From NCBI GenBank assembly GCA_016930435.1, contig JAFGGQ010000093.1:1-58391 (forward strand): 58,391 bases of DNA, written 5' to 3'. The DNA comes from a bacterium. GTDB taxonomy: Bacteria; UBP14; UBA6098; JAFGQG01. Of this stretch, positions 1 through 58,391 are shown piece after piece. Numbering within the stretch: position 1 is the stretch's first letter; every line of letters begins with the position of its first letter. A model generated the notes under the pieces. The model searched no databases, was not told the origin of the DNA, and saw only the letters and a list, made by a program, of their open reading frames with translations. A program made the position numbers and the translations under genes.

Positions 1-1002
1 CTGAAGCAATATCTGGTCGATAGGTTTGGCATCTTCAAGCTCCGGTTGAATTCGATCCAGGACCAGTTGGAGCATGACATCAGGATTCCCTTTCTGGGCG
101 CGGGAAAAATAATAATTTAAACCAGCCAGGTAGAGGAACTCCCCATCATCCTCGGTGTCGTTATCGGGATCCCAGAAACTAAAACTTCCCATCAGTTCGA
201 AATCAATGCTCGTAAGCCATTTCAGGTTGAATTTGGGGAAGATCATGTAGCCCGTCTGTGAGGTGGGGTCATCACTGTCCCCATATTCTCCGCCCAGATA
301 TTGCACCCAAATGTCCACAGGTCCCTTGGCAAATCTGCCCAGACCGGTATAGTACATACGTTTGTTATAACTGGCGGAATCCGGACCGTTGTTCTCGGTG
401 ATAAAAGAACCGCCTATGGTTAATCCGGCAACGGGGATCACGCGGAGATCGGCTAAATAAGCCAATTCAAAATTGATGTTGTCCCCGGATTTCTTGTAGC
501 CTTCGCCATTAATTGCTTCCAGCCGCCAGGTGCCGAAACCCTTGGGGATGTATCCTCCTACAGATATCCCGTAATCCCGGCTTCCTTTTATAATCCCATA
601 TCTATCCTCCATAGCCTTTTCAATGGGCCAGTATTCCCAATCGTAAACCCTGCCAAAATATTGTTTTTGCAGACCTACGGTAATGTCCCCTTCGGGGATG
701 ATATTTTTGAACTTGACATAAGCATCCTTAATCTTTAAACCCGCTCCATTGGCATCATTGCTCTTGGACGAAGAAAATATCTCGGTGGTGATTCTGGATT
801 CCAGCCAATCAGTATGCTTGTAATTCCACCTCAGATAGATCCGTTCCACCGAAAACCCGCTCTGTAGGGTATTGCCGTCATACCTCTGCTGAGTATAACG
901 GAACCAGTTCTCACCAAAAAAAACGCTTTCTCCACTTATCGCGGAATCGATTAAACCCGCTAACAGAATAATTATCAGGAACAGAAAAATCTCTCTTCTC
1001 AC
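1..1002 (-). CDS. Porin-like outer-membrane beta-barrel protein (partial, C-terminus off window)
   Basis: The minus-strand frame is open from position 1002 to the window edge, giving 334 codons and lacking the C-terminus. The start is a GTG at 1000-1002 with AGGAGGGG just upstream; no ATG start fits. Residues 1-25 form a signal peptide (charged VRRE, a hydrophobic LFLIIILLAG core, then SAISGE). The rest is rich in alternating aromatic/polar strands (e.g. FRYTQQRYDG, YLRWNYKH, DIWVQYLGGEYGD, FELMGSFSFWDPD), as in porins of the phosphate-selective or short-chain type. No specific substrate can be read. It is divergently oriented from the nitroreductase/ACAD run and separated from it by about 400 bp of AT-rich DNA. 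The porin class is inferred from composition and strand pattern, not from a decisive motif. Confidence 0.7.
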   Translation of the reverse strand, partial: MRREIFLFLIIILLAGLIDSAISGESVFFGENWFRYTQQRYDGNTLQSGFSVERIYLRWNYKHTDWLESRITTEIFSSSKSNDANGAGLKIKDAYVKFKNIIPEGDITVGLQKQYFGRVYDWEYWPIEKAMEDRYGIIKGSRDYGISVGGYIPKGFGTWRLEAINGEGYKKSGDNINFELAYLADLRVIPVAGLTIGGSFITENNGPDSASYNKRMYYTGLGRFAKGPVDIWVQYLGGEYGDSDDPTSQTGYMIFPKFNLKWLTSIDFELMGSFSFWDPDNDTEDDGEFLYLAGLNYYFSRAQKGNPDVMLQLVLDRIQPELEDAKPIDQILLQ

Positions 1003-1400
1003 TTCCCCTCCTGGAAAAAAGTCCTCTGTCTTCTAATTGCCCTCGATTATAATTACAAGCCTTTGTAGTTCATCCCCCTCCTTTCTCACTGTTCTGCATT
1101 TATATATTTCCGATAATAATTCACTCTTGTATAATTAACTAAAAAAATATAGGGGGAATGTTTCTCAAGATTGTTAACTGGATATAAATGAATTGTTAAT
1201 TTTGTATTAAGAAAGATAATTGGTTTTTCAGGGGTATTTTTATTGTATTACCAATTCAACAAGAAATCCGCGTTTTAAGAGGTTTTTAAATCATTAGGTT
1301 CATGTATTTTTTTTGTTCTTCTGTTTTTTTTTAAAAATAAAAAAAGCAATTATTGACGTTTTTATTTTTTTGTATTTCTTATTACCCAAAGGTGCATATT
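1003..1400. other. AT-rich divergent intergenic region
   Basis: About 400 bp without a gene between the porin-like gene (minus) and the nitroreductase (plus). It is very AT-rich, with long T runs at 1300-1380. A 7-bp inverted repeat AATTGGT/ACCAATT (1218-1224 and 1250-1256) could be an operator. TTGACG at 1353-1358 is a possible -35 for the nitroreductase operon, but the hexamer 17 bp downstream (TTCTTA) is a poor -10. No RNA gene or terminator is recognisable. Confidence 0.4.
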
Positions 1401-1976
1401 ATGAATTTCATAAATGTTGTTTTAGGCCGGAGGTCAATCCGGAAATTCAAACCGGATAAAGTGCCACGGGAACTGATCGAGAAGGTTTTAAATCTGGCCC
1501 TATGGGCGCCCTCCGCTATGAATTCCCAGAACTGGAAGTTCATTATCCTGAAAGGGCACAAGGTTGAGGAGCTTCGGGCTATTTCCGGGGTTGCTTTTAA
1601 AGAGCATGTCGAACCGGCATTAAACAAGGTATTCGCTAAGTATCCTGATGTGATCGGGGCGACCGGCAAGTATTTTGAAACGCTGGGCGGTTCTCCGGTG
1701 GCGATTGCCGTTTACCGGGGTTCTACGGTAGAGGGATTGATCCCCGATGTTGAGTCCGTGGCGGCTGCTACCCAGAACCTGGTCCTGGCTGCACACTTTT
1801 ACGGGTTAGGATCCTGCTGGATGACCGGAATATTGCCTTTAGCCGATAAGATAAATAAAATTACCGGTGAGAATGAACTGGAACTTCAGGCCATAGTAAC
1901 CCTGGGCTATCCGGATATAGAAGCCCGGGCACCAAGACGCAAAGAAGGGAGAGTAAAATGGATTGGTTGGGACTAA
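1401..1976 (+). CDS. Nitroreductase family protein
   Basis: A 191-residue FMN-dependent NAD(P)H oxidoreductase of the nitroreductase fold. The N-terminal RRSIRKFKPDKV and LWAPSAMNSQNWKF segments are the FMN-phosphate and flavin-ring motifs of the family. The C-terminal LAAHFYGLGSCWMTG and ALGYP-like VTLGYPD segments are also typical. An upstream in-frame start at 1353 lies in a T-rich non-coding stretch. The ATG at 1401 has AAAGGTG about 8 bases upstream and gives the family's normal N-terminus, so it is preferred. The gene overlaps the first ACAD by 19 bases, so the two are translationally coupled. The physiological substrate is unknown; its place at the head of an acyl-CoA oxidation operon suggests a flavin redox role in that pathway, which is inference. 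Confidence 0.85.
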   Translation: MNFINVVLGRRSIRKFKPDKVPRELIEKVLNLALWAPSAMNSQNWKFIILKGHKVEELRAISGVAFKEHVEPALNKVFAKYPDVIGATGKYFETLGGSPVAIAVYRGSTVEGLIPDVESVAAATQNLVLAAHFYGLGSCWMTGILPLADKINKITGENELELQAIVTLGYPDIEARAPRRKEGRVKWIGWD

Positions 1977-3016
1977 ACAAAGACCATCTTTTATTAGGAA
2001 AGGATATTGCCGAATTTGCGGTGAAGGAGTTAAAGGAAACGGTACTTGATTTTGACAAGGAGAGTAAGCTGTTCAGCCAACCCTGGCAAAAAGCGGCTCA
2101 ATTGGGGCTTTTTGGAATACTGCTTCCGGAATCGCTGGGGGGAGCGGAGATGGACCTTCTTTCCCTGATCGTCTGTCTGGAAGAACTGTCTGCGGTTTCA
2201 CCTTCTTTCGCCCTGGCGGTTGCCGGACAGAATGTTGCCGGTTATGCCATCCATAAATTCTGCTTGCTGCCCGATAAAGAAAGCATCCTAAAAAAAATAA
2301 TCAAAGGTGCCCCTTGCGGGATAAGCTTCGGGGATATCTGCAATCTCGAATGCGATAGCTTTGAAAACCAGGTTTCCGGTGAGAGCAGCTGGATATTGAA
2401 CGGCGAGAACTGCCAGTACTTCCTCTCCTTTGGAAGCTGTCGGGAATCCTGGTTTATCCTCCAGAATGACCGGTGCTGTGAATTCCGGAAAGAGGAGGAA
2501 TCCCTTGGTATGCGCAGTGCCGGGATGGGAAAATTTGCGGTCAGTAAAGCCAGCCTTAAAGAAGACCAGTTTCTCCAGGAAGACGGTGGTGTTATCATGG
2601 AGCTGTTCCGGGTTTGCGGCGCTGGTATTGCGGCTGGTATATCCATGGGCTGTTATGAGCAGGCTGTGCCCTATGCCCGGGAGCGTGTTCAGTTCGGGCG
2701 GCCCATTTCCAAGTTCGGGATGGTGCGTCAGATGCTTTCCGGGATTGAGGAATCCCGGCGGATCGGGAAGCTCCTCACCTATGATGCAGCCATTAAATTC
2801 GGCAAAGGGGACAAACTGGCCTCTTTGGTAGCCTCTACGGTAGCCCGTGACCTGGCCTTTGCCGCAGCTAACTATGCCGTACAGGTGCTGGGGGGCGCGG
2901 GATATACCAAGGACTATCAGGCCGAGATGTTCTTCCGGGACGCTAAAGCCCTGGAAATCCTCTTTGGCCCTCCCCAGGAAGAAAAGGAACTTATCGGTAA
3001 AATAATAAGCGATTAA
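1958..3016 (+). CDS. Divergent acyl-CoA dehydrogenase-like subunit lacking the catalytic Glu
   Basis: A 352-residue ACAD-fold protein, about 30 residues shorter than its neighbours. The N-terminal helical domain is recognisable (LGLFGILLPESLGGAEMD). The middle beta domain has lost the flavin-ring motifs: neither a SEPNAGSD-like nor an ITNG-like segment is present. The C-terminal domain keeps RERVQFGRPI (FAD pyrophosphate) and VLGGAGYTKDYQ (FAD adenine, contributed to the neighbouring subunit in ACAD dimers). The catalytic Glu of the canonical IYEGT motif aligns with Phe336 (ILFGPP), and the alternative isovaleryl-CoA dehydrogenase Glu position in helix G is Phe as well. The start ATG has GGGAGAG 8 bases upstream. 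It is therefore likely non-catalytic alone and a partner subunit of the next gene's product (inference). Confidence 0.8.
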   Translation: MDWLGLNKDHLLLGKDIAEFAVKELKETVLDFDKESKLFSQPWQKAAQLGLFGILLPESLGGAEMDLLSLIVCLEELSAVSPSFALAVAGQNVAGYAIHKFCLLPDKESILKKIIKGAPCGISFGDICNLECDSFENQVSGESSWILNGENCQYFLSFGSCRESWFILQNDRCCEFRKEEESLGMRSAGMGKFAVSKASLKEDQFLQEDGGVIMELFRVCGAGIAAGISMGCYEQAVPYARERVQFGRPISKFGMVRQMLSGIEESRRIGKLLTYDAAIKFGKGDKLASLVASTVARDLAFAAANYAVQVLGGAGYTKDYQAEMFFRDAKALEILFGPPQEEKELIGKIISD

Positions 3017-3034
3017 GATATAAGGGAGAATATA

Positions 3035-4180
3035 ATGCAATTTAAAGAATTTAGCAAAGAGCATCTGGAATTTCAGGAGGAAGTCAGGGACTTTGCCCAG
3101 AACACATTGAAACCCATGGCTGAAGATCTGGAACGGAAAAGCGAGTTCGCCATGGATTTAATCATGGAAATAGGCAAAAAGGGCTGGATGGGAATCCCCA
3201 TACCCCAAAAATACGGGGGAATGGGTAAGGATAATATCAGCTATATTTTAGCACTTGAGGAGCTGGCTAAGGTCTGCGGAGCAACAGCAATATTCGTGGC
3301 TGCGCATTGCTCCTTATGCGCCTGCCCTATTTATTACGATGGCACTGAAGAACAGAAGATGAAATATTTGGTACCACTTGCCAGCGGGAAAAAGATCGGT
3401 TCATTCGGGCTGTCCGAACCCAACGCCGGCTCCGATGCCGGGGGTACAGAAACTATGGCGGTTAAAGAAGGCAACCAGTGGATCATCAACGGCCAAAAAC
3501 GCTGGATAACCAACGGCTCCTATGCCGATGTGATAGTTTTTACCGCCCAGACTAATAAGGAACTCAGGCATCACGGTATCAATTCATTTATTGTGGAAAA
3601 AGGAACACCCGGATTTTCACCCGGGAACAAGGAAGATAAAATGGGGCTTCGAAGTTCCAATACCGCCGAATTGCTCTTTGATGATTGCCGGATACCCGAT
3701 GAAAATATGCTCGGAAAGGAAGGTGAGGGATTCAAGGTCTTCATGCGCACACTTGATGACGGCCGGATCAGCATTGGTGTCCTTGGCCTGGGTTTGGGCG
3801 AAGGAGCCCTGGAGGAGGGTATCAAGTTTGCTAAAGAAAACGAACGTGGCGGAAAACCCCTTATTAAATACCAGTGGGTGGAAAAGCTCTTCGCCGATAC
3901 TGCAACCGAGCTGGAAGCGGCCCGGCACCTCATTTACCATGCCGCCTACCTCAAGGATGCAAGGGTTAAATTATCCCGGGAAAGCGCTATGGCCAAACTC
4001 TACGCCTCCGAAGCGGGAACAAAGGCCTGCCGGAAAATGATGGACCTCATCGGTAAGGATGCCCTTAACCGGCTGTTTCCAATTCAGCGATTACTGAGGG
4101 ACGCCAAACTGATGGAGATAGGGGAAGGCACCTCAGAGGTTCAGAGAATAGTGATCTCACGGGAGTTGGTAGGCCGATAA
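3035..4180 (+). CDS. Acyl-CoA dehydrogenase with catalytic Glu but altered FAD-adenine motif
   Basis: A 381-residue ACAD. The flavin-ring and substrate motifs are intact (GLSEPNAGSDAGG about 125-137, RWITNGSYAD about 157-166, LRSSNTAELLFDDC), and the catalytic Glu is present as Glu364 in EIGEGTSEVQ. Unlike a normal ACAD, the two C-terminal FAD-adenine/pyrophosphate motifs are lost: the RERVQFG region reads KENERGGKPL, and the Q-x-x-GG-x-GY region reads DLIGKDALNR. In ACADs these residues serve the FAD of the partner subunit, so this protein looks complementary to the flanking Glu-less paralogues. The start ATG has AAGGGAG upstream. The acyl substrate cannot be read from the sequence. Confidence 0.85.
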   Translation: MQFKEFSKEHLEFQEEVRDFAQNTLKPMAEDLERKSEFAMDLIMEIGKKGWMGIPIPQKYGGMGKDNISYILALEELAKVCGATAIFVAAHCSLCACPIYYDGTEEQKMKYLVPLASGKKIGSFGLSEPNAGSDAGGTETMAVKEGNQWIINGQKRWITNGSYADVIVFTAQTNKELRHHGINSFIVEKGTPGFSPGNKEDKMGLRSSNTAELLFDDCRIPDENMLGKEGEGFKVFMRTLDDGRISIGVLGLGLGEGALEEGIKFAKENERGGKPLIKYQWVEKLFADTATELEAARHLIYHAAYLKDARVKLSRESAMAKLYASEAGTKACRKMMDLIGKDALNRLFPIQRLLRDAKLMEIGEGTSEVQRIVISRELVGR

Positions 4181-4218
4181 GCAGCCGTAAGATGATAACC
4201 CAAAAAGGGGAAATGAGT

Positions 4219-5349
4219 ATGGATTTCAAATTGAGCGAAGACCAGAAACTGATTCGGGATATGGTTCGTGAATTCGCTCAGAAGGAGCTTCCTGACCTCG
4301 CGGCCCAGATCGACGAAAAGCCCGGGTTCCCCCATCAGATCATAAGTAAAATGGCTCAACTGGGCTTGTTCGGTTTGTTTATCCCGGAAGCCTTTTCAGG
4401 TGGGGGAATGGACCTGCTGAGCCTGATCCTGACTGTTGAAGAACTGAGCAAACACTGCTCTTCTATCGGAATTTTCACTGCCCTTCAAGCTGGAGTAATC
4501 CCTTACGCAATTACTAGATACGGTACCCAAAAGCAAAAGGAGAATTACCTGCCCCGGATAGCCGCCGGGAAACTACTGGCATCAATCAGTCTGAATGAAC
4601 CCTTGTTCCTGAACCAGGATAAAACCCCTGTACTTACATGCAGGCTGGAAGGAGAAAATTATATTCTGAATGGATTCAACCGTTTGGTGTTAGCCGCTGA
4701 GGAGGCAAATTTATTCCTGCTCATCGCTCAAGATGAAAAACAGCAATGGAAATTGTTCCTGGTTGAGAATGGGATACCCGGTTTAAAAATAACGGGCATT
4801 GAGAACTCGATGAGCCTGAGGGATTTGAAATTAGGCCAAATGGTTTTAGATAATTGCATAATACCCGCCGGGAACCTTCTGGGGAAAGGGGATATTCAAC
4901 TGGAAATAAGGGCCGATATTTTTGAAACGGGTAAGCTGCTGATAGCCGCAGTAAGCCTTGGTATTGCTGAGATGGCTCTCCTTAAGGCCCGGGATTATTC
5001 GCTGGAGCGAAAGCAATTTGAAACGGTAATCGCTGATTTCGAAGGGATGCGATGGATGATGGCTACCATGCAGAGCAAGGTAACTCAGATCAGAGCGCTC
5101 CTGGCCCACGCCGTGAACCTGAAAACTGCAGGTGAACCTGCCGCTTCTGAAATCGCTATCGCAAAAATGGTGGCTGCCGAATCGGCCATTGAAATAACCC
5201 TCGATGCCATTCAGGTTTATGGCGGATACGGCTATATGAAGGATTTTCCCCTGGAGCGTTATTTCCGGGAGGCCAAAGCCACGGAATTTATTCTGGGAAC
5301 AAGGTCCCAGCAACTGAATATTATCGCTAATAAGTTAATACAAAAATAA
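4219..5349 (+). CDS. Second divergent acyl-CoA dehydrogenase-like subunit lacking the catalytic Glu
   Basis: A 376-residue ACAD-fold protein. The N-terminus MDFKLSEDQKLIRDM is classic. The ATG at 4219 is chosen over in-frame ATGs at 4192 and 4213 because AAAGGGG lies about 9 bases upstream and the start matches the paralogue at 5386. The beta domain is degenerate: LASISLNEPLFLNQDK in place of GxxxLTEPNAGSD, and NRLVLAAEEAN in place of RFITNGTASD. The C-terminal FAD-adenine motif is retained (QVYGGYGYMKDFPLERYFREAK), with an SLERKQFE pyrophosphate region. The catalytic Glu is replaced by Leu359 (EFILGTRSQ), and the helix-G alternative is Gly. It likely acts as a structural/FAD-binding partner rather than a catalyst. 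It is independently diverged from the 1958 protein. Confidence 0.8.
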   Translation: MDFKLSEDQKLIRDMVREFAQKELPDLAAQIDEKPGFPHQIISKMAQLGLFGLFIPEAFSGGGMDLLSLILTVEELSKHCSSIGIFTALQAGVIPYAITRYGTQKQKENYLPRIAAGKLLASISLNEPLFLNQDKTPVLTCRLEGENYILNGFNRLVLAAEEANLFLLIAQDEKQQWKLFLVENGIPGLKITGIENSMSLRDLKLGQMVLDNCIIPAGNLLGKGDIQLEIRADIFETGKLLIAAVSLGIAEMALLKARDYSLERKQFETVIADFEGMRWMMATMQSKVTQIRALLAHAVNLKTAGEPAASEIAIAKMVAAESAIEITLDAIQVYGGYGYMKDFPLERYFREAKATEFILGTRSQQLNIIANKLIQK

Positions 5350-5385
5350 AAAAATGTAACCGGATATTTCCGGGAAGGAGGAAAG

Positions 5386-6528
5386 ATGGATTTTAACTTG
5401 ACCGATGATCAAAAGCTGCTGCAGAAAATGGTTCGGGATTTTGCGGAAAAAGAAATGCGGGAGAAAGCAGTAGAGATTGACGAGAGCCGGGAATTCCCCT
5501 TTGATACCCTGAAAAAGATGGCTTCTCTGGGACTTATGGGAATGGTGGTTCCCGAGGAGTATCATGGTGTTGGTATGGATTTTGTATCTGTGGCCATCGC
5601 GGTAGAGGAAATATCCAGGGTTTGCGCTTCAACCGGGGTGATCGTGGCCGTTCAGAACACCCTGGCTGAATATCCCATTGTGGCTTTCGGGACCGAAGAA
5701 CAGAAAAAGAAGTACTTGCCTGACATGGCAACCGGAAAGAAGATAGGATGCATCTGTCTCACCGAACCCAATGCTGGTTCGGACGTTGCGGGATTTGAAA
5801 CTGTCGCCGTGGACAATGGGGACCATTGGGTATTGAATGGCGCAAAGCGTTTTATCACCAATGGTACCGCATCCGATGTCTTTATTACCTTCGCCTATAC
5901 CGACCGGGAGAAAAGACATAAGGGGATGGATGTATTCATCGTTGATAAAGATTCACCCGGTCTCTCCGTGGGCAAGCACGAAAACCTGATGGGAATCCGC
6001 GCCACCGGGAACTGCGAAGTGATCTATGATAATTGTATTGTACCGAAAGAAAACCTTCTGGGTCCCAAAAGCGAGGGCTTCAAAACCGCTATGAAGATCC
6101 TGGATGTGAGCCGGATCGACATCGGCGCTCAGGCGGTTGGTATTGCTCAAAGCGCCCTGGATGAAGCCGTAAAGTACTCCAGGGAGCGAGTTCAATTCGG
6201 TGTCCCGATCTGCACCTTTCAAATGATTCAGGATATGCTGGCACAGATGGCTACCAAGATCGAGGCGGCTCGGCTCCTGGTCAGGCAATCAGCCTTCATG
6301 AAGGATGCCGGGATACCCCGTTTCTCACTGCAATCCTCTATGGGAAAATATTACGCATCCGAGATCGCCGTTGAATGCGCCCGGATGAGCCTCCAGATCC
6401 ACGGCGGCGTGGGCTATACCAAAGATTACCCTATCGAAAGGATATACCGGGATGCCAAAATACTGGAGATCTATGAAGGCACTACCCAGGTTCAAAAAAT
6501 CGTTATCGCCCGTTCACTCCTGAAATAA
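5386..6528 (+). CDS. Acyl-CoA dehydrogenase (complete, canonical)
   Basis: A 380-residue complete short-chain/butyryl-type ACAD, the only one of the four with every motif: CLTEPNAGSDVAG, RFITNGTASD, GIRATGNCEVIYDNC, SRERVQFGVPI, IHGGVGYTKDYPIERIYRDAK and catalytic Glu364 in EIYEGTTQVQKIV. It oxidises a saturated acyl-CoA to the trans-2-enoyl-CoA and passes electrons to electron-transfer flavoprotein, encoded downstream at 10709-12438. It has a strong ribosome binding site, GGAAGGAGG, 5 bases before the ATG. Chain length or branching cannot be called. Given the downstream leucine-type genes, isovaleryl- or 2-methylbutyryl-CoA are candidates along with butyryl-CoA, although the Glu position is the short-chain type, not that of isovaleryl-CoA dehydrogenase. 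Confidence 0.93.
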   Translation: MDFNLTDDQKLLQKMVRDFAEKEMREKAVEIDESREFPFDTLKKMASLGLMGMVVPEEYHGVGMDFVSVAIAVEEISRVCASTGVIVAVQNTLAEYPIVAFGTEEQKKKYLPDMATGKKIGCICLTEPNAGSDVAGFETVAVDNGDHWVLNGAKRFITNGTASDVFITFAYTDREKRHKGMDVFIVDKDSPGLSVGKHENLMGIRATGNCEVIYDNCIVPKENLLGPKSEGFKTAMKILDVSRIDIGAQAVGIAQSALDEAVKYSRERVQFGVPICTFQMIQDMLAQMATKIEAARLLVRQSAFMKDAGIPRFSLQSSMGKYYASEIAVECARMSLQIHGGVGYTKDYPIERIYRDAKILEIYEGTTQVQKIVIARSLLK

Positions 6529-6584
6529 ACGGTTAATTGTTACAACCGTGAAGAGAGGTCATTAACCAGAAAGGATAATATAAC

Positions 6585-7721
6585 GTGTCTGCCGGAGATC
6601 TGGAAAAGCATGATGTATTGAGCTGTATTCAATGTGGACGTTGCACCGCCGGTTGTCCGGTTTCCATCCGGACTACTTTTAATATCAGGGGTACTATAAA
6701 CCTCAACTTAAGGGAACGGAAGAAATGGATACAGCCCCAGGATATATGGAGTTGCACCACCTGCCATACCTGCGCTTCGCGCTGTCCGAAGGGCGTAGGC
6801 ATTGTCGATTACATCATGGGATTGAGGAGCTATCAGGTGGAGCGCGGGAAGATAGACCCAGCCGCCAGGGATGCCCTGGAGAGCATCCTGAAGCACGGTA
6901 ACCCGTGGGGCAGAGTGCGGGAAAAAAGATCCGATTGGATCGGGGAAAATAAGGTGCGCATCCTTCAGGAAGGTGAATCCACAGAGGTACTCCTCTTCGT
7001 AGGCTGTACACCTGCGTATGATCCCAAGGCTCAAAAATCCGCCCAGGCCCTTAGCCGCATCCTTGCCATCGCCGGGGTGGACTTCGCCATAATGGGCAAC
7101 TCCGAAACCTGTTGCGGTAATGAAGTTAAAAGAATGGGAGAGCTGGGCCTCTTCGAAATGCTGGTAGAAGATAATACCAACCTCTTCTCCAAATACAAAT
7201 TTAACAAACTGGTCACCATCTCCCCCCATTGCTACAATACATTTAAAAATGAATACCCTAACCTGGGTGATAAGGTCATACATTACACCCAGTTCCTGGT
7301 TGAATTGTCTGAGAAGGGCAAACTTAAGCTATCTAACGATAATGAAGCTAAGGCGATCTTCCACGATCCATGCTTTCTTGGAAAACAGAATCTGATTTAT
7401 GAGGAGCCGCGAACCCTGCTCAAGGCTGTTTTAAAGGAAGAGCTGCTGGAGTTCGACCGGAACCGTGAACGCAGCCAATGCTGTGAAGGCGGCGGCGGCC
7501 GGATGTGGATAGAAGTTGATTCCGATAAACCCCGAACCGCCGAAGAACGGGTCAGGGATGCCCATTATTACGGGGCTGAAATCCTGGCTACCAGTTGCCC
7601 ATTCTGCCTTCTTACCCTCTCCGACGCGGTAAAAACAGCGGGATTGGAGGATAAACTTCAAGTCAAAGATATCTGTTCCATTATATCACCCGGCGAAGGG
7701 GAAAAAGATGGCCAGACTTGA
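6585..7721 (+). CDS. HdrC/HdrB-like (CCG-domain) iron-sulfur oxidoreductase
   Basis: 378 residues with no membrane segment. The N-terminal ferredoxin-like part binds two [4Fe-4S] clusters (C14/17/20/24 in CIQCGRCTAGC; C57/60/63/67 in CTTCHTCASRC), as in HdrC or GlpC. Two CCG domains follow, as in HdrB: about 141-225 with TCCGNE, and about 262-350 with QCCEGGGGR and a closing SCPFC. The first CCG domain closes with SPHC instead of CPxC, so one cluster ligand of that half is missing. The start is GTG (AAAGGA 10 bases upstream). Proteins of this class take electrons from ETF or act in heterodisulfide-reductase-type complexes. Its place between ACADs, etfBA and an HdrA-like module suggests it links them (inference). 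Confidence 0.88.
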   Translation: MSAGDLEKHDVLSCIQCGRCTAGCPVSIRTTFNIRGTINLNLRERKKWIQPQDIWSCTTCHTCASRCPKGVGIVDYIMGLRSYQVERGKIDPAARDALESILKHGNPWGRVREKRSDWIGENKVRILQEGESTEVLLFVGCTPAYDPKAQKSAQALSRILAIAGVDFAIMGNSETCCGNEVKRMGELGLFEMLVEDNTNLFSKYKFNKLVTISPHCYNTFKNEYPNLGDKVIHYTQFLVELSEKGKLKLSNDNEAKAIFHDPCFLGKQNLIYEEPRTLLKAVLKEELLEFDRNRERSQCCEGGGGRMWIEVDSDKPRTAEERVRDAHYYGAEILATSCPFCLLTLSDAVKTAGLEDKLQVKDICSIISPGEGEKDGQT

Positions 7722-7773
7722 AGGTAAATTTTGTGCTTTTGATTTAAAAAAGCGACACTATAGGAGTATAAAT

Positions 7774-8226
7774 ATGAATAAGATCATACTTTTTGGCGCT
7801 CTATCCGTGATTTTGTTACTGGTGGGATGCTGTAAAAGTCCCCGTAACGAAAAAAGTTCTCCCCTTCAGGGGGAGGATGGATCACTTGCTCCCGGGACAG
7901 TTTCTCAAACGGAAAATCAGGAAGCTGCGGACAACGAAGGGGTTGCTGTCCCCAACCAAGAGGCCCTTTTAGAAGTGGGGTCGAAGGTCACCCTTACCGG
8001 TGAATTCTGGGGGTGGTCAGGTACAAAGGCGGGTTGCGCTGGAGAGATCAGCTCCCCACCGGTCTCTAAAAGCGATTGGATAATCAAGCTTGACTCCGGG
8101 CAATGCCTGTATGTGGTTGGGCCTGTGCCTGCCGGAGTGGATAAACTTAACCCCCAGGGAGAAAAAGTAGAAATATCAGGCGTGGTCAAAGAGTTAGAGA
8201 CCGGCCAGATATATATAGAACAATAA
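7774..8226 (+). CDS. Small OB-fold lipoprotein
   Basis: A 150-residue predicted lipoprotein: MNKIILFGALSVILLLVGC is a lipoprotein signal with the lipobox ending at Cys19. A flexible acidic/polar linker follows (about 20-68), then one small beta-rich domain (about 69-150) with VTLTGEFWGWSG, SSPPVSKSDWIIKLD, GQCLYVVG and VEISGVVKELETGQIYIEQ. This resembles OB-fold domains that carry a GW..PP..SDW pattern. The start at 7774 is chosen because TAGGAGT precedes it and the lipobox then lies at the normal distance; a longer in-frame extension overlaps the previous gene. Function unknown. It sits 19 bases before the secreted protease gene, so the two are probably cotranscribed. Confidence 0.75.
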   Translation: MNKIILFGALSVILLLVGCCKSPRNEKSSPLQGEDGSLAPGTVSQTENQEAADNEGVAVPNQEALLEVGSKVTLTGEFWGWSGTKAGCAGEISSPPVSKSDWIIKLDSGQCLYVVGPVPAGVDKLNPQGEKVEISGVVKELETGQIYIEQ

Positions 8227-8245
8227 TAGTAAAAAAGGAGAGAAT

Positions 8246-10645
8246 GTGCAAAAGTTTGTGATCCTATTTTGCATTTTGGCGCTGGCTACGGGATTAGCTG
8301 CCGCTAACTGGACCTTTATGGTCTATCTTGATGGTGATAATAATCTGGAAGGTGCGGGGATCGACGATATGAATGAGATGGAAAGCGTAGGCTCGAACTC
8401 CAACGTTAACATCGTGGTTCAGTTTGACCGGATAGATGGTTATGATAACAGTAATGGCAACTGGACCGGTACCCGCCGATTTCTCATTCAACACGATTCT
8501 AATCCCTCAACTATAACCTCACCGGTTGTCCAGGATTTGGGGGAAGCAGATATGGGCAATCCCAATACCCTCCGCAATTTTGTACAATGGACACTTAGCA
8601 ATTATCCCGCCACCCATTATTGCCTTGTACTCTGGAACCACGGATCGGGCTGGGAAAAAGGAAAGGCCAGCGGGTTTTTTAACGACCCGGAGATCGACCG
8701 GGTAAGCCGCCCGGTGCGAGGGGTTACAGATAATCCCACCCGCCATTTCTTTACGCTTGAGAGCGGGGAAGGACCCATAAAGGCCATCTGCCAGGATGAA
8801 ACCAACGGGAGTATCCTTAAAAATCACGATGTTGCCACTGCCCTTTCCGGTATTGAGATGGACATCATCTGCTCTGACGCCTGCCTTCAAGGGATGATCG
8901 AGGTCGCATACGAATGGCGAAACAATGCCGATATTATCATCGGTTCAGAGGAGACCGAACCGGGTGACGGCTATCCCTACGATCTTATCCTGGGACACCT
9001 AACCGGAAACCCGGGAATGTCGTCTGAACAATTGGCCACGACCATTGTGAACGATTACGGCGCTTCATATAGCAGTTCACCGGACCATAAGGAGACACAG
9101 TCCGCGGTTCGGGTTTCCAATTTACCCTCTTTAATGACCGCCCTGGATAATTTTGCTGCAGCCATGATCAGCTCCGGGAATTTCAGCGCCATTCTCACTG
9201 CCCGTGGGGCTACCGAATCCTTCGATGTCCCTAATAATATGGACCTCTGGCATTTTGCACATAACGTTGGCGGGGCTGTCCCATCCGTTTCATCCTCCGC
9301 AAATGCCCTTAAAACTGCGATCAATAATGCCATTATCGAGGAATATCACTCTACCGGCCATCCCAATGTCCATGGCCTGGCTGTTTACTGCCCCGTTAAC
9401 GCCTCCCAGTATGACGGCGCATATACTACCTCCGCAAACCTGGATATGGTCGCTGACCACCAGTGGGACGAGTTCCTTAACCAGCTCTATACCGGTGGCG
9501 GCAGCAGCGGAGAGGTCGTGGATTATTATGAACCAAATGATGTCCCCAGCTCAGCCTATGGGCCACTACCCGAATTCGTGGTCTTTTCCAGCTATTGTTC
9601 CAGCGACGGGGATAGCGATTTTTATACCTTCTTCGTTGGAGGCAATACCAACGCTGAGATATACCTGGATGGACCCGATGGAGATGAAGATTTTGACCTG
9701 TACCTCTATAATGACGACTACGATATTATAGCTTACTCCGAAACCTATACCGCTGATGAGTATATCGAGATGAGCTTATCTGCCGGGCAGTACTGGATCG
9801 AGGTCTATAATTACGGTTCAGGCAGCAATAATCCCTATGCTCTTGCATGGGCTTATTCATCGGGAATGGGCTCCCAGGGCGGTTCAGGTTGGCTGAGCTA
9901 CGACTGGTTCTACGAAGGAGGACCGGAAGACCTGGGCTGGAGCGATGCCGATGCAATATGCGTCTATTTCAACCCACCGGAACCACCATACTCCCTCGAA
10001 GGGATAGCATATTACATGGATATCGGAGCCGGGGATGGCAGCTTTTACCCAATGCTCATCGATATGTTCGATTGGCTGGTAGATCCTTTTACCCTTCTCT
10101 TCCCCCCCGAATACGAAGGATGGTTCGTTCTGGAAGTCTCCGACGTCATCATTGCCACCGATTTTTTCGTGGGCTTTATTTATAATGAATACGGAGACGT
10201 CCCCCTGATCGGTTATGATGATTACTGGTCCGGGCGGGACTACTTTTATTATATTGACGATGATGCCTTTGAAAGCTTCGATGTTACCCTCTATATCCGG
10301 GCATATCTCCGTAAGATCGGACCTTCCGGGGTGGACGAATACCTCGTCCTGGATAACAAACATCTGCCGCCTTCCATTCATTCAAGCTATCCTAACCCCT
10401 TTAATATGGCGACTTCTATACAGGTTAATATACCCGCCGGGCTGCCTAACTGCAGCGTGGATATCTATGACATGTTGGGCAAAAAGGTCTGTAACCTTCA
10501 CCAGGGACCAATCAATGGCGGTACTTATCACTTTTACTGGAATGGCCGGAATGAATCCAATATGGTGATGCCATCCGGTAATTATTTCGTAACTCTGGCT
10601 AGCGAGAAGGGTAGCGATACCCGCCAAATTATCTTTTTAAAATAA
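8246..10645 (+). CDS. Secreted clostripain-family (C11) cysteine protease with T9SS-like C-terminal domain
   Basis: A 799-residue exported protease. Signal peptide about 1-20 (VILFCILALATGLAAA). The peptidase C11 domain (about 21-410) carries the catalytic dyad His132 (LWNHGSGW) and Cys213 (CSDACLQGMIE). A PPC-like beta domain (about 425-545; YEPNDVPSSA, GDSDFYTFFV, DEDFDLYLYN) follows, then a Tyr/Asp-rich beta region (about 555-690) and a C-terminal sorting-type domain with SSYPNPFNMAT, DIYDMLGKKV and PSGNYFVTL, like those used by type IX-type secretion. The start is GTG (GGAG 6 bases upstream). C11 enzymes cleave after Arg or Lys. It probably digests extracellular protein; its position inside an electron-transfer gene run suggests coupling of proteolysis to amino-acid oxidation (inference). 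Confidence 0.92.
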   Translation: MQKFVILFCILALATGLAAANWTFMVYLDGDNNLEGAGIDDMNEMESVGSNSNVNIVVQFDRIDGYDNSNGNWTGTRRFLIQHDSNPSTITSPVVQDLGEADMGNPNTLRNFVQWTLSNYPATHYCLVLWNHGSGWEKGKASGFFNDPEIDRVSRPVRGVTDNPTRHFFTLESGEGPIKAICQDETNGSILKNHDVATALSGIEMDIICSDACLQGMIEVAYEWRNNADIIIGSEETEPGDGYPYDLILGHLTGNPGMSSEQLATTIVNDYGASYSSSPDHKETQSAVRVSNLPSLMTALDNFAAAMISSGNFSAILTARGATESFDVPNNMDLWHFAHNVGGAVPSVSSSANALKTAINNAIIEEYHSTGHPNVHGLAVYCPVNASQYDGAYTTSANLDMVADHQWDEFLNQLYTGGGSSGEVVDYYEPNDVPSSAYGPLPEFVVFSSYCSSDGDSDFYTFFVGGNTNAEIYLDGPDGDEDFDLYLYNDDYDIIAYSETYTADEYIEMSLSAGQYWIEVYNYGSGSNNPYALAWAYSSGMGSQGGSGWLSYDWFYEGGPEDLGWSDADAICVYFNPPEPPYSLEGIAYYMDIGAGDGSFYPMLIDMFDWLVDPFTLLFPPEYEGWFVLEVSDVIIATDFFVGFIYNEYGDVPLIGYDDYWSGRDYFYYIDDDAFESFDVTLYIRAYLRKIGPSGVDEYLVLDNKHLPPSIHSSYPNPFNMATSIQVNIPAGLPNCSVDIYDMLGKKVCNLHQGPINGGTYHFYWNGRNESNMVMPSGNYFVTLASEKGSDTRQIIFLK

Positions 10646-10708
10646 CGGAGCCTTATAGATAGAATAATATAAAATACATATCCTGATTAAATATAACAAG
10701 GAGCTATT

Positions 10709-11470
10709 ATGAATAGCGTAGTATGCATTAAAAGGGTCCCCGAAACAGCCGAAGCGACCCTGAAAATCGATCCTGCAAATCGAAAGCTGGAGGTCGATAA
10801 TCTGGTATTCGGTATTAACGAAGCGGATAATTACGCTTTGGAACAGGCTTTATTACTGGAGGAAGAATTCGGTGGTGAAGTGATCGTTGTTTCCGTCGGT
10901 CCCCCCGAAACCGATGAGATCATTAGAATGGCGTTGGCCAAAGGCGCCGGTAGGGCAATCAGAATTTCCCCGGAAAATCTAAGTGAACTTGACCCCTACA
11001 GCATAGCGAAGCTGATTGCCCATGAACTGGAGGACGAGGAGTATGACCTGATATTTACCGGCTGCCAGGCTTCCGATGACGGCTTCAGCCAGGTAGGCGT
11101 AGCGTTGGCTGAATTGCTGGGGATCCAGCACCTTTCAATGGCGGTCAAAATGGAAACCGAAGAGGAATCCGCAACTGTAAACCGGGAGCTGGAGGGTGGC
11201 TTGATGGCCCAGTACAAGTTAAACTTTCCCGCTGTTATCACCATTCAAACCGGCCTTAACGAGCCCCGTTATGCATCTATTCTGGGTATTAAACGGGCTG
11301 GCAGCAAGGAGATCCGGGTCGTGGAACCGGGCTCCTGGAACGAGAAAATGGTTGAGCTGAATAAACTCTCTTTCCCACCTCCCGGCAAAATGGCCGAGAT
11401 CTTCCAGGGCAGCCCCGCTGAAACAGCTGAAAAAGTATGTGAGGTTCTTAAAACGAAGGGATTATTATGA
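10709..11470 (+). CDS. etfB: Electron transfer flavoprotein beta subunit
   Basis: A 253-residue ETF beta subunit. Typical segments are VCIKRVPETAE, the nucleotide-binding SVGPPETDEIIRMALAKGAGRAI, and FTGCQASDDGFSQVG. The recognition-loop region NRELEGGLMAQ plus TIQTGLNEPRY is of the kind found in ETFs that work with iron-sulfur CCG proteins rather than the mitochondrial ETF dehydrogenase. AAGGAG precedes the ATG. It forms the AMP/FAD heterodimer with EtfA, whose start overlaps this stop by ATGA. It takes electrons from the ACADs upstream. Whether it bifurcates (NADH + ferredoxin) cannot be settled by eye. Confidence 0.95.
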   Translation: MNSVVCIKRVPETAEATLKIDPANRKLEVDNLVFGINEADNYALEQALLLEEEFGGEVIVVSVGPPETDEIIRMALAKGAGRAIRISPENLSELDPYSIAKLIAHELEDEEYDLIFTGCQASDDGFSQVGVALAELLGIQHLSMAVKMETEEESATVNRELEGGLMAQYKLNFPAVITIQTGLNEPRYASILGIKRAGSKEIRVVEPGSWNEKMVELNKLSFPPPGKMAEIFQGSPAETAEKVCEVLKTKGLL

Positions 11471-12438
11471 GCAAAGAAATATTCGTTATTATTGAGCATC
11501 GCCGGGGCACAATCCGGGACGTAAGCTATGAATTATTGACAAAAGCAAATGATTTTGCTAATAATATTGGTGGCAGTACTGCTGCGGTTATCCTTGGAAA
11601 TGAGCTTGATGAAATGGTTCAGCATCTCAAGTCATCGGCCCATAAGATAATTGCCCTGAAAAACGAAAAACTGGGGGATTTCCATTCAGAATACTATCAG
11701 GAAGCTCTTAAATCGATCATTGAGGAGCGAAGTCCTCTCCTTGTTATGCTGGGACATACCTCGGCTTCTTACGATCTTGCTCCCGCCCTTGCCGTAGCAA
11801 TGGGACTCCCGCTTATTTCAGGGTGCTCCGATCTGAGGCTGGAAGGGAATAAAGTAATTACCCTCAACCAGGTATATGGTGGCAAGATAAACGCCGAATA
11901 CTCCTTTGAGACCGAAAAGGGTGGCATTATTACCCTGTTGCCCGGTTCTGTTCCCGCCAAGCCTGGTGGATTGAGCGCAGAAGTTGAAGAGGTGAACGTA
12001 TCCTTCGAACGGGAATTTGAAGATAAGGTTTTCATTCAATTTGTGGAGTCCGCGGCGGGAGAGATTGATATTACGCAGGCAGAGAAGATCATTGCCATTG
12101 GCCGGGGCATAAAGGAAGAAGATAATATTGCCATGATCGAGGAGTTCGCGCAGTCTATCGGAGCGGTGGTTGCCTGTTCCCGGCCTATAGTTGATGCCGG
12201 TTGGCTGCCCAAGGACAGGCAGGTAGGCTCATCCGGTAAAACCGTAAAACCAAAAGTGTATATCGCGCTGGGTATCAGCGGAGACTTTCAGCACCTCATG
12301 GGAATGCGTAATGCCGATACCATAATTGCCGTGAATAAGGACCCCAACGCCCCTATCTTCGGAGCCGCGGATTATGGTATCGTCGATGACCTCTTCAAGG
12401 TTGTTCCGGCGATCAAGGATAAATTAGCACAACTATGA
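11467..12438 (+). CDS. etfA: Electron transfer flavoprotein alpha subunit
   Basis: A 323-residue ETF alpha subunit. The C-terminal FAD-binding domain is canonical: SRPIVDAGWLPKDRQVGSSG, KVYIALGISGDFQH, IIAVNKDPNAPIF and ADYGIVDDLFKVVP. The N-terminal domain includes LGHTSASYDLAPALA and GGKINAEY. There is no extra N-terminal ferredoxin domain, so this is the short form. It is translationally coupled to etfB (ATGA overlap). The next gene is 155 bp away, with a small CAGGA/TCCTG hairpin (12467-12482) and no clear promoter, so read-through into the HdrA/Nuo module is plausible. Confidence 0.95.
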   Translation: MSKEIFVIIEHRRGTIRDVSYELLTKANDFANNIGGSTAAVILGNELDEMVQHLKSSAHKIIALKNEKLGDFHSEYYQEALKSIIEERSPLLVMLGHTSASYDLAPALAVAMGLPLISGCSDLRLEGNKVITLNQVYGGKINAEYSFETEKGGIITLLPGSVPAKPGGLSAEVEEVNVSFEREFEDKVFIQFVESAAGEIDITQAEKIIAIGRGIKEEDNIAMIEEFAQSIGAVVACSRPIVDAGWLPKDRQVGSSGKTVKPKVYIALGISGDFQHLMGMRNADTIIAVNKDPNAPIFGAADYGIVDDLFKVVPAIKDKLAQL

Positions 12439-12593
12439 CCGAATATAAATGGAATAAGTGATAGAACAGGATCGTGGTCCTGAGCGCTCAATAGGTTTAA
12501 ACGGGAAGATGATTGTTCAGGGTCTGATCCGGTATTAATAATATGAAAAGCAAAGAATGATAAAATACCTAATTTAGAGAGTACTGGGACAAT

Positions 12594-13868
12594 ATGAAAA
12601 AAATAGGTGTATTCGTCTGTCATTGTGGTCTGAATATTGCCCGAACGGTTGATGTGAAGAGGATTGCAGAGGAGATAGGTAAACAACCGGGTGTATTGGT
12701 ATCTGAAGATTACCCTTATATGTGTTCGGATCCCGGGCAGAGCTTGATCAGGGATAAGATCAAGGAGTATGATCTGGACCGGGTTGTAGTGGCTTCCTGC
12801 TCGCCGACGCTTCATGAACCTACCTTTATGAGGGTACTGGAAACTGCAGGGTTGAATAAGTATTGTTTTCAAATGGCCAATATCCGTGAACACTGCTCCT
12901 GGGTCCATGAGGATCGGGAAGAAGCGACCGGGAAGGCCCTTATCATTATAAAAGCAGCCTTGGCAAAGGTACGCCTGTTAGAACCTCTGGAGGATTTTCA
13001 GGTGGATGTAACACCCGAAGCATTAGTTGTAGGAGGTGGTATTGCCGGGATACAAACCTCTCTGGATATCGCCGAATCCGGCTTCCGGGTCCACCTGGTG
13101 GAGCGGGACCCATCCATCGGCGGCCACATGGCCCAGCTTGATAAAACATTCCCCACACTGGACTGCTCAGCTTGTATCCTGACCCCAAAAATGGTCGATG
13201 TGGCTCAACATCCCAATATTGAACTCTATACCTACGCCGAAGTGGAAAAAGTAGATGGTTTCGTAGGCAACTTCAAGGCCACTATCAAATTGAAAGACCG
13301 CCATATTCAAGCAGACAAATGCACCGGCTGCGATCTCTGTACAAGTAATTGCCTGGTCAGATACATTCCGCAAACACGAGCAAAACCATCCGTAAAAACA
13401 AAGCTGGACAAGGAGATGATGGACTTGCTGGATGATCTGGTCCGTAAATTCGGTCGTGAAGAGAGCGCTTTGATCCAGGTCCTGCAAGCAGTCAACCGCT
13501 ATTACCGCTATCTGCCCGAACTCTCTCTGAAATATCTCAGTGAGTGTTTTGATATACCTCTCACCAGGGTTTATCACCTTGCCACGTTCTATAGCTCTTT
13601 CAGCTTGGTACCCCGTGGTGAGCACCTGGTAAGGGTTTGTATGGGGACTGCCTGCCACGCCCGTGGCGCGCCCGAAGTGCTGGATATGCTCCGGAGCATT
13701 CTAAAGATCGAACCGGGTCAGACAACAGAAGACCAGAAATTCACCCTTCAAACCGTAGGCTGCCTGGGATGCTGCGCGCTTGGCCCCGTCGTGGTAGTCG
13801 ATGAAGACTATTACCAGATGACACCAGATAAGGCTGAAAAAATCATCCAATCTTATAAGAAAAAATAA
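12594..13868 (+). CDS. HdrA N-terminal half fused to a NuoE-type [2Fe-2S] domain
   Basis: A 424-residue fusion. Residues 1-253 match the first part of heterodisulfide reductase subunit A: the N-terminal Cys-containing domain (GVFVCHCG, SCSPTLHEP, ANIREHCSW), the FAD Rossmann motif VVGGGIAGIQ (145-154), RDPSIGGHMAQLDKTFP, DCSAC, and one [4Fe-4S] site C243/246/249/253 (CTGCDLCTSNC). HdrA then stops, and residues about 272-424 are a NuoE/HydA-type thioredoxin-like domain with [2Fe-2S] ligands C349, C354, C390 and C394 (CMGTAC, CLGCC). The second half of HdrA is found in the product of 15760-17553. The gene for NuoF lies 14 bases downstream. Start: ATG with only a weak GGGA upstream. Its role is probably electron transfer between NADH, FAD and iron-sulfur carriers. 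Confidence 0.87.
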   Translation: MKKIGVFVCHCGLNIARTVDVKRIAEEIGKQPGVLVSEDYPYMCSDPGQSLIRDKIKEYDLDRVVVASCSPTLHEPTFMRVLETAGLNKYCFQMANIREHCSWVHEDREEATGKALIIIKAALAKVRLLEPLEDFQVDVTPEALVVGGGIAGIQTSLDIAESGFRVHLVERDPSIGGHMAQLDKTFPTLDCSACILTPKMVDVAQHPNIELYTYAEVEKVDGFVGNFKATIKLKDRHIQADKCTGCDLCTSNCLVRYIPQTRAKPSVKTKLDKEMMDLLDDLVRKFGREESALIQVLQAVNRYYRYLPELSLKYLSECFDIPLTRVYHLATFYSSFSLVPRGEHLVRVCMGTACHARGAPEVLDMLRSILKIEPGQTTEDQKFTLQTVGCLGCCALGPVVVVDEDYYQMTPDKAEKIIQSYKKK

Positions 13869-13882
13869 GCATAGGAACAGTA

Positions 13883-15736
13883 ATGCCCAAGTTCAAAAAA
13901 ATAGAAGACCTCACCAGATACAAAAAGCAAGTTGAAAGCCAGAGAGAATCTCAAACAAAAACCATAACGGTTTGCGGAGGGACCGGCTGCATAGCCTTGG
14001 GAGCCAGCAAAGTGATTCAATCCTTCCATGAAGCGGTTAGCAGGCACCAGCTAAATGAACAGGTGAAGGTATTGGTTACCGGATGCCATGGTTTTTGTGA
14101 GAAGGGCCCTCTGGTAGTGATACGCCCGAAGGGTATATTCTACCATAGCGTAAAACCGAAGGATGCAGAAGAGATCGTTGAAAAAAGCGTAATAGGGGAC
14201 GAGATTGTGGAGCGTTTACTCTTTGTGGATCCGGTCAACCATGAAAAGTATAGCCGGGAAGACCAGGTTCCATTCTATGAAAAACAGATGCGCCTGATCT
14301 TCGGTAACAATGGATTTTTGAATCCTACCAGCATTGATGATTATATTGCTATCGGGGGATATTCCGCACTTGCCAGGGCGTTAAAGGAAATGTCCCCGGA
14401 CCAGATTATCGAGGAGATTGTTAAATCGGGTTTAAGGGGTCGAGGTGGTGGTGGTTTTCCTACAGGCAAAAAATGGAAGTATTGCCGCCGTGCCGAAGGG
14501 GATTTGAAATATGTGATCTGCAATGCCGACGAAGGGGATCCTGGCGCATACATGGACCGTTCACTCCTGGAAGGAAATCCTCATTCGGTTCTGGAAGGTA
14601 TGATCATTGGGGCTTATGCGATCGGATCCCGTGAGGGTTATATATATGTCAGGGAAGAATATCCCTTAGCCCGGGAGCATTTTGGCAAGGCACTGGCTGA
14701 CGCTCACGAGTATGGTTTATTGGGAGAAGGGATAATGGGCACCGATTTCTGCTTTAAGGTTAACATCAGCGTAGGTGGCGGAGCCTTTGTATGCGGGGAA
14801 TCTACAGCCCTTATGGCTTCAATCGAAGGCCGGCCCGGTGAACCCCGGCCCAAACACTTTCATACCGTTGAAAGGGGCCTCTACGAACGGCCAACTACCC
14901 TGAACAATGTGGAAACCTGGGCAAATGTGCCCCTGATCATAAATAAAGGCGCTGACTGGTATAGCCAGATCGGGACCGAGGGCAGCAAGGGAACCAAGAT
15001 ATTCTCGCTGGTTGGCAAGGTGAACAACACCGGACTGGTGGAAGTCCCCATGGGAATGACGCTTCGGGAGATCATCTACGGGATCGGCGGGGGGATCAAA
15101 GGGGGAAAGAAGTTCAAGGCGGTACAAACCGGAGGACCATCCGGAGGCTTGATCCCCGAACAGTTCCTTGACACCGGCGTGGATTTCGACCAGCTCACCA
15201 AGCTGGGCTCTATGATGGGCTCCGGTGGAATGATTGTGCTCGATGAGGAAAATTGTATTGTGGATATAGCCAAATACTTCATCGATTTTCTCAAGGATGA
15301 ATCCTGCGGGAAATGCATCCCCTGTCAGGAGGGCCTGATTCAGATCAGCGCTATTCTCAAACGGATAACCGAGGGTAAAGGTAAAGAAGAGGACCTGGAT
15401 ACCCTCCAGGATATTTCCTGGTTGATGCAGAACGCATGTTTGTGCGAGCTGGGTAAATCCGCTCCTAATCCGCTGATTACCGCATTACGGTATTTCGCTC
15501 CTGAGTTCGATGCCCACATCAGGGATCAGCGCTGTCCGGCCGGGGTTTGTAAGGCTTTGATCACCTTCAGGATAAATCCGGAAAAATGCACAGGCTGTAC
15601 TATCTGTGCCATAAAATGCCCGGAGAACGCAATTTCAGGCGAGAAAGGCCAACCCCACGTGATCGACCCTCAAAAATGTACCCGCTGTAAAATATGCTAT
15701 AGCGTTTGTAAGTTCGGAGCAGTGGAAAGAGAGTAA
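13883..15736 (+). CDS. NuoF/HydB-like NADH-binding flavoprotein subunit
   Basis: A 617-residue NADH-oxidising subunit. In order: an N-terminal thioredoxin-like [2Fe-2S] domain (C31 and C36 in CGGTGC, then CHGFC near 73-77); the NADH/FMN domain (GLRGRGGGGFPTGKKW about 184-199, CNADEGDPGAYMDRSLLEGNPH, GGGAFVCGESTALMASIEG); an SLBB domain; the [4Fe-4S] site SCGKCIPCQEG; and a C-terminal two-cluster ferredoxin (CTGCTICAIKC, CTRCKICYSVC). This is the HydB-type layout of bifurcating hydrogenases and NADH-linked Hdr systems. No hydrogenase gene lies nearby. AGGAA precedes the ATG. Together with the flanking genes it forms a NuoEFG-like unit joined to a split HdrA. Confidence 0.93.
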   Translation: MPKFKKIEDLTRYKKQVESQRESQTKTITVCGGTGCIALGASKVIQSFHEAVSRHQLNEQVKVLVTGCHGFCEKGPLVVIRPKGIFYHSVKPKDAEEIVEKSVIGDEIVERLLFVDPVNHEKYSREDQVPFYEKQMRLIFGNNGFLNPTSIDDYIAIGGYSALARALKEMSPDQIIEEIVKSGLRGRGGGGFPTGKKWKYCRRAEGDLKYVICNADEGDPGAYMDRSLLEGNPHSVLEGMIIGAYAIGSREGYIYVREEYPLAREHFGKALADAHEYGLLGEGIMGTDFCFKVNISVGGGAFVCGESTALMASIEGRPGEPRPKHFHTVERGLYERPTTLNNVETWANVPLIINKGADWYSQIGTEGSKGTKIFSLVGKVNNTGLVEVPMGMTLREIIYGIGGGIKGGKKFKAVQTGGPSGGLIPEQFLDTGVDFDQLTKLGSMMGSGGMIVLDEENCIVDIAKYFIDFLKDESCGKCIPCQEGLIQISAILKRITEGKGKEEDLDTLQDISWLMQNACLCELGKSAPNPLITALRYFAPEFDAHIRDQRCPAGVCKALITFRINPEKCTGCTICAIKCPENAISGEKGQPHVIDPQKCTRCKICYSVCKFGAVERE

Positions 15737-15759
15737 TTTAAAAGGAATGGAAATTTAAC

Positions 15760-17553
15760 ATGAACAAGTTGATTATCGATGGAATAGAGGTTACCCCGGA
15801 TCCATCCCGGACGGTGTTGGAAATAGCTACTGAGCTTGGTATCGAGATACCCACTCTATGCCATTATAAAGCTCTCTCACCCTACGGAGCCTGCCGGATC
15901 TGCGTGGTTGAAGTGATCTGGAAAGGGGAATCCAAACTTCAAACGGCTTGCACCTTTCCAGGCTGGGAAGGTGAGATCCGCACCAATTCCGAGATGGTTA
16001 AGAGGGCCCGTAAATTACTGCTGGAACTTTACCTGGCAAGGGCACCCAAATCAACCGAGATCAGGGAACTGGCCCAAAAATACGGGGTGGAAAAAACAAG
16101 GATGGATCCACGCGCAAATGAAACTGCCCCTCAGACCGCTATCGGATTTAGAGATCCCCAGAAATGCATCAATTGCGGTTTGTGCGTTCGTGTTTGTAAT
16201 GATCTGATGGGCATCGGGGCAATCGGTTTCGAGGGCCGGGGTCATAAAAGGACGGTTGGAACACCCTTCGATCAAAAGAGTGAAACGTGCGTGGTTTGCG
16301 GTGCTTGCGCCGCGGTATGCCTTACCAAAGCCATCAACATTAAAAATATCTCGGGCCTTGAACCCAAACCGGTCCTTTCCGAATTCAATATGGGACTTCA
16401 ACAACGTTCCTCTGTTTATATCCCCTTTCCTCAGGCGGTACCCAAGGTGCCTGTTATCAGTGAACAGAGCTGCATGTACTTCTTTAACCAGCACTGCAGA
16501 GCATGTGAAAAATTCTGTGGGAGTAACGCCATCGACTTTGAACCAAATGAGAAAAAACTGGAACTGGATATAGGAGCTATTGTTGTAGCTACCGGCTTTG
16601 ACCAATTTAACCCGGAGGAGAAACCGGAGCTGGGTTATAGGGATTATGTGAACGTGATCTCCGGTCTGGAGTTTGAACGATTAATATCACCCTCCGGGCC
16701 CACGGGCGGTGAGATACTGATCGCCGGCCAGAAACCTAAGAAGGTGGTTCTGGTGCACTGTGTCGGTTCAAGGGATTCGACGGTGGGTAATCCATACTGT
16801 TCAAGGGTCTGCTGTATGTATCTTATGAAGCATGCGCATCTTATCAAGGAAAAGATGCCCAAGGCACAGGTCACAGCTTTTTATATTGATATAAGGGCAT
16901 TTGGAAAGGGCTATGAAGAGTTTTATGACCGGGTAAGGGCCGAGGATGTTTTCTTCCGCCGGGGGTCGGTTTCCGAGATATTCAAACGGAGGGGAACCTT
17001 GATCGTCAAGGCGGAAGATACCCTGACCGGTGAGCCGGTGGAAGAAGAGGCTGACCTCGTTATACTGGGTACCGGAATAGTTCCACGCCATGATGTTACT
17101 GAGATGGGGCGCATTCTGAAGATTGTGCAGTCGCAGGACAGGTTCTATTTGGAAGCGCATCCCAAGCTGCGACCGGTGGACACCTTTAGCGAGGGGGTCT
17201 TTTTGGCTGGTTGTTGCCAAGCTCCCAAGGATATTCCGGATACCGTGGCCCAGGCCAAGGCAGCTGCTTCTTCGGTGGCCGCTATTCTTTCCAAAAAGAA
17301 GCTTACCGTTCCACCAATAGTTGCTATCGTCGATGAAGACGTTTGCGCCGGCTGCAGAAGCTGTGAACAGGTCTGCGAATTCAAGGCTCACATCTTCGAT
17401 GAAAATCGTATGGTGATGACCATAAATACTATTCTATGCAAGGGCTGTGGAAATTGCGTGGCTACCTGTCCCTCCTCAGCTATACGCATGAATGTATATA
17501 CCAATGAACAATTGCTGGCCGAATTGGATTCAATCCTGAAAATTATTAACTGA
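15760..17553 (+). CDS. NuoG-like [2Fe-2S]/[4Fe-4S] domain fused to HdrA C-terminal half
   Basis: A 597-residue fusion. Residues 1-75 hold a NuoG/HydA [2Fe-2S] ferredoxin (C34, C45, C48, C64). The usual His-Cys3 cluster is absent (LARAPKSTEIRELAQKYG instead). Two [4Fe-4S] sites follow (C136/139/142/146 and C177/180/183/187). From about residue 208 it reads as HdrA from the middle of its inserted ferredoxin: SSVYIPFPQAVPKVPVI, cluster C238/246/249/253, FAD-domain segment GAIVVATGFDQF, the HdrA-specific cluster pattern C334-x12-C347-x3-C351-C352, RAFGKGYEEFY, EAHPKLRPVDT, DIPDTVAQAKAAA, and two C-terminal [4Fe-4S] sites. It complements the HdrA N-half in 12594-13868. AAAGGA precedes the ATG at 13 bases. 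Confidence 0.88.
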   Translation: MNKLIIDGIEVTPDPSRTVLEIATELGIEIPTLCHYKALSPYGACRICVVEVIWKGESKLQTACTFPGWEGEIRTNSEMVKRARKLLLELYLARAPKSTEIRELAQKYGVEKTRMDPRANETAPQTAIGFRDPQKCINCGLCVRVCNDLMGIGAIGFEGRGHKRTVGTPFDQKSETCVVCGACAAVCLTKAINIKNISGLEPKPVLSEFNMGLQQRSSVYIPFPQAVPKVPVISEQSCMYFFNQHCRACEKFCGSNAIDFEPNEKKLELDIGAIVVATGFDQFNPEEKPELGYRDYVNVISGLEFERLISPSGPTGGEILIAGQKPKKVVLVHCVGSRDSTVGNPYCSRVCCMYLMKHAHLIKEKMPKAQVTAFYIDIRAFGKGYEEFYDRVRAEDVFFRRGSVSEIFKRRGTLIVKAEDTLTGEPVEEEADLVILGTGIVPRHDVTEMGRILKIVQSQDRFYLEAHPKLRPVDTFSEGVFLAGCCQAPKDIPDTVAQAKAAASSVAAILSKKKLTVPPIVAIVDEDVCAGCRSCEQVCEFKAHIFDENRMVMTINTILCKGCGNCVATCPSSAIRMNVYTNEQLLAELDSILKIIN

Positions 17554-17573
17554 TAACCACTTTGAATTTAACA

Positions 17574-18566
17574 ATGACTTCTGATGAACTTTTAGATCGT
17601 TTTTTTAACGGGGACATGGTTGCCCTGGCGAAGGTTATTTCCCTGGTGGAGAACCGCTCCCCGGATCATGAGCGGGTATTGGCCAGACTATTCCGGGAAT
17701 GCCGTAATGCATACCGTGTAGGGATTACAGGCCCCCCCGGCGCGGGTAAAAGCACGGTGGTAGATAAGATCGCCATGCACCTGGCCGAAGATGGGACGGA
17801 AATGGGCATCGTGGCCGTTGATCCCACCAGTCCCTTTACCGGTGGAGCAGTACTGGGCGACCGCATCCGAATGAAGGACCTCTATAAATACGATAATATC
17901 TTCATTCGAAGTATGGCTACCCGGGGTTCGTTGGGGGGATTGGCATCCGCAACTAAAGATGTCCTGGTTGCCCTCGATGCTTATGGCAAAGAACTGATTC
18001 TGGTTGAAACCGTGGGCGTGGGACAGGTTGAACTGGATGTGGTGGATGCCTGCGATACAGTCGTTGTTATGCTAACTCCGGAGGCCGGCGATTCGGTTCA
18101 GGCTATGAAGGCCGGACTACTGGAAATCGCCGATGTATTCGTCGTCAATAAGGCCGACCGGGACGGAGCCGAAATATTCGCTATTGAACTGCAATCCATC
18201 CTGGAGATCAAGGAGAATAATATGCCCAAATCATCCAAACCCCACTGGAAAACACCCATCGTCCTGACCGTAGCACCTGAAGACCGGGGAATCTCCGATT
18301 TATGGAACACTATAGAAAAACACAGGGATTTCATTATACGTGAGGGCATATTCGAAACACACCGGAAACTCCAGATCAAGCACAAGATCGAGCAGATAAT
18401 CGAGAATAAGATCAGATTGCTGGCTCAGCGAAAATTTTTAACCGGTATCGATATCGATCATATTGCCAGCGGGGTATATGAGGGCCAGATCGATCCATAT
18501 AGTGCGGTAAATAAGTACTGCCGGCTGAAGGAGTTTGAAAATATTTTCGAGGGTGATCAATTATGA
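17574..18566 (+). CDS. meaB: Methylmalonyl-CoA mutase-associated GTPase MeaB (ArgK family)
   Basis: A 330-residue G3E-family GTPase that gates cofactor loading and protects methylmalonyl-CoA mutase. Walker A GPPGAGKST, then VDPTSPFTGGAVLGDR, MATRGSLGG, ETVGVGQVELDVVDACD, TPEAGD and the base-recognition NKADRDGAE are all canonical, as is the C-terminal dimerisation arm. Neither candidate start (TTG 17562 or ATG 17574) has a clear ribosome site; the ATG is taken as the conservative choice. The stop overlaps the next gene, encoding the cobalamin-binding subunit, by ATGA. It therefore belongs to propionate/valine/isoleucine carbon flow through succinyl-CoA. The catalytic mutase chain is not in this window. 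Confidence 0.93.
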   Translation: MTSDELLDRFFNGDMVALAKVISLVENRSPDHERVLARLFRECRNAYRVGITGPPGAGKSTVVDKIAMHLAEDGTEMGIVAVDPTSPFTGGAVLGDRIRMKDLYKYDNIFIRSMATRGSLGGLASATKDVLVALDAYGKELILVETVGVGQVELDVVDACDTVVVMLTPEAGDSVQAMKAGLLEIADVFVVNKADRDGAEIFAIELQSILEIKENNMPKSSKPHWKTPIVLTVAPEDRGISDLWNTIEKHRDFIIREGIFETHRKLQIKHKIEQIIENKIRLLAQRKFLTGIDIDHIASGVYEGQIDPYSAVNKYCRLKEFENIFEGDQL

Positions 18567-18958
18567 AGAGGATACGTATATTAATGGCTAAAGGGGGGTT
18601 GGATGGTCATAGCCGCGGGATAAAAGTTGTGGCAAGGGCATTAAGGGATGCCGGATTCGAAGTGATATACACCGGATTGCATCAGAGCCCAGGTATGATC
18701 GTTAAAGCAGCTATCCAGGAGGATGTGGACCTCATTGGGATCAGCATACTCTCCGGCGCTCACATGGCCATATTCCCCAAGGTACTGGAGCTTTTACAAC
18801 TGGAGGGAGGGGGGCATATCCCGGTATTCGGAGGGGGAATCATACCATCTGCGGATCAAAAAAGGTTAGAGAAAATGGGCGTGAAAAGGATTTTCGGACC
18901 GGGAACCCGCACCACCGAGATCGTGGACTGGGTCAAAAAAAATTTGGGCGACGTCTGA
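18563..18958 (+). CDS. Methylmalonyl-CoA mutase cobalamin-binding subunit (C-terminal domain)
   Basis: A 131-residue stand-alone B12-binding domain. It has the base-off/His-on motif D-x-H-x-x-G as GLDGHSRG near residue 13, followed by the Rossmann-like segments VIYTGLHQSPG, LIGISILSGAH and VFGGGIIP. This is the split-subunit form of methylmalonyl-CoA mutase, where the substrate-binding chain is a separate protein. It is translationally coupled to meaB. No mutase large subunit or epimerase gene is seen here, so those must lie elsewhere. It ends the long gene run; the Rnf operon starts about 100 bp downstream from its own promoter. Confidence 0.93.
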   Translation: MKRIRILMAKGGLDGHSRGIKVVARALRDAGFEVIYTGLHQSPGMIVKAAIQEDVDLIGISILSGAHMAIFPKVLELLQLEGGGHIPVFGGGIIPSADQKRLEKMGVKRIFGPGTRTTEIVDWVKKNLGDV

Positions 18959-19000
18959 ACATCAATGCTTTTAATTCCTCAATATTTTTTCTATTTTAAC

Positions 19001-19029
19001 TTGACAGGGGAATGCTTAAAATATATTTT
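19001..19029 (+). promoter_or_regulatory. Promoter of the rnf operon
   Basis: TTGACA (19001-19006), 17-bp spacer, TATTTT (19024-19029), with an alternative TATATT two bases earlier. It lies about 33 bp before the rnfC ATG. It matches a sigma-70-type promoter well and indicates that rnf can be expressed independently of the upstream run. Confidence 0.6.
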
Positions 19030-19061
19030 GCGCTATCTATTTTAGCAAAAAAAGGCATTAT

Positions 19062-20378
19062 ATGGCTTTGACCTTTAAAGGCGGGACACATCCCCACGGA
19101 AACAAGCACTTTACCCAGGGTAAAGCGATCCAGGTTTTGCCCCCCCCCGAATTGATAGCCATCCCTTTGAGTCAGCATATTGGCGCACCCGGAAAGGCAC
19201 TGGTCAAGAAGGGTGATACGGTTAAAAAGGGCCAGGTCCTATCTGAATCCCAGGGCTTCGTTTCTATACCCGTTCACTCAAGTGTCTCGGGTAAAGTAAA
19301 GGATATAAAACCCTGGCCTCATTTTCTGGGTAGCACCTCCGAGACAATCCTTATTGAAAATGACGGGGAGGACTCACCGGCTGAGCAGATTACCCATCCC
19401 GATTGGTCAGCATTGTCCCCGGATGACATCCGCAGGATTGCCCGTGAAGCCGGATTGGCAGGTATGGGGGGCGCTGCCTTCCCGACCGTAGTTAAACTAT
19501 CGCCTCCAGCGGGTAAGATTATCGATACGGTTATCCTGAACGGCGCGGAATGTGAACCCTACCTTACCGCAGATCACCGCCTTATGCTCGAATACCCGGA
19601 CGATATAATCGAAGGGATCAAGATGATCCTGTTCACCCTGGGGGTTAAGAGGGCTCTTATCGGTATTGAAAAGAACAAACCAGACGCTATTAAATTACTT
19701 ACCGAAAAAACCGCTAATATTAATGAAATAAAGGTTGTAGGGGTAAAGGTGAAATATCCCCAGGGTGCGGAAAAACAGCTGATTGATGCCATCACCGGCC
19801 GCAAGGTGCCATCTGGCGGACTGCCCTTCGATATAGGCTGCTACGTCCAGAACGTTGGCACTGCTAAGTCGCTCTATGATGCCGTGGTAAAGGGGATTCC
19901 CTTAATTGAACGGGTGGTTACGGTTACCGGTAAAACGCTGAGAAATCCCCAGAATTTCCTTGTTCGGATCGGCACCCCCATCAAGCATCTGATCGAGGCC
20001 TGCGACGGGACCACCGAACCGATCGGCAAGATCATCATGGGCGGCCCGATGATGGGTATTGCCCAGTCCTCGGACGAAGTACCTGTGGTCAAGGGGACCT
20101 CCGGGATTCTGGTTTTTTCCCGGAAAGAGGCGGACCTGCCCCAGGAAAAACCCTGTATATCCTGCGCCCATTGCGTTGACGTATGCCCCATCAAGCTGTT
20201 GCCATCTACCCTGGCGTCCCTGATCGAGAACGCAAGGTTCGAAGAAGCAGAAGAATATAGGCTTTTTGACTGCATGGAATGCGGGAGCTGCACCTTCGTG
20301 TGCCCATCTAAACGCAGAATATTGCATTATATTAAATGGGGAAAAGACGAGGTTATCAAAAGCAGGAAAAAGAAGTAA
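19062..20378 (+). CDS. rnfC: Rnf complex subunit C
   Basis: 438 residues; the peripheral NADH/FMN and two-[4Fe-4S] subunit of the ion-translocating ferredoxin:NAD+ oxidoreductase. Seen: N-terminal HPHGNK and barrel-sandwich segment, the NuoF-like flavin region AGLAGMGGAAFPTVVKL, NGAECEPYLTADHRLM, KYPQGAEKQLI, a GGPMMGI loop, and the clusters CISCAHCVDVC and CMECGSCTFVC near the C-terminus. It is the compact form without the long C-terminal tail of gamma-proteobacterial RnfC. AAAGG precedes the ATG. First gene of a six-gene rnfCDGEAB operon. Confidence 0.96.
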   Translation: MALTFKGGTHPHGNKHFTQGKAIQVLPPPELIAIPLSQHIGAPGKALVKKGDTVKKGQVLSESQGFVSIPVHSSVSGKVKDIKPWPHFLGSTSETILIENDGEDSPAEQITHPDWSALSPDDIRRIAREAGLAGMGGAAFPTVVKLSPPAGKIIDTVILNGAECEPYLTADHRLMLEYPDDIIEGIKMILFTLGVKRALIGIEKNKPDAIKLLTEKTANINEIKVVGVKVKYPQGAEKQLIDAITGRKVPSGGLPFDIGCYVQNVGTAKSLYDAVVKGIPLIERVVTVTGKTLRNPQNFLVRIGTPIKHLIEACDGTTEPIGKIIMGGPMMGIAQSSDEVPVVKGTSGILVFSRKEADLPQEKPCISCAHCVDVCPIKLLPSTLASLIENARFEEAEEYRLFDCMECGSCTFVCPSKRRILHYIKWGKDEVIKSRKKK

Positions 20379-20396
20379 GCAGGTTCAGGAGGAATA

Positions 20397-21452
20397 ATGG
20401 CCGATAACAAATTAGCAGTTGCGGTTTCACCCCATGTGCGGGAGGACATCTCTATCCGCAAGATAATGTTCGGGGTGTTGTTGGCGTTATTGCCTGCCCT
20501 TGCCGGCTCGGTCTATTTTTATGGTATAAAAGCGCTATGGCTCTCCCTGATCGGTGTGGCATCAGCACTCGCCGCAGAAGCAATTTTTCAACTAATCCGT
20601 GGCGTACATATTGATGTAACCGATGGTAGCGCCGCTATCACCGGATTACTGCTGGCCTTTAACCTCCCTCCGGACGTCCCCTACTGGATGCCCGTTATAG
20701 GCGCCTTTGTAGGAATTATGATCGGGAAGCAGCTCTTCGGCGGCCTGGGGCGCAATATCCTCAATCCGGCATTGGTGGGAAGGGCTTTCCTGATGGCTTC
20801 CTGGCCGGTTGATATGACCACCAAGTGGATCGTACCACGATTCGGAACCCTGTCCGGGATCGACACCGTTACATCTGCTACCCCACTTAATGTCTTTAAA
20901 AGCATGCAGAGTGTTATTGCAAATCCTGAAGCCACTGCAGTTGAACTCGGAAACGCACAGCAAACCCTGCAGCAACTGGGTTCGAACTGGAGTAATATGT
21001 TCTTCGGTAATATCGGGGGCTGCCTGGGCGAAACCTCAGCTGTATTATTGTTAATCGGAGGGATCTACCTGCTGATTAAAAATTACGCGGACTGGCGCAT
21101 ACCGCTTAGCTATATCGGCAGCGTGGCTCTCCTTTCCTGGGCCTTTATGGGTTCTAACGGGCTGTTCTCCGGCGCAGTGCCCTTCCATATCTTTTCAGGT
21201 GGACTTATGCTCGGAGCATTCTTTATGGCCACCGATATGGTTACTACTCCCATCACTCCCAGGGGAAGGTGGATTTTCGGTATCGGATGCGGAATATTCA
21301 CCTTTGTTATCCGAAAATGGGGTGGTTACCCGGAAGGGGTATCCTACTCTATCCTATTGATGAATATTGCCGCGCCATTAATAGACAGATATACCAAACC
21401 CAGGGTGCTGGGCTATCATAAAAAACCAAAAGAAGAGAAGAAAGCCGAATGA
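20397..21452 (+). CDS. rnfD: Rnf complex subunit D
   Basis: A 351-residue polytopic inner-membrane subunit with about nine hydrophobic helices. Covalent FMN attachment is expected at the Thr of TSATPL near residue 160. Other family segments: FGGLGRNILNPALVGRAFLMASWP, GGCLGETSAVLLLIGG and ATDMVTTPITPRGRWIFGIG. GGAGGAATA precedes the ATG. The stop overlaps the rnfG start (ATGA). It is part of the ion channel and electron path between RnfC and RnfG. Confidence 0.96.
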   Translation: MADNKLAVAVSPHVREDISIRKIMFGVLLALLPALAGSVYFYGIKALWLSLIGVASALAAEAIFQLIRGVHIDVTDGSAAITGLLLAFNLPPDVPYWMPVIGAFVGIMIGKQLFGGLGRNILNPALVGRAFLMASWPVDMTTKWIVPRFGTLSGIDTVTSATPLNVFKSMQSVIANPEATAVELGNAQQTLQQLGSNWSNMFFGNIGGCLGETSAVLLLIGGIYLLIKNYADWRIPLSYIGSVALLSWAFMGSNGLFSGAVPFHIFSGGLMLGAFFMATDMVTTPITPRGRWIFGIGCGIFTFVIRKWGGYPEGVSYSILLMNIAAPLIDRYTKPRVLGYHKKPKEEKKAE

Positions 21453-22087
21453 AATTTATCCTCAAATTAGGCCTGATTCTGATGGTCTATACCCTCATTG
21501 CCGGAGTAAGCCTGGGCTTTATCAATAAAGTTACCAAGCCTAAAATAGAGGAGCAGCAGCGGATGGAACGGGAGCGCGCGCAGAAAGAAGTGCTCCCCGA
21601 AGCATTGGTCTTTGTTGAGGATACCACTTCAGGCGGCCTGGATTATCTCATAGGCTATGATTCTGAAGGGCGGACTTCGCCGGTAGGCTATATCCTGACT
21701 ACATTCGGCGATGGCTTCAGCAGCAAGATCAAGACCATCTTCAGCGTTACTACCGATTTTAAGGTGGGGGCAATAGAGATCGTTTATCAGGAGGAGACAC
21801 CGGGGCTGGGAACCCGCTGTGTGGAGATAAAGGGGGATAGTCCGGAACCCTGGTTCGAAATGCAATTTGATAGTCGCTCCCCTCAAGATTTACTGGTAGA
21901 TAAGGACGGGGGAAACATTACATCCATTACCGGGGCGACCATTACCTCCCGGGCCATCGCCAATTCGGTGCAGGAAAAACTGGAAGAATTCAAAAACGAG
22001 CTTGGAGCCAGCAAAGAAGATAGTATTCTCATCACAAGCGAGGTGCGGGATTCCATTGAGATCGGAGGTGATAATGAGCCTGATTAA
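21449..22087 (+). CDS. rnfG: Rnf complex subunit G
   Basis: 212 residues with one N-terminal membrane helix (LGLILMVYTLIAGVSLGF) and an extracytoplasmic FMN-binding domain. The flavinylation motif appears as SITGATITSRA near residue 160, where FMN is linked to the Thr of GAT. YQEETPGLGTR is also typical. The acidic C-terminal tail is not conserved in the family. It overlaps rnfD by four bases and rnfE by 14 bases. Confidence 0.95.
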   Translation: MKFILKLGLILMVYTLIAGVSLGFINKVTKPKIEEQQRMERERAQKEVLPEALVFVEDTTSGGLDYLIGYDSEGRTSPVGYILTTFGDGFSSKIKTIFSVTTDFKVGAIEIVYQEETPGLGTRCVEIKGDSPEPWFEMQFDSRSPQDLLVDKDGGNITSITGATITSRAIANSVQEKLEEFKNELGASKEDSILITSEVRDSIEIGGDNEPD

Positions 22088-22667
22088 GGAATTCACTAAG
22101 GGGATTATCAAGGAGAATCCGGTGCTGGTACTGGCTCTCGGTCTCTGCCCCACCCTGGCCGTTTCCACGACAATAGTCAATGGTATCGGAATGGGAATCG
22201 CAGCTACATTTGTTCTGGTGTGCTCCAATATGGTTATCTCCCTGATCAAGAATCTGGTCCCCAACCGTATCCGCATCCCTATCTTCATCACCGTGATAGC
22301 CACCTTTGTGACTATTGTCAAGCTGGCTATGGCTGCGTACTTTCCCGCGCTCTCCAAATCGCTGGGGATCTTTATTCCATTGATCGTAGTGAACTGTATA
22401 ATTTTGGGCAGGGCAGAAGGGTTCGCCAGCAAACATGGAGTGCTGAAATCCTTTATCGACGGTTTGGGGATGGGAGTAGGCTTCACCATGATACTGGTTA
22501 TACTGGGTACCTGCCGGGAGATACTGGGCTCCGGAACAATCCTGGGACACCCCCTTTTCGGGGAACATTTCAAACCAGCATTGCTGATGATCCTCCCGCC
22601 AGGCGGATTCTTTTCCATCGGAATACTGATAGCCCTGTCTAACCTCCTGCAAAAAAGGCTGGAGTAG
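22074..22667 (+). CDS. rnfE: Rnf complex subunit E
   Basis: A 197-residue membrane subunit with six helices, paralogous to RnfA in an inverted topology. Typical stretches: ENPVLVLALGLCPTLAVST, IPIFITVIATFVTIVKL, IVVNCIILGRAEGFASK and GMGVGFTMILVILGTCREI. The ATG at 22074 is preferred over an in-frame start 72 bases upstream because GGAGGT lies directly before it and the family begins there. It overlaps the end of rnfG by 14 bases. Together with RnfA it carries the intramembrane [2Fe-2S] site and the ion path. Confidence 0.95.
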   Translation: MSLIKEFTKGIIKENPVLVLALGLCPTLAVSTTIVNGIGMGIAATFVLVCSNMVISLIKNLVPNRIRIPIFITVIATFVTIVKLAMAAYFPALSKSLGIFIPLIVVNCIILGRAEGFASKHGVLKSFIDGLGMGVGFTMILVILGTCREILGSGTILGHPLFGEHFKPALLMILPPGGFFSIGILIALSNLLQKRLE

Positions 22668-22670
22668 AGC

Positions 22671-23321
22671 ATGAATATCGGAAACTTAATGATCATAGCC
22701 ATTAGCGCTATCTTGATCAACAATTTTGTGTTATCCCGCTTTTTGGGATTATGCCCCTTTCTCGGGGTATCAAAGAAGATCGATTCCTCCATCGGTATGG
22801 GCATGGCTGTGATCTTTGTGCTGACCCTTGCCTCCGCGGTAACCTGGATCATATATGAATACTTCTTGCTCCCTGTACCACAGAATATAATATACAGGAT
22901 CTTCCATTTGTTTAATACCTCCACAACCCCGGAAATGTTCGACCTGGCATACCTGGAAACCATTGCCTTTATCCTGGTCATCGCATCACTGGTACAACTG
23001 GTGGAGATGGTGATCCAGAGAGTCAGTCCACCGCTTTATGAATCACTGGGAATCTTTCTTCCCCTGATCACTACCAATTGCGCTATTCTGGGTGTAGCGG
23101 AACTGAACACCATCACTATCCACTATTCATTTATCGAAAGCACAGTGCATGGTTTCTCTGCGGGAATAGGCTTTACAATCGCCCTGATCCTGATGGCCGG
23201 GATACGGGAAAAATTAGAACTGGCAGATGTTCCTCCCGCCTTTAAGGGATTACCTATTGCCTTTATAGTCGCCGGATTAATGTCCCTGGCTTTTCTGGGA
23301 TTCTCCGGTTTGAGTTTTTAA
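22671..23321 (+). CDS. rnfA: Rnf complex subunit A
   Basis: A 216-residue six-helix membrane subunit. Diagnostic segments: NNFVLSRFLGLCPFLGVS, GMGMAVIFVLTLASAVTW, FLPLITTNCAILGVAEL and GIGFTIALILMAGIREKLE. Three bases separate it from rnfE, and GGAG precedes the ATG. The conserved Cys in GLCPF and in TTNCAILG would ligate the intramembrane iron-sulfur cluster shared with RnfE. Confidence 0.96.
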   Translation: MNIGNLMIIAISAILINNFVLSRFLGLCPFLGVSKKIDSSIGMGMAVIFVLTLASAVTWIIYEYFLLPVPQNIIYRIFHLFNTSTTPEMFDLAYLETIAFILVIASLVQLVEMVIQRVSPPLYESLGIFLPLITTNCAILGVAELNTITIHYSFIESTVHGFSAGIGFTIALILMAGIREKLELADVPPAFKGLPIAFIVAGLMSLAFLGFSGLSF

Positions 23322-23335
23322 GTTTGGAGTAGATT

Positions 23336-24289
23336 ATGGATATAACCGTAGTCAGCGCATTTGTTTTACTGGGTTTGATGGGCCTGCTCTTTGGGGCAAT
23401 CCTTGCCTTTATCGCCAAAAAATTTGCCGTTACCGTCGATGAAAGGGTAAGCCAGGTATTGGAGGCACTTCCAGGCATAAATTGCGGCGCTTGCGGTTAC
23501 CCGGGCTGCTCCGGCTTCGCTAAATCGGTGGTCGATGGTAAGGCCCCTGTTAGCGGCTGCATCCCCGGCGGGAAAGCGGTTGCGGATAATATTGCCCAGA
23601 TATTGGGCAAAGAAGTGGGCGAGAACGTAGCTATGGTAGCGGTTGCAAGGTGCGGCGGCGGGTGCCAAAACGCTGTAGATAAATATGAATATAAAGGACT
23701 GATGGATTGCCGCGCGGCGTATATACTGGGCGGTGGCCCCAAGCAATGTGATTATGGCTGCACCGGCCTGGGAACATGCGTTGAAGCCTGTCCCTTCAGG
23801 GCACTTACACTTGGTGAAAATAGGATACCCCTGACCGATTTCGATAAGTGCACAGGCTGCGGAATATGCGTAAGGATTTGCCCTAATAACGTGATGATGC
23901 TTATTCCCGCCGACCAGATGGTCTATGTGGCCTGCAACTCCCCGGATAAAGCCGCAGCTACTAAAAAAGCCTGCGCAGTCGGATGCATCGGCTGCCAACT
24001 GTGCCTCAAAAGCTGTCCAAAAGAAGCTATCAGGATAAATGGCTTCCTGGCCGAAGTAATCGATGAGAATTGTATCGGCTGCGGGGTCTGTATCCTGAAA
24101 TGCCCCACTAACGCTATCGTTGATAGGGGCACTGGAATCCCCCTCCCTGAACCGGAAAAAATGACCCGCCGGCGGCTGAAAAAAGAAGCGGAAGGTAAAA
24201 AAGATAAAAAATCCCCCGATGAGACCACACTAATCGAAACCTCAAACGGGTCAAACCAGCCTGAATCCCAACCGGAAAACGAAAATTGA
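23336..24289 (+). CDS. rnfB: Rnf complex subunit B (extended ferredoxin form)
   Basis: 317 residues. One N-terminal membrane helix (about 5-28), then the Fes-type cluster domain (CGACGYPGC near 45), then several ferredoxin-type cysteine groups: CTGLGTCVEAC, CTGCGICVRIC, CIGCQLCLKSC and CIGCGVCILKC. This is the longer RnfB found in anaerobes such as acetogens, expected to take electrons from reduced ferredoxin and pass them to the membrane subunits. The Lys/Glu-rich C-terminal tail (about 275-317) is low complexity. GGAG precedes the ATG. Last gene of the rnf operon. Confidence 0.96.
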   Translation: MDITVVSAFVLLGLMGLLFGAILAFIAKKFAVTVDERVSQVLEALPGINCGACGYPGCSGFAKSVVDGKAPVSGCIPGGKAVADNIAQILGKEVGENVAMVAVARCGGGCQNAVDKYEYKGLMDCRAAYILGGGPKQCDYGCTGLGTCVEACPFRALTLGENRIPLTDFDKCTGCGICVRICPNNVMMLIPADQMVYVACNSPDKAAATKKACAVGCIGCQLCLKSCPKEAIRINGFLAEVIDENCIGCGVCILKCPTNAIVDRGTGIPLPEPEKMTRRRLKKEAEGKKDKKSPDETTLIETSNGSNQPESQPENEN

Positions 24290-24418
24290 TCCCTGAATTC
24301 AAACGATCAGAATTGCCAAATATATTTATAATCGAAATTTCTTTTAAATAATCAGGATATAATTATATTCCTTTGGGTCATCTTTTAACCCGTAAAAAAC
24401 GTGAAGGATAAGCGTTGA

Positions 24419-24922
24419 ATGATTAGAGCATTGATTGTTTATTATTCTTTTGAAGGGAATACCAGCTTTATTGCCCGGAATATTGCCCAGGCGATTCCTG
24501 CTGACATCATAGAGTTAAAACCACTTGGGGAACTGATAAGTCAGGGGTTTATGAAATATTTAAAGGGTGGTCGCCAGGTGATTTTAAAGATGAAGCCGGA
24601 ACTGGAGCGCCTTAATAAAGACCCCCGGGATTACGGTCTGCTTTTACTGGGCTCCCCGGTCTGGGCCTGGAGCTTTACCCCTCCCCTTCGGACTTTTTTC
24701 AATCAATACGAAATAAGGGGTAAGAAAATAGCCTTTTTTATCTGCCATGCCGGAATGCCCGGAAAAACCATTGAGAACATGAAGGACGCACTGCCCGGCA
24801 ATCAGTTCGTCGGCGAAATAGACTTTACAGATCCGTTAAAACACGACAAAGATAATGCGGCACTAAAAGCACAGCAATGGGCCATTAAAATAGTAAGTGA
24901 ACTGGAAAATGATGAAATATGA
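24419..24922 (+). CDS. Flavodoxin family protein
   Basis: 167 residues with a flavodoxin-like fold: N-terminal FMN-phosphate loop YYSFEGNTSFIARNIA, then LGSPVWAWSFTPPLRTFF (flavin-ring loop) and KIAFFICHAGMPGKTIENM. It may be an electron carrier replacing ferredoxin or a flavin reductase. It lies 129 bp downstream of rnfB; the gap has no strong promoter, so weak cotranscription with rnf is possible. AAGGAT lies about 11 bases before the ATG. Its stop overlaps the EamA gene by ATGA. Confidence 0.85.
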   Translation: MIRALIVYYSFEGNTSFIARNIAQAIPADIIELKPLGELISQGFMKYLKGGRQVILKMKPELERLNKDPRDYGLLLLGSPVWAWSFTPPLRTFFNQYEIRGKKIAFFICHAGMPGKTIENMKDALPGNQFVGEIDFTDPLKHDKDNAALKAQQWAIKIVSELENDEI

Positions 24923-25329
24923 GTAACTGGTTCATATATACCCTTGTCGTTCTTTTTATGTGGGGTCTTTGGGGATTTTTCCCCAAGCTTGCTACTAATT
25001 ACCTGGATCCACGAAGCGCAATGGTCTTCGGGGCAATGGGCAGTCTGGTAATAGCACTGGGTGTAGCTTCAACTATCGGATTCAAAGTCCAGGTGCACCC
25101 GAAAGGCATATTGTTCGCAGTGTTAACCGGGGTATGCGGTTCGCTGGGAGCCCTATTCTTCCTGATTGCAGTCAGCAAATCAAAGGCCACCCTTGTTGTT
25201 ACCTCCACATCCCTCTATCCCCTGATCACGATATTGCTGGCTTTCATTTTTCTGAATGAAACCATAACCTTGAAACAGGGATTGGGTATGTTCTTTGCAT
25301 TGATTGCCCTGCTCCTTTTTTCGGTTTGA
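24919..25329 (+). CDS. EamA-domain small membrane protein
   Basis: A 136-residue protein with four or five hydrophobic helices, equal to a single EamA domain (half of a usual 10-helix DMT transporter). Segments typical of the family: WGLWGFFPKLATNYLDP, GSLGALFFLIAVSKSKATLVV, SLYPLITILLAFIFLNE and LKQGLGMFFALIAL. Half-size members generally act as dimers. The substrate is unknown. It is translationally coupled to the flavodoxin (ATGA overlap) and faces the convergent repetitive surface-protein gene 123 bp away. Confidence 0.85.
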   Translation: MSNWFIYTLVVLFMWGLWGFFPKLATNYLDPRSAMVFGAMGSLVIALGVASTIGFKVQVHPKGILFAVLTGVCGSLGALFFLIAVSKSKATLVVTSTSLYPLITILLAFIFLNETITLKQGLGMFFALIALLLFSV

Positions 25330-25452
25330 TCATTTGAACACATCCATGGATTAACCGATAATGCTCGATAATTCTATAAAATCACATCATTTACTGACAC
25401 GATAATTGTATATACCCCAAAACCACCGCAAAAGGAAATTTCTCAAAAATCC

Positions 25453-28400
25453 CTATTTTCTGCCATTCTGTACTCTTCCAGTAGATAAATCTGTAGGAAC
25501 AACATAAGGGCGGTCCTTGTAGCCAACTCGTGTTGCTTTAATATTATATGCTACTTTCAACAGTTCAGGACCATCAAAACTGTAGATTTTAACCATGCCA
25601 TCTTCGGTAACCTCGGCTGAGATTCTGCCCGGGTCTGCGCTTCCCATCGGGGTGCATAATACGCGATAGGTCCCGGGTTCGGACATCAACTTGAATTCGT
25701 ACGGGAGCTCACCCTCGCCGTAACCGCTTTCGAGTTTGAGAATTCCGCAATATTCTACCATTACTTCGGGGGATTCAGTACATGCGAAGCGGATGTCCAT
25801 ATCTTCCATTTCTGGATGCGGGACTCTGAAATCCTTAACCCCCATTACTTCTAAATCACCCTGTATTTCTGCATCGCCTTCCACAATGATATCCATGAAA
25901 CCAGTCCATGGGCAGCTGAAATATGATCCATCGATAGCAAGGTTTATTGTAGCCATGGTCTCTGTCGGATCCCAAATTTCTATTGAACCCTTGCTTAGGT
26001 TTCCACCCACTTTTAACTCGCAAGCGTAAGGGTAAGTAGCATGATTAGTTATGGTTAATCCGTCATTACCATATGAATTAACTACTTTAACGGCACCGGG
26101 AGTACTGTCGCTGCCAACCTTCAATGTAGAATCACATTTACATCCGTCGCCACCACCACATGGTTCAGTACAGCAGTCCGGGCAGCCGATTGTAACACCG
26201 TGCGCGCCGGTGGTAATAGTAATTGGGGCATCCCCAAGAATCTCGAAATTATTTTCAGGGATAGTGGGAGTAGCTACCAAATTCACTTTTTGAATAGGAA
26301 CTCTTTGTGCTGGTCCACCGAATGCAGTTATAAGGCTGCCATTTTGGTACATATTAATTTGGCCAATACTGGTAAGTACATTGAAAAGTCGACGGATAGT
26401 ATCCCCTGTGTCCTCGAATATTCTAAGGTCACCAATGCCGATCAGCGCGGCACTCTTGCTAGTACTATCCGAAAATCCGATTACTCCAGCAGCAAGTGTA
26501 TCCTGGGAGTCGGTCTTTCCCCTGACTCCATATACTTTACCAGAGGTTACGGCTGCTTCACCGAAGACTCCAGATGCATCTTTTCCGTTTGAAATAGTTA
26601 GACCATGTACCCCATACACCATCCCGCTCGAAACGAAAGCCTGTCCATATACTCCGGCTGAATTATCTCCGGTAGAACTTATATTACCGGAAACACCATA
26701 GACTGTAGCAGTATATGATAGCGCTTTTCCGTGAACTCCCGCTGAGAATTCACCCGCTGCTTCAGTAACGCCTTGAACTCCATATCCAACGTCGGAACCT
26801 CCGGTAGGGGAAGCTTTTCCAAAAATACCTGAGGAATTATTTGCTTTTGTAAAACCGAATATACCATCACCAATATGAGTGGTTGAATTCCAGTAACCTT
26901 TGAAAACTGCCCTTGTACCTCCGTCATCGTAGGGGGTGCCTTCGTAAGTTTCCAATCGCCCCACGGAGAGCAGATCAGCTGTTACTGGAATGGATGATTT
27001 TATCTTGGGACCGGTAGCAGATGCAGCGGACAAAGAAACTGCCACTTCGCCGCTTGCGGTTTTGACATTAATCTTACCATCATGGGAGGCTGAACCAACA
27101 GTAAGAGTACTATCACAGGTACAGGAACCTCCGCTGCCACAGGTAGGGCAGCCTATAGTAACTCCATGCGCACCATTCGTAACCGTGATTGGTGATTCTC
27201 CGGCAATAGTAAAATTATTATCAGGAATGGTAGGTGTAGCAACGCTGTTCACTTTTTGAATAGGTACTCTTTGAGCAGCCCCGCCGAATGCAGTTATGAG
27301 TTCACCGTTTTGATATATATTGATCACGCCGGTAGAGGTCACAGCTTTAAGAAGCGGCCTGATGCTAAAGGGCTCACCCGGGTTTTCATATATTCCGAAG
27401 TCACCGATACCCATAAGCGCAGCACTTCCATTCGAACCGGTACCCAAAACCCCTGCGGAGAGGGTATCGCTGGAACCCGCTGAGCCGGAAACACCATATA
27501 TCTGACCGGTAGTACTCACTGCTGATCCATGAACACCAACCCCTTCGTTGGAGTGTGAATAACCAGCAACACCATATATTTGACCATTTGAGGCAGTAGC
27601 ATCACCCCGTACACCAGAAGAAAAAGCACCTTCTGACCGGGTTAGTCCTCTAACTCCAAAAGAGGTCCCATACGTATCAATAGGTATAGCTTTTCCATAA
27701 ACACCCGATTGACCATTGGAACTGCTAAAACCCAAGATCCCATCACCGGGATAGGTTTGGGAATCCCAGTAACCCTTTAATGCTGCTTTACTTCCACCGT
27801 CATCGTAGGGAGTACCCTCATAAGCCTCCAATCTTGCCACAGAAAGAAGTTCAGAACTTGCAGAGATAGTTGATTTTAGTTTAGGCCCGGTAGTATTTGC
27901 GGCAGTTATGGCAGCTGCTATTTCACCGGCAGGGGTTTTAACCAAAATCTCTCCAGCATGCTCAGCTGAACCTACGATAAGAGTACTATCACATTTGCAG
28001 GGAGTCCCGCAAGTAGGGCAACCTATGTTGACACCGTGTGCGCCGGTCGTAACGGTTATGGGATTAAGTCCGGTGATATTAAAATTATTCTCGCCACCGG
28101 AGGTCGGAGTTGCTGTTGTATTTACTTTCTGAATAGCCCGTAAATTTTGAGTGCCGCCAAAGGTAATGATGTCTTCAGTATCATTTGCAATCCGAACAGC
28201 ATTATCAAGGATGTTTACCTCAAAAGGGGTATATGATTCATCTAAGCTTGAAACGGATAAGTTGCCAAAGCATCTTAAGCCGTAATCGCCATCGTCATAG
28301 GCTTGGGCAAGTACTCCAACACCGGTGTGATTATTTGAGTAACCCCTTACTCCAGCTCCGTCAGCGCTGGAGGTAATACCGGTAACTCCGTAGAGTTTTC

Positions 28401-29463
28401 CTGAAGTGGCTTCAATCACCTCTCCGAATACACCGGATGAGTAATCTGCGCCGGAATGAATTTTTCCATGTACTCCATAAACAATATTGCTGCTGGGGAA
28501 ATCAGTAGTATTTGTTCCGTAAACACCCGCAGAGCTGTTTCCTGATGAGTGGTTTATTTTACCCAGAACTCCATAGTTCATCCCGGATCCAACGGAGAAA
28601 CCCATAACTCCAGAGACATCATTGGTATTAGAATGAGCAATACCGACAACTCCGTGAGCAACGCCAATGGTATTTGTATTAATGGATTTTATCCCTGAAG
28701 CGTTTTCAGCAGAATTGATTATCCTGATCCCCTGGTTAGAGTCCGCATTTGCAGTCATTTTAATGATCTCTGTTCCCAAAACATCCCTGAGTACTATCTC
28801 TCCATTTTCAGCAGTAGGGAGCATCATGCGTTCAGCTTCGATGAAACCACCCTCTGAAATGTCCATTGCTCTCAGCATTCTCATGGAGCCATCACCACCA
28901 AGAAGGAGAGGATTGGGAACGATGCCTTCCGATGATATCCTTATCTTGTTGCTATCAGCGACATTGGTTATAACGATATTATCACCCTCCTCCAGCATTA
29001 AGTTGCTGCTCCCATCAGGACCAACGCTATTTATGGTGCTGATTATGGCCTCGGAAGCAACACTTTCAGCAACGGATGCAACGATGGCGTAAGGTGTAGC
29101 TGTAATCATTACCCTTGGGAGAAGTGTATCTCCGTCCACTTCTATTTCAAGCCAGTATTGACCATCGAAGGCGAGGTCGATCGGGGTTATCCAGCCCAGG
29201 ACTACTGAGAATAACCCATGTTCAACAAACACTTCATTTACGCCGTCATGGGTTTCGGTCCAGAGAGCGTCACCTTCTGTTTCAAGGTTGAACAGTTTGA
29301 ATGTCATTGGGACTATGCCGTTGATTCCAACTCCATCAATATCCGTTAATCTACCCTGATAGTTCATAGTACGAGGAATCTGGGCAATTAGCAGTGGACA
29401 ATGAGTAATCAACAATGCAACAATGAGAAAAGAATAAAAAAACAGTTTAGTTTTGGGGTTCAT
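25453..29463 (-). CDS. Large repetitive surface/fibre-like protein with C-terminal chaperone-like domain
   Basis: 1336 residues. Signal peptide about 1-28. N-terminal domain (about 29-140) of the IPRTMNYQGRL type with GLFSVVLGW and ATPYAIVA, common in FCB-group surface proteins. The body has dozens of GVYG/YGVxG-type short repeats inside a longer module of about 290-320 residues that occurs twice in full and once in part. Each copy begins FGGxxQ...IQKVN, then HGVxIGCPxC...CxCDSTL and, in the two full copies, YEGTPYDDGG. The C-terminal about 130 residues (VKDFRVPHPEMEDMD, CTESPEVMVEYCG) resemble the domain at the end of phage and bacterial fibre proteins that carry an intramolecular chaperone. 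The start ATG at 29461-29463 follows GGAGG by 7 bases. The function is probably structural or adhesive. Confidence 0.8.
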   Translation of the reverse strand: MNPKTKLFFYSFLIVALLITHCPLLIAQIPRTMNYQGRLTDIDGVGINGIVPMTFKLFNLETEGDALWTETHDGVNEVFVEHGLFSVVLGWITPIDLAFDGQYWLEIEVDGDTLLPRVMITATPYAIVASVAESVASEAIISTINSVGPDGSSNLMLEEGDNIVITNVADSNKIRISSEGIVPNPLLLGGDGSMRMLRAMDISEGGFIEAERMMLPTAENGEIVLRDVLGTEIIKMTANADSNQGIRIINSAENASGIKSINTNTIGVAHGVVGIAHSNTNDVSGVMGFSVGSGMNYGVLGKINHSSGNSSAGVYGTNTTDFPSSNIVYGVHGKIHSGADYSSGVFGEVIEATSGKLYGVTGITSSADGAGVRGYSNNHTGVGVLAQAYDDGDYGLRCFGNLSVSSLDESYTPFEVNILDNAVRIANDTEDIITFGGTQNLRAIQKVNTTATPTSGGENNFNITGLNPITVTTGAHGVNIGCPTCGTPCKCDSTLIVGSAEHAGEILVKTPAGEIAAAITAANTTGPKLKSTISASSELLSVARLEAYEGTPYDDGGSKAALKGYWDSQTYPGDGILGFSSSNGQSGVYGKAIPIDTYGTSFGVRGLTRSEGAFSSGVRGDATASNGQIYGVAGYSHSNEGVGVHGSAVSTTGQIYGVSGSAGSSDTLSAGVLGTGSNGSAALMGIGDFGIYENPGEPFSIRPLLKAVTSTGVINIYQNGELITAFGGAAQRVPIQKVNSVATPTIPDNNFTIAGESPITVTNGAHGVTIGCPTCGSGGSCTCDSTLTVGSASHDGKINVKTASGEVAVSLSAASATGPKIKSSIPVTADLLSVGRLETYEGTPYDDGGTRAVFKGYWNSTTHIGDGIFGFTKANNSSGIFGKASPTGGSDVGYGVQGVTEAAGEFSAGVHGKALSYTATVYGVSGNISSTGDNSAGVYGQAFVSSGMVYGVHGLTISNGKDASGVFGEAAVTSGKVYGVRGKTDSQDTLAAGVIGFSDSTSKSAALIGIGDLRIFEDTGDTIRRLFNVLTSIGQINMYQNGSLITAFGGPAQRVPIQKVNLVATPTIPENNFEILGDAPITITTGAHGVTIGCPDCCTEPCGGGDGCKCDSTLKVGSDSTPGAVKVVNSYGNDGLTITNHATYPYACELKVGGNLSKGSIEIWDPTETMATINLAIDGSYFSCPWTGFMDIIVEGDAEIQGDLEVMGVKDFRVPHPEMEDMDIRFACTESPEVMVEYCGILKLESGYGEGELPYEFKLMSEPGTYRVLCTPMGSADPGRISAEVTEDGMVKIYSFDGPELLKVAYNIKATRVGYKDRPYVVPTDLSTGRVQNGRK
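26045..28168 (-). repeat. Three-copy long repeat inside the fibre-like protein
   Basis: Module starts (FGGxxQ) lie near 28168, 27292 and 26325; the third copy is truncated at about 26045. Each begins with the IQKVN segment, then a Cys cluster (CPTC..CKC, CPTC..CTC, CPDCC..CKC), then CDSTL and a stretch of VGS. Only the first two continue through the YEGTPYDDGG segment and the YGV-rich part. DNA identity between copies is visible by eye (for example the segment coding for YEGTPYDDGG at about 27800 and 26930), pointing to duplication within the gene. Confidence 0.75.
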
Positions 29464-29590
29464 CAAAAAACCTCCTCGTTTAGTAAAAAATAATAATCAT
29501 ATTTGATGAATGTAGGTAAATAGTAATTTTAGGGAAAATAGTCAGCATTGGAAACTTTATTGTTTTTGATAAAAAAAATCGTTATTTGGA

Positions 29591-29618
29591 ATTAAATCAT
29601 GGATTATAAAATTGTCAA
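29591..29618 (-). promoter_or_regulatory. Probable promoter of the fibre-like protein gene
   Basis: On the minus strand: TTGACA (29618-29613), 16-bp spacer, TTTAAT (29596-29591). It is about 128 bp upstream of the ATG at 29463. Good -35, moderate -10. Confidence 0.45.
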
Positions 29619-29735
29619 GAACATTTAAGAGAAAACGCTAAATGTAATTAATGAAAATTAAAGATAATTTATGTTAAAAAGCAGAAATAAAAACGACTTA
29701 TACCATGCTAAATCTTTTTATACAGAAAATTGTAC

Positions 29736-29764
29736 TTGACTTGGTTTAAATTTATTGTTATAAT
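29736..29764 (+). promoter_or_regulatory. Promoter of the TonB-dependent receptor gene
   Basis: TTGACT (29736-29741), 17-bp spacer, perfect TATAAT (29759-29764). Transcription from here gives a leader of about 130 bases before the ATG at 29900. It is one of the best sigma-70-type matches in the window. Confidence 0.6.
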
Positions 29765-29899
29765 AATATAAATTTTAACAAACTGGAGGGTTTCGCCGTT
29801 GGTTTTTTTTCATTTAAAAATGAATGCAGATATAAAAGCATTATTTTAATTTTTTCTTTTTTCCAAATGTATATAACAATAGCAAGAAAAGGACGTATT

Positions 29900-32089
29900 A
29901 TGTCGGTCCATTCAATGATAAAGCGGCCTTGTTTTTATTCAGTTATGTTTCTTTTAGGAGCAGTGGCAGCAACCTTTGCCCAGGATTCCGGTGTTATAAA
30001 AGGACAGATCATCGACCGTGCTACCGAGAAGCCTTTGAGCAATGTAAATATAACCATTTCCGGGACGGGGGCCGGTGCCGCAACCGACATAGAAGGCCGG
30101 TTTAAAATAGAGAATCTGGAGCCCGGAAAATATGATCTGGTGATCTCATACATCGGCTATCAGTCCAAGACCATCAGAAATGTAATTCTAAAGAGGGAAG
30201 GGGATACGCCTCTACTGGTGATGTTGGAGCCATCTTCACTTAAAGGCAGTACGGTAGTAGTCACGGCGACCAGGCGGCCTACTCTTCTGGAAAATTCACC
30301 AGAGCTTACAATGGTAATACCCCAAACCGAGTTGACTATTACCGCTCCTCAGATGATCAGCGAAGCCCTCGATTACCTTCCCGGAGTGAATACCGAGGGG
30401 GGTACCGGGTCAGGCCAGCCCTTCAAGCGCAATATTTCCATTGACGGATTGCCTTCACAATACTGCATGGTACTGATGAACGGCGCTCGGGTTGTAAGCT
30501 CTCATTACCATACCGGCTCCAATGTAAATGTTGTTCCTCCAGAGATCATTGACCGAATTGAACTGGTCAAGGGCGCTGCCTCCGCGCAGTACGGCAGTGA
30601 CGGTATGGGTGGGGTTATCAATATCATAACCAAAAGGGGAAGCACTTCGCCAAAGATGCTCTTTACCTCATACGGAGGTAGTCAGAACTCATTCCATACA
30701 TCGCTTTCCGTAAGTGGACCGGTCGGTGATCGAATCAGGCACAGTATTTTCTCCAGTTGGGAGCAGTCAGATGGTACGCCCATAATTGAACCGGTATTCA
30801 GGGAAGGCCAATTGGATTACTCACTCTTTCATCTTTTAGACCGTGTGGATGCAGAGCTTGGCACGAAGCTCTCCCTGGGCGCTCAGATGTTCTACCTCTC
30901 CTCCAGCTATCCCTATAAGGGCGATGATCCTTATCATTCCTGGCTTATTACACCGCTGCTTGATTTGGGGTACCGGATCAATACCAACTTTACCCTTAAT
31001 GCTTCGGGTTACTATGCCGGATGGCAGAGCGAACGAAATGCCGAGATCAATGAAATTGCCGAGCCGGAGATCAGCCTTGGTTTCAATGGGCTTAAGAACA
31101 ATTACCTGCTGGTCGGCGGGGAGTTTATCTATAACAATTTTCGGAGGCTTGCAGTAATGGAAAACGACCGACGGGCATTCGGGGTGTTCTTTCAGGATGA
31201 ATGGCAGCCCATCAGCAAGCTTTCCCTATTAGCGGCGGTTCGGATGGATAAGGTTGCAGATATCGAGGCGGTATTTACTCCCAAACTTACCATGATGTTT
31301 GAACCTGCCTATTCTGTAAAACTACGGGTCTCACTGGGCCGTGGTTTTCGGGCACCATCCCTGCAGGATCTGAACGAGACGCTTTACGGGCATGGCACCC
31401 ATGTTCGAGCCGGTAATCCCGACCTGAAACCGGAATATTCTACCGGCTTAACCGGCGGGATCGAACTCAATCCCTCCGCCAATTTATCCCTGATGGCCAA
31501 TGGCTATTATACTGCCCTGACCGATATGATAACCCCCATCGACCACGGACTGGAGAATCCTTACGATTATTTTTCCCCGGAGGAAATGCCCCACTGGGAT
31601 ACTGAAGACTCTCTCGTCTATATTTACCGCCGTGAAAACGTCCATAAGGCTTCAATTTATGGGGGTGAATTGAAACTGCTCTGGAATTTTTTCAGGAATT
31701 TCTATCTGGAGGGAGCCTTCAACTATACTCATAACAAGAACGAGGACACCGGGGAATCGCTGCCTTATTACCCGGGGATGAGCTTTTCCGGAAAGCTATA
31801 CGGGGATCAATCCATCAACCCGTGGCTTCGTTTGGGAGGCTTCGTGGGGATAAATGCGGTTTCAGGACGAAAAATATGGAAGTTTGTTGAGAATGGCGAA
31901 CAGAAGATTGAACTCGATGATTACCAGAAACTGGAAGCGGGTTTGAACATCACCATTAAAGAACGCTACCAGCTTTTCTGTAACGCCACTAATCTCCTGA
32001 AACAGGAGATTCATTCGTACGAGGATGTCGAGATGGTGCTTGAAGGAATCCCCCAGTTTTACGCCGGTTTAAAGATCAACGTTTTTTAA
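29900..32089 (+). CDS. TonB-dependent outer-membrane receptor
   Basis: 729 residues. Signal peptide about 1-28 (ending AATFAQ). Carboxypeptidase-regulatory-like domain (about 30-120; GVIKGQIIDRATEKPLSNVNITI, GRFKIENLEPGKYDL). Plug domain (about 120-240; VVVTATRRPTLLENSP, ISIDGLPSQYCMVLMNGARV, EIIDRIELVKGAASAQYGSDGMGGVINIIT). Beta-barrel to the C-terminal Phe, with GRGFRAPSLQDLNETLYGHG as the barrel signature. The ATG at 29900 follows AAAGGAC and precedes the signal peptide at the usual distance; an in-frame ATG 33 bases upstream is less likely. The ligand (siderophore, cobalamin or other) cannot be determined; B12-dependent genes lie in the window but not adjacent. Confidence 0.92.
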   Translation: MSVHSMIKRPCFYSVMFLLGAVAATFAQDSGVIKGQIIDRATEKPLSNVNITISGTGAGAATDIEGRFKIENLEPGKYDLVISYIGYQSKTIRNVILKREGDTPLLVMLEPSSLKGSTVVVTATRRPTLLENSPELTMVIPQTELTITAPQMISEALDYLPGVNTEGGTGSGQPFKRNISIDGLPSQYCMVLMNGARVVSSHYHTGSNVNVVPPEIIDRIELVKGAASAQYGSDGMGGVINIITKRGSTSPKMLFTSYGGSQNSFHTSLSVSGPVGDRIRHSIFSSWEQSDGTPIIEPVFREGQLDYSLFHLLDRVDAELGTKLSLGAQMFYLSSSYPYKGDDPYHSWLITPLLDLGYRINTNFTLNASGYYAGWQSERNAEINEIAEPEISLGFNGLKNNYLLVGGEFIYNNFRRLAVMENDRRAFGVFFQDEWQPISKLSLLAAVRMDKVADIEAVFTPKLTMMFEPAYSVKLRVSLGRGFRAPSLQDLNETLYGHGTHVRAGNPDLKPEYSTGLTGGIELNPSANLSLMANGYYTALTDMITPIDHGLENPYDYFSPEEMPHWDTEDSLVYIYRRENVHKASIYGGELKLLWNFFRNFYLEGAFNYTHNKNEDTGESLPYYPGMSFSGKLYGDQSINPWLRLGGFVGINAVSGRKIWKFVENGEQKIELDDYQKLEAGLNITIKERYQLFCNATNLLKQEIHSYEDVEMVLEGIPQFYAGLKINVF

Positions 32090-32162
32090 TTATTCACTTT
32101 AAGTAAATTAAGATACTGGAATATTACAATCACTTCAATAGTAAAGGCTCTGAGGGAGTACT

Positions 32163-33029
32163 ATGCAAAACAAAGCTATCTTAAAAAGCCTCCCTATGAT
32201 GATCATCGCCTTCCTGGTGGCGGTTGTCCTGGTTCCTGTGGCTTACTTTGTCATGGAAGGTTCCGGGGATTGGACAGGGAGAACGGGGATCAAGATCACC
32301 CCCAATTTGGATGACGGCTTTATTCTCGGCGAGTTCGAGGATCCCGCGGATGACCTGCTTCGTCCCCTCCCGGAAGGTTTAGATTTTAGAGATATTAAAA
32401 AGGCTCTGGACATCCGTAAATTCTCGGTGAAGATGGTGAAGTATCATCCCCTTTCGGGGATCGGTCTCCAACCTCGATTGAACCTGGTCTTCTACTTCGA
32501 GGGGATACTTCCCAATCCCCAGAACTCTTCCCGGGGATTCAGCCTTCCCGTTATGCATGTTTATTTAGATGTTCCGGAATTACAAACCACTGAGTATAGC
32601 TCGGAAAAGGTCGCCCCGGCGCGTTTCAAGGGTCCAGCCTGGGATTACCAGGTCATCCTCGACGGCTTTCATGAACAGGCCCGTATTTTTGATGCCCGGG
32701 GCAATTTGGTGGGCCAGGGACTTGGCGTCTATCTACATTACACTGATAAGAATGATGTTCCGGTCAAGGGGGATACTACCCGGGAAGTCCAAACTACGCG
32801 TATTACTGCCGCTCTGCCCATTAAACTTTTAGGGGATCCGTCCAGGGGGGAATGGTCTTATTATGTTCTACTGGGCCTCGCCGATTCCCGCTACCCATCC
32901 TTTCTGGCACCTGCCTCGAATCCCCAGGAACCCGCCATCTTCGATATCGTGGTTCCCCCGGAAGTGCACTTGCTCAACTACAAATCTTCTCCGATCCCCG
33001 AATTATTCCCACTTACCGTCACTAACTGA
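32163..33029 (+). CDS. Membrane-anchored extracytoplasmic protein, possible glucodextranase C-type beta domain
   Basis: 288 residues. One N-terminal membrane helix (MIIAFLVAVVLVPVAYFVM, about 13-31) acts as anchor or uncleaved signal. The rest (about 70-280) is a beta-rich domain with FSVKMVKYHPLSG, LNLVFYFEG, LPVMHVYLDVPE, ARFKGPAWDYQVILDGF, LPIKLLGDPSRGEWSYYVLLGLADSRYP. This order of segments is reminiscent of the C-terminal binding module of glucodextranase, which can occur alone, but I cannot confirm it. It lies 73 bp after the TonB receptor in the same direction and may be its periplasmic partner. GGGAG precedes the ATG. Confidence 0.6.
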   Translation: MQNKAILKSLPMMIIAFLVAVVLVPVAYFVMEGSGDWTGRTGIKITPNLDDGFILGEFEDPADDLLRPLPEGLDFRDIKKALDIRKFSVKMVKYHPLSGIGLQPRLNLVFYFEGILPNPQNSSRGFSLPVMHVYLDVPELQTTEYSSEKVAPARFKGPAWDYQVILDGFHEQARIFDARGNLVGQGLGVYLHYTDKNDVPVKGDTTREVQTTRITAALPIKLLGDPSRGEWSYYVLLGLADSRYPSFLAPASNPQEPAIFDIVVPPEVHLLNYKSSPIPELFPLTVTN

Positions 33030-33427
33030 TATACATCAATTAACACAAATCCCTAAAGGGGTATATCGGGAGTTAACAAGGGATAAATTCCCTCGCGTTG
33101 ATTCACTAATTATCCCTACTAATTGTCAAATAAATCTATTCATTTTAATAATTAGGAAGATTCTCGGTAGGTTAACAACGGACAACCTATTTGAGATATC
33201 GACTATATTCCCTTTAAATTTCCCTAAAAAAACCTTGACCTTAATCTCATTCGGGTTTAATTTAATCACCTATTATTTTGGAAGTTTTATAATTATGTGT
33301 AATGGGCTAATGTCAGGGATCCGTGTTGCGTGAGGATTAAATTGATTAAAAGACCGTCGTTATAACTTTGTAGGGTTAACTGCAGCAGGATAATTATTAA
33401 AATTATTTCAATAAAATGGAGGTAATT
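33030..33427 (+). other. Intergenic region upstream of the thiolase gene
   Basis: About 400 bp, AT-rich and without a supported gene. An open frame running out of the previous gene's alternative frame has no coding character. A small AGGGA-taaat-TCCCT hairpin lies near 33081-33095. TTGACC (33235-33240) with AATTTAAT-like sequence 15-17 bp downstream is a weak candidate promoter. GGAGGT lies just before the thiolase ATG. Confidence 0.3.
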
Positions 33428-34576
33428 ATGAGAGAGGTTGCCGTGATCGGAGTAGGCAATACTCCATTCGGTGAGTTGTGGGAGAAGTCCATACGGGATC
33501 TCTATGTAGAGGCGGCCCTTAAAGCCCTTGATGATGCCGGTGTGGATCGGGTTGATGCCCTTTACGTAGGGGCTATGTCCTCCGGTATGTTCGTGGACCA
33601 GGAGCACCTGGGTGCATTGATGGCGGATTATATCGGAAACTATCATATTCCAGCGGTAAGGGTCGAATCGGCCTGCGCTTCCGGCGGGTTAGCCTTCCGG
33701 CAGGGATATATGGAAGTAGCTTCGGGGATGAGCGATATTGTCCTTGTAGGTGGTGTTGAAAAGATGACCGATATCGAGGATGCCACCTTTGCCCTGGCGT
33801 CCGCTGCCGACCAGGATAACGAATCATATTTCGGGGCTACCTTCCCCGCACTTTACGCCATGATAGCCCGGGCGCACATGCATAAATATGGAACCACCCG
33901 GGATCAGTTAGCCATGGTATCAGTAAAAAATCACAAGAACGGGGCCCTCAATCCGGATGCGCAATTCCGGCTTCCCATAACCATTGAAACGGTCAAAAAG
34001 TCCATGATAGTGGCGGATCCCCTGAACATCCTGGATTGTTCGCCGGTGACTGATGGTGGCGCCTGCGCCATCCTCTGCCCACTGGATATGGCCTCAAAAT
34101 TCAAGGGCAAACCGGTGAAGATCATCGGGTCCGGAGCGGCAACGGATTCTATCGCACTGCACTCCCGGGAAGACATTACCGCGCTTAAGGCGGTGCGACT
34201 GTCAGCCGAACGGGCTTATCAGATGGCCGGTAAAAAACCATCTGACATCGACGTTGCTGAAGTTCACGATTGCTTCACTATCGCCGAGATCGTGATCACA
34301 GAGGAGCTCGGCTTTGCTGAAAGGGGCAAGGGCGGTCCACTGGTAGAATCCGGAAAGACTGCACTTGATGGCGAGATCCCGGTAAACACCAGCGGCGGAC
34401 TTAAGGCCAAGGGACATCCCGTGGGAGCTACGGGTATTGCCCAGATAGCCGAGATTGTCAGGCAATTAAGGGGTGAAGCCGGAAAAAGACAGGTTAATAA
34501 TCCGAAAGTAGGCCTTGCCCAAAACATGGGCGGGTCCGGTGCGTCATCAATAACCCATATCTTAGAGGTGGTCTAA
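33428..34576 (+). CDS. Thiolase (acetyl-CoA acetyltransferase-like, DUF35-partner type)
   Basis: A 382-residue thiolase. Active-site Cys in [15 protein letters not shown] (about residue 82), the HDCFTIAEI motif near 280, and the C-terminal [17 protein letters not shown] with catalytic His. It belongs to the thiolase branch that operates with a zinc-ribbon/OB-fold DUF35 protein, and the next gene encodes that partner (1-base TAATG overlap). The ATG at 33428 is preferred to one 12 bases upstream because GGAGGT sits between them at the right distance. Probably cleaves acetoacetyl-CoA or 3-ketoacyl-CoA in fatty-acid or leucine degradation, or runs in reverse. Confidence 0.9.
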
Positions 34577-34965
34577 TGAGCGTCCCAAGTACCTGGAGAA
34601 ATAAAAAATATCGATACCGGCTGGAAGCCAGTAAATGCACCAGCTGCGGAAAAGCATTCTTGCCTGCACGAATGGTCTGCCCCGAGTGCGGATCAAAAGA
34701 TTTCGAACCCACTGTTCTGCCCGATAAAGGCAAAATACTGACCTATTCAATAGTGCACGTTGGCACCGAACAAACACAGTTCGATGTACCTTATGTGATC
34801 GCCGTTATCGAATTGGATAACGGAACCCGGTTGACTACACAGGTAGTGGATACCGGAGATAAAGAGGTTAAGATCGGAACCCCCGTGAAGCTGGTTTTCC
34901 GGAAGATCAATATCGATGGAAAAACCGGCGTGCTGGGATACGGATACAAGGCAGTGCTGGAATAA
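34576..34965 (+). CDS. DUF35 zinc-ribbon/OB-fold thiolase partner
   Basis: A 129-residue protein. N-terminal zinc ribbon CTSCGKAFLPARMVCPECGS (about 19-38), then an OB-fold (about 50-129; GKILTYSIVHVG, YVIAVIELDNGTRLTTQVVD, VKLVFRKINIDGKTGVLGYGYK). In archaea, DUF35 proteins bridge thiolase and HMG-CoA synthase and shuttle the acyl intermediate; bacterial homologues accompany SCP2-type thiolases. Start codon overlaps the thiolase stop by one base. It is followed three bases after its stop by the left arm of an inverted-repeat-bounded segment. Confidence 0.9.
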   Translation: MSVPSTWRNKKYRYRLEASKCTSCGKAFLPARMVCPECGSKDFEPTVLPDKGKILTYSIVHVGTEQTQFDVPYVIAVIELDNGTRLTTQVVDTGDKEVKIGTPVKLVFRKINIDGKTGVLGYGYKAVLE

Positions 34966-34967
34966 AT

Positions 34968-35240
34968 AGTATTCAGCAATCGGTTTTCAGTAAAAATTGA
35001 TGAAAACTATTTTATCAGTACGTTGACTGGTTCTGATGGCGAACAGCAGTAAACTCAGCGTTGGGTTGAGACAGCATAGAGATGTGGTTATATAAATTAG
35101 GAGCAAGCCAGAAAGTGGGTAAAAGATTGTGAGAATATTGGCGAGATGCTTAACTCTATGATTCGTAAATCCGCAAGTTTTTATAGGTGCCACGTTTCCG
35201 GGAGGGAGAAAGGTGTTTCTTAACTGATTCACTGAATACT
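34968..35240. repeat. Non-coding segment bounded by imperfect terminal inverted repeats
   Basis: The left end AGTATTCAGCAATCGGT (34968-34984) and right end ACTGATTCACTGAATACT (35223-35240) are imperfect inverted repeats: 9 bp exact (AGTATTCAG/CTGAATACT), then a similar 8-9 bp. The 273-bp segment between a stop codon and the liuB promoter region carries no convincing gene; the 81-codon minus-strand frame (34987-35232) has no recognisable domain. Inside, TTGAGA (35066-35071)-17 bp-TATATA (35089-35094) looks like a plus-strand promoter. It could be a miniature mobile element, a decayed insertion or a structured leader. Copies elsewhere in the genome cannot be checked here. Confidence 0.4.
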
Positions 35241-35317
35241 GATTACTTGACTATATTACTATATAAACCAAATCAATTGAAATAAGCAAATAACATCTAA
35301 CCAAGAAAACTAATAAA

Positions 35318-36925
35318 ATGGAGCAAATTCAAAGTAAGATAAATCCCCAGGACCCTGATTTCAAGGAACGCCAGGAATTTCATTTGAGACTGGTTAGGGA
35401 TCTTGAGGAAAAGACTGCTAAGATAATGCTTGGCGGACCGGAGAAATACCGAAAACTCCATACCGATCGTGGCAAGATGCTGGTCCGGGACCGTATTGAG
35501 AAGCTGCTGGACCGTAACACCCCTTTTCTGGAGTTCAATACCCTTGCGGCTTACAATATGTATGAAAATGAGGCTCCCGGCGCAGGTATTATCACCGGTA
35601 TCGGACGGGTGAAGGGCCATGAGGTAATGGTAGTGGCAAATGATGCCACGGTTAAGGGGGGTACTTACTTCCCGATTACCATCAAGAAACATCTCCGGGC
35701 ACAGGAAATCGCCCTTCAGAATCGCCTCCCCTGTGTCTATCTGGTGGATTCCGGCGGGATATTTTTGCCCCATCAATCGGGGACCTTCCCTGATAAAGAG
35801 CATTTTGGCAAGATCTTTTACAATCAAGCCCGGCTCTCCGCCGAAAACCTTCTCCAGGTTGCAGTGGTACTTGGCATGTCCACAGCGGGTGGGGCTTATG
35901 TACCCGCTATGTGCGATGAAACCATAATGGTCCGTCAGCAGGGAACGATCTATATCGGAGGGCCGCCATTGGTAAAAGCAGCCACCGGTGAAGAGGTTAC
36001 CGAAGAGGAACTGGGCGGGGCCGATGTGCACTGCCGGATCTCCGGAGTTTCCGATTATTATGCCCAGAACGACGAACATGCCCTTCGGATAGCCCGTGAT
36101 ATTATCGGCAATCTTCCTCATAACGCTAAATACCCCCTCGATCGGGCCACCCCTAAAGAACCACATTATGATCCCCGTGAACTCTACGGCGTGATCCCTA
36201 CCGATCTTAAAAAACCTTTCGATATCAGGGAAGTGATCGCCCGAATTGTGGATAACAGCGAATTCCACGAGTTCAAGGAACTCTATGGCCAAACCCTGGT
36301 CTGCGGATTCGCTCGGATCCAGGGCTACCTGGTCGGCATACTTGGCAATAACGGAGTACTGTTCTCTGAATCTTCACTCAAGGGCGCCCATTTCATCGAA
36401 TTATGTTGTGTCCGAAAAATCCCCCTTGTTTTCCTCCAGAACATAACCGGTTTCATCATTGGAAAACAATATGAGCATGGCGGTATTGCACGGAACGGTG
36501 CCAAGCTCGTTCACGCCGTAGCCAATGCCGACGTCCCTAAATTTACGGTGATCGTGGGCGGCTCCTATGGAGCGGGTAACTATGCCATGTGCGGCCGGGG
36601 CTACGACCCCCGCTTCCTGTGGATGTGGCCTAACTCCAAAATCTGCGTTATGGGCGGTGAACAGGCCGCCGGGGTACTCACTATGATCAAGGTCAAATCC
36701 CTGATGAAAAAGGGGAAAAAACTCTCCGAAGAAGAAATCGAAAATATCCGGAAACCTATCCTTGAAGACTATGAAGAACAGGCCAGCGCATATTATTCCA
36801 CAGCCCGTCTCTGGGACGACGGGATTATCAAACCGGAAGACACCCGGAACGTGCTTGCTCTGGGAATCGAAGCAGCCATCAACCGTACCATCCCAGACCA
36901 TAAATTCGGGGTATTCAGAATGTAG
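35318..36925 (+). CDS. liuB: Methylcrotonyl-CoA carboxylase beta (carboxyltransferase) subunit
   Basis: A 535-residue biotin-dependent carboxyltransferase closely matching MCC beta in length and order of motifs: [163 protein letters not shown], and the terminal GVFRM. It carboxylates 3-methylcrotonyl-CoA in leucine breakdown, using carboxybiotin from the carrier at 39364. No clear ribosome site precedes the ATG. Geranyl-CoA or another branched acyl-CoA carboxylase is the main alternative. Confidence 0.9.
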
Positions 36926-37034
36926 GAACAATAAAATGGTATCTGCTTAAGAATTATCCTTAAGTTCTTTTATACTATAATGATATTTTATTGATAATGC
37001 CCGTATTAACTACTTTTCATACTATGGAGGGAAC

Positions 37035-37814
37035 TTGTATAAAACAATCAGATATGAATTAAAGGACAAAGTGGCCCGGGTAACCTTCGATCGCCCCGAA
37101 GTCCGAAATGCATTTAACTGGGATATGATACAGGAGCTTTTCCATGTATTCCGCAGGATTAAGGAGGACGAGTCTATCCGGGTAGTTATCCTGACAGGAG
37201 AGGGTTCCTGTTTCTGCGCCGGCGCCGACCTGCACTGGATGGGCGGAGTGATGGACATGCCCTTTGAAGATAATTACCGGGAAGCCCTCGAGCTGGCGGA
37301 CCTTTTCTACCTCATCTATTCCCTGCCGAAGCCGGTATTGGGGAGGATCAACGGCCCTGCCATAGGTGGCGGAACCGGATTCGTCTCCATCTGCGATATC
37401 TCCATCGCTTCGACCGAAGCCAAATTCAGCTTCAGCGAGGTGCGCCTTGGTTTAATCCCCGCCGACATCTCCCCCTTTATCTTTCGAAAATGCGGTGAGA
37501 ACCTTATCCGCCCCTATTTTCTTACGGGAAAAAGGCTGGATGCTTCTTTAGCATTTAAGGTGGGGCTGGTAAACGCGGTGGCTGAACCGGACGAACTTGA
37601 TAGAGTAGTGGATGAATATGTTCAGCAATTGCTGGCCGGTGGGCCAAATGCCATCAAGGCCTGCAAAGAACTGCTGGAAAAAGTTCCCCTGATGACCTTT
37701 GAAGGAGCCCGTGAATATACTGCACGGGTACTGGCCGAGCTTCGCAAAAGCCAGGAAACCCAGGAAGGGATCGCCGCATTCCTAAAAAAGCGTAAACCCA
37801 ATTGGGTGGAATAA
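37035..37814 (+). CDS. liuC: Enoyl-CoA hydratase, methylglutaconyl-CoA hydratase-like
   Basis: A 259-residue crotonase-fold enzyme. FDRPEVRNAFNWDM, the oxyanion-hole segments CAGADLHWMGG and INGPAIGGGTGFVSICDISIAS, then RLGLIPADISPF and the C-terminal SQETQEGIAAFLKKRKP. The GADLxWM variant and gene order between MCC subunits point to methylglutaconyl-CoA hydratase, the step after MCC in leucine catabolism. The start is TTG at 37035 with GGAGG four bases upstream; no in-frame ATG fits. A TATAAT (36976-36981) lies 54 bp upstream but without a good -35. Alternative: a general short-chain enoyl-CoA hydratase. Confidence 0.85.
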   Translation: MYKTIRYELKDKVARVTFDRPEVRNAFNWDMIQELFHVFRRIKEDESIRVVILTGEGSCFCAGADLHWMGGVMDMPFEDNYREALELADLFYLIYSLPKPVLGRINGPAIGGGTGFVSICDISIASTEAKFSFSEVRLGLIPADISPFIFRKCGENLIRPYFLTGKRLDASLAFKVGLVNAVAEPDELDRVVDEYVQQLLAGGPNAIKACKELLEKVPLMTFEGAREYTARVLAELRKSQETQEGIAAFLKKRKPNWVE

Positions 37815-37834
37815 CCGGGAAAGAGGAAGTAACC

Positions 37835-39334
37835 ATGATCAAGAAGATTTTTATTCCAAACCGCGGAGAGATCGCAGTGCGGATCATTCGGGCATGCCGG
37901 GAACTTGGGATTATCTCAGTTGCTGCTTATTCCCAGGCGGACCGGACTTCCCTTCATGTTCAGATCGCCGACGAGGCCATAGAGATCGGGCCTCCACCCG
38001 CCCTGGAAAGCTACCTCAATATTGAGAATGTGGTGAAGGCGGCTAAAGAGAGCGGAGCGGATGCTATCCATCCGGGGTACGGCTTCCTGGCAGAAAATAA
38101 GGATTTCGCTGCAAAGTGCCGGGACAATGGACTGATTTTTATCGGACCGACCCCTGAATCAATGGAATTAGTGGGCGACAAGGTGGCATCAAGGGTAACC
38201 GTTCAAGCCGCCGGGGTGCCCATTATCCCCGGTATGCTGACCCCCCAGGATAATATCAGCAGCATAATTACTGAAGCTAAAAAGATCGGCTACCCGGTAC
38301 TGGTAAAAGCATCTATGGGCGGCGGCGGAAAAGGTATGCAGATCGTCACCGAAGAATGCAAGCTAAAAGAATGCATAGAGGCCAGTAAACGCATCGCCAA
38401 ATCCGCCTTTGGTGATGATACCGTTTATGTGGAGAAATACATAGAGAAACCCCGGCACGTAGAGATACAGGTTATTGCTGACCATCATGGCAATGCCGTA
38501 CACCTCTTCGAGCGGGAATGCTCTATACAGCGCCGGCACCAAAAGGTAATCGAAGAGTCCCCCTCCCCTGCAATTAACGAAGATATTCGCCGGAAAATGG
38601 GAGATACTGCTGTTAGGGTGGTCAAAGAAACCGGATACACGAATGCCGGTACGGTCGAATTTCTGCTCGACCAGAACAGGAATTTCTATTTCCTGGAGGT
38701 TAATGCCCGTGTCCAGGTTGAGCACCCGGTAACCGAATGGGTTACCGGAATAGACATCGTCAAAGAGCAGATCCGGATAGCCAACGGGGAACCACTGAGT
38801 TTCAGCCAGGAGCAGATCAGGCATGTAGGTCATGCCATCGAGACCAGGATTTACGCGGAGGACCCCGAGGCAAATTTTATCCCCTCGCCGGGGCGTATTT
38901 CCGTCCTTCGGGAACCGGTCGGGCCGGGAATCCGGGTAGATTCCGGTATCTATGAGGGATATATTGTACCCTCTTTCTACGACCCCATACTGTCCAAGCT
39001 GATCGTCTATGATTCTACCCGTGAAAAAGCTATAGAACGAGCTTACTCCGCCCTCTCATCGTACCTCATCGGGGGGATCAAAACTATTATCCCCTTTCTG
39101 CTGAATGTGCTTCGTCACCCGGAGTTCCGATCTGGAAATCTCTCTACATCCTTTATTCAGGACTACCAGGAGGAATTGTTCAGTTACCCGGAAGAGGAGA
39201 AAATCCCATTTGCTGCGTTGGCCGCCTACGGGATCTACTCATCCTCGGCAAGAGGACCCAATACCCCGGGATTGCGGGAAGCCGGCTTGCCCGGAGTATG
39301 GGATACCCTGGGTGGCTGGAAAAACACCGAATGA
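37835..39334 (+). CDS. Biotin carboxylase subunit of acyl-CoA carboxylase
   Basis: A 499-residue ATP-grasp biotin carboxylase. FIPNRGEIAVRIIRACRELG, HPGYGFLAEN, ATP loop GGGGKGMQIV, RDCS-equivalent ECSIQRRHQKVIEESPSP, VEFLLDQNRNFYFLEVNARVQVEHPVTE and RIYAEDPEANFIPSPGRI are present. It ends near residue 500 without a biotinyl domain, so it is the stand-alone form. The ATG at 37835 (GAGGAAG upstream) is chosen over one 33 bases earlier that overlaps liuC. With the carrier protein 29 bp downstream and liuB upstream it makes a three-component carboxylase. Confidence 0.93.
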   Translation: MIKKIFIPNRGEIAVRIIRACRELGIISVAAYSQADRTSLHVQIADEAIEIGPPPALESYLNIENVVKAAKESGADAIHPGYGFLAENKDFAAKCRDNGLIFIGPTPESMELVGDKVASRVTVQAAGVPIIPGMLTPQDNISSIITEAKKIGYPVLVKASMGGGGKGMQIVTEECKLKECIEASKRIAKSAFGDDTVYVEKYIEKPRHVEIQVIADHHGNAVHLFERECSIQRRHQKVIEESPSPAINEDIRRKMGDTAVRVVKETGYTNAGTVEFLLDQNRNFYFLEVNARVQVEHPVTEWVTGIDIVKEQIRIANGEPLSFSQEQIRHVGHAIETRIYAEDPEANFIPSPGRISVLREPVGPGIRVDSGIYEGYIVPSFYDPILSKLIVYDSTREKAIERAYSALSSYLIGGIKTIIPFLLNVLRHPEFRSGNLSTSFIQDYQEELFSYPEEEKIPFAALAAYGIYSSSARGPNTPGLREAGLPGVWDTLGGWKNTE

Positions 39335-39363
39335 ATAAAATATAAACCACAAAGCGAAATACT

Positions 39364-39882
39364 ATGAAATTCGAAGCAAAGATAAAAACGGGGAAAAATG
39401 CCCTCCGTGAAACCAGAATCGAGGTACTGGATAAAGCCGGTAAATTTCTGGTCCAAGCCGGAGAACTCAACGAAATTGTTGATGCTGAAATAATCGGACC
39501 AGGTATTTTATCCCTGATAATCGAGGGTAAATCTTATTTGGTTCATATTACTGAAGGAAAGAATCAGAAATCGGTTTTTCTCGCCGGCCGGGAGTATATA
39601 TTTAATGAGGGTGAAGACGCTCCGGAATTAATTCAAGCGGGTCCCGGTAAATTCGAAGGTAAGATCAAGGCACCCATGCCTGGCTCCGTAGTGAAGATCA
39701 ACGGGAAGGAAGGGGATATAATAGCCGCCGGACAAGTCCTGATTATAGTAGAAGCCATGAAAATGGAGAATGAAATGCGAGCCCCGGTAGAGGTGCGCAT
39801 TGACAAGATAATGGTCCGGGAAAAAGAGCAGGTGGAAGGCATGCAGGTTCTGATGGAGGTTAGTGAGGTAGAGAAAAAATAA
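39364..39882 (+). CDS. Biotin carboxyl carrier protein of acyl-CoA carboxylase
   Basis: 172 residues. N-terminal about 95 residues form a beta-rich domain resembling the linker (BT) region that docks carriers to the carboxyltransferase in fused alpha subunits. Residues about 98-170 are the biotinyl domain: KAPMPGSVVKINGKEGD and EAMKMENEM, with biotin on the Lys of MKM, then a mirrored half ending VLMEVSE. A TCCCAAG/CTTGGGA hairpin starts immediately after the stop codon. Together with the biotin carboxylase it equals a split MCC alpha (LiuD). Confidence 0.92.
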   Translation: MKFEAKIKTGKNALRETRIEVLDKAGKFLVQAGELNEIVDAEIIGPGILSLIIEGKSYLVHITEGKNQKSVFLAGREYIFNEGEDAPELIQAGPGKFEGKIKAPMPGSVVKINGKEGDIIAAGQVLIIVEAMKMENEMRAPVEVRIDKIMVREKEQVEGMQVLMEVSEVEKK

Positions 39883-39936
39883 TCCCAAGAATGCAAACTT
39901 GGGAGTAATTACTCCAAATTACCATCCAAATTACCA
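39883..39936 (+). terminator. Hairpin, palindrome and 12-bp tandem repeat after the biotin carrier gene
   Basis: Directly after the stop: TCCCAAG-8 nt-CTTGGGA (39883-39904, 7-bp stem), overlapping the perfect palindrome GGAGTAATTACTCC (39902-39915), then two tandem copies of TCCAAATTACCA (39913-39924, 39925-39936). The hairpin position fits a 3' end of the carboxylase operon, but there is no T-run, so an intrinsic terminator is doubtful. Confidence 0.3.
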
Positions 39937-40065
39937 TCACGCGCTGTGCTGACGCCCCGTAAAATATCTCCTGAATAAAGAATTGCGTTCCCCGGCTTGC
40001 ACAATTTAGCTGTTTTAAAAGTTCTATGGCGCTTTCATGATTCGTGCCCTTCCGGTCTATATAAA

Positions 40066-41631
40066 ATGCATTTCAAGAAATACAGTACATTTTATTCCTT
40101 GCTGGCGATTGGGATACTGCGGTTGTTAGTCCACCACTATCCCGGTATCAACGAATTCGACGTGGTCGTATATGCCAGGCATTTTATCAACCCGGATTGG
40201 ATCCCAGGCGACTGGTATTTAAACCAGAATATAGCATACCGCCATACCTTTAATCTGCTCGCGGGAGGATTATCGCTGGTCGCCCCGATCTGGGCGGTAA
40301 TACTCATGGGCCGCGCCTTCCTCATCCTTTTATTTGCCCTTATAATGAATCGTTACTGCCGCGAATTCCATATTCCTGCTTTTGTGATCTTACCCTTGTT
40401 TACTTACTTTATAGCAAACCAGTCATTGGTTGCCGGAGAATGGATGATAGGCGGATTCGAAGCCAAAACACTAGCCTATATTTGTTTTCTTATGGCACTT
40501 CTTTTACTGATCAAGAAGCGATACAATTGGGGGGCTTTTCTATCCGGACTCGCCCTCTCCTTTCACATTCTGATAGGACTCTATGGCAGCTTTTGCCTTT
40601 TCATTGCAATGCTTACGGTTGAAGATACCCGGTTAAAAAACCTGAAATTATCACGAATGATAACCTCGGGGATACTTTGGCTGCTGGGGGGAACCGGGGG
40701 CGTATATGCCATTGCCCAATATCTTAAAAGCACCGCCCAGGTGAACAAAGACCTTGCCGCAAGCATTTACGTTTTCTTCAGGGTACCCCATCATGTTCTG
40801 CCCTCCGCATGGAATAATAGCCTTTGGATAGTAGCCCTGGCTATCCTGTTGATTATTCTAATAAGGGTGTTCAACGTTGCAAATAAAAGAAATGTTAAAA
40901 TGCTAACCAGCGCTGCACTATGCAGCCTGTTCCTTTTCGGGATAGGGATTCTGTTTTATCTTGCCGGGATGCATACCTATCTTCGTTACTACTGGTTCCG
41001 GCTGGGGGATGTCTTCCTCCCTTTCACCCTGATGATACTGCTGGGCATATCATTCTCCCTTATGCACCAGGGCAGACTGAAGCTGGGGCATCGAAAAATC
41101 CTGAAAAATAAAGCTAAAAACGGACTGAAAATCATATTAATAGTACTGTCCGGGATTGCTATGCTCTACGCCGGAGTGAGCTTTGTCAAAGACGTTTCGG
41201 AGGTCTGGCAAAACCGGAAATACAATTTTGTCAGTATCGATGAGAACCGGGCTGAAATGCTGCTCTGGATATCTCAAAACACACCTAAAAACGCTGTCTT
41301 CCTGGTATCCCCGACCATGCAGGATTTTTACTACCTGGCGGAAAGGCCGATGTTTGTCTCCCTTAAACATTCCCCCCAAAACGACGGGGATATACTGGAG
41401 TGGTACCATCGCCTGAATTTGCTGAACGGGAATAACGAACTCCCCTCAGGCAGAAATCCCTTTTTATATCGCAGAGAACTGAATCGCCAATTCTACCAGT
41501 TGAATGCAGAGCAGATACAACGGATCAAAGATGATTACCAGGTAGCTTACTATCTCGGATTATCCGGTCAGAAACTTCCCTTCAGGACTATTCACCTTAA
41601 TGATGCTTATCGGCTCTATTCGATAGAATAA
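40066..41631 (+). CDS. Polytopic membrane protein, glycosyltransferase-C-like topology
   Basis: A 521-residue inner-membrane protein with about 10-11 hydrophobic helices up to residue about 385, then a soluble C-terminal region (about 400-521; WISQNTPKNAVFLVSPTMQDFYYLAERPMFVS, LEWYHRLNLLNG). The early loop DVVVYARHFINPDWIPGDWY between helices 1 and 2 and the C-terminal extracytoplasmic domain resemble families related to GT-C glycosyltransferases or proteins of unknown function with that layout. No catalytic motif can be named. ATG 40066 is chosen; an upstream TTG (39997) is possible, and neither has a clear ribosome site. Convergent with the giant surface protein. Confidence 0.7.
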   Translation: MHFKKYSTFYSLLAIGILRLLVHHYPGINEFDVVVYARHFINPDWIPGDWYLNQNIAYRHTFNLLAGGLSLVAPIWAVILMGRAFLILLFALIMNRYCREFHIPAFVILPLFTYFIANQSLVAGEWMIGGFEAKTLAYICFLMALLLLIKKRYNWGAFLSGLALSFHILIGLYGSFCLFIAMLTVEDTRLKNLKLSRMITSGILWLLGGTGGVYAIAQYLKSTAQVNKDLAASIYVFFRVPHHVLPSAWNNSLWIVALAILLIILIRVFNVANKRNVKMLTSAALCSLFLFGIGILFYLAGMHTYLRYYWFRLGDVFLPFTLMILLGISFSLMHQGRLKLGHRKILKNKAKNGLKIILIVLSGIAMLYAGVSFVKDVSEVWQNRKYNFVSIDENRAEMLLWISQNTPKNAVFLVSPTMQDFYYLAERPMFVSLKHSPQNDGDILEWYHRLNLLNGNNELPSGRNPFLYRRELNRQFYQLNAEQIQRIKDDYQVAYYLGLSGQKLPFRTIHLNDAYRLYSIE

Positions 41632-41717
41632 GATTAAAAACCCGCTTTTCTATATTCCGGGTCAGGCAAGGCTCAAAACAAGCGCCTTTCGGGGATAATT
41701 TCCGTGGCTTAAAAGAA

Positions 41718-44700
41718 TTATCTGGTCAGAACCACGGTTCCCTTGCAGACGGTATCGTCACCCACCTTAATTACATAAAGATAAACTCCGGGCAGTGCCG
41801 CCTTGCCATCTGAATTCTGACCATCCCAGAAATTATGACCATGGTAGGGTGATGGTTCCAGGTTTTTCACAACCATTTCCCGGCCATCGAAGTCGTAAAT
41901 ATACAGGGTAGCTGCATCCAGGTGCTGATCCGGATAGTTGAACCATACCGTATCATTATAGGTATCACGGTTAGGGGTGAAAGGAACAGGGTAAGCCTCG
42001 CAGTTCAGCTCCTTAAGGGTAACAAACGGATAGCGATAGGAATTTTCCAGCCCGTTTGGGCCGCAGTAGAGAGCATTGTCATAAGCCTGAGCAAGCTCTA
42101 CCCAGAGGGTTTCTCCGGGTGTAAAGGTCTGTCCGGCGGATGCTGAAGAATAAAACAATACCCCGTTACCTGGTGACCAGCTTAAGCCAGGCTCGTCCAC
42201 CCGGTATTCCAACCCATCCACGGAGAGGATTATAGAATCACTATTGATCCCGGCAAGGGAGTCCCGGAGCGTCAGGGTGATTTCCAGAACATCATCTATA
42301 GTAGAACCCTCGGGAGGCTCAATAAGTTCTGCAAGGGGTCCCTGGAGGTCGATATTGAATGACCATTCATAATAAGTTTCCAGGTCGTTTCCCCAGTTAT
42401 CCCGGGCACTTACCAGAATCACCGTTACCGTCTGGCCATTCGAGAAAGCGAGGGGGGGATCATAGACCAGGGTATCGCCAATCAGGGTCAGATCGGGGCC
42501 AATAGCAACAGTATCACTATCCACGGTCAGAAGGACTGAAGCGGCATCAATGCCATCGCGGTCTTCCAGCAGGATAATTATTCTCTGGTACTGGCAGGAG
42601 GAATAGGCTCCTTCTTCCGGGTAAAGCAATTGGGCCTCAGGTCCTTCAGCGTTCCGGATCATTATGGTTTGTGTTTCCGAATAACGGCAACTGCGGTCCT
42701 CGGCGGTCATGAAATCGTAATCGTTATCGCAGGCATAGACCCGGTAGATAAAACCTGCACCGGAGGTCTGCGCGGGAACCGGGAGGTCGGTGCTGTAATG
42801 ATGAGTGCTCCGGCTGGCAGGATCAACCTCGGACATTAAAAGGGTATCCTCGCCGCCATCGGTCAGACTGCCATCGTCATCCCAGACCAGATAAACCCCG
42901 TATCCATCCGGACCCGTGGAATCATCAAATACCCCTGAACTGTCACCTATAAAGCATTCAATATAGAATTCCACCCCTTCGGCAATGGTATCCGGGGTAA
43001 AACCAGCAAAATTCGGAGGGATGGTGTCATCATCCTCCACGATAAAACGCCAGGCATATTCACCGGTATTTTCCCCGCAAAGCTGTGCGCGATCGGAGGC
43101 GGTAACGGTAACCAGCACGGTGTCCCGTTCGTGGAACCATATCCCGCTGGTATCCAGATCCGGTGTCCATGAAGCGCTATCGTTTAACACAACCGGGTCA
43201 AGCATCAAGGTCAAGCCGTCAAAGCTGAAGCCTGGTTCGCTGCCGGTGATATCCCGTGAGCCCTGAACCATATCAAGGTGAAAGGATATTGTACCGGGAT
43301 CAACTCCGGCTCCCAGATCTTCCAGTTCAACCAGGAGTGGGGTTTCGAAGTTATCGACATAACTCAGTTCAGCGGGGAAAGGATTAGAATATATCGGCGG
43401 GGAGAGATCAATGGTAAAGGAAAAGACAAAAGGTGAAGGATCAAGTGGATTTCCAATGATATCGGCCGCATAGAGTTCCACCATGACAATTTCACCATCG
43501 CTGAAAGAAACATCAGGATTGAATATGAGCAAGGTATCGTCTTCGAGTGACAATTCCGGGGAGTCAATGGTAAAGATATCCCCATCAACGATCAGGCGGA
43601 TAGAGTCGGGATCCACTCCTTCCACGTCGTTGAGCACAATAATAATGGTTTGCATTGAGCAGGATGTGATGATGGAATCGGGAGGGGTGATCAGGGTAGG
43701 GATAGGCCCTTCTCCCCCGACAGAAAAGCACCAGGTGAATGAATCGCAGTTGGCGGGGCAATACATTGCCTGGTCGCAGAATGAGGCGGTGATACAGATG
43801 GTATCCCCGGGTGGGAAAGGCTCATCAAGAGAGCTGCCGTAAAGCCTTACAGTGTCTCCTGAGACCACCAGTTCGCCGGCGCTGTATGTATAGGATCGCA
43901 GTTCATATTTAAAGGCCAATGAATCCAGTTCCACTCCTGCCAATGCATCATTGATAAGCAGGCGGAGATCAGGTCTGGCGGTTCCAATGGTAGCTCCGGG
44001 AACGGGTCTTGACCCTGAAGCGACGGGGGGCATCAGGTCAACGAAAAACCAGAATGCCAACGGGGTCTCCAGAGTAGCCCCGAAAATATCAGAGGCATCA
44101 AGAAGGATCACGGCTACACTATCACCATGAGTATAGGGTGTGGGGCGGACATAGTGAATGGTAACATCCAGAGGGCTGAAGTAAAATCCTGGATCATCAA
44201 ACCGGATAGTATCGCCCTCTACCAGAAGCACAATAGTGGTTTCATTGATGGCATCCCCTTCGGGGTCCAGCAGTTGAATGATGATTTCCATATCCTCACA
44301 GGAGGTAATCTCTCCGTTATGGGGTTGAATGGCTTCCGCCAGTGGGCCCCCGGCAGCAATGGTAAAATACCAGCAGGAATCGAGCTGATTAGGGTCACAC
44401 CAGTCAGGCTGATCAAAGGCTATCACGCAAACTTCAATAGTATCACCGGCCATAAAGACCAAACCGGCAATATCGGGATAGAATATCAGGGCAAACCCAT
44501 CCCAGCCAATTGCAGGCGAGGAAGGATCGTACCAGATCCCATCGATCCTCAGGCGCAGGGAATCACCTAATCCCGAGAGACTATCTTCTAATTCTACCCG
44601 GATCTCGGTCAGTGTAGGTGAAACGGAGGATCCGGCAGTTGGGATTGCATTGATTAATCTGGGTGGTGAAAGGTCCATTCGGAAAGACCAACTGATTGGC

Positions 44701-47700
44701 GCGCCCATTCCGTTGCCTTCGCCATCCACTGCCCGGGTCAGTACAACATTCACAAAAGCCCCATCGGTCCAGGGTACCGAGGGAATGAACCTTAGCTGGG
44801 GAGCAGTCCAGGTCAGCTCCAAATCGCCTGGTGTATAGGGTACTCCGTTCACGGTAAGTATTATGGAGTCCTCCACCACGCCATCATCGTCGGTAATACT
44901 CATAAGGATCATCTGGTCGGTTCCCCGGCAGGCTACAAAGTCGCGGTTCAGGGGTTGGATTATGGTGGCTACCGGCCCAGCTAAACTGGTAGTGAATGTC
45001 CAGCAGAACGGGATTTCCATCTCGTTAGCCCCGCAATACCCGGCTCTGTCTGCTGCCGTCATCAAGCACACCTCAATCAGTTCACCATCCTCAAAGGTCA
45101 ATCCTGCCGATTCGGTCTCCAGGGTGAGAAAAACGCCATCCCAGTCCAATCCACCGGATGTATCAAATGTGTAGGTTCCAGCTACCATTATCATTAGGGA
45201 TGCTGGATCCACACCGCTGAGGTCGTCGGATACCTCTATGCTGATAGTAGGTGTGGGATCAGAAATACTGCTACCCGGCAGGGGAATTGGATTAGAGGCA
45301 TAAGGCGGGTTCAGATCCACCGTGAAGGAGAAGCTAAGCAGATCCAGGGAGATATTACCAACTGTATCCCCGGCCTCTGCAAGATTTACGGTAACTACAT
45401 CGCCATCGGTGAAAAGAGTAGATGGATTAAAGATAAGGGCATTGCTGTCGGGCGCGAAAGAAAGCTCCGGATCGCTAATCCCGTAACTTACACCAGAGAC
45501 TATCAGGTCAACAGTTGTTTCGTCAATTCCGTTAAGATCTGTCAATATAATTACAATATTCTGGTCCGGGCAGGATGTAAATGCTCCATTGCTCGGGGAA
45601 TGTCTGAGTACTGCAGGCCCGGCAAGGTCAACATAAAATTCCCAGCAGAGATTGCGGAGCTGATTTGCTTCGCAGTAATCGGGCAAGTCGCCAGCCTGCA
45701 CAAGGCAAATATCTACAGTATCATTATTTCCAAAGGATAGTCCTTCGGCAGCTGTATTAAAACTTAAGGTTATGCCCTCGTAGGTAAGGGCTGGCGAGAC
45801 CCCATACGCATACTCGGTCCCATTAACAGAAAGGATAATGCTGCTGGTATCCAAACCGGAAAGTTCATCCCAAAGGTTCATAGTGATCAGGGGATTAGCT
45901 TCGCCGATGATTTCTCCGGCAGCGGGGTAGAGCTCGAGCATTCTCGGCGCGGATAGATCCACATAAAATTCCCAGCTTAGTGGTGAGGAAAGCCGGTTTC
46001 CCAGTCCATCCACCGCCCGTGTCAGTTCCACAATTACAGTATCACCGTCATCCCAGGGGACATAAAGCGGTTGAAAGCTAAGCAGGCTATCTTCGATATA
46101 ACGGACCTGTTCTGCGCGGTTACTATAGATATTTTCGTTTATGGTCATCAGGATACTGTCTGCGATGATACCGGTGTCGTCCCAGAGGTAAATAAGTATC
46201 TGCTGTTCGGAATCCGTACAGGCAATATAAGTACCCGGCTGTGGTGATATTATTCTGGTAACAGGTCCCCCGATGTCCATTTCAAATTCCCAGCAGAATG
46301 GTGCTGTAATGGCATTAGGATCGCAATAGTCGGGAGCGTCTGTAGCTTCTTCCAGGCAGACGGTTATCATCTCTCCATCCTCGAAAGATGCCCGTAGGCT
46401 TTCCGGGTGTATAACGGCCATTGTCCCTGTCCAGGCCAAGCCGCTGCCCAATAGGTACGGGTCCCCATTAACGGTGATGATAATAGAAGACGGCAACACT
46501 CCGCTGTAGATATCCGTCAGGTTGATGGATATCTGTGGTTCAGGATCGCTCACCACTGCGTCGTTGGGCGGCTGGGGATTGGAATATGCAGGAGGGGACA
46601 GGTCCACAGTGAAGTCCCAGTCGAGTTCGATGCCCAGCGGGTTATAAAGGCTATCCCTGGCATTTTCCAAAATAACATGTACAATTTCACCGTCGGTCCA
46701 TGCTACGGGTGGCGTAAAGGTCAAAGAAGGATAGCTAAAAGCGAGGTTAGAGCCCAATCTATAGTTTACGCCCTGTACCACCAGCAGGATTGAGTCGGGC
46801 ACGATCCCATCATCATCGGTTATCTCTATGATGACATTCTGTTCACCGGGACCGCAAGCAACGAATGCGTCCGGGTGAGGCTGTATGATCCGGGCACGGG
46901 GCCCACTAATATCCACAACGAAGTACCAGCAATATGGGTCCAATATGCGGTTGGGTGGACAGAGGTCGGGTGTATCGAGGGCATCTGTCAGGCAAATTCT
47001 CACCGTATCGCCATTGCCAAAGAATACTCCGGCCGCGGATGGGTCAAAGGTAAGCCGCCGGCCACTGGTCCAGGTCAGAAAGGGACTTTCGCCATAGCGG
47101 TACTCAATTCCATCGACCTCGAGAACAAGGCTGTTGGGATCAACACCGCTCAAGCTGTCCACCACTGTCAACCAGATGACCTGTTCCGTATCGGAGGAAG
47201 TGGAGGCATTAGGAGGATAGAAATTAAAGGCTACCGGCGGGGCGATATCCACCACAAAAAAGGACCATACGCTATCAGCGGCGGATAGCGGATTACCCAA
47301 TACATCCTGGGCATTTCTCAGGACAACATAGATGCTATCCCCGGAGGTCCAGGGAACGGTGGGGGTAAAATTAAGATTTGGTTCAAGAAAAGCAAGTTCG
47401 GGATCGCTCACGGTATATATGGTGCCATTAATATCCAGTTGTATCGAACCGGGATCTACCCCGCTTATATCGTTTATCAATATCTCGATTTCCTGATTAT
47501 AGCATGAGGTAATCAATCCCATTCCCGGGCTGACTATTTCGGCTTCAGGCCCCCCCAAATCCATTAAGAAGTCCCAGCAGAACCGGGGATCCATTATATT
47601 GGGTGGGCAATAATCCGGATCATCAGCAGCCCGAACGCAAATAGTTACCGTATCATTATTATTGAAAGTAATCCCCACGCGTTCCGGATGTACGTATAGC

Positions 47701-50700
47701 ATTGAATCACCCCATTCCAGGGCCAGGCTCCCATAGTAAAAGCTTATGCCATTGATGGTAACCACTATGGAGGATGTATCCAATCCGGCGAATTCATCGT
47801 ACAGGATAAGGGCAATGTTTCCGGTGGCGTCTCCGGAAACCGACCCTGCAGGAGGCTCAAAATAGATCACTTCCGGTGGTGTAAGGTCCACCGCGAAGAT
47901 ACGCAGTGGCAGATCGGTGGTGGCATTTCCCAGCAGGTCCTCGATATAGGTTATACGCACATCGATGTACCCTTCATCAAAATCATCCGGGGGGGTAAAG
48001 ATGATCAGTGTATCTGAGCATGTCAGTCCGGCGTAAGCTGTGGTATATTCAATAGCGTCCACCCTGAGGGTAAGCGACGAGCAGTCTATTCCGTTGATGT
48101 CATATACCCGGATACGTATTTCCTGGTCCGCGCAGGTGGTAACCGTTCCCGGGATGGGCAATACGAGGCTGTCCTGTGGTCCCTGATAATCCACATCAAA
48201 TTCCCAGCAGAAAAGAGCTGATGTATTGGCTCCGCAGAGCACTGCCAGGTCGGAAAGTGGTGCCAGGCAGACATTCACGGGCTCTTCATTATTGAATACT
48301 ATTCCGGCAGATTCCGGGGAGAAGGTCAGGGTCAATCCATCCCAGCTTATTCCAGGATCGCCAATTACGTAAGCAATGCCATTGACGGTAAGCTGGAGTG
48401 TAGTGAGGTCCAGTCCGGAGGCTGTTTCTTCGATATCGATACTGATCTCCGGCGTAGATTCGGACACTATGCTTCCTTCGGGTGGGATCTCGTTGCTGAG
48501 CATTGGCGGAGAGAAGTCGAGGCCGAACCACCACTCCGGTATTCCGGGCCCGATGCCGTTTCCGGCCAGATCGTTGGCCACCAGCAAACGGACCAAAACG
48601 GAGTCACCGTCCACCCAATCGTATGGAGGAGAAAAGCGGAGGGTATTGCTGATGAAACTCAATGCGGGATCCGGCCAGGAATAGACCACTCCATTAACCT
48701 CCAGCACTATGGATGAAGTGTCAACGCCTGAGCGGTCATAAATCCAGATCTGAACATCGAAATCCTCACAGCTGGTATAAAGTTCCTCTTCGGGGTATGT
48801 AAAATTGACCTGTGGACCGCGGAAATCAAAGAGGTAGGTCCAGCAGGTATCGCTGGCAAAATTTGGTTCGCAGAGGTCCGGGGCGTCGGCAAGCTGAATC
48901 AGACAGATTTCCAGTTCCTCGCCATCTTCCGGTAAAAATCCGAGGGAGGTCAACGAAAAGGTAATAGTATCCCCCAACCAGGTCACATCGGCAGAGTAGT
49001 ACTCTATCGAACCTATTTCAATGATAAGGCTGGAGTGGTTGATCCCGGCGACATCATCTTGGGCTATAATAATTATAGTCGTATCGGGGTTACTGAGGAA
49101 TGCATTGTGAGGGGGTTCAATATCTGTGATGACCGGTGGTTCCAGGTCTATCCGGAAGGTCCAGGCCAGCGCACCTGATTCCAGTGGGGTACCCATCATA
49201 TCTTTAGCCTGCAGGAGGGTAACATTCACTACTGCCCCGTGGGTCCACAGGGGCGATGGATTAAAGGTCAATATTGAATCCATGTATGTCAAGCGGGAAT
49301 CGCTGGTAGTATAGATGGTTGTTCCAATACGCAGCCTAATTGAAGACTCATCGATACCATTACCGTCGTAGAGTCGTATCTGTATCTGCTGGTCCGCGCA
49401 GGCTGAGACTGCGTTTGGTGGCGGGGTAATGATGAATGCGCGTGGGCCGGTGGAGCTGATATAGAATTCCCAGCATGTATCGGCAATTTCATTTGCGGGG
49501 CAAAGGTCCGGTGTATCCATAGCCCCGAGCAGACAAACCCTTACCGTATCACCATCGTTAAAACGCAGGCCCAATGTTTCCGGATCCACCGAATAGGTCA
49601 AGCCATCCCAGTTTACCCCTTCGGGCAAACCCAGCAGTACTTCACTCTCAATGGAAACGATAAAAGATGTCTCGTCAAGACCGCTGCCGGCATCCTGGAG
49701 ATCGAAGGAGATCAGCGGGGAATCAGAGCTTTCGGTACTTCCCGGCGGGGGTTGAATGTTGGAGATAGTAGGGGGTGATAGATCTACATTAAAGCTCCAA
49801 CTAAGGGGTGTTTCCATTACGTTACCTGCTTCGTCAGCTACGCCTGAGAGGCTAACATTTATAACTGCTCCATCGGTCCAGGGGATACTGGGTATAAAGA
49901 GCAACAATGTATCGTTAAGATAGCTCAGTTCTTCGGCGTCCAGATCATAACTTACCGAGTTTATCACCAGATTGACAGATGATGCTTCCACGCCCCTTGT
50001 GTCGTGGAGGTAGATGTAGATTCGTTGATCGTCGCAGGCTGTGTATTGTCCGGGTTGGGGTGAAATAATATGTGCAGTGGGTCCCCTGGTGTCAAAGCTG
50101 ACCCTCCAGCAGAACATTCCAAGTGTATTTGGTCCGCAGAAGAGTGGGGAAGTCAGGTCTGAAACTGTCAGGCATATCCTGACCGTATCGTTATTTTCGA
50201 AGGTGATACCAGCCGTTTCGGTATTGTAGGTCAGGGTTCCGGTACCGGCGTTCCAGGTCATGCCGGAGGCAGGATAGGAGTGGGGAATGCCCCCTATATT
50301 GAGCACGATGGAAGATGGATCCACGCCGGCAATAAGGTCTTCCAACTGGATGGTAATTACGGGTGTGGAGTCGGAAAGCATCGCCCAGGCGGGGGGATCG
50401 TAGTCCAGCACCTCTGGCGGAGAAAGGTCTATAATGAATGACCATGCAGCGGGGCCTTCCAGGGTATTGCCTGCATAATCATCAGCGGCAGTGATCTCAA
50501 AGTTGATAGTATCCCCATCATCCCAGGGAACAATAGGGGTATATACTAAAGTGTCGTTCTCATATTCCAGCCGGGGATCGAAAACCCTGAGCTCCGCGCC
50601 ATTGATATTCAAAACGATATTTTCGGGGACCACCGCAACATTATCAGTTAATTCGATAACAATAGACTGCAGTGAACATGCGGAGATCACGGCATTATCG

Positions 50701-53700
50701 GGTGAAACCAGTATAGCCGTTGGACCGATCATGTCCAGGTAATATTCCCAACAGGTATCAGGGGCATAGATATTGGGACCGCAATAGAATGGAGATGCCA
50801 GGTCTGAGATCTCCAGAATACATATTTCCATTGTATCGTCCCAGGAAAACCCTAACAACGCGGATGTATTGATTAAAAATCCATAATCGGTGAGATGGGG
50901 CCATGTAACCCCGGGAAGCAACCCGGAGTATTCAATTCCATTCACCGAGATCCTGAGGGTTGTGGGGTTGATTCCGGAGACATCATCCGGTAATTCAAGG
51001 TGGATATTGGGCATGCTGTCACTGATCACGGCAAAGGGTTCCGGATCGGCATAATCCAGATAGGGAGGGGTCAAATCAACGATGAATGCCCATTCATAAC
51101 TGCCCATTTCGATACAGTTGATATTGGAATCGCATGCGGAGGCCATTGAAATGATCACGGTATCCCCATCGGTCCATAAAAATGTGGGGTCAAATATCAG
51201 GGTATCTCCATGAAAGGAAACCTGTGGTGAGGAATACTGATACAGGGTACCATTGATATCCACCGAGGTACTCTCGTGGACGATCCCGTTGGGGTCGGTG
51301 ATCAGGATACGGATGATCTGGTCTGAGCAGGCTACTATAGCTCCATTGATCGGGCAGACCAATTCTGCTACAGGTGCGGAAAGGTCGATGTAGAAAAACC
51401 AGCAGGAATCATCAGTTAGGATGTTCGGTCCGCAATATGATCCGCTGACCAGATCGGCGGCATTGGTCAGGCAGACTTCCACGGTATCTCCGTCATTGAA
51501 GGTAATGCCGGCCAAGCCGCAATCGATACTGATCCTGGAACCAGACCAACTAACACCCGGTGAGGTCGAATTATATGTAACGCCATTGATGGTGAACTGA
51601 ACGGATCCGGTATTCAGCCCGGCTCCGGTATCGAAGATATTCATTGAGATAATAGGGGTCTGGTTGGATATGTGACTACCGGAAGGGGGAACCGCACTAC
51701 CAAGGAAGGGGGGTTCCAGGTCCACCAGGAATGACCATTCAAGTGGTGCTCCCTCAAGCGGATTACCATTGACATCATCCACATCCAGCAATCTTACCAC
51801 GATGTTATCCCCGTCAGACCAGCTTCCGGAAGCGAAAAATACTGTATCACCGGCAACGGTGACATCCGAAAAATCATAGATAGTTCCATCGATCCAGAGG
51901 GAAATAGTGCTGAAATTTATATCGGATTCGTCCTCTATAAGGATACCGATGGTTTGGTCATCGCAACCGCTGATAGTTCCCGGAGGCGGGACCACCATTT
52001 CCGCATTAGGGCCCTGAAGGTCGAAGATAAAGCTCCAGCAGGAATCTAAAAAGTTAGGCCCGCAATATTGTGGGGTTATATTGTCCCCTACATGAATACA
52101 TACCTGTAGGGTCTCATTATGAGCAAAGGTGAGCCCGGTGGCAATAGTATTAAAGCTCAATGTATTTCCATCCCAGCTATAAGCGCCGGGATAAGCGGCA
52201 TAAGAGAAATCAGAGCCCCGGATATTTATCACTGCGGTAGCTGGATCCACCCCGGCGCCGGCATCGGTTAGGCCAATTTCCAGTACGGGGTAGGCATCAG
52301 CGGTTACGGTTAGGTGAGCAGGTGTGAAAGCAGTAGGCACAGGCGCGGTTAAATCAACGTAAAACTGGGAGGTAAGTGGTCCGGCCAAGCCATTTCCATG
52401 CCAATCCTGAACATTATTCAATGTAAAGTTAATGGTTGCGCCATCGGTCCAGGGGGTGGTAGGTGTAAATGTAAGGGTATCATTTGAAAAGTTGAGGTGG
52501 TCCGGATAATTATATACGGTTCCCTCTACGGTCATTGAGATGGTATTGGGATCTATTCCGCCTGGGTCAAGGATTTCGATCAGGATGGGCTGCAGGAGGC
52601 AGGCGGTATAATGGTTCGTGGGAGGGATGATCAAGCTGGCTACCGGCCCGGATTGGTCTATGGAAAAGGACCAGCAATAGTATGTTGCCAGCTCGTTAGG
52701 GCCGCAACGATCCGCTGCGACCCGGTCGGCAGCGCCAGTTAAGCAAACCTCCACAGTATCACCATCATTAAAGGATACACCGGCAATGACGGAGCTAAAG
52801 GTAAGAATAGGGTCGGACCAACTTACCGCAGCATGAGAGTAATTGTAAACTACACCGGCAACCCGGATCTGAAGGGAAGCAGGGTCAACCCCCGAGAGGT
52901 TATCGGTGATCTCCAGGGTTATGATAGGTTGAGTCTCGCTGATTATGGTATCCGGGGGCGGCTGAGGGGCGGATGCTTCCGGGGGGATCTTGTCCATGTA
53001 GATGGTCCAGTCAGGAAAATGCCCCGATGTAAAATAACTGTAATTGCCATAGATATCCCGGGCGCGCTGCATCCTTGCACTTATAGGGCCTTCGCTTGGC
53101 CATACGGGAATGGGATTGGATACAATAACAAGGCTGTCCCCGATGATAGAAACGTACGGCGAATAATGCCAGTAGTAGCTTCCCGAAGCTCGCACCTGAA
53201 AGTACTCCATATCCACGCCGGACATGTCGGTAAGGCGAATGACGAGGGAGTCGCAGGCTATGGTGTCCCCCGGATTGGGCCAGACCAGTTCCGCCCGTGG
53301 ACCCATTGCGTCCACAATAAAGTCCCAGCACAGATCAGAATCCAGGGTGTCCACCCAGTGAGGTCCACATGTAAGCATGTGGTCCTGTACCCTGTCGATA
53401 GCCTTCAGGAAGCATACTCTTACCGAATCTTCTGCAAGAAAAGCCTGTTCGGTCCAGGCTTCAAAAGTAGTGTCATTATATTTTAGGCAGGATTCCCCGG
53501 TAACATCCCAGCAGCAACCGGAGGCTCGGCCACCGTAACAGTTGGTGCCCCCCCTGGAATCGAAGCACATACACATGGTACCTCCACCCAGTCGCAATCC
53601 GCTGGTGGTGTCCCTTACCTGGATGGAGATCAGGATATCTGAGTATCCCGAGGTAATTACAGTACCGGGAGGGGGAACGCGGGAGGCAGGATCGATAAAT

Positions 53701-54092
53701 GGGTCATCAAGATCAACGTAGAATTTCCAGATTTTGGGTCTCCCCTGGAGCGGATTGCCCAGCTCGTCGTCGGCTTCATGCAGGATCACATCGACGGTAT
53801 CGAAATTGGAGAAAGGGGAAGTTGGGGTAAAAACCAGCATGGTATCCCCTAAATAAGCTAATTGTGGATTGGGCCAGCTATAAAGTGTCGAACCTACCGT
53901 CAGTTCGATGGTGCTCTCGTTCACTCCATCGGCGTCTGTCAAACTAATATAGATCTCCTGGTAGGGACATCCAGCCCAGGCATTTGGGGTGGGGAACTTC
54001 ATCATAGCCGCCGGACCCAACTGGGCAAAAAGAACACCAGTAGAAACAATTATGAAAAAAACGGTTGAAACGATCACCTTTATTTTAATCAC
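41718..54092 (-). CDS. Giant secreted Ig-like repeat protein (about 36 modules) with FlgD-like C-terminal domain
   Basis: 4124 residues. Start GTG at 54090-54092 with AAGGAG 6 bases upstream (a TTG one codon earlier is possible). Signal peptide about 1-24 (VIVSTVFFIIVSTGVLFAQ). The body is 18 consecutive A/B pairs of Ig-like modules: A carries GP.A..I.P..G....C..Q.I.I.L.D..GI, ...W..GD...V.L..A.D..GN and DLSPP; B carries P..G..IS...P.I...L.D..SG.D..S, F..GDTV.VCL..A.D.P..C.PN, and CW.F..D. About residues 3685-3820 interrupt the pattern. The last 100 residues (YPVPFTPN, YIYDFDGREM, WDGQNSDGKAALPGVYLYVI) form a FlgD/gliding-type sorting domain. Probably a cell-surface stalk or adhesin. Confidence 0.88.
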   Translation of the reverse strand: MIKIKVIVSTVFFIIVSTGVLFAQLGPAAMMKFPTPNAWAGCPYQEIYISLTDADGVNESTIELTVGSTLYSWPNPQLAYLGDTMLVFTPTSPFSNFDTVDVILHEADDELGNPLQGRPKIWKFYVDLDDPFIDPASRVPPPGTVITSGYSDILISIQVRDTTSGLRLGGGTMCMCFDSRGGTNCYGGRASGCCWDVTGESCLKYNDTTFEAWTEQAFLAEDSVRVCFLKAIDRVQDHMLTCGPHWVDTLDSDLCWDFIVDAMGPRAELVWPNPGDTIACDSLVIRLTDMSGVDMEYFQVRASGSYYWHYSPYVSIIGDSLVIVSNPIPVWPSEGPISARMQRARDIYGNYSYFTSGHFPDWTIYMDKIPPEASAPQPPPDTIISETQPIITLEITDNLSGVDPASLQIRVAGVVYNYSHAAVSWSDPILTFSSVIAGVSFNDGDTVEVCLTGAADRVAADRCGPNELATYYCWSFSIDQSGPVASLIIPPTNHYTACLLQPILIEILDPGGIDPNTISMTVEGTVYNYPDHLNFSNDTLTFTPTTPWTDGATINFTLNNVQDWHGNGLAGPLTSQFYVDLTAPVPTAFTPAHLTVTADAYPVLEIGLTDAGAGVDPATAVINIRGSDFSYAAYPGAYSWDGNTLSFNTIATGLTFAHNETLQVCIHVGDNITPQYCGPNFLDSCWSFIFDLQGPNAEMVVPPPGTISGCDDQTIGILIEDESDINFSTISLWIDGTIYDFSDVTVAGDTVFFASGSWSDGDNIVVRLLDVDDVNGNPLEGAPLEWSFLVDLEPPFLGSAVPPSGSHISNQTPIISMNIFDTGAGLNTGSVQFTINGVTYNSTSPGVSWSGSRISIDCGLAGITFNDGDTVEVCLTNAADLVSGSYCGPNILTDDSCWFFYIDLSAPVAELVCPINGAIVACSDQIIRILITDPNGIVHESTSVDINGTLYQYSSPQVSFHGDTLIFDPTFLWTDGDTVIISMASACDSNINCIEMGSYEWAFIVDLTPPYLDYADPEPFAVISDSMPNIHLELPDDVSGINPTTLRISVNGIEYSGLLPGVTWPHLTDYGFLINTSALLGFSWDDTMEICILEISDLASPFYCGPNIYAPDTCWEYYLDMIGPTAILVSPDNAVISACSLQSIVIELTDNVAVVPENIVLNINGAELRVFDPRLEYENDTLVYTPIVPWDDGDTINFEITAADDYAGNTLEGPAAWSFIIDLSPPEVLDYDPPAWAMLSDSTPVITIQLEDLIAGVDPSSIVLNIGGIPHSYPASGMTWNAGTGTLTYNTETAGITFENNDTVRICLTVSDLTSPLFCGPNTLGMFCWRVSFDTRGPTAHIISPQPGQYTACDDQRIYIYLHDTRGVEASSVNLVINSVSYDLDAEELSYLNDTLLLFIPSIPWTDGAVINVSLSGVADEAGNVMETPLSWSFNVDLSPPTISNIQPPPGSTESSDSPLISFDLQDAGSGLDETSFIVSIESEVLLGLPEGVNWDGLTYSVDPETLGLRFNDGDTVRVCLLGAMDTPDLCPANEIADTCWEFYISSTGPRAFIITPPPNAVSACADQQIQIRLYDGNGIDESSIRLRIGTTIYTTSDSRLTYMDSILTFNPSPLWTHGAVVNVTLLQAKDMMGTPLESGALAWTFRIDLEPPVITDIEPPHNAFLSNPDTTIIIIAQDDVAGINHSSLIIEIGSIEYYSADVTWLGDTITFSLTSLGFLPEDGEELEICLIQLADAPDLCEPNFASDTCWTYLFDFRGPQVNFTYPEEELYTSCEDFDVQIWIYDRSGVDTSSIVLEVNGVVYSWPDPALSFISNTLRFSPPYDWVDGDSVLVRLLVANDLAGNGIGPGIPEWWFGLDFSPPMLSNEIPPEGSIVSESTPEISIDIEETASGLDLTTLQLTVNGIAYVIGDPGISWDGLTLTFSPESAGIVFNNEEPVNVCLAPLSDLAVLCGANTSALFCWEFDVDYQGPQDSLVLPIPGTVTTCADQEIRIRVYDINGIDCSSLTLRVDAIEYTTAYAGLTCSDTLIIFTPPDDFDEGYIDVRITYIEDLLGNATTDLPLRIFAVDLTPPEVIYFEPPAGSVSGDATGNIALILYDEFAGLDTSSIVVTINGISFYYGSLALEWGDSMLYVHPERVGITFNNNDTVTICVRAADDPDYCPPNIMDPRFCWDFLMDLGGPEAEIVSPGMGLITSCYNQEIEILINDISGVDPGSIQLDINGTIYTVSDPELAFLEPNLNFTPTVPWTSGDSIYVVLRNAQDVLGNPLSAADSVWSFFVVDIAPPVAFNFYPPNASTSSDTEQVIWLTVVDSLSGVDPNSLVLEVDGIEYRYGESPFLTWTSGRRLTFDPSAAGVFFGNGDTVRICLTDALDTPDLCPPNRILDPYCWYFVVDISGPRARIIQPHPDAFVACGPGEQNVIIEITDDDGIVPDSILLVVQGVNYRLGSNLAFSYPSLTFTPPVAWTDGEIVHVILENARDSLYNPLGIELDWDFTVDLSPPAYSNPQPPNDAVVSDPEPQISINLTDIYSGVLPSSIIITVNGDPYLLGSGLAWTGTMAVIHPESLRASFEDGEMITVCLEEATDAPDYCDPNAITAPFCWEFEMDIGGPVTRIISPQPGTYIACTDSEQQILIYLWDDTGIIADSILMTINENIYSNRAEQVRYIEDSLLSFQPLYVPWDDGDTVIVELTRAVDGLGNRLSSPLSWEFYVDLSAPRMLELYPAAGEIIGEANPLITMNLWDELSGLDTSSIILSVNGTEYAYGVSPALTYEGITLSFNTAAEGLSFGNNDTVDICLVQAGDLPDYCEANQLRNLCWEFYVDLAGPAVLRHSPSNGAFTSCPDQNIVIILTDLNGIDETTVDLIVSGVSYGISDPELSFAPDSNALIFNPSTLFTDGDVVTVNLAEAGDTVGNISLDLLSFSFTVDLNPPYASNPIPLPGSSISDPTPTISIEVSDDLSGVDPASLMIMVAGTYTFDTSGGLDWDGVFLTLETESAGLTFEDGELIEVCLMTAADRAGYCGANEMEIPFCWTFTTSLAGPVATIIQPLNRDFVACRGTDQMILMSITDDDGVVEDSIILTVNGVPYTPGDLELTWTAPQLRFIPSVPWTDGAFVNVVLTRAVDGEGNGMGAPISWSFRMDLSPPRLINAIPTAGSSVSPTLTEIRVELEDSLSGLGDSLRLRIDGIWYDPSSPAIGWDGFALIFYPDIAGLVFMAGDTIEVCVIAFDQPDWCDPNQLDSCWYFTIAAGGPLAEAIQPHNGEITSCEDMEIIIQLLDPEGDAINETTIVLLVEGDTIRFDDPGFYFSPLDVTIHYVRPTPYTHGDSVAVILLDASDIFGATLETPLAFWFFVDLMPPVASGSRPVPGATIGTARPDLRLLINDALAGVELDSLAFKYELRSYTYSAGELVVSGDTVRLYGSSLDEPFPPGDTICITASFCDQAMYCPANCDSFTWCFSVGGEGPIPTLITPPDSIITSCSMQTIIIVLNDVEGVDPDSIRLIVDGDIFTIDSPELSLEDDTLLIFNPDVSFSDGEIVMVELYAADIIGNPLDPSPFVFSFTIDLSPPIYSNPFPAELSYVDNFETPLLVELEDLGAGVDPGTISFHLDMVQGSRDITGSEPGFSFDGLTLMLDPVVLNDSASWTPDLDTSGIWFHERDTVLVTVTASDRAQLCGENTGEYAWRFIVEDDDTIPPNFAGFTPDTIAEGVEFYIECFIGDSSGVFDDSTGPDGYGVYLVWDDDGSLTDGGEDTLLMSEVDPASRSTHHYSTDLPVPAQTSGAGFIYRVYACDNDYDFMTAEDRSCRYSETQTIMIRNAEGPEAQLLYPEEGAYSSCQYQRIIILLEDRDGIDAASVLLTVDSDTVAIGPDLTLIGDTLVYDPPLAFSNGQTVTVILVSARDNWGNDLETYYEWSFNIDLQGPLAELIEPPEGSTIDDVLEITLTLRDSLAGINSDSIILSVDGLEYRVDEPGLSWSPGNGVLFYSSASAGQTFTPGETLWVELAQAYDNALYCGPNGLENSYRYPFVTLKELNCEAYPVPFTPNRDTYNDTVWFNYPDQHLDAATLYIYDFDGREMVVKNLEPSPYHGHNFWDGQNSDGKAALPGVYLYVIKVGDDTVCKGTVVLTR
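42020..54020 (-). repeat. Tandem array of 18 alternating A/B Ig-like module pairs
   Basis: Period about 640 nt (about 215 residues) per A+B pair. A modules have one conserved Cys (TSC.DQ or AC..Q near the start). B modules have three (VCL, C.PN, CW.F). The first B module is unusual, holding a Cys-rich insert (CMCFDSRGGTNCYGG, GCCWDV). A further about 130-residue insert of different type (DDTIPPNFAGFTPD to SETQTIMIRNAEGP) lies near 42640-43040. DNA repeats are strongly diverged, so the array is old and under protein-level constraint. Confidence 0.8.
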
Positions 54093-54157
54093 CAAACTCT
54101 CCTTCCGATACTCCAGTTAAATATAACGTAAGCGTATTCTTTATAAGATGCTTATTT

Positions 54158-54185
54158 AAAATATTAACTAATAAGTGAAAGTCAA
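54158..54185 (-). promoter_or_regulatory. Probable promoter of the giant surface protein gene
   Basis: On the minus strand: TTGACT (54185-54180), 16-bp spacer, TATTTT (54163-54158). The leader to the GTG at 54092 is about 60 bases. Confidence 0.5.
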
Positions 54186-54290
54186 GCAAAAGGGAAAATG
54201 GTAAGGCGAAGGCAGGGATTTATTGAACAGGAGTTTAAATTTATATTTCAAATTATCTCATCGCTAAGATTCTACCGGCAGTTATATATT

Positions 54291-54319
54291 TTGACAATAT
54301 GGATAAGGAATGATATATT
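54291..54319 (+). promoter_or_regulatory. Promoter of the PDZ/GDD-repeat protein gene
   Basis: TTGACA (54291-54296), 17-bp spacer, TATATT (54314-54319), about 52 bp before the ATG at 54371. Very good sigma-70-type match. It is in the same 278-bp divergent interval as the promoter for the giant protein. Confidence 0.6.
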
Positions 54320-54370
54320 ATTTTATGTGAACTTTAAAAACAATACTCGCTTTTTTTTGAGGGAGGAATA

Positions 54371-56665
54371 ATGAAAATAATCCGGATATCGGTCGCATTT
54401 TTCTTTTTCTTTTTTCTATGTGTTTTATTTGCAGATGAGGTTCGCAGCCCATTTTTAGGTATAAATCTGGCTACTTCTGAATCACCACCGGGGGTGAAAA
54501 TCCTCGGTGTAGTCAGGAATTCTCCTGCTCAGATAGCAGGGTTAGAAAAGAATGATGTAATAATTGCCCTTGGTGAAACCCCAATACCCACCCGTGATTC
54601 CCTTTTGGCTGCACTTCAGCGAAAGCTTCCCGGGGACAGGGTGAGACTAACCCTGAACCGATGTGGCAATGAGTTTACGCTTTATATTATTTTAGGGTCC
54701 CGAAGCGATTTTCTGGAGAGCATGCAGAGGGGGAACCGGGAATACTTTCCCCAAAGCTCTGATGAGTTACTTCCCGGATGGGATACCGATACCCTTACAC
54801 GATTGGTACTGAAAGGCTTACAAAAGGGGAATTTAGATGGGGGTTATGATAGGATGGCTGCTGTATTTAAACAGGAGTTAGGGAACTATCAAGGTTACTA
54901 TACCCTGAACGCAGTTGCTTTAACCTTATTGGAGCCGGCAGCCTGCCTGGCTTCCGGGGAATTTGTTAAGAGTTCCCTGTCGGTCTATGAGGGCAGCCCC
55001 CCGGGCATCTGGTCGGGGATACACCGGGTACTTGATATTACGGATTGCCCTATTCCCGAGCCTCGTACCGGTCATCCGGGTAACCCTTTGGAAACTATAC
55101 TTGCCGGAGTAAAAATGGCCAATGCCACTCTGGAACAAGCTTTCTCTGAACTTTCTCCAAAGGAGCTTTCCGATGCCGCAGAGACAATCCCCTTTCTGCT
55201 GGATATATTCGAGAAAACCATCTATATTCATGAAGACCCAGAGGAGGAGCTTGTGGATAGTTATCTGGATCTGGTAGATGCTTCAAAGCGGATTGATTAC
55301 GGCCAACTGATCAGTGCCGGAATACATTTAATAGAATTATACTCGCCCGGGTTGCTTGCAGAACTGAGGGACTTGCAGTCAGGAGATGGGGCAAATTCCG
55401 AGGAGGATATACTGCTGGATATTATGGTTCCGGTAGGTGAGCGGAGAAATCCCGCGGGTAATCCGGAACCGGTTATGGGGCGGATGATAGTTACCGGCAC
55501 GGAGGGACGCACTTACAGTCAGCAAGCAGTGGTCTGGATCGATCTGGGAGGCGATGATACCTACCTTGGTTATTGCGGGGGTACGCCATACACCCTGATC
55601 AATAATTTCGGTCATAATTTTAATTCCGGGCGTACAGGTCTGCATATCGATCTTGGGGGTGATGACAATTATATACGGAACACTCCCGGGAGCATCGGTG
55701 GCGGGTTCTGTGGCGCAGGTATCCTTATTGACCTGCACGGTAACGATATCTATCATGGCGACCGGTTAGCCCAGGGTTCCGCTTTTTGGGGATTGGGGAT
55801 CCTGATAGACTTAGCCGGGGATGACCAGTATTTCGGCCAGGAAAACGTTCAGGGATTCGCGGGTTTTGGCGTGGGCTTGCTTTATGACGCCCAGGGGAAT
55901 GATCTCTATCATGCTTCCCGTTACGCTCAGGGTGTGGGAGTTACCAAGGGTTTAGGATTGTTAGTAGAGTGCGAAGGAGATGACCGCTATATTGCAAGTT
56001 TTAAAAGTCCCAACAATTACGGAAACGAAGATACCTGGTCGGGCTGGAGCAAGGGAGCGGGACTGGGCTTCCGGACAATAGCCGCCGGTGGGATAGGATT
56101 GCTGGCCGACCGGGGAGGAAACGATTATTACGAAGCGGGAAATTTTTCACAGGCTTGCGGATACTTTTTTGGTTTCGGAATACTCGATGATCTCTCCGGC
56201 GATGACCTTGTGATAGGAAACCGATATACACAGGGCAGTGGTGCGCACCAGGCAGCGGGATATTTCCGGGACCACGCCGGGAACGATATTTACCGGGGAA
56301 GTGAGGCTGCTAATCAGGGAGGCGTCTGGGATATCGTATCAGGATGGTTCGTGGATGATGGCGGTGATGACCACTATTCCGCTGGTAGCATCTCACAGGG
56401 AGGTGCCTCCCAGGTAGCTATGGGGGTATTCATTGATCTCCAGGGCACGGATGAATATAAATCTGCAGGTACCTCAAACGGAGAAGGCGGAGCCATCGAT
56501 TATCATCCCGACCAGGGCGGCAAAAACATCGGCTTGTTTATCGACCTTGGCAAAAACAACGATAACTATTCCGGTACCGGATCTAAACGAAAAAACGGTA
56601 AATTTATGCGCACCGACACCATGGGGGAAGAGCCACACGGCGACGGTTTCTTCTGGGATGAATAA
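54371..56665 (+). CDS. Exported PDZ-domain protein with GDD/GND-Y repeats
   Basis: 764 residues. Signal peptide about 1-21 (FFFFFFLCVLFADE). PDZ domain about 27-112 (FLGINLATSESPPGVKILGV, SPAQIAGLEKNDVIIALGETPI, LLAALQRKLPGDRVRLTL). A helical region follows (about 115-370). Residues about 385-740 hold 11-12 repeats of the form GxGxLxDLxGDDxY or GND.Y, with AQG between (e.g. LGGDDTYLGY, LHGNDIYHGD, LAGDDQYFGQ, AQGNDLYHAS, CEGDDRYIAS). The Asp/Gly pattern suggests calcium-binding beta-roll or beta-solenoid structure. No protease catalytic triad is visible in front of the PDZ domain. GAGGGAGG precedes the ATG. Divergent from the giant repeat protein; role unknown. Confidence 0.8.
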   Translation: MKIIRISVAFFFFFFLCVLFADEVRSPFLGINLATSESPPGVKILGVVRNSPAQIAGLEKNDVIIALGETPIPTRDSLLAALQRKLPGDRVRLTLNRCGNEFTLYIILGSRSDFLESMQRGNREYFPQSSDELLPGWDTDTLTRLVLKGLQKGNLDGGYDRMAAVFKQELGNYQGYYTLNAVALTLLEPAACLASGEFVKSSLSVYEGSPPGIWSGIHRVLDITDCPIPEPRTGHPGNPLETILAGVKMANATLEQAFSELSPKELSDAAETIPFLLDIFEKTIYIHEDPEEELVDSYLDLVDASKRIDYGQLISAGIHLIELYSPGLLAELRDLQSGDGANSEEDILLDIMVPVGERRNPAGNPEPVMGRMIVTGTEGRTYSQQAVVWIDLGGDDTYLGYCGGTPYTLINNFGHNFNSGRTGLHIDLGGDDNYIRNTPGSIGGGFCGAGILIDLHGNDIYHGDRLAQGSAFWGLGILIDLAGDDQYFGQENVQGFAGFGVGLLYDAQGNDLYHASRYAQGVGVTKGLGLLVECEGDDRYIASFKSPNNYGNEDTWSGWSKGAGLGFRTIAAGGIGLLADRGGNDYYEAGNFSQACGYFFGFGILDDLSGDDLVIGNRYTQGSGAHQAAGYFRDHAGNDIYRGSEAANQGGVWDIVSGWFVDDGGDDHYSAGSISQGGASQVAMGVFIDLQGTDEYKSAGTSNGEGGAIDYHPDQGGKNIGLFIDLGKNNDNYSGTGSKRKNGKFMRTDTMGEEPHGDGFFWDE

Positions 56666-56734
56666 ATACATTACCGAACCGAAGGCTAATTTCACATGCA
56701 TTTTAGATCATATATAGCCGAATATTTTTCTGGG

Positions 56735-56749
56735 GGATATTCTATATCC
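56735..56749. terminator. Small palindrome between convergent genes
   Basis: GGATAT-TCT-ATATCC (6-bp stem, 3-nt loop) lies between the convergent ends of the PDZ gene and lpxK, six bases beyond the lpxK stop. There is no clear T-run on either side, so function as an intrinsic terminator is only possible. Confidence 0.25.
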
Positions 56750-56755
56750 TAAATA

Positions 56756-57823
56756 TCAAGAACAACCAGAGACCCGGTGAACTGCTTCCCAGAATCGGCC
56801 CTCGTCATCTATAGCCATTCCTATTTTCAGGTAATACAGAGGAAGCTTCCAATGATGTGAAGGTAATTTGACGCTATCCTTGTGCGTAGTAATGATTGCT
56901 TCAGCGCCGGCACTGTGAGCATCTTTTTCGATAAGTGATAGATCGGCTTTTTGATATGGATAATGGTCGGGATAATCGCGATATCCGGCGATAGTAAGCC
57001 CTAATAGCCGCAGGGAATCATGGAAGCGCATGGGATTGGCAATCCCCGAGAAGGCAAAAATCTTTTTTGGTTCAAAATCTGAAAGGGCTGTACTTTTTTG
57101 ATGCTCTATCGAAACCCATAACAGCGGTTGATACTGAGCCTGAAATAGGGGGGCTGAGGGATTATACTCCCTAATTAAACTGGTTATACCGGAGTAGCTC
57201 TTACCGGAGATGGACCTTGTTATTACGAAGATATCTGCTTCTTTTAGTCTCCATAGTCCATCCCGTAAATTACCGGCCGGAAAGAATTGCCCCCTACTTA
57301 GGGGTTGATCACCATTAATAAGGAGGATGTTCAAATCCTTGTGCAATTTCAAGTACTGGAATCCATCATCGAGGATGAATAAGAATTTCCTGGGATAATT
57401 TTCGATTAGTTTAAGTATTGCCGATAATCTGTTCTTGTGTATTCCCAGGAAAGCTCCCGGGATGTTCTGGGCGAGCAGGAGGGGCTCATCACCTACCAAC
57501 TCCCAGGATTTTGGAGGGGGCATTACCCGCGGTTGGTTATCCCTTCTTCCATAGCCCCTGGTTATAATAGCAACATTTTTATTTATCGTCAATAATTTAT
57601 TGCAGAGGTATTCGACCATAACCGTCTTGCCGGTACCACCCAGTGACAGATTTCCTACAGAGATGACCTTCCCGTTTATCTTATAAACAGGTAAGATCTT
57701 TTTATGGTATAACCACCATCGCAAGTACACTATTGCCCGGTTGATCACGGCCAGCATTTTTCCGGGTAAATTCTTTGAGAAATAGGGATACAAATAGAGC
57801 ATAAGGGTTTTTAGGAATCTCAT
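56756..57823 (-). CDS. lpxK: Tetraacyldisaccharide 4'-kinase (lipid A biosynthesis)
   Basis: A 355-residue LpxK. It phosphorylates the 4' position of the lipid A disaccharide at the inner membrane. N-terminal amphipathic/membrane part, then VGNLSLGGTGKTVMVEYL (P-loop, about 57-74), ITRGYGRR, VGDEPLLLAQ, DDGFQYLKL (catalytic Asp region), GQFFPAGNLRDGLWRL and ITTHKDSVKL (about 315-324). It is translationally coupled to the upstream kdtA (ATGA overlap at 57820-57823). The last residues, VSGCS, are not conserved. Together they show an LPS-type outer membrane. Confidence 0.95.
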   Translation of the reverse strand: MRFLKTLMLYLYPYFSKNLPGKMLAVINRAIVYLRWWLYHKKILPVYKINGKVISVGNLSLGGTGKTVMVEYLCNKLLTINKNVAIITRGYGRRDNQPRVMPPPKSWELVGDEPLLLAQNIPGAFLGIHKNRLSAILKLIENYPRKFLFILDDGFQYLKLHKDLNILLINGDQPLSRGQFFPAGNLRDGLWRLKEADIFVITRSISGKSYSGITSLIREYNPSAPLFQAQYQPLLWVSIEHQKSTALSDFEPKKIFAFSGIANPMRFHDSLRLLGLTIAGYRDYPDHYPYQKADLSLIEKDAHSAGAEAIITTHKDSVKLPSHHWKLPLYYLKIGMAIDDEGRFWEAVHRVSGCS

Positions 57824-58391
57824 TTAAGAGCCTCAGCGATAGCTTCGGTATATAAGTCCCCGATGTGTTTAAGGCGTTCCACCGTTTCAAAAGCGCGGAT
57901 GCCCCTTTGACGGGCAAGGGCTGGGTTTTGCAGCAGGTTTATCAATTCGTATTCGAGCTCCTTCCGATTGGAGACCATCTTAGCAGCGCCGGCTTCAAGC
58001 AGTAGATCAGATGATTCGAGGGTGGATGAATAGAAGGGGCCGAAGACTATTGGTTTTCCGTGGATGGCGGGTTCCAGGGGGTTATGGCCTCCGATATTAG
58101 CGATGGTGCCGCCGATAATGGCTACTTCGCCAGAAGCATAATATGAAGACAATTCACCCAGGGTATCCAGAATATAAACCTGGTATTCAGGACCAAATTC
58201 CTGTTGGGACCGCAGCGCACACTTTAATCCTAACTGGCGCGCAATCACGGCAAGCGCAGGCGCACGGCTGGGGTAGCGGGGAGCGATTATTAACCTGGCG
58301 GGAGGTACCTTCTCTTTGACATTGCAAAATACCTTCAGTATTATCTCATCTTCCCTTTTATGGGTACTGCCTGCGACGATAGTTTTATTTC
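57820..58391 (-). CDS. kdtA: Kdo transferase (3-deoxy-D-manno-octulosonic acid transferase), C-terminal part
   Basis: About 190 C-terminal codons are visible; the frame stays open to the window edge, so the N-terminal half is missing. Motifs of the GT-B domain of KdtA/WaaA: AGSTHKREDEIIL (donor site region), RLIIAPRYPSRA, YILDTLGELSSYYASGEVAIIGGTIANIGGHNPLEPAIHG as consecutive segments, KPIVFGPFYSS and LEAGAAKMVSN. It adds Kdo to lipid IVA. A GTG within the visible part (58246-58248) is internal, not the start, because the coding motifs continue upstream of it. Confidence 0.95.
   Translation of the reverse strand, partial: NKTIVAGSTHKREDEIILKVFCNVKEKVPPARLIIAPRYPSRAPALAVIARQLGLKCALRSQQEFGPEYQVYILDTLGELSSYYASGEVAIIGGTIANIGGHNPLEPAIHGKPIVFGPFYSSTLESSDLLLEAGAAKMVSNRKELEYELINLLQNPALARQRGIRAFETVERLKHIGDLYTEAIAEALK

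Follow-up and report, generated by a model that had tools for sequence, protein, structure and literature searches.

Operon organization

The window, by which we mean the whole 58,391-nucleotide stretch analyzed here, opens with a forward-strand operon comprising genes for a nitroreductase, four acyl-CoA dehydrogenases (ACADs), and a CCG iron-sulfur protein. These are followed, in order, by genes for a short putative exported protein, a C11 peptidase, EtfB, EtfA, an HdrA-NuoE fusion, a NuoF-like protein, a further iron-sulfur protein, and MeaB (Table 1). The four ACAD open reading frames, to which we refer by their first positions (1958, 3035, 4219, and 5386), are all present and intact; 4219 starts with ATG, and a longer version from the ATG at 4192 is possible. 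All four products matched PF02771 and PF00441 above cutoff, and by PF00441 the genome encodes five ACADs, four in this operon and one on another contig (the fifth ACAD).

Table 1. Features of the window, with the residues on which the comparison of the ACADs rests
Feature	Position	Strand	Remarks
Nitroreductase-family gene	1398..1976	+	PF00881, 112.8 bits; operon head; overlaps the 1958 gene by 19 bases
Putative dead ACAD subunit 1 (P0001)	1958..3016	+	F336 at catalytic Glu; R243, Q309, G313 kept
F336 codon, replacing catalytic Glu	2963..2965	+	Alignment
Putative catalytic ACAD subunit (P0002)	3035..4180	+	E364, F124, L126, S127, T159 kept; trans-FAD residues gone
N269 codon, replacing SCAD R297 (neighbor-FAD Arg)	3839..3841	+	Gap-free alignment with rat SCAD
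D337 to K341 codons, replacing SCAD Q365...G369 (QxxGG motif)	4043..4057	+	Alignment with rat SCAD
Putative dead ACAD subunit 2 (P0003)	4219..5349	+	L359 at catalytic Glu; R264, Q332, G336 kept
L359 codon, replacing catalytic Glu	5293..5295	+	Alignment
Complete ACAD (P0004)	5386..6528	+	No loss of catalytic Glu, flavin contacts, or trans-FAD residues
Iron-sulfur protein, two CCG domains, HdrC/HdrB-like	6585..7721	+	PF02754, Fer4
C11 (clostripain-type) peptidase	8246..10645	+	Secretion-type C-terminal domain
EtfB	10709..11470	+	
EtfA	11467..12438	+	
Fusion of HdrA N-terminal part and NuoE-like domain	12594..13868	+	
NuoF-like subunit (Complex1_51K)	13883..15736	+	
MeaB, methylmalonyl-CoA mutase GTPase	17562..18566	+	PF03308, 297 bits
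Open reading frame of 4125 codons	41718..54095	-	Unannotated here

The nitroreductase, the four ACADs, and the CCG protein occur in identical order in a sister genome of the same family (G001; contig of MAG Zod_Metabat.733), where EtfB and EtfA follow the CCG protein with some other genes between. The same nitroreductase gene precedes the ACAD cluster there and a 4219-type gene in G011. The CCG protein, which likely represents the electron acceptor side, adjoins these ACADs in G001, G290, and G291 and belongs to the same cluster in G152, a genome from a different phylum.

Other features of the region were recorded in passing. The HdrA portion of the fusion protein is ∼256 amino acids long and connects Etf, Hdr, and NADH chemistry in an unusual way; the gene after EtfA in G152 instead encodes a long HdrA-like protein (L068:11971-15318). 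The C11 peptidase gene sits within the electron-transfer operon and is found at the same place in G001, with 68% identity. A single open reading frame of 4125 codons lies on the reverse strand (41718 to 54095).

Two ACADs without a catalytic base

The original prediction held that the 1958 and 4219 products had lost the catalytic base at both known positions, and column-by-column alignment with the 5386 product and solved ACADs bore this out. F336 of 1958 and L359 of 4219 occupy the position of the catalytic Glu (E392 in SCAD), and at the alternative Glu position in helix G, 4219 has Gly and 1958 has Phe or a gap; no Glu stands at either known position. Isovaleryl-CoA and long-chain ACADs also lack the Glu of the C-terminal loop but carry the one in helix G, whereas 1958 and 4219 have neither and by sequence do not qualify as catalytically competent ACADs, which have one or the other. 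We refer to such Glu-less proteins as dead.

The flavin-ring motifs of the beta domain are likewise gone, as had been claimed: 4219 has Asn at SCAD S155, a position deleted in 1958, and both have Leu at T187; the PF02770 middle domain goes undetected in 1958 and scores 36 bits in 4219, versus 95 to 97 in 3035 and 5386. The C-terminal motif, QxxGGxGY, is retained in both, as is RxQF. Single-chain AlphaFold models predict full ACAD folds for both dead proteins (pLDDT 86 in each case), matching SCAD over nearly the full length with Z scores of 44 for 1958 and 50 for 4219. The G001 orthologues of 1958 and 4219 show the same losses, with Leu at the catalytic Glu position in both; given the conserved gene order, neither chance nor a sequencing artifact accounts for them. 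One element of the original description did not hold. The order of the genes is dead, catalytic, dead, complete, with catalytic ACADs alternating with the dead ones, which do not adjoin each other. The gene between the dead ones (3035) is itself incomplete in a complementary manner, a point that the original prediction missed.

Reciprocal residue losses at the FAD site

In human SCAD, one monomer holds the isoalloxazine ring with F152, L154, S155, and T187, the adjacent monomer contributes further FAD contacts through R297, Q365, and G369, and the Q365H substitution stops tetramer assembly (PMC13027082). Using these published contacts, we placed residues on SCAD through a gap-free alignment of 3035 with the rat enzyme; those reaching FAD from the adjacent monomer are called trans residues below. 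The 3035 product retains the first set and the catalytic Glu (F124, L126, S127, T159, and E364) but has N269, D337, and K341 where SCAD has R297, Q365, and G369, and the corresponding residues of the G001 orthologue are H, D, and P. The dead proteins present the opposite picture: 1958 keeps the trans residues as R243, Q309, and G313 and 4219 as R264, Q332, and G336, and both have lost S155, T187, and the Glu. Every scored residue, and thus both halves of the FAD site, is present in the 5386 product.

The 1958 and 3035 genes are 18 bases apart, in an order held in G001, and show the two features expected of a heterotetrameric ACAD, namely, adjacent catalytic and Glu-less genes, with the catalytic member having lost the neighbor-FAD residues that the other keeps. 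Judged by its residues, the seemingly intact 3035 protein is half an enzyme, the missing half of which would be supplied by the dead subunit. Two chains hold each FAD of an ACAD dimer: one gives the flavin contacts, substrate pocket, and catalytic Glu, and the ADP part is contacted by the Arg and QxxGG motif of the other, which reaches across. Since 3035 has only the first half and 1958 only the second, either homodimer would be without a complete FAD site, and a 1958-3035 pair would hold exactly one. We consider it very probable, from these sequence features, that 1958 and 3035 form a heteromer, and only slightly less so that the dead ACADs in general act as structural partner subunits of heteromeric ACADs.

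A contig scan with the 1958 family matched the G001 contig only, so sampling beyond G001 came from a genome search. We scored four trans positions (Arg, Phe, Gln, and GG) in 77 distinct full-length ACADs, which were gathered from matches to these proteins and are not an unbiased sample. Six of the 77 lack the Glu at both positions, and all six retain all four trans positions. Conversely, only three catalytic ACADs have lost all four, namely, 3035, its G001 orthologue, and one G152 gene, and in each case the nearest upstream ACAD gene encodes a dead ACAD. One true shifted-Glu enzyme (L012) was recognized in the survey.

The same dead/catalytic pair thus occurs in a second phylum. In the tree, the G152 catalytic partner is sister to 3035 (support, 99) and the dead partner is sister to 1958 (moderate support, 86), a pattern that joint inheritance of the pair would produce. 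Two short open reading frames, one MerR-like by sequence, lie between the paired genes in G152 (L068:5948-8934). Its relatives G290 and G291 encode a 3035-like enzyme that is intact, and the stretches read in them, on a short contig in the case of G290, showed no dead ACAD.

Comparison with known ACADs

Heteromeric ACADs of steroid degradation are alpha2beta2 complexes in which each pair of subunits has a single catalytic Glu and FAD lies at the interface; the isoalloxazine and the Glu belong to the alpha subunit, and the ADP-ribose is held by the beta subunit (PMC8399759; PMC11153573). The split of duties is the same in ChsE1-ChsE2, ChsE4-ChsE5, IpdE1-IpdE2, Tcur3481-type enzymes (PDB 4X28 and 6WY8), and the CasC fusion: the Glu and flavin contacts lie on one subunit, and the ADP portion of FAD is held by residues of the Glu-less one. 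Actinobacterial genes retrieved with the model for IpdE2, from the steroid-ring heterotetramer family, served as a positive control and showed the same signature: the IpdE2-type proteins have lost the Glu and flavin contacts and kept R, Q, and mostly GG, and the catalytic genes beside them carry the helix-G Glu and have lost R, Q, and G. The nearest solved structures to the control proteins include 6WY8 and 4X28, both steroid heteromers. ChsE/IpdE dead subunits were not among the best 50 fold matches of 1958 or 4219, which is uninformative because many ACADs tie.

The arrangement described here differs in enzyme type and setting. The catalytic subunit is of the butyryl-CoA/SCAD type with its Glu in the C-terminal loop, unlike the actinobacterial partners tested, which use the helix-G Glu, and its genes lie in an Etf/Hdr/Nuo-like operon with MeaB rather than among steroid degradation genes. 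Human SCAD and the Bcd enzymes of C. difficile and A. fermentans, the type to which 3035, 4219, and 5386 belong by sequence and which both dead proteins match by fold, are homotetramers with both FAD-site halves in every chain. We did not recover common descent with ChsE/IpdE subunits: the actinobacterial dead subunits form their own branch (support, 100), and those of the window group with G152 and SCAD-type sequences, although one long actinobacterial branch leaves the deep placement uncertain. As the window subunits fall outside the actinobacterial clade, the heteromeric arrangement most likely arose separately from the steroid one, as read from these sequence relationships.

As a candidate for a known anaerobic heteromer, we weighed ThnO/ThnT from anaerobic naphthalene degradation and rejected it, ThnO being a homotetramer. 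A text search of the literature for heteromeric or inactive ACADs outside steroid degradation returned one steroid review only. We also observed many Glu-less ACADs with trans-FAD residues in actinobacterial genomes (L139:251-2478; L130-L138), some adjoining catalytic ACADs without them.

Probable partner of the second dead subunit

The 5386 enzyme appears self-sufficient, and the 4219 protein would complete the FAD site of another catalytic ACAD, most likely the fifth. Across 17 sampled genomes of the class, 13 encode a fifth-type ACAD. Its trans residues are eroded in all four genomes with a 4219-type gene (this genome, G001, G010, and G011) and intact in 9/9 where no such gene was found. 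The Arg is lost in each eroded case, with Q or G additionally lost in three; in this genome, the Arg alone is lost (H267) and Q and G are kept, which makes dependence on a donor less certain. For the association of the 4219-type gene with erosion, a Fisher test that ignores kinship gave P = 0.0014, and an independent-pairs test, with three pairs only, gave P = 0.25. The tree forces three separate erosions of the fifth ACAD, each accompanied by a 4219-type gene. Two of these genes are known in part: that of G011 from its N-terminal 108 residues, which are 70% identical to the G015 dead protein and fall inside its clade, and that of G010 from a sequence cut ahead of the catalytic position.

The main rival is that 4219 pairs with its neighbor 5386, tuning an enzyme also able to work alone. 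The two genes are adjacent, the order dead-catalytic, dead-complete is conserved in G001, and G011 has the start of a 4219-type gene and the end of a 5386-type gene at contig ends. However, 5386 needs no donor, and in G010 and G015 a 4219-type gene is present and no 5386-type gene was found; the only two ACADs found in G010 are the dead 4219-type protein and one with eroded trans residues. We regard pairing with 5386 as possible but rather unlikely, and we favor, with some reserve, completion by 4219 of the FAD site of the fifth ACAD encoded elsewhere. More tentatively, and with doubt outweighing confidence, this lineage may have repeatedly turned homomeric short-chain ACADs into half-enzymes: a 4219-type donor would free an unlinked ACAD, the FAD-holding residues of which then decayed at least three times, and the ACADs would depend on one another as linked half-sites, through shared donors or mixed tetramers, and would no longer be independent enzymes.

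Selection and alternative roles

Location in an Etf operon and the absence of catalytic residues would also suit a regulatory or scaffolding role that has nothing to do with FAD binding, such as the docking of EtfBA. This reading leaves unexplained why every complete dead protein keeps the trans-FAD residues and why 3035 lost exactly those, and we think it improbable. Some ACAD-fold enzymes carry out other chemistry, a precedent for 1958 and 4219 being enzymes with a different base or none, but the flavin contacts are lost besides the Glu, and part of the flavin-binding beta domain is deleted in 1958, making this quite improbable.

The original prediction also proposed that selection retains the dead genes for a role without catalysis of their own, and rates of change agree. 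Identity between the window and G001, which represent sister genera, is 56% for 1958, 47% for 4219, 83% for 3035, and 81% for 5386, and neutral simulation at that synonymous divergence gives an expectation of ∼7% protein identity. Synonymous sites between the two are saturated (pS, 0.76 to 0.90), so we compared identity with the simulation and took dN/dS from a closer pair, the congeners G010 and G015, in which the 4219-type gene has a value of ∼0.13. Divergence in both dead proteins is greatest in the beta domain and smallest in the C-terminal domain, which bears the trans residues. That the dead genes are decaying pseudogenes is consistent with their faster evolution relative to 3035 and 5386 but is already contradicted, to the point of being scarcely credible, by identity far above neutral, the dN/dS value in one pair, the more constrained C-terminal domain, open frames in every complete copy, and invariant trans residues. 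The suggestion that the two diverged independently fits the tree, which implies two or more origins of the dead state for the seven dead sequences and places the window genes in different clades. The residue patterns support a more specific role for the dead proteins than was first proposed, namely, supplying the half of the FAD site that a catalytic ACAD has lost.

Proposed mechanism and implications

We propose that 1958 and 3035 probably form an obligate alpha2beta2 complex with two FADs, in which 3035 would supply the base, flavin contacts, and substrate pocket and 1958 would clamp the ADP part. Physical pairing, stoichiometry, FAD content, and activity are what we infer for this pair. Electrons would pass to EtfBA and on to the iron-sulfur and Hdr/Nuo-like proteins of the same operon. 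MeaB in this operon, together with putative methylmalonyl-CoA mutase-like genes near the homologous G152 cluster (read from open reading frames), hints at a short- or branched-chain acyl-CoA substrate, which is a guess.

In the literature found, heteromeric ACADs with a dead subunit are described for steroid degradation. The principle is thus known from steroid degraders; here it occurs in butyryl-CoA/SCAD-type enzymes of anaerobe-like uncultured bacteria, most likely with a separate origin. Such an origin in short-chain enzymes of Etf operons would make reciprocal division of labor a repeatable evolutionary route, and the natural series of intact, partly eroded, and fully eroded enzymes would capture a homomer becoming an obligate heteromer. 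It also suggests a sequence rule, in which loss of R297/Q365/G369 on one side and of the Glu on the other marks obligate partners. Annotation pipelines list such partners as separate, fully working enzymes, and searching public genomes for the two half-signatures could show where heteromeric ACADs occur.

Follow-up and report, generated by a model that had tools for sequence, protein, structure and literature searches.

The window, i.e., the whole stretch of 58,391 nucleotides analysed here from a contig of an uncultured anaerobic UBP14 bacterium, contains three plus-strand open reading frames, P0001, P0002, and P0003, of 424, 617, and 597 residues, respectively. P0001 and P0003 comprise the two parts of one HdrA, each fused to a different Nuo-type domain, and NuoF is encoded between them, in the gene order and on the strand given by an earlier sequence-only reading (Table 1). 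The intergenic spacers are 14 bp (P0001–P0002), 23 bp (P0002–P0003), and 8 bp (P0003 to the next gene).

Table 1. Features of the split HdrA locus and its surroundings, in window positions
Feature	Positions	Strand	Assignment
Four acyl-CoA dehydrogenase-type genes	1958..6528	+	Probably donate electrons to ETF or accept them from it
HdrCB-type protein	6585..7721	+	2x4Fe-4S and two CCG domains (profile matches); probable high-potential partner
EtfB	10709-11470	+	PF01012/PF00766 pair with EtfA
EtfA	11467-12438	+	PF01012/PF00766 pair with EtfB; directly upstream of P0001
P0001, whole ORF	12594-13868	+	HdrA 1-256 fused to NuoE
P0001, residues 1-256	12594..13361	+	HdrA N-terminal FeS domain, FAD Rossmann half (GGGIAG), first half of inserted ferredoxin (C243/C246/C249/C253)
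P0001, residues 271-424	13404..13868	+	NuoE/BfuC [2Fe-2S] domain, in-frame fusion; C349/C354/C390/C394
P0002	13883..15736	+	NuoF, BfuB type: N-terminal 2Fe-2S, FMN domain, B1, RCPAxxC site, two C-terminal 4Fe-4S
P0003, whole ORF	15760-17553	+	NuoG/BfuA N-terminus, then HdrA from residue ~258 through its C-terminus
P0003, residues 3-196	15766..16347	+	NuoG/BfuA N-terminus; 2Fe-2S C34/C45/C48/C64; 4Fe-4S C136-C146, C177-C187
P0003, residues 205-597	16372..17553	+	Remaining HdrA: second half of inserted ferredoxin (C238/C246/C249/C253), rest of FAD domain, C-terminal 2x4Fe-4S
MeaB GTPase and methylmalonyl-CoA mutase B12 domain	17562..18958	+	TIGR00750, TIGR00640; directly downstream of P0003
Rnf cluster C, D, G, E, A, B	19062..24289	+	Ferredoxin:NAD oxidoreductase, assigned by ORF order and size from reading the sequence

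In profile searches, the HdrA part of P0001 was aligned with positions 1–256 of the 777 in NF040770 (E 1e-110), and PF01257 was found at residues 281–422 (E 2e-45). The HdrA part of P0003 was aligned with positions 250–642 of NF040770 (E 2e-139), and residues 3–196 matched NuoG/HydA-type N-termini. Matches at E-values of 1e-98 to 1e-139 cannot be due to chance. Among solved chains, P0001 corresponds to 5odc_A residues 5–258 (336 bits) and P0003 to 5odc residues 253–649 (397 bits), and none of the listed solved-structure matches carries HdrA and NuoE on one chain. The sequence-only reading, in which HdrA is followed by NuoE in the first product and NuoG by HdrA to the end of the third, is confirmed by these matches, although its boundaries are slightly displaced: HdrA ends at about residue 256 instead of 253 in P0001 and starts at about residue 205 instead of 208 in P0003.

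Joining residues 1–262 of P0001 to residues 197–597 of P0003 in silico yielded the continuous match to full-length HdrA that had been proposed as a check: 636 of 645 columns were aligned with the HdrA of 5odc, with 334 identities (52.5% identity) and neither overlap nor missing segment. The break is located directly after the first cysteine motif of the inserted ferredoxin (KCTGCDLCTSNC, C243–C253 of P0001), and HdrA resumes in P0003 only a few residues past it, contributing the second motif. Because the inserted ferredoxin is flanked by the FAD domain and the cut is inside the ferredoxin, the FAD domain is also divided, and each chain comprises half of both. The GxGxxG half of the FAD site is found in P0001 only, whereas E356 and K409 (5odc numbering) and the C-terminal FAD motif are found in P0003 only; a complete FAD site on each half, named in advance as a possible refutation, is not supported, the motifs being divided. 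In P0003 numbering, this HdrA segment carries E306 and the lysine of GKGYEEF in its part of the FAD domain, as well as the cluster C334/C347/C351/C352. Equivalents of E356, K409, and Cys197 are all retained in the joined halves, and E356 and K409, which have been tied to HdrA bifurcation (PMC12054007), are retained in all aligned sequences. All domains of a bifurcating-type HdrA are present, i.e., the N-terminal FeS domain, the TrxR-like FAD domain with its inserted ferredoxin, and the C-terminal ferredoxin, but on the 12594 and 15760 products instead of a single polypeptide with a continuous FAD domain. Comparison of 14 non-tandem split systems showed complete conservation of the ligand cysteines of the HdrA cluster, the inserted and C-terminal ferredoxins, NuoE, and NuoG, including the C-x12-C-x3-CC pattern, correctly recognized at the outset, and near-complete conservation of those of NuoF (11 or 12 of 12). 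At the level of sequence, the HdrA halves are complementary and together complete, and the two chains would have to meet to build one electron-splitting flavin site.

AlphaFold2 models of the single chains, which are of moderate confidence (pLDDT 83.7 for P0001 and 71.3 for P0003, with alignments of 32–33 sequences), cover complementary ranges of one HdrA structure: the fold of P0001 matches HdrA residues 3–239 (Z 24) and that of P0003 matches 5odc residues 261–651 (Z 26). The modeled C-terminus of P0001 matches the NuoE of Wor-Bfu (9mqx_C, Z 20.4), and the N-terminus of P0003 matches NuoG-like domains of Wor-Bfu and hydrogenases (9mqx_A, Z 14.2). Model confidence is low in the FAD loop (175–194) and half-ferredoxin (241–262) of P0001 and in residues 466–505 of P0003, which fits the absence of the partner chain but also a thin alignment.

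The module in the gap has the make-up of Bfu. P0002 matches NiFe-HydB (7t2r_B, 773 bits), Wor-Bfu (9mqx_B, 766 bits), and a third chain (746 bits) from end to end and contains PF01512, PF10531, PF10589, and Fer4, as in BfuB; BfuC (thioredoxin-like 2Fe-2S) and BfuA (2Fe-2S and Fer4) are also recognizable, both as fusions. Bifurcating Bfu is separated from plain NADH modules by an N-terminal 2Fe-2S, RCPAxxC, and a C-terminal ferredoxin (PMC9304861), all of which are present in P0002. In the NuoG part of P0003, motifs for one 2Fe-2S and two 4Fe-4S clusters are present and the His-Cys3 site is missing, a composition that resembles the type 2 cluster set of the same study (PMC9304861). The BfuB features and this cluster set imply that the insert is an apparently complete BfuCBA, beyond mere NADH entry, and the motifs suggest that the complex may hold two bifurcation-competent sites. 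The initial description of an NADH-linked Hdr complex thus applies insofar as NuoEFG is present but is too narrow for a NuoF of the bifurcating BfuB type.

In FlxABCD-HdrABC, NADH enters via the Flx proteins beside an intact HdrA. This system is likewise a soluble NADH-linked HdrABC (cited in PMC10553843). The HdrA of HdrABC-MvhAGD (5odc and relatives, type I) has the same domains as the joined halves, without exception, and the same catalytic and ligand residues but, unlike the window set, is one polypeptide with an intact inserted ferredoxin and no NuoE or NuoG fusion. Type III HdrA/HdrL also carries an NAD(P)H module in the same inserted ferredoxin (PMC12054007, PMC9012536, PMC2702500), and the nearest relatives of the window HdrA are of this kind (loci L108 and L109); however, the type III module is GltD or NfnB, is located approximately 35 residues further on in one reading frame, and leaves HdrA unsplit. 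The GltD domain that defines type III is present in L108 and L109 but in none of P0001–P0003. BfuABC (NuoGFE) and HdrA are likewise combined in the complex proposed as Bam-Bfu, but they are described there as separate subunits, with no HdrA halves on BfuC or BfuA (PMC9304861); that study lists no Hdr-Bfu with ETF, and acyl-CoA dehydrogenase, ETF, and carboxylase genes are annotated around the window set. The R-C-N-R-C order of type II tandem HdrA (PMC12054007) is common to tandem split loci, in which, by contrast, the first unit is interrupted by NuoEFG. In Desulfotignum, nuoEFG clusters with hdrA, mvhD, and etfAB were noted, and a split was not mentioned (PMC4046663). GltD/NfnB insertions, tandem HdrAs, and Bam-Bfu are thus already published (PMC12054007, PMC9012536, PMC2702500, PMC9304861), whereas neither an account of HdrA being split around Bfu nor a family with this layout was found in the open-access literature searched; the sequence-only reading likewise named no biochemically described complex with this split.

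The same three-gene set, for which a search of other genomes had been recommended, occurs in several phyla. The source genome contains a second full split set (contig C51), an N-truncated set (C150), and an intact HdrA (C32), with split fusions at three loci in all. Strong query matches were obtained in 7 of 17 genomes of the small phylum of the window; the fusion is found in six of them (G000, G007, G009, G010, G011, and G013), and the seventh (G006) has the GltD form only. A second small phylum (containing locus L010) has the split set in 5 of 8 genomes, with an N-truncated form in G027. An N-truncated R-NuoE version is located at L099. Since at most 7–8 candidates were scored per genome in Desulfobacterota, Chloroflexota, and Bacillota, the counts there are lower bounds (at least 11 of 395 and at least 1 of 350 genomes matched in the first two), and the 0 of 348 Bacillota genomes matched at E 1e-55 is a weak null from a search with no positive control; Fidelibacterota yielded 3 of 199. 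The loci read in Desulfobacterota, Chloroflexota, and Fidelibacterota are mostly R-NuoE / NuoF / NuoG-C-N-R-C, i.e., a tandem HdrA with an interrupted first unit.

The trees indicate that the inserted module has a history of its own. In G006 and G007, a matching operon (HdrCB-EtfB-EtfA-HdrA) encodes HdrA as a single chain of 1110 residues with a GltD/NfnB domain in the same inserted ferredoxin, again ~35 residues further on. In the tree of HdrA C-halves, the window copy and those on contigs C128 of G011 and C157 of G013 group with GltD forms (100/100), apart from other split HdrAs. One origin for all non-tandem split HdrAs was rejected for the HdrA part (constrained lnL 183 lower, p-AU 1e-4, for a group picked after a quick tree had been viewed). 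In the NuoE and NuoG trees, by contrast, the same three copies join the split copies of C51, C10, and C13, which implies that the module was exchanged between HdrA paralogs. Within G011, the first chains of C128 and C10 are ~65% identical to residue 240 and 85–100% identical beyond, and the third chains are mostly 85–100% identical to residue 240 and ~50% identical beyond; the DNA switches identity at the same places. The converted tract therefore comprises the ferredoxin halves, NuoE, and NuoG, and because conversion covers exactly the ferredoxin half with NuoE and NuoG with the ferredoxin half, these act as one unit. NuoF is absent between the halves at G011:C128 and G013:C157, both of the window HdrA lineage, and the C128 spacer reads as the E–F spacer of C10 joined to its F–G spacer. 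Other NuoF genes are present in both genomes, and NuoF could thus possibly be shared in trans. Tentatively, the inserted ferredoxin may be regarded as an evolutionary socket that accepts different NAD(P)H modules, either GltD or an entire Bfu operon, which gene conversion swaps between HdrA paralogs. In the Bfu form, the bifurcating FAD would then be built from two polypeptides brought together by the plugged module, two bifurcation-competent sites would be in series, and NuoF would be shared in trans where a locus has lost it.

The neighborhood points to the high-potential partner. The nearest solved chain to the HdrCB protein is 9ojn_A, an "iron-sulfur-binding reductase," followed by HdrC chains. 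HdrCB adjoins EtfBA in the related loci L108 and L109, and a lipoprotein-like ORF and a C11 peptidase are located between them in the window. EtfAB is encoded beside split or GltD-inserted HdrA in L010, L108, L109, L151, and L154; in its nearest solved structures, EtfB resembles both bifurcating and ordinary ETFs. ETF, HdrCB, and acyl-CoA dehydrogenase also accompany split HdrA in the second phylum (L151 and L154), with HdrA halves of another lineage. Thiolase, enoyl-CoA hydratase, and biotin-carboxylase genes are found further downstream in the window. No MvhD, which ordinarily serves as mid-potential donor, is encoded in the window or around Etf-linked split or GltD loci; six copies are present elsewhere in the genome, and MvhD is located near fumarate-linked and tandem split loci. 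The C51 split copy neighbors HdrB, HdrC, a fumarate reductase flavoprotein, fumarase, and MvhD. EtfAB and the HdrCB protein at 6585 are probably the high-potential partner. It would be consistent for HdrBC-type proteins to connect the high-potential branch with either ETF/acyl-CoA or fumarate and for NADH and ferredoxin to be served by the Bfu module. Together, the acyl-CoA dehydrogenases, EtfAB, HdrCB, Rnf, and lack of MvhD suggest a reversible NADH/ferredoxin–acyl-CoA bi/confurcating complex.

On balance, we favor the reading that the three genes encode one complex, in which HdrA was opened at its inserted ferredoxin by the Bfu module and would be rebuilt by the two chains. P0001 and P0003 would re-associate via the NuoEFG module into one inserted ferredoxin and one FAD pocket, and electrons would move reversibly along a path that connects NADH/ferredoxin at NuoF, through the clusters of NuoG and then the rebuilt ferredoxin, with the FAD of HdrA, which is taken as the bifurcation site. 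The high-potential branch would lead from the HdrA clusters through the HdrCB protein and EtfAB to the acyl-CoA dehydrogenases. Acyl-CoA/enoyl-CoA would thereby be reversibly coupled to NAD(H) and ferredoxin, and the adjacent Rnf would balance NADH and ferredoxin. At the quoted potentials of NADH (-280 mV), ferredoxin (-500 mV), and crotonyl-CoA (-10 mV) (PMC9304861), 2 NADH, enoyl-CoA, and oxidized ferredoxin would be near equilibrium with 2 NAD, acyl-CoA, and reduced ferredoxin, so that electrons could flow in either direction. The inserted ferredoxin is the docking site of MvhB/FmdF (PMC12350162) and the low-potential exit to ferredoxin (PMC9012536); GltD therein was proposed to carry NADH electrons (PMC12054007), and Bfu–HdrA coupling was proposed for Bam (PMC9304861).

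Alternatively, HdrA only might bifurcate, with NuoEFG as a plain NADH entry that takes over the mid-potential role of MvhD, as has been suggested for type III HdrA with its GltD insertion (PMC12054007), and ferredoxin reduced at the C-terminal ferredoxin domain. The lack of MvhD beside Etf-linked split and GltD loci, despite the six copies elsewhere, and the sister position of the window HdrA to HdrA that has a GltD insertion and the same operon surroundings agree with this alternative; it nevertheless appears unlikely, as NuoF retains all extra B-cluster ligands, including the RCPAxxC and C-terminal ferredoxin diagnostic of bifurcating Bfu (PMC9304861), and MvhD does occur near fumarate-linked and tandem split loci. 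Bifurcation by the Bfu core alone, with the HdrA FAD as a relay and HdrA conducting electrons to a third substrate, HdrCB/ETF, in a hybrid of Bfu types 1 and 2, would suit the complete BfuBC ligands and the argument that the FAD of Nfn-BfuA is not a bifurcation site (PMC9304861), but it is more doubtful still, because the bifurcation-tied E356 and K409 are retained in every aligned sequence and loci without NuoF retain both HdrA halves. That the fused chains belong to separate complexes without ever combining into one HdrA, each half being a relic or docking domain, is improbable: the N-truncated version at L099 is in its favor, whereas both halves retain all ligands in the 14 systems, are neighbors in the same order in the loci read, have the full FAD motif set on neither half, and are spanned together by gene conversion. 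An assembly or sequencing rearrangement, conceivable for a source MAG in 180 contigs, can be dismissed since the same fusions recur in many independent genomes of several phyla and at three loci of the source genome.

A single, finely tuned FAD is what flavin-based electron bifurcation relies on; if the favored reading is true, a conserved FAD site built from two gene products and held by a second bifurcating module would show how such machines gain new donors, and the role of the inserted ferredoxin would become directly testable. It would also provide uncultured phyla with a compact soluble complex that links NADH, ferredoxin, and ETF in anaerobic acyl-CoA metabolism. The genes will probably be labeled "NuoE," "NuoF," and "NuoG/HdrA" by annotation pipelines, which would thereby overlook the system. 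Furthermore, the Cys197 position is an in-frame TGA in two Desulfobacterota loci and probably encodes selenocysteine, which is known in HdrA/HdrL of that group (PMC2702500).

In two split HdrAs of the window's lineage, NuoF is absent between the halves; the NuoE and NuoG parts of both have their closest relatives at another locus, to which those of G011:C128 are nearly identical and those of G013:C157 moderately similar. The genome of the window itself (G000) carries a second split HdrA/Bfu set (contig C51, L098). HdrB, HdrC, and MvhD adjoin this set, as do fumarase and a fumarate reductase flavoprotein resembling TfrA, and it may form an NADH/ferredoxin-fumarate complex.

The HdrCB-EtfB-EtfA-HdrA setting of the window is common to two (L108, L109) of the three HdrAs tabulated below as bearing a GltD/NfnB domain within the inserted ferredoxin. 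A GltD domain also replaces the C-terminal ferredoxin of NuoF adjoining R-NuoE fusions (HdrA Rossmann half plus NuoE) in G000:C150, L144, L149, and L159. In the R-NuoE fusions of L143 and L146 (Desulfobacterota), the HdrA Cys197 position is an in-frame TGA (TNDCAM*IISPKL), probably encoding selenocysteine.

Among other window ORFs, the 1337-residue ORF has no Pfam match, and the C11 peptidase is located between HdrCB and EtfB, within an otherwise redox operon.

Coordinates of the features, in the window unless a locus is named
Feature	Locus	Position	Strand
Clostripain-type (C11) peptidase, FlgD_ig-like C-terminus		8246-10645	+
1337-residue ORF, long internal repeats		25453-29466	-
4125-residue ORF, Big_5 Ig-like domains and type IX secretion signal domain		41718-54095	-
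Split HdrA, NuoF absent	G011:C128, L101	7579-10703	
Split HdrA, NuoF absent	G013:C157, L103	942-4026	
GltD/NfnB-inserted HdrA	L108	3078-6410	
GltD/NfnB-inserted HdrA	L109	1697-5029	
GltD/NfnB-inserted HdrA	G000:C113, L100	4803-9428	
NuoF-GltD fusion beside R-NuoE fusion	G000:C150, L099	8830-11910
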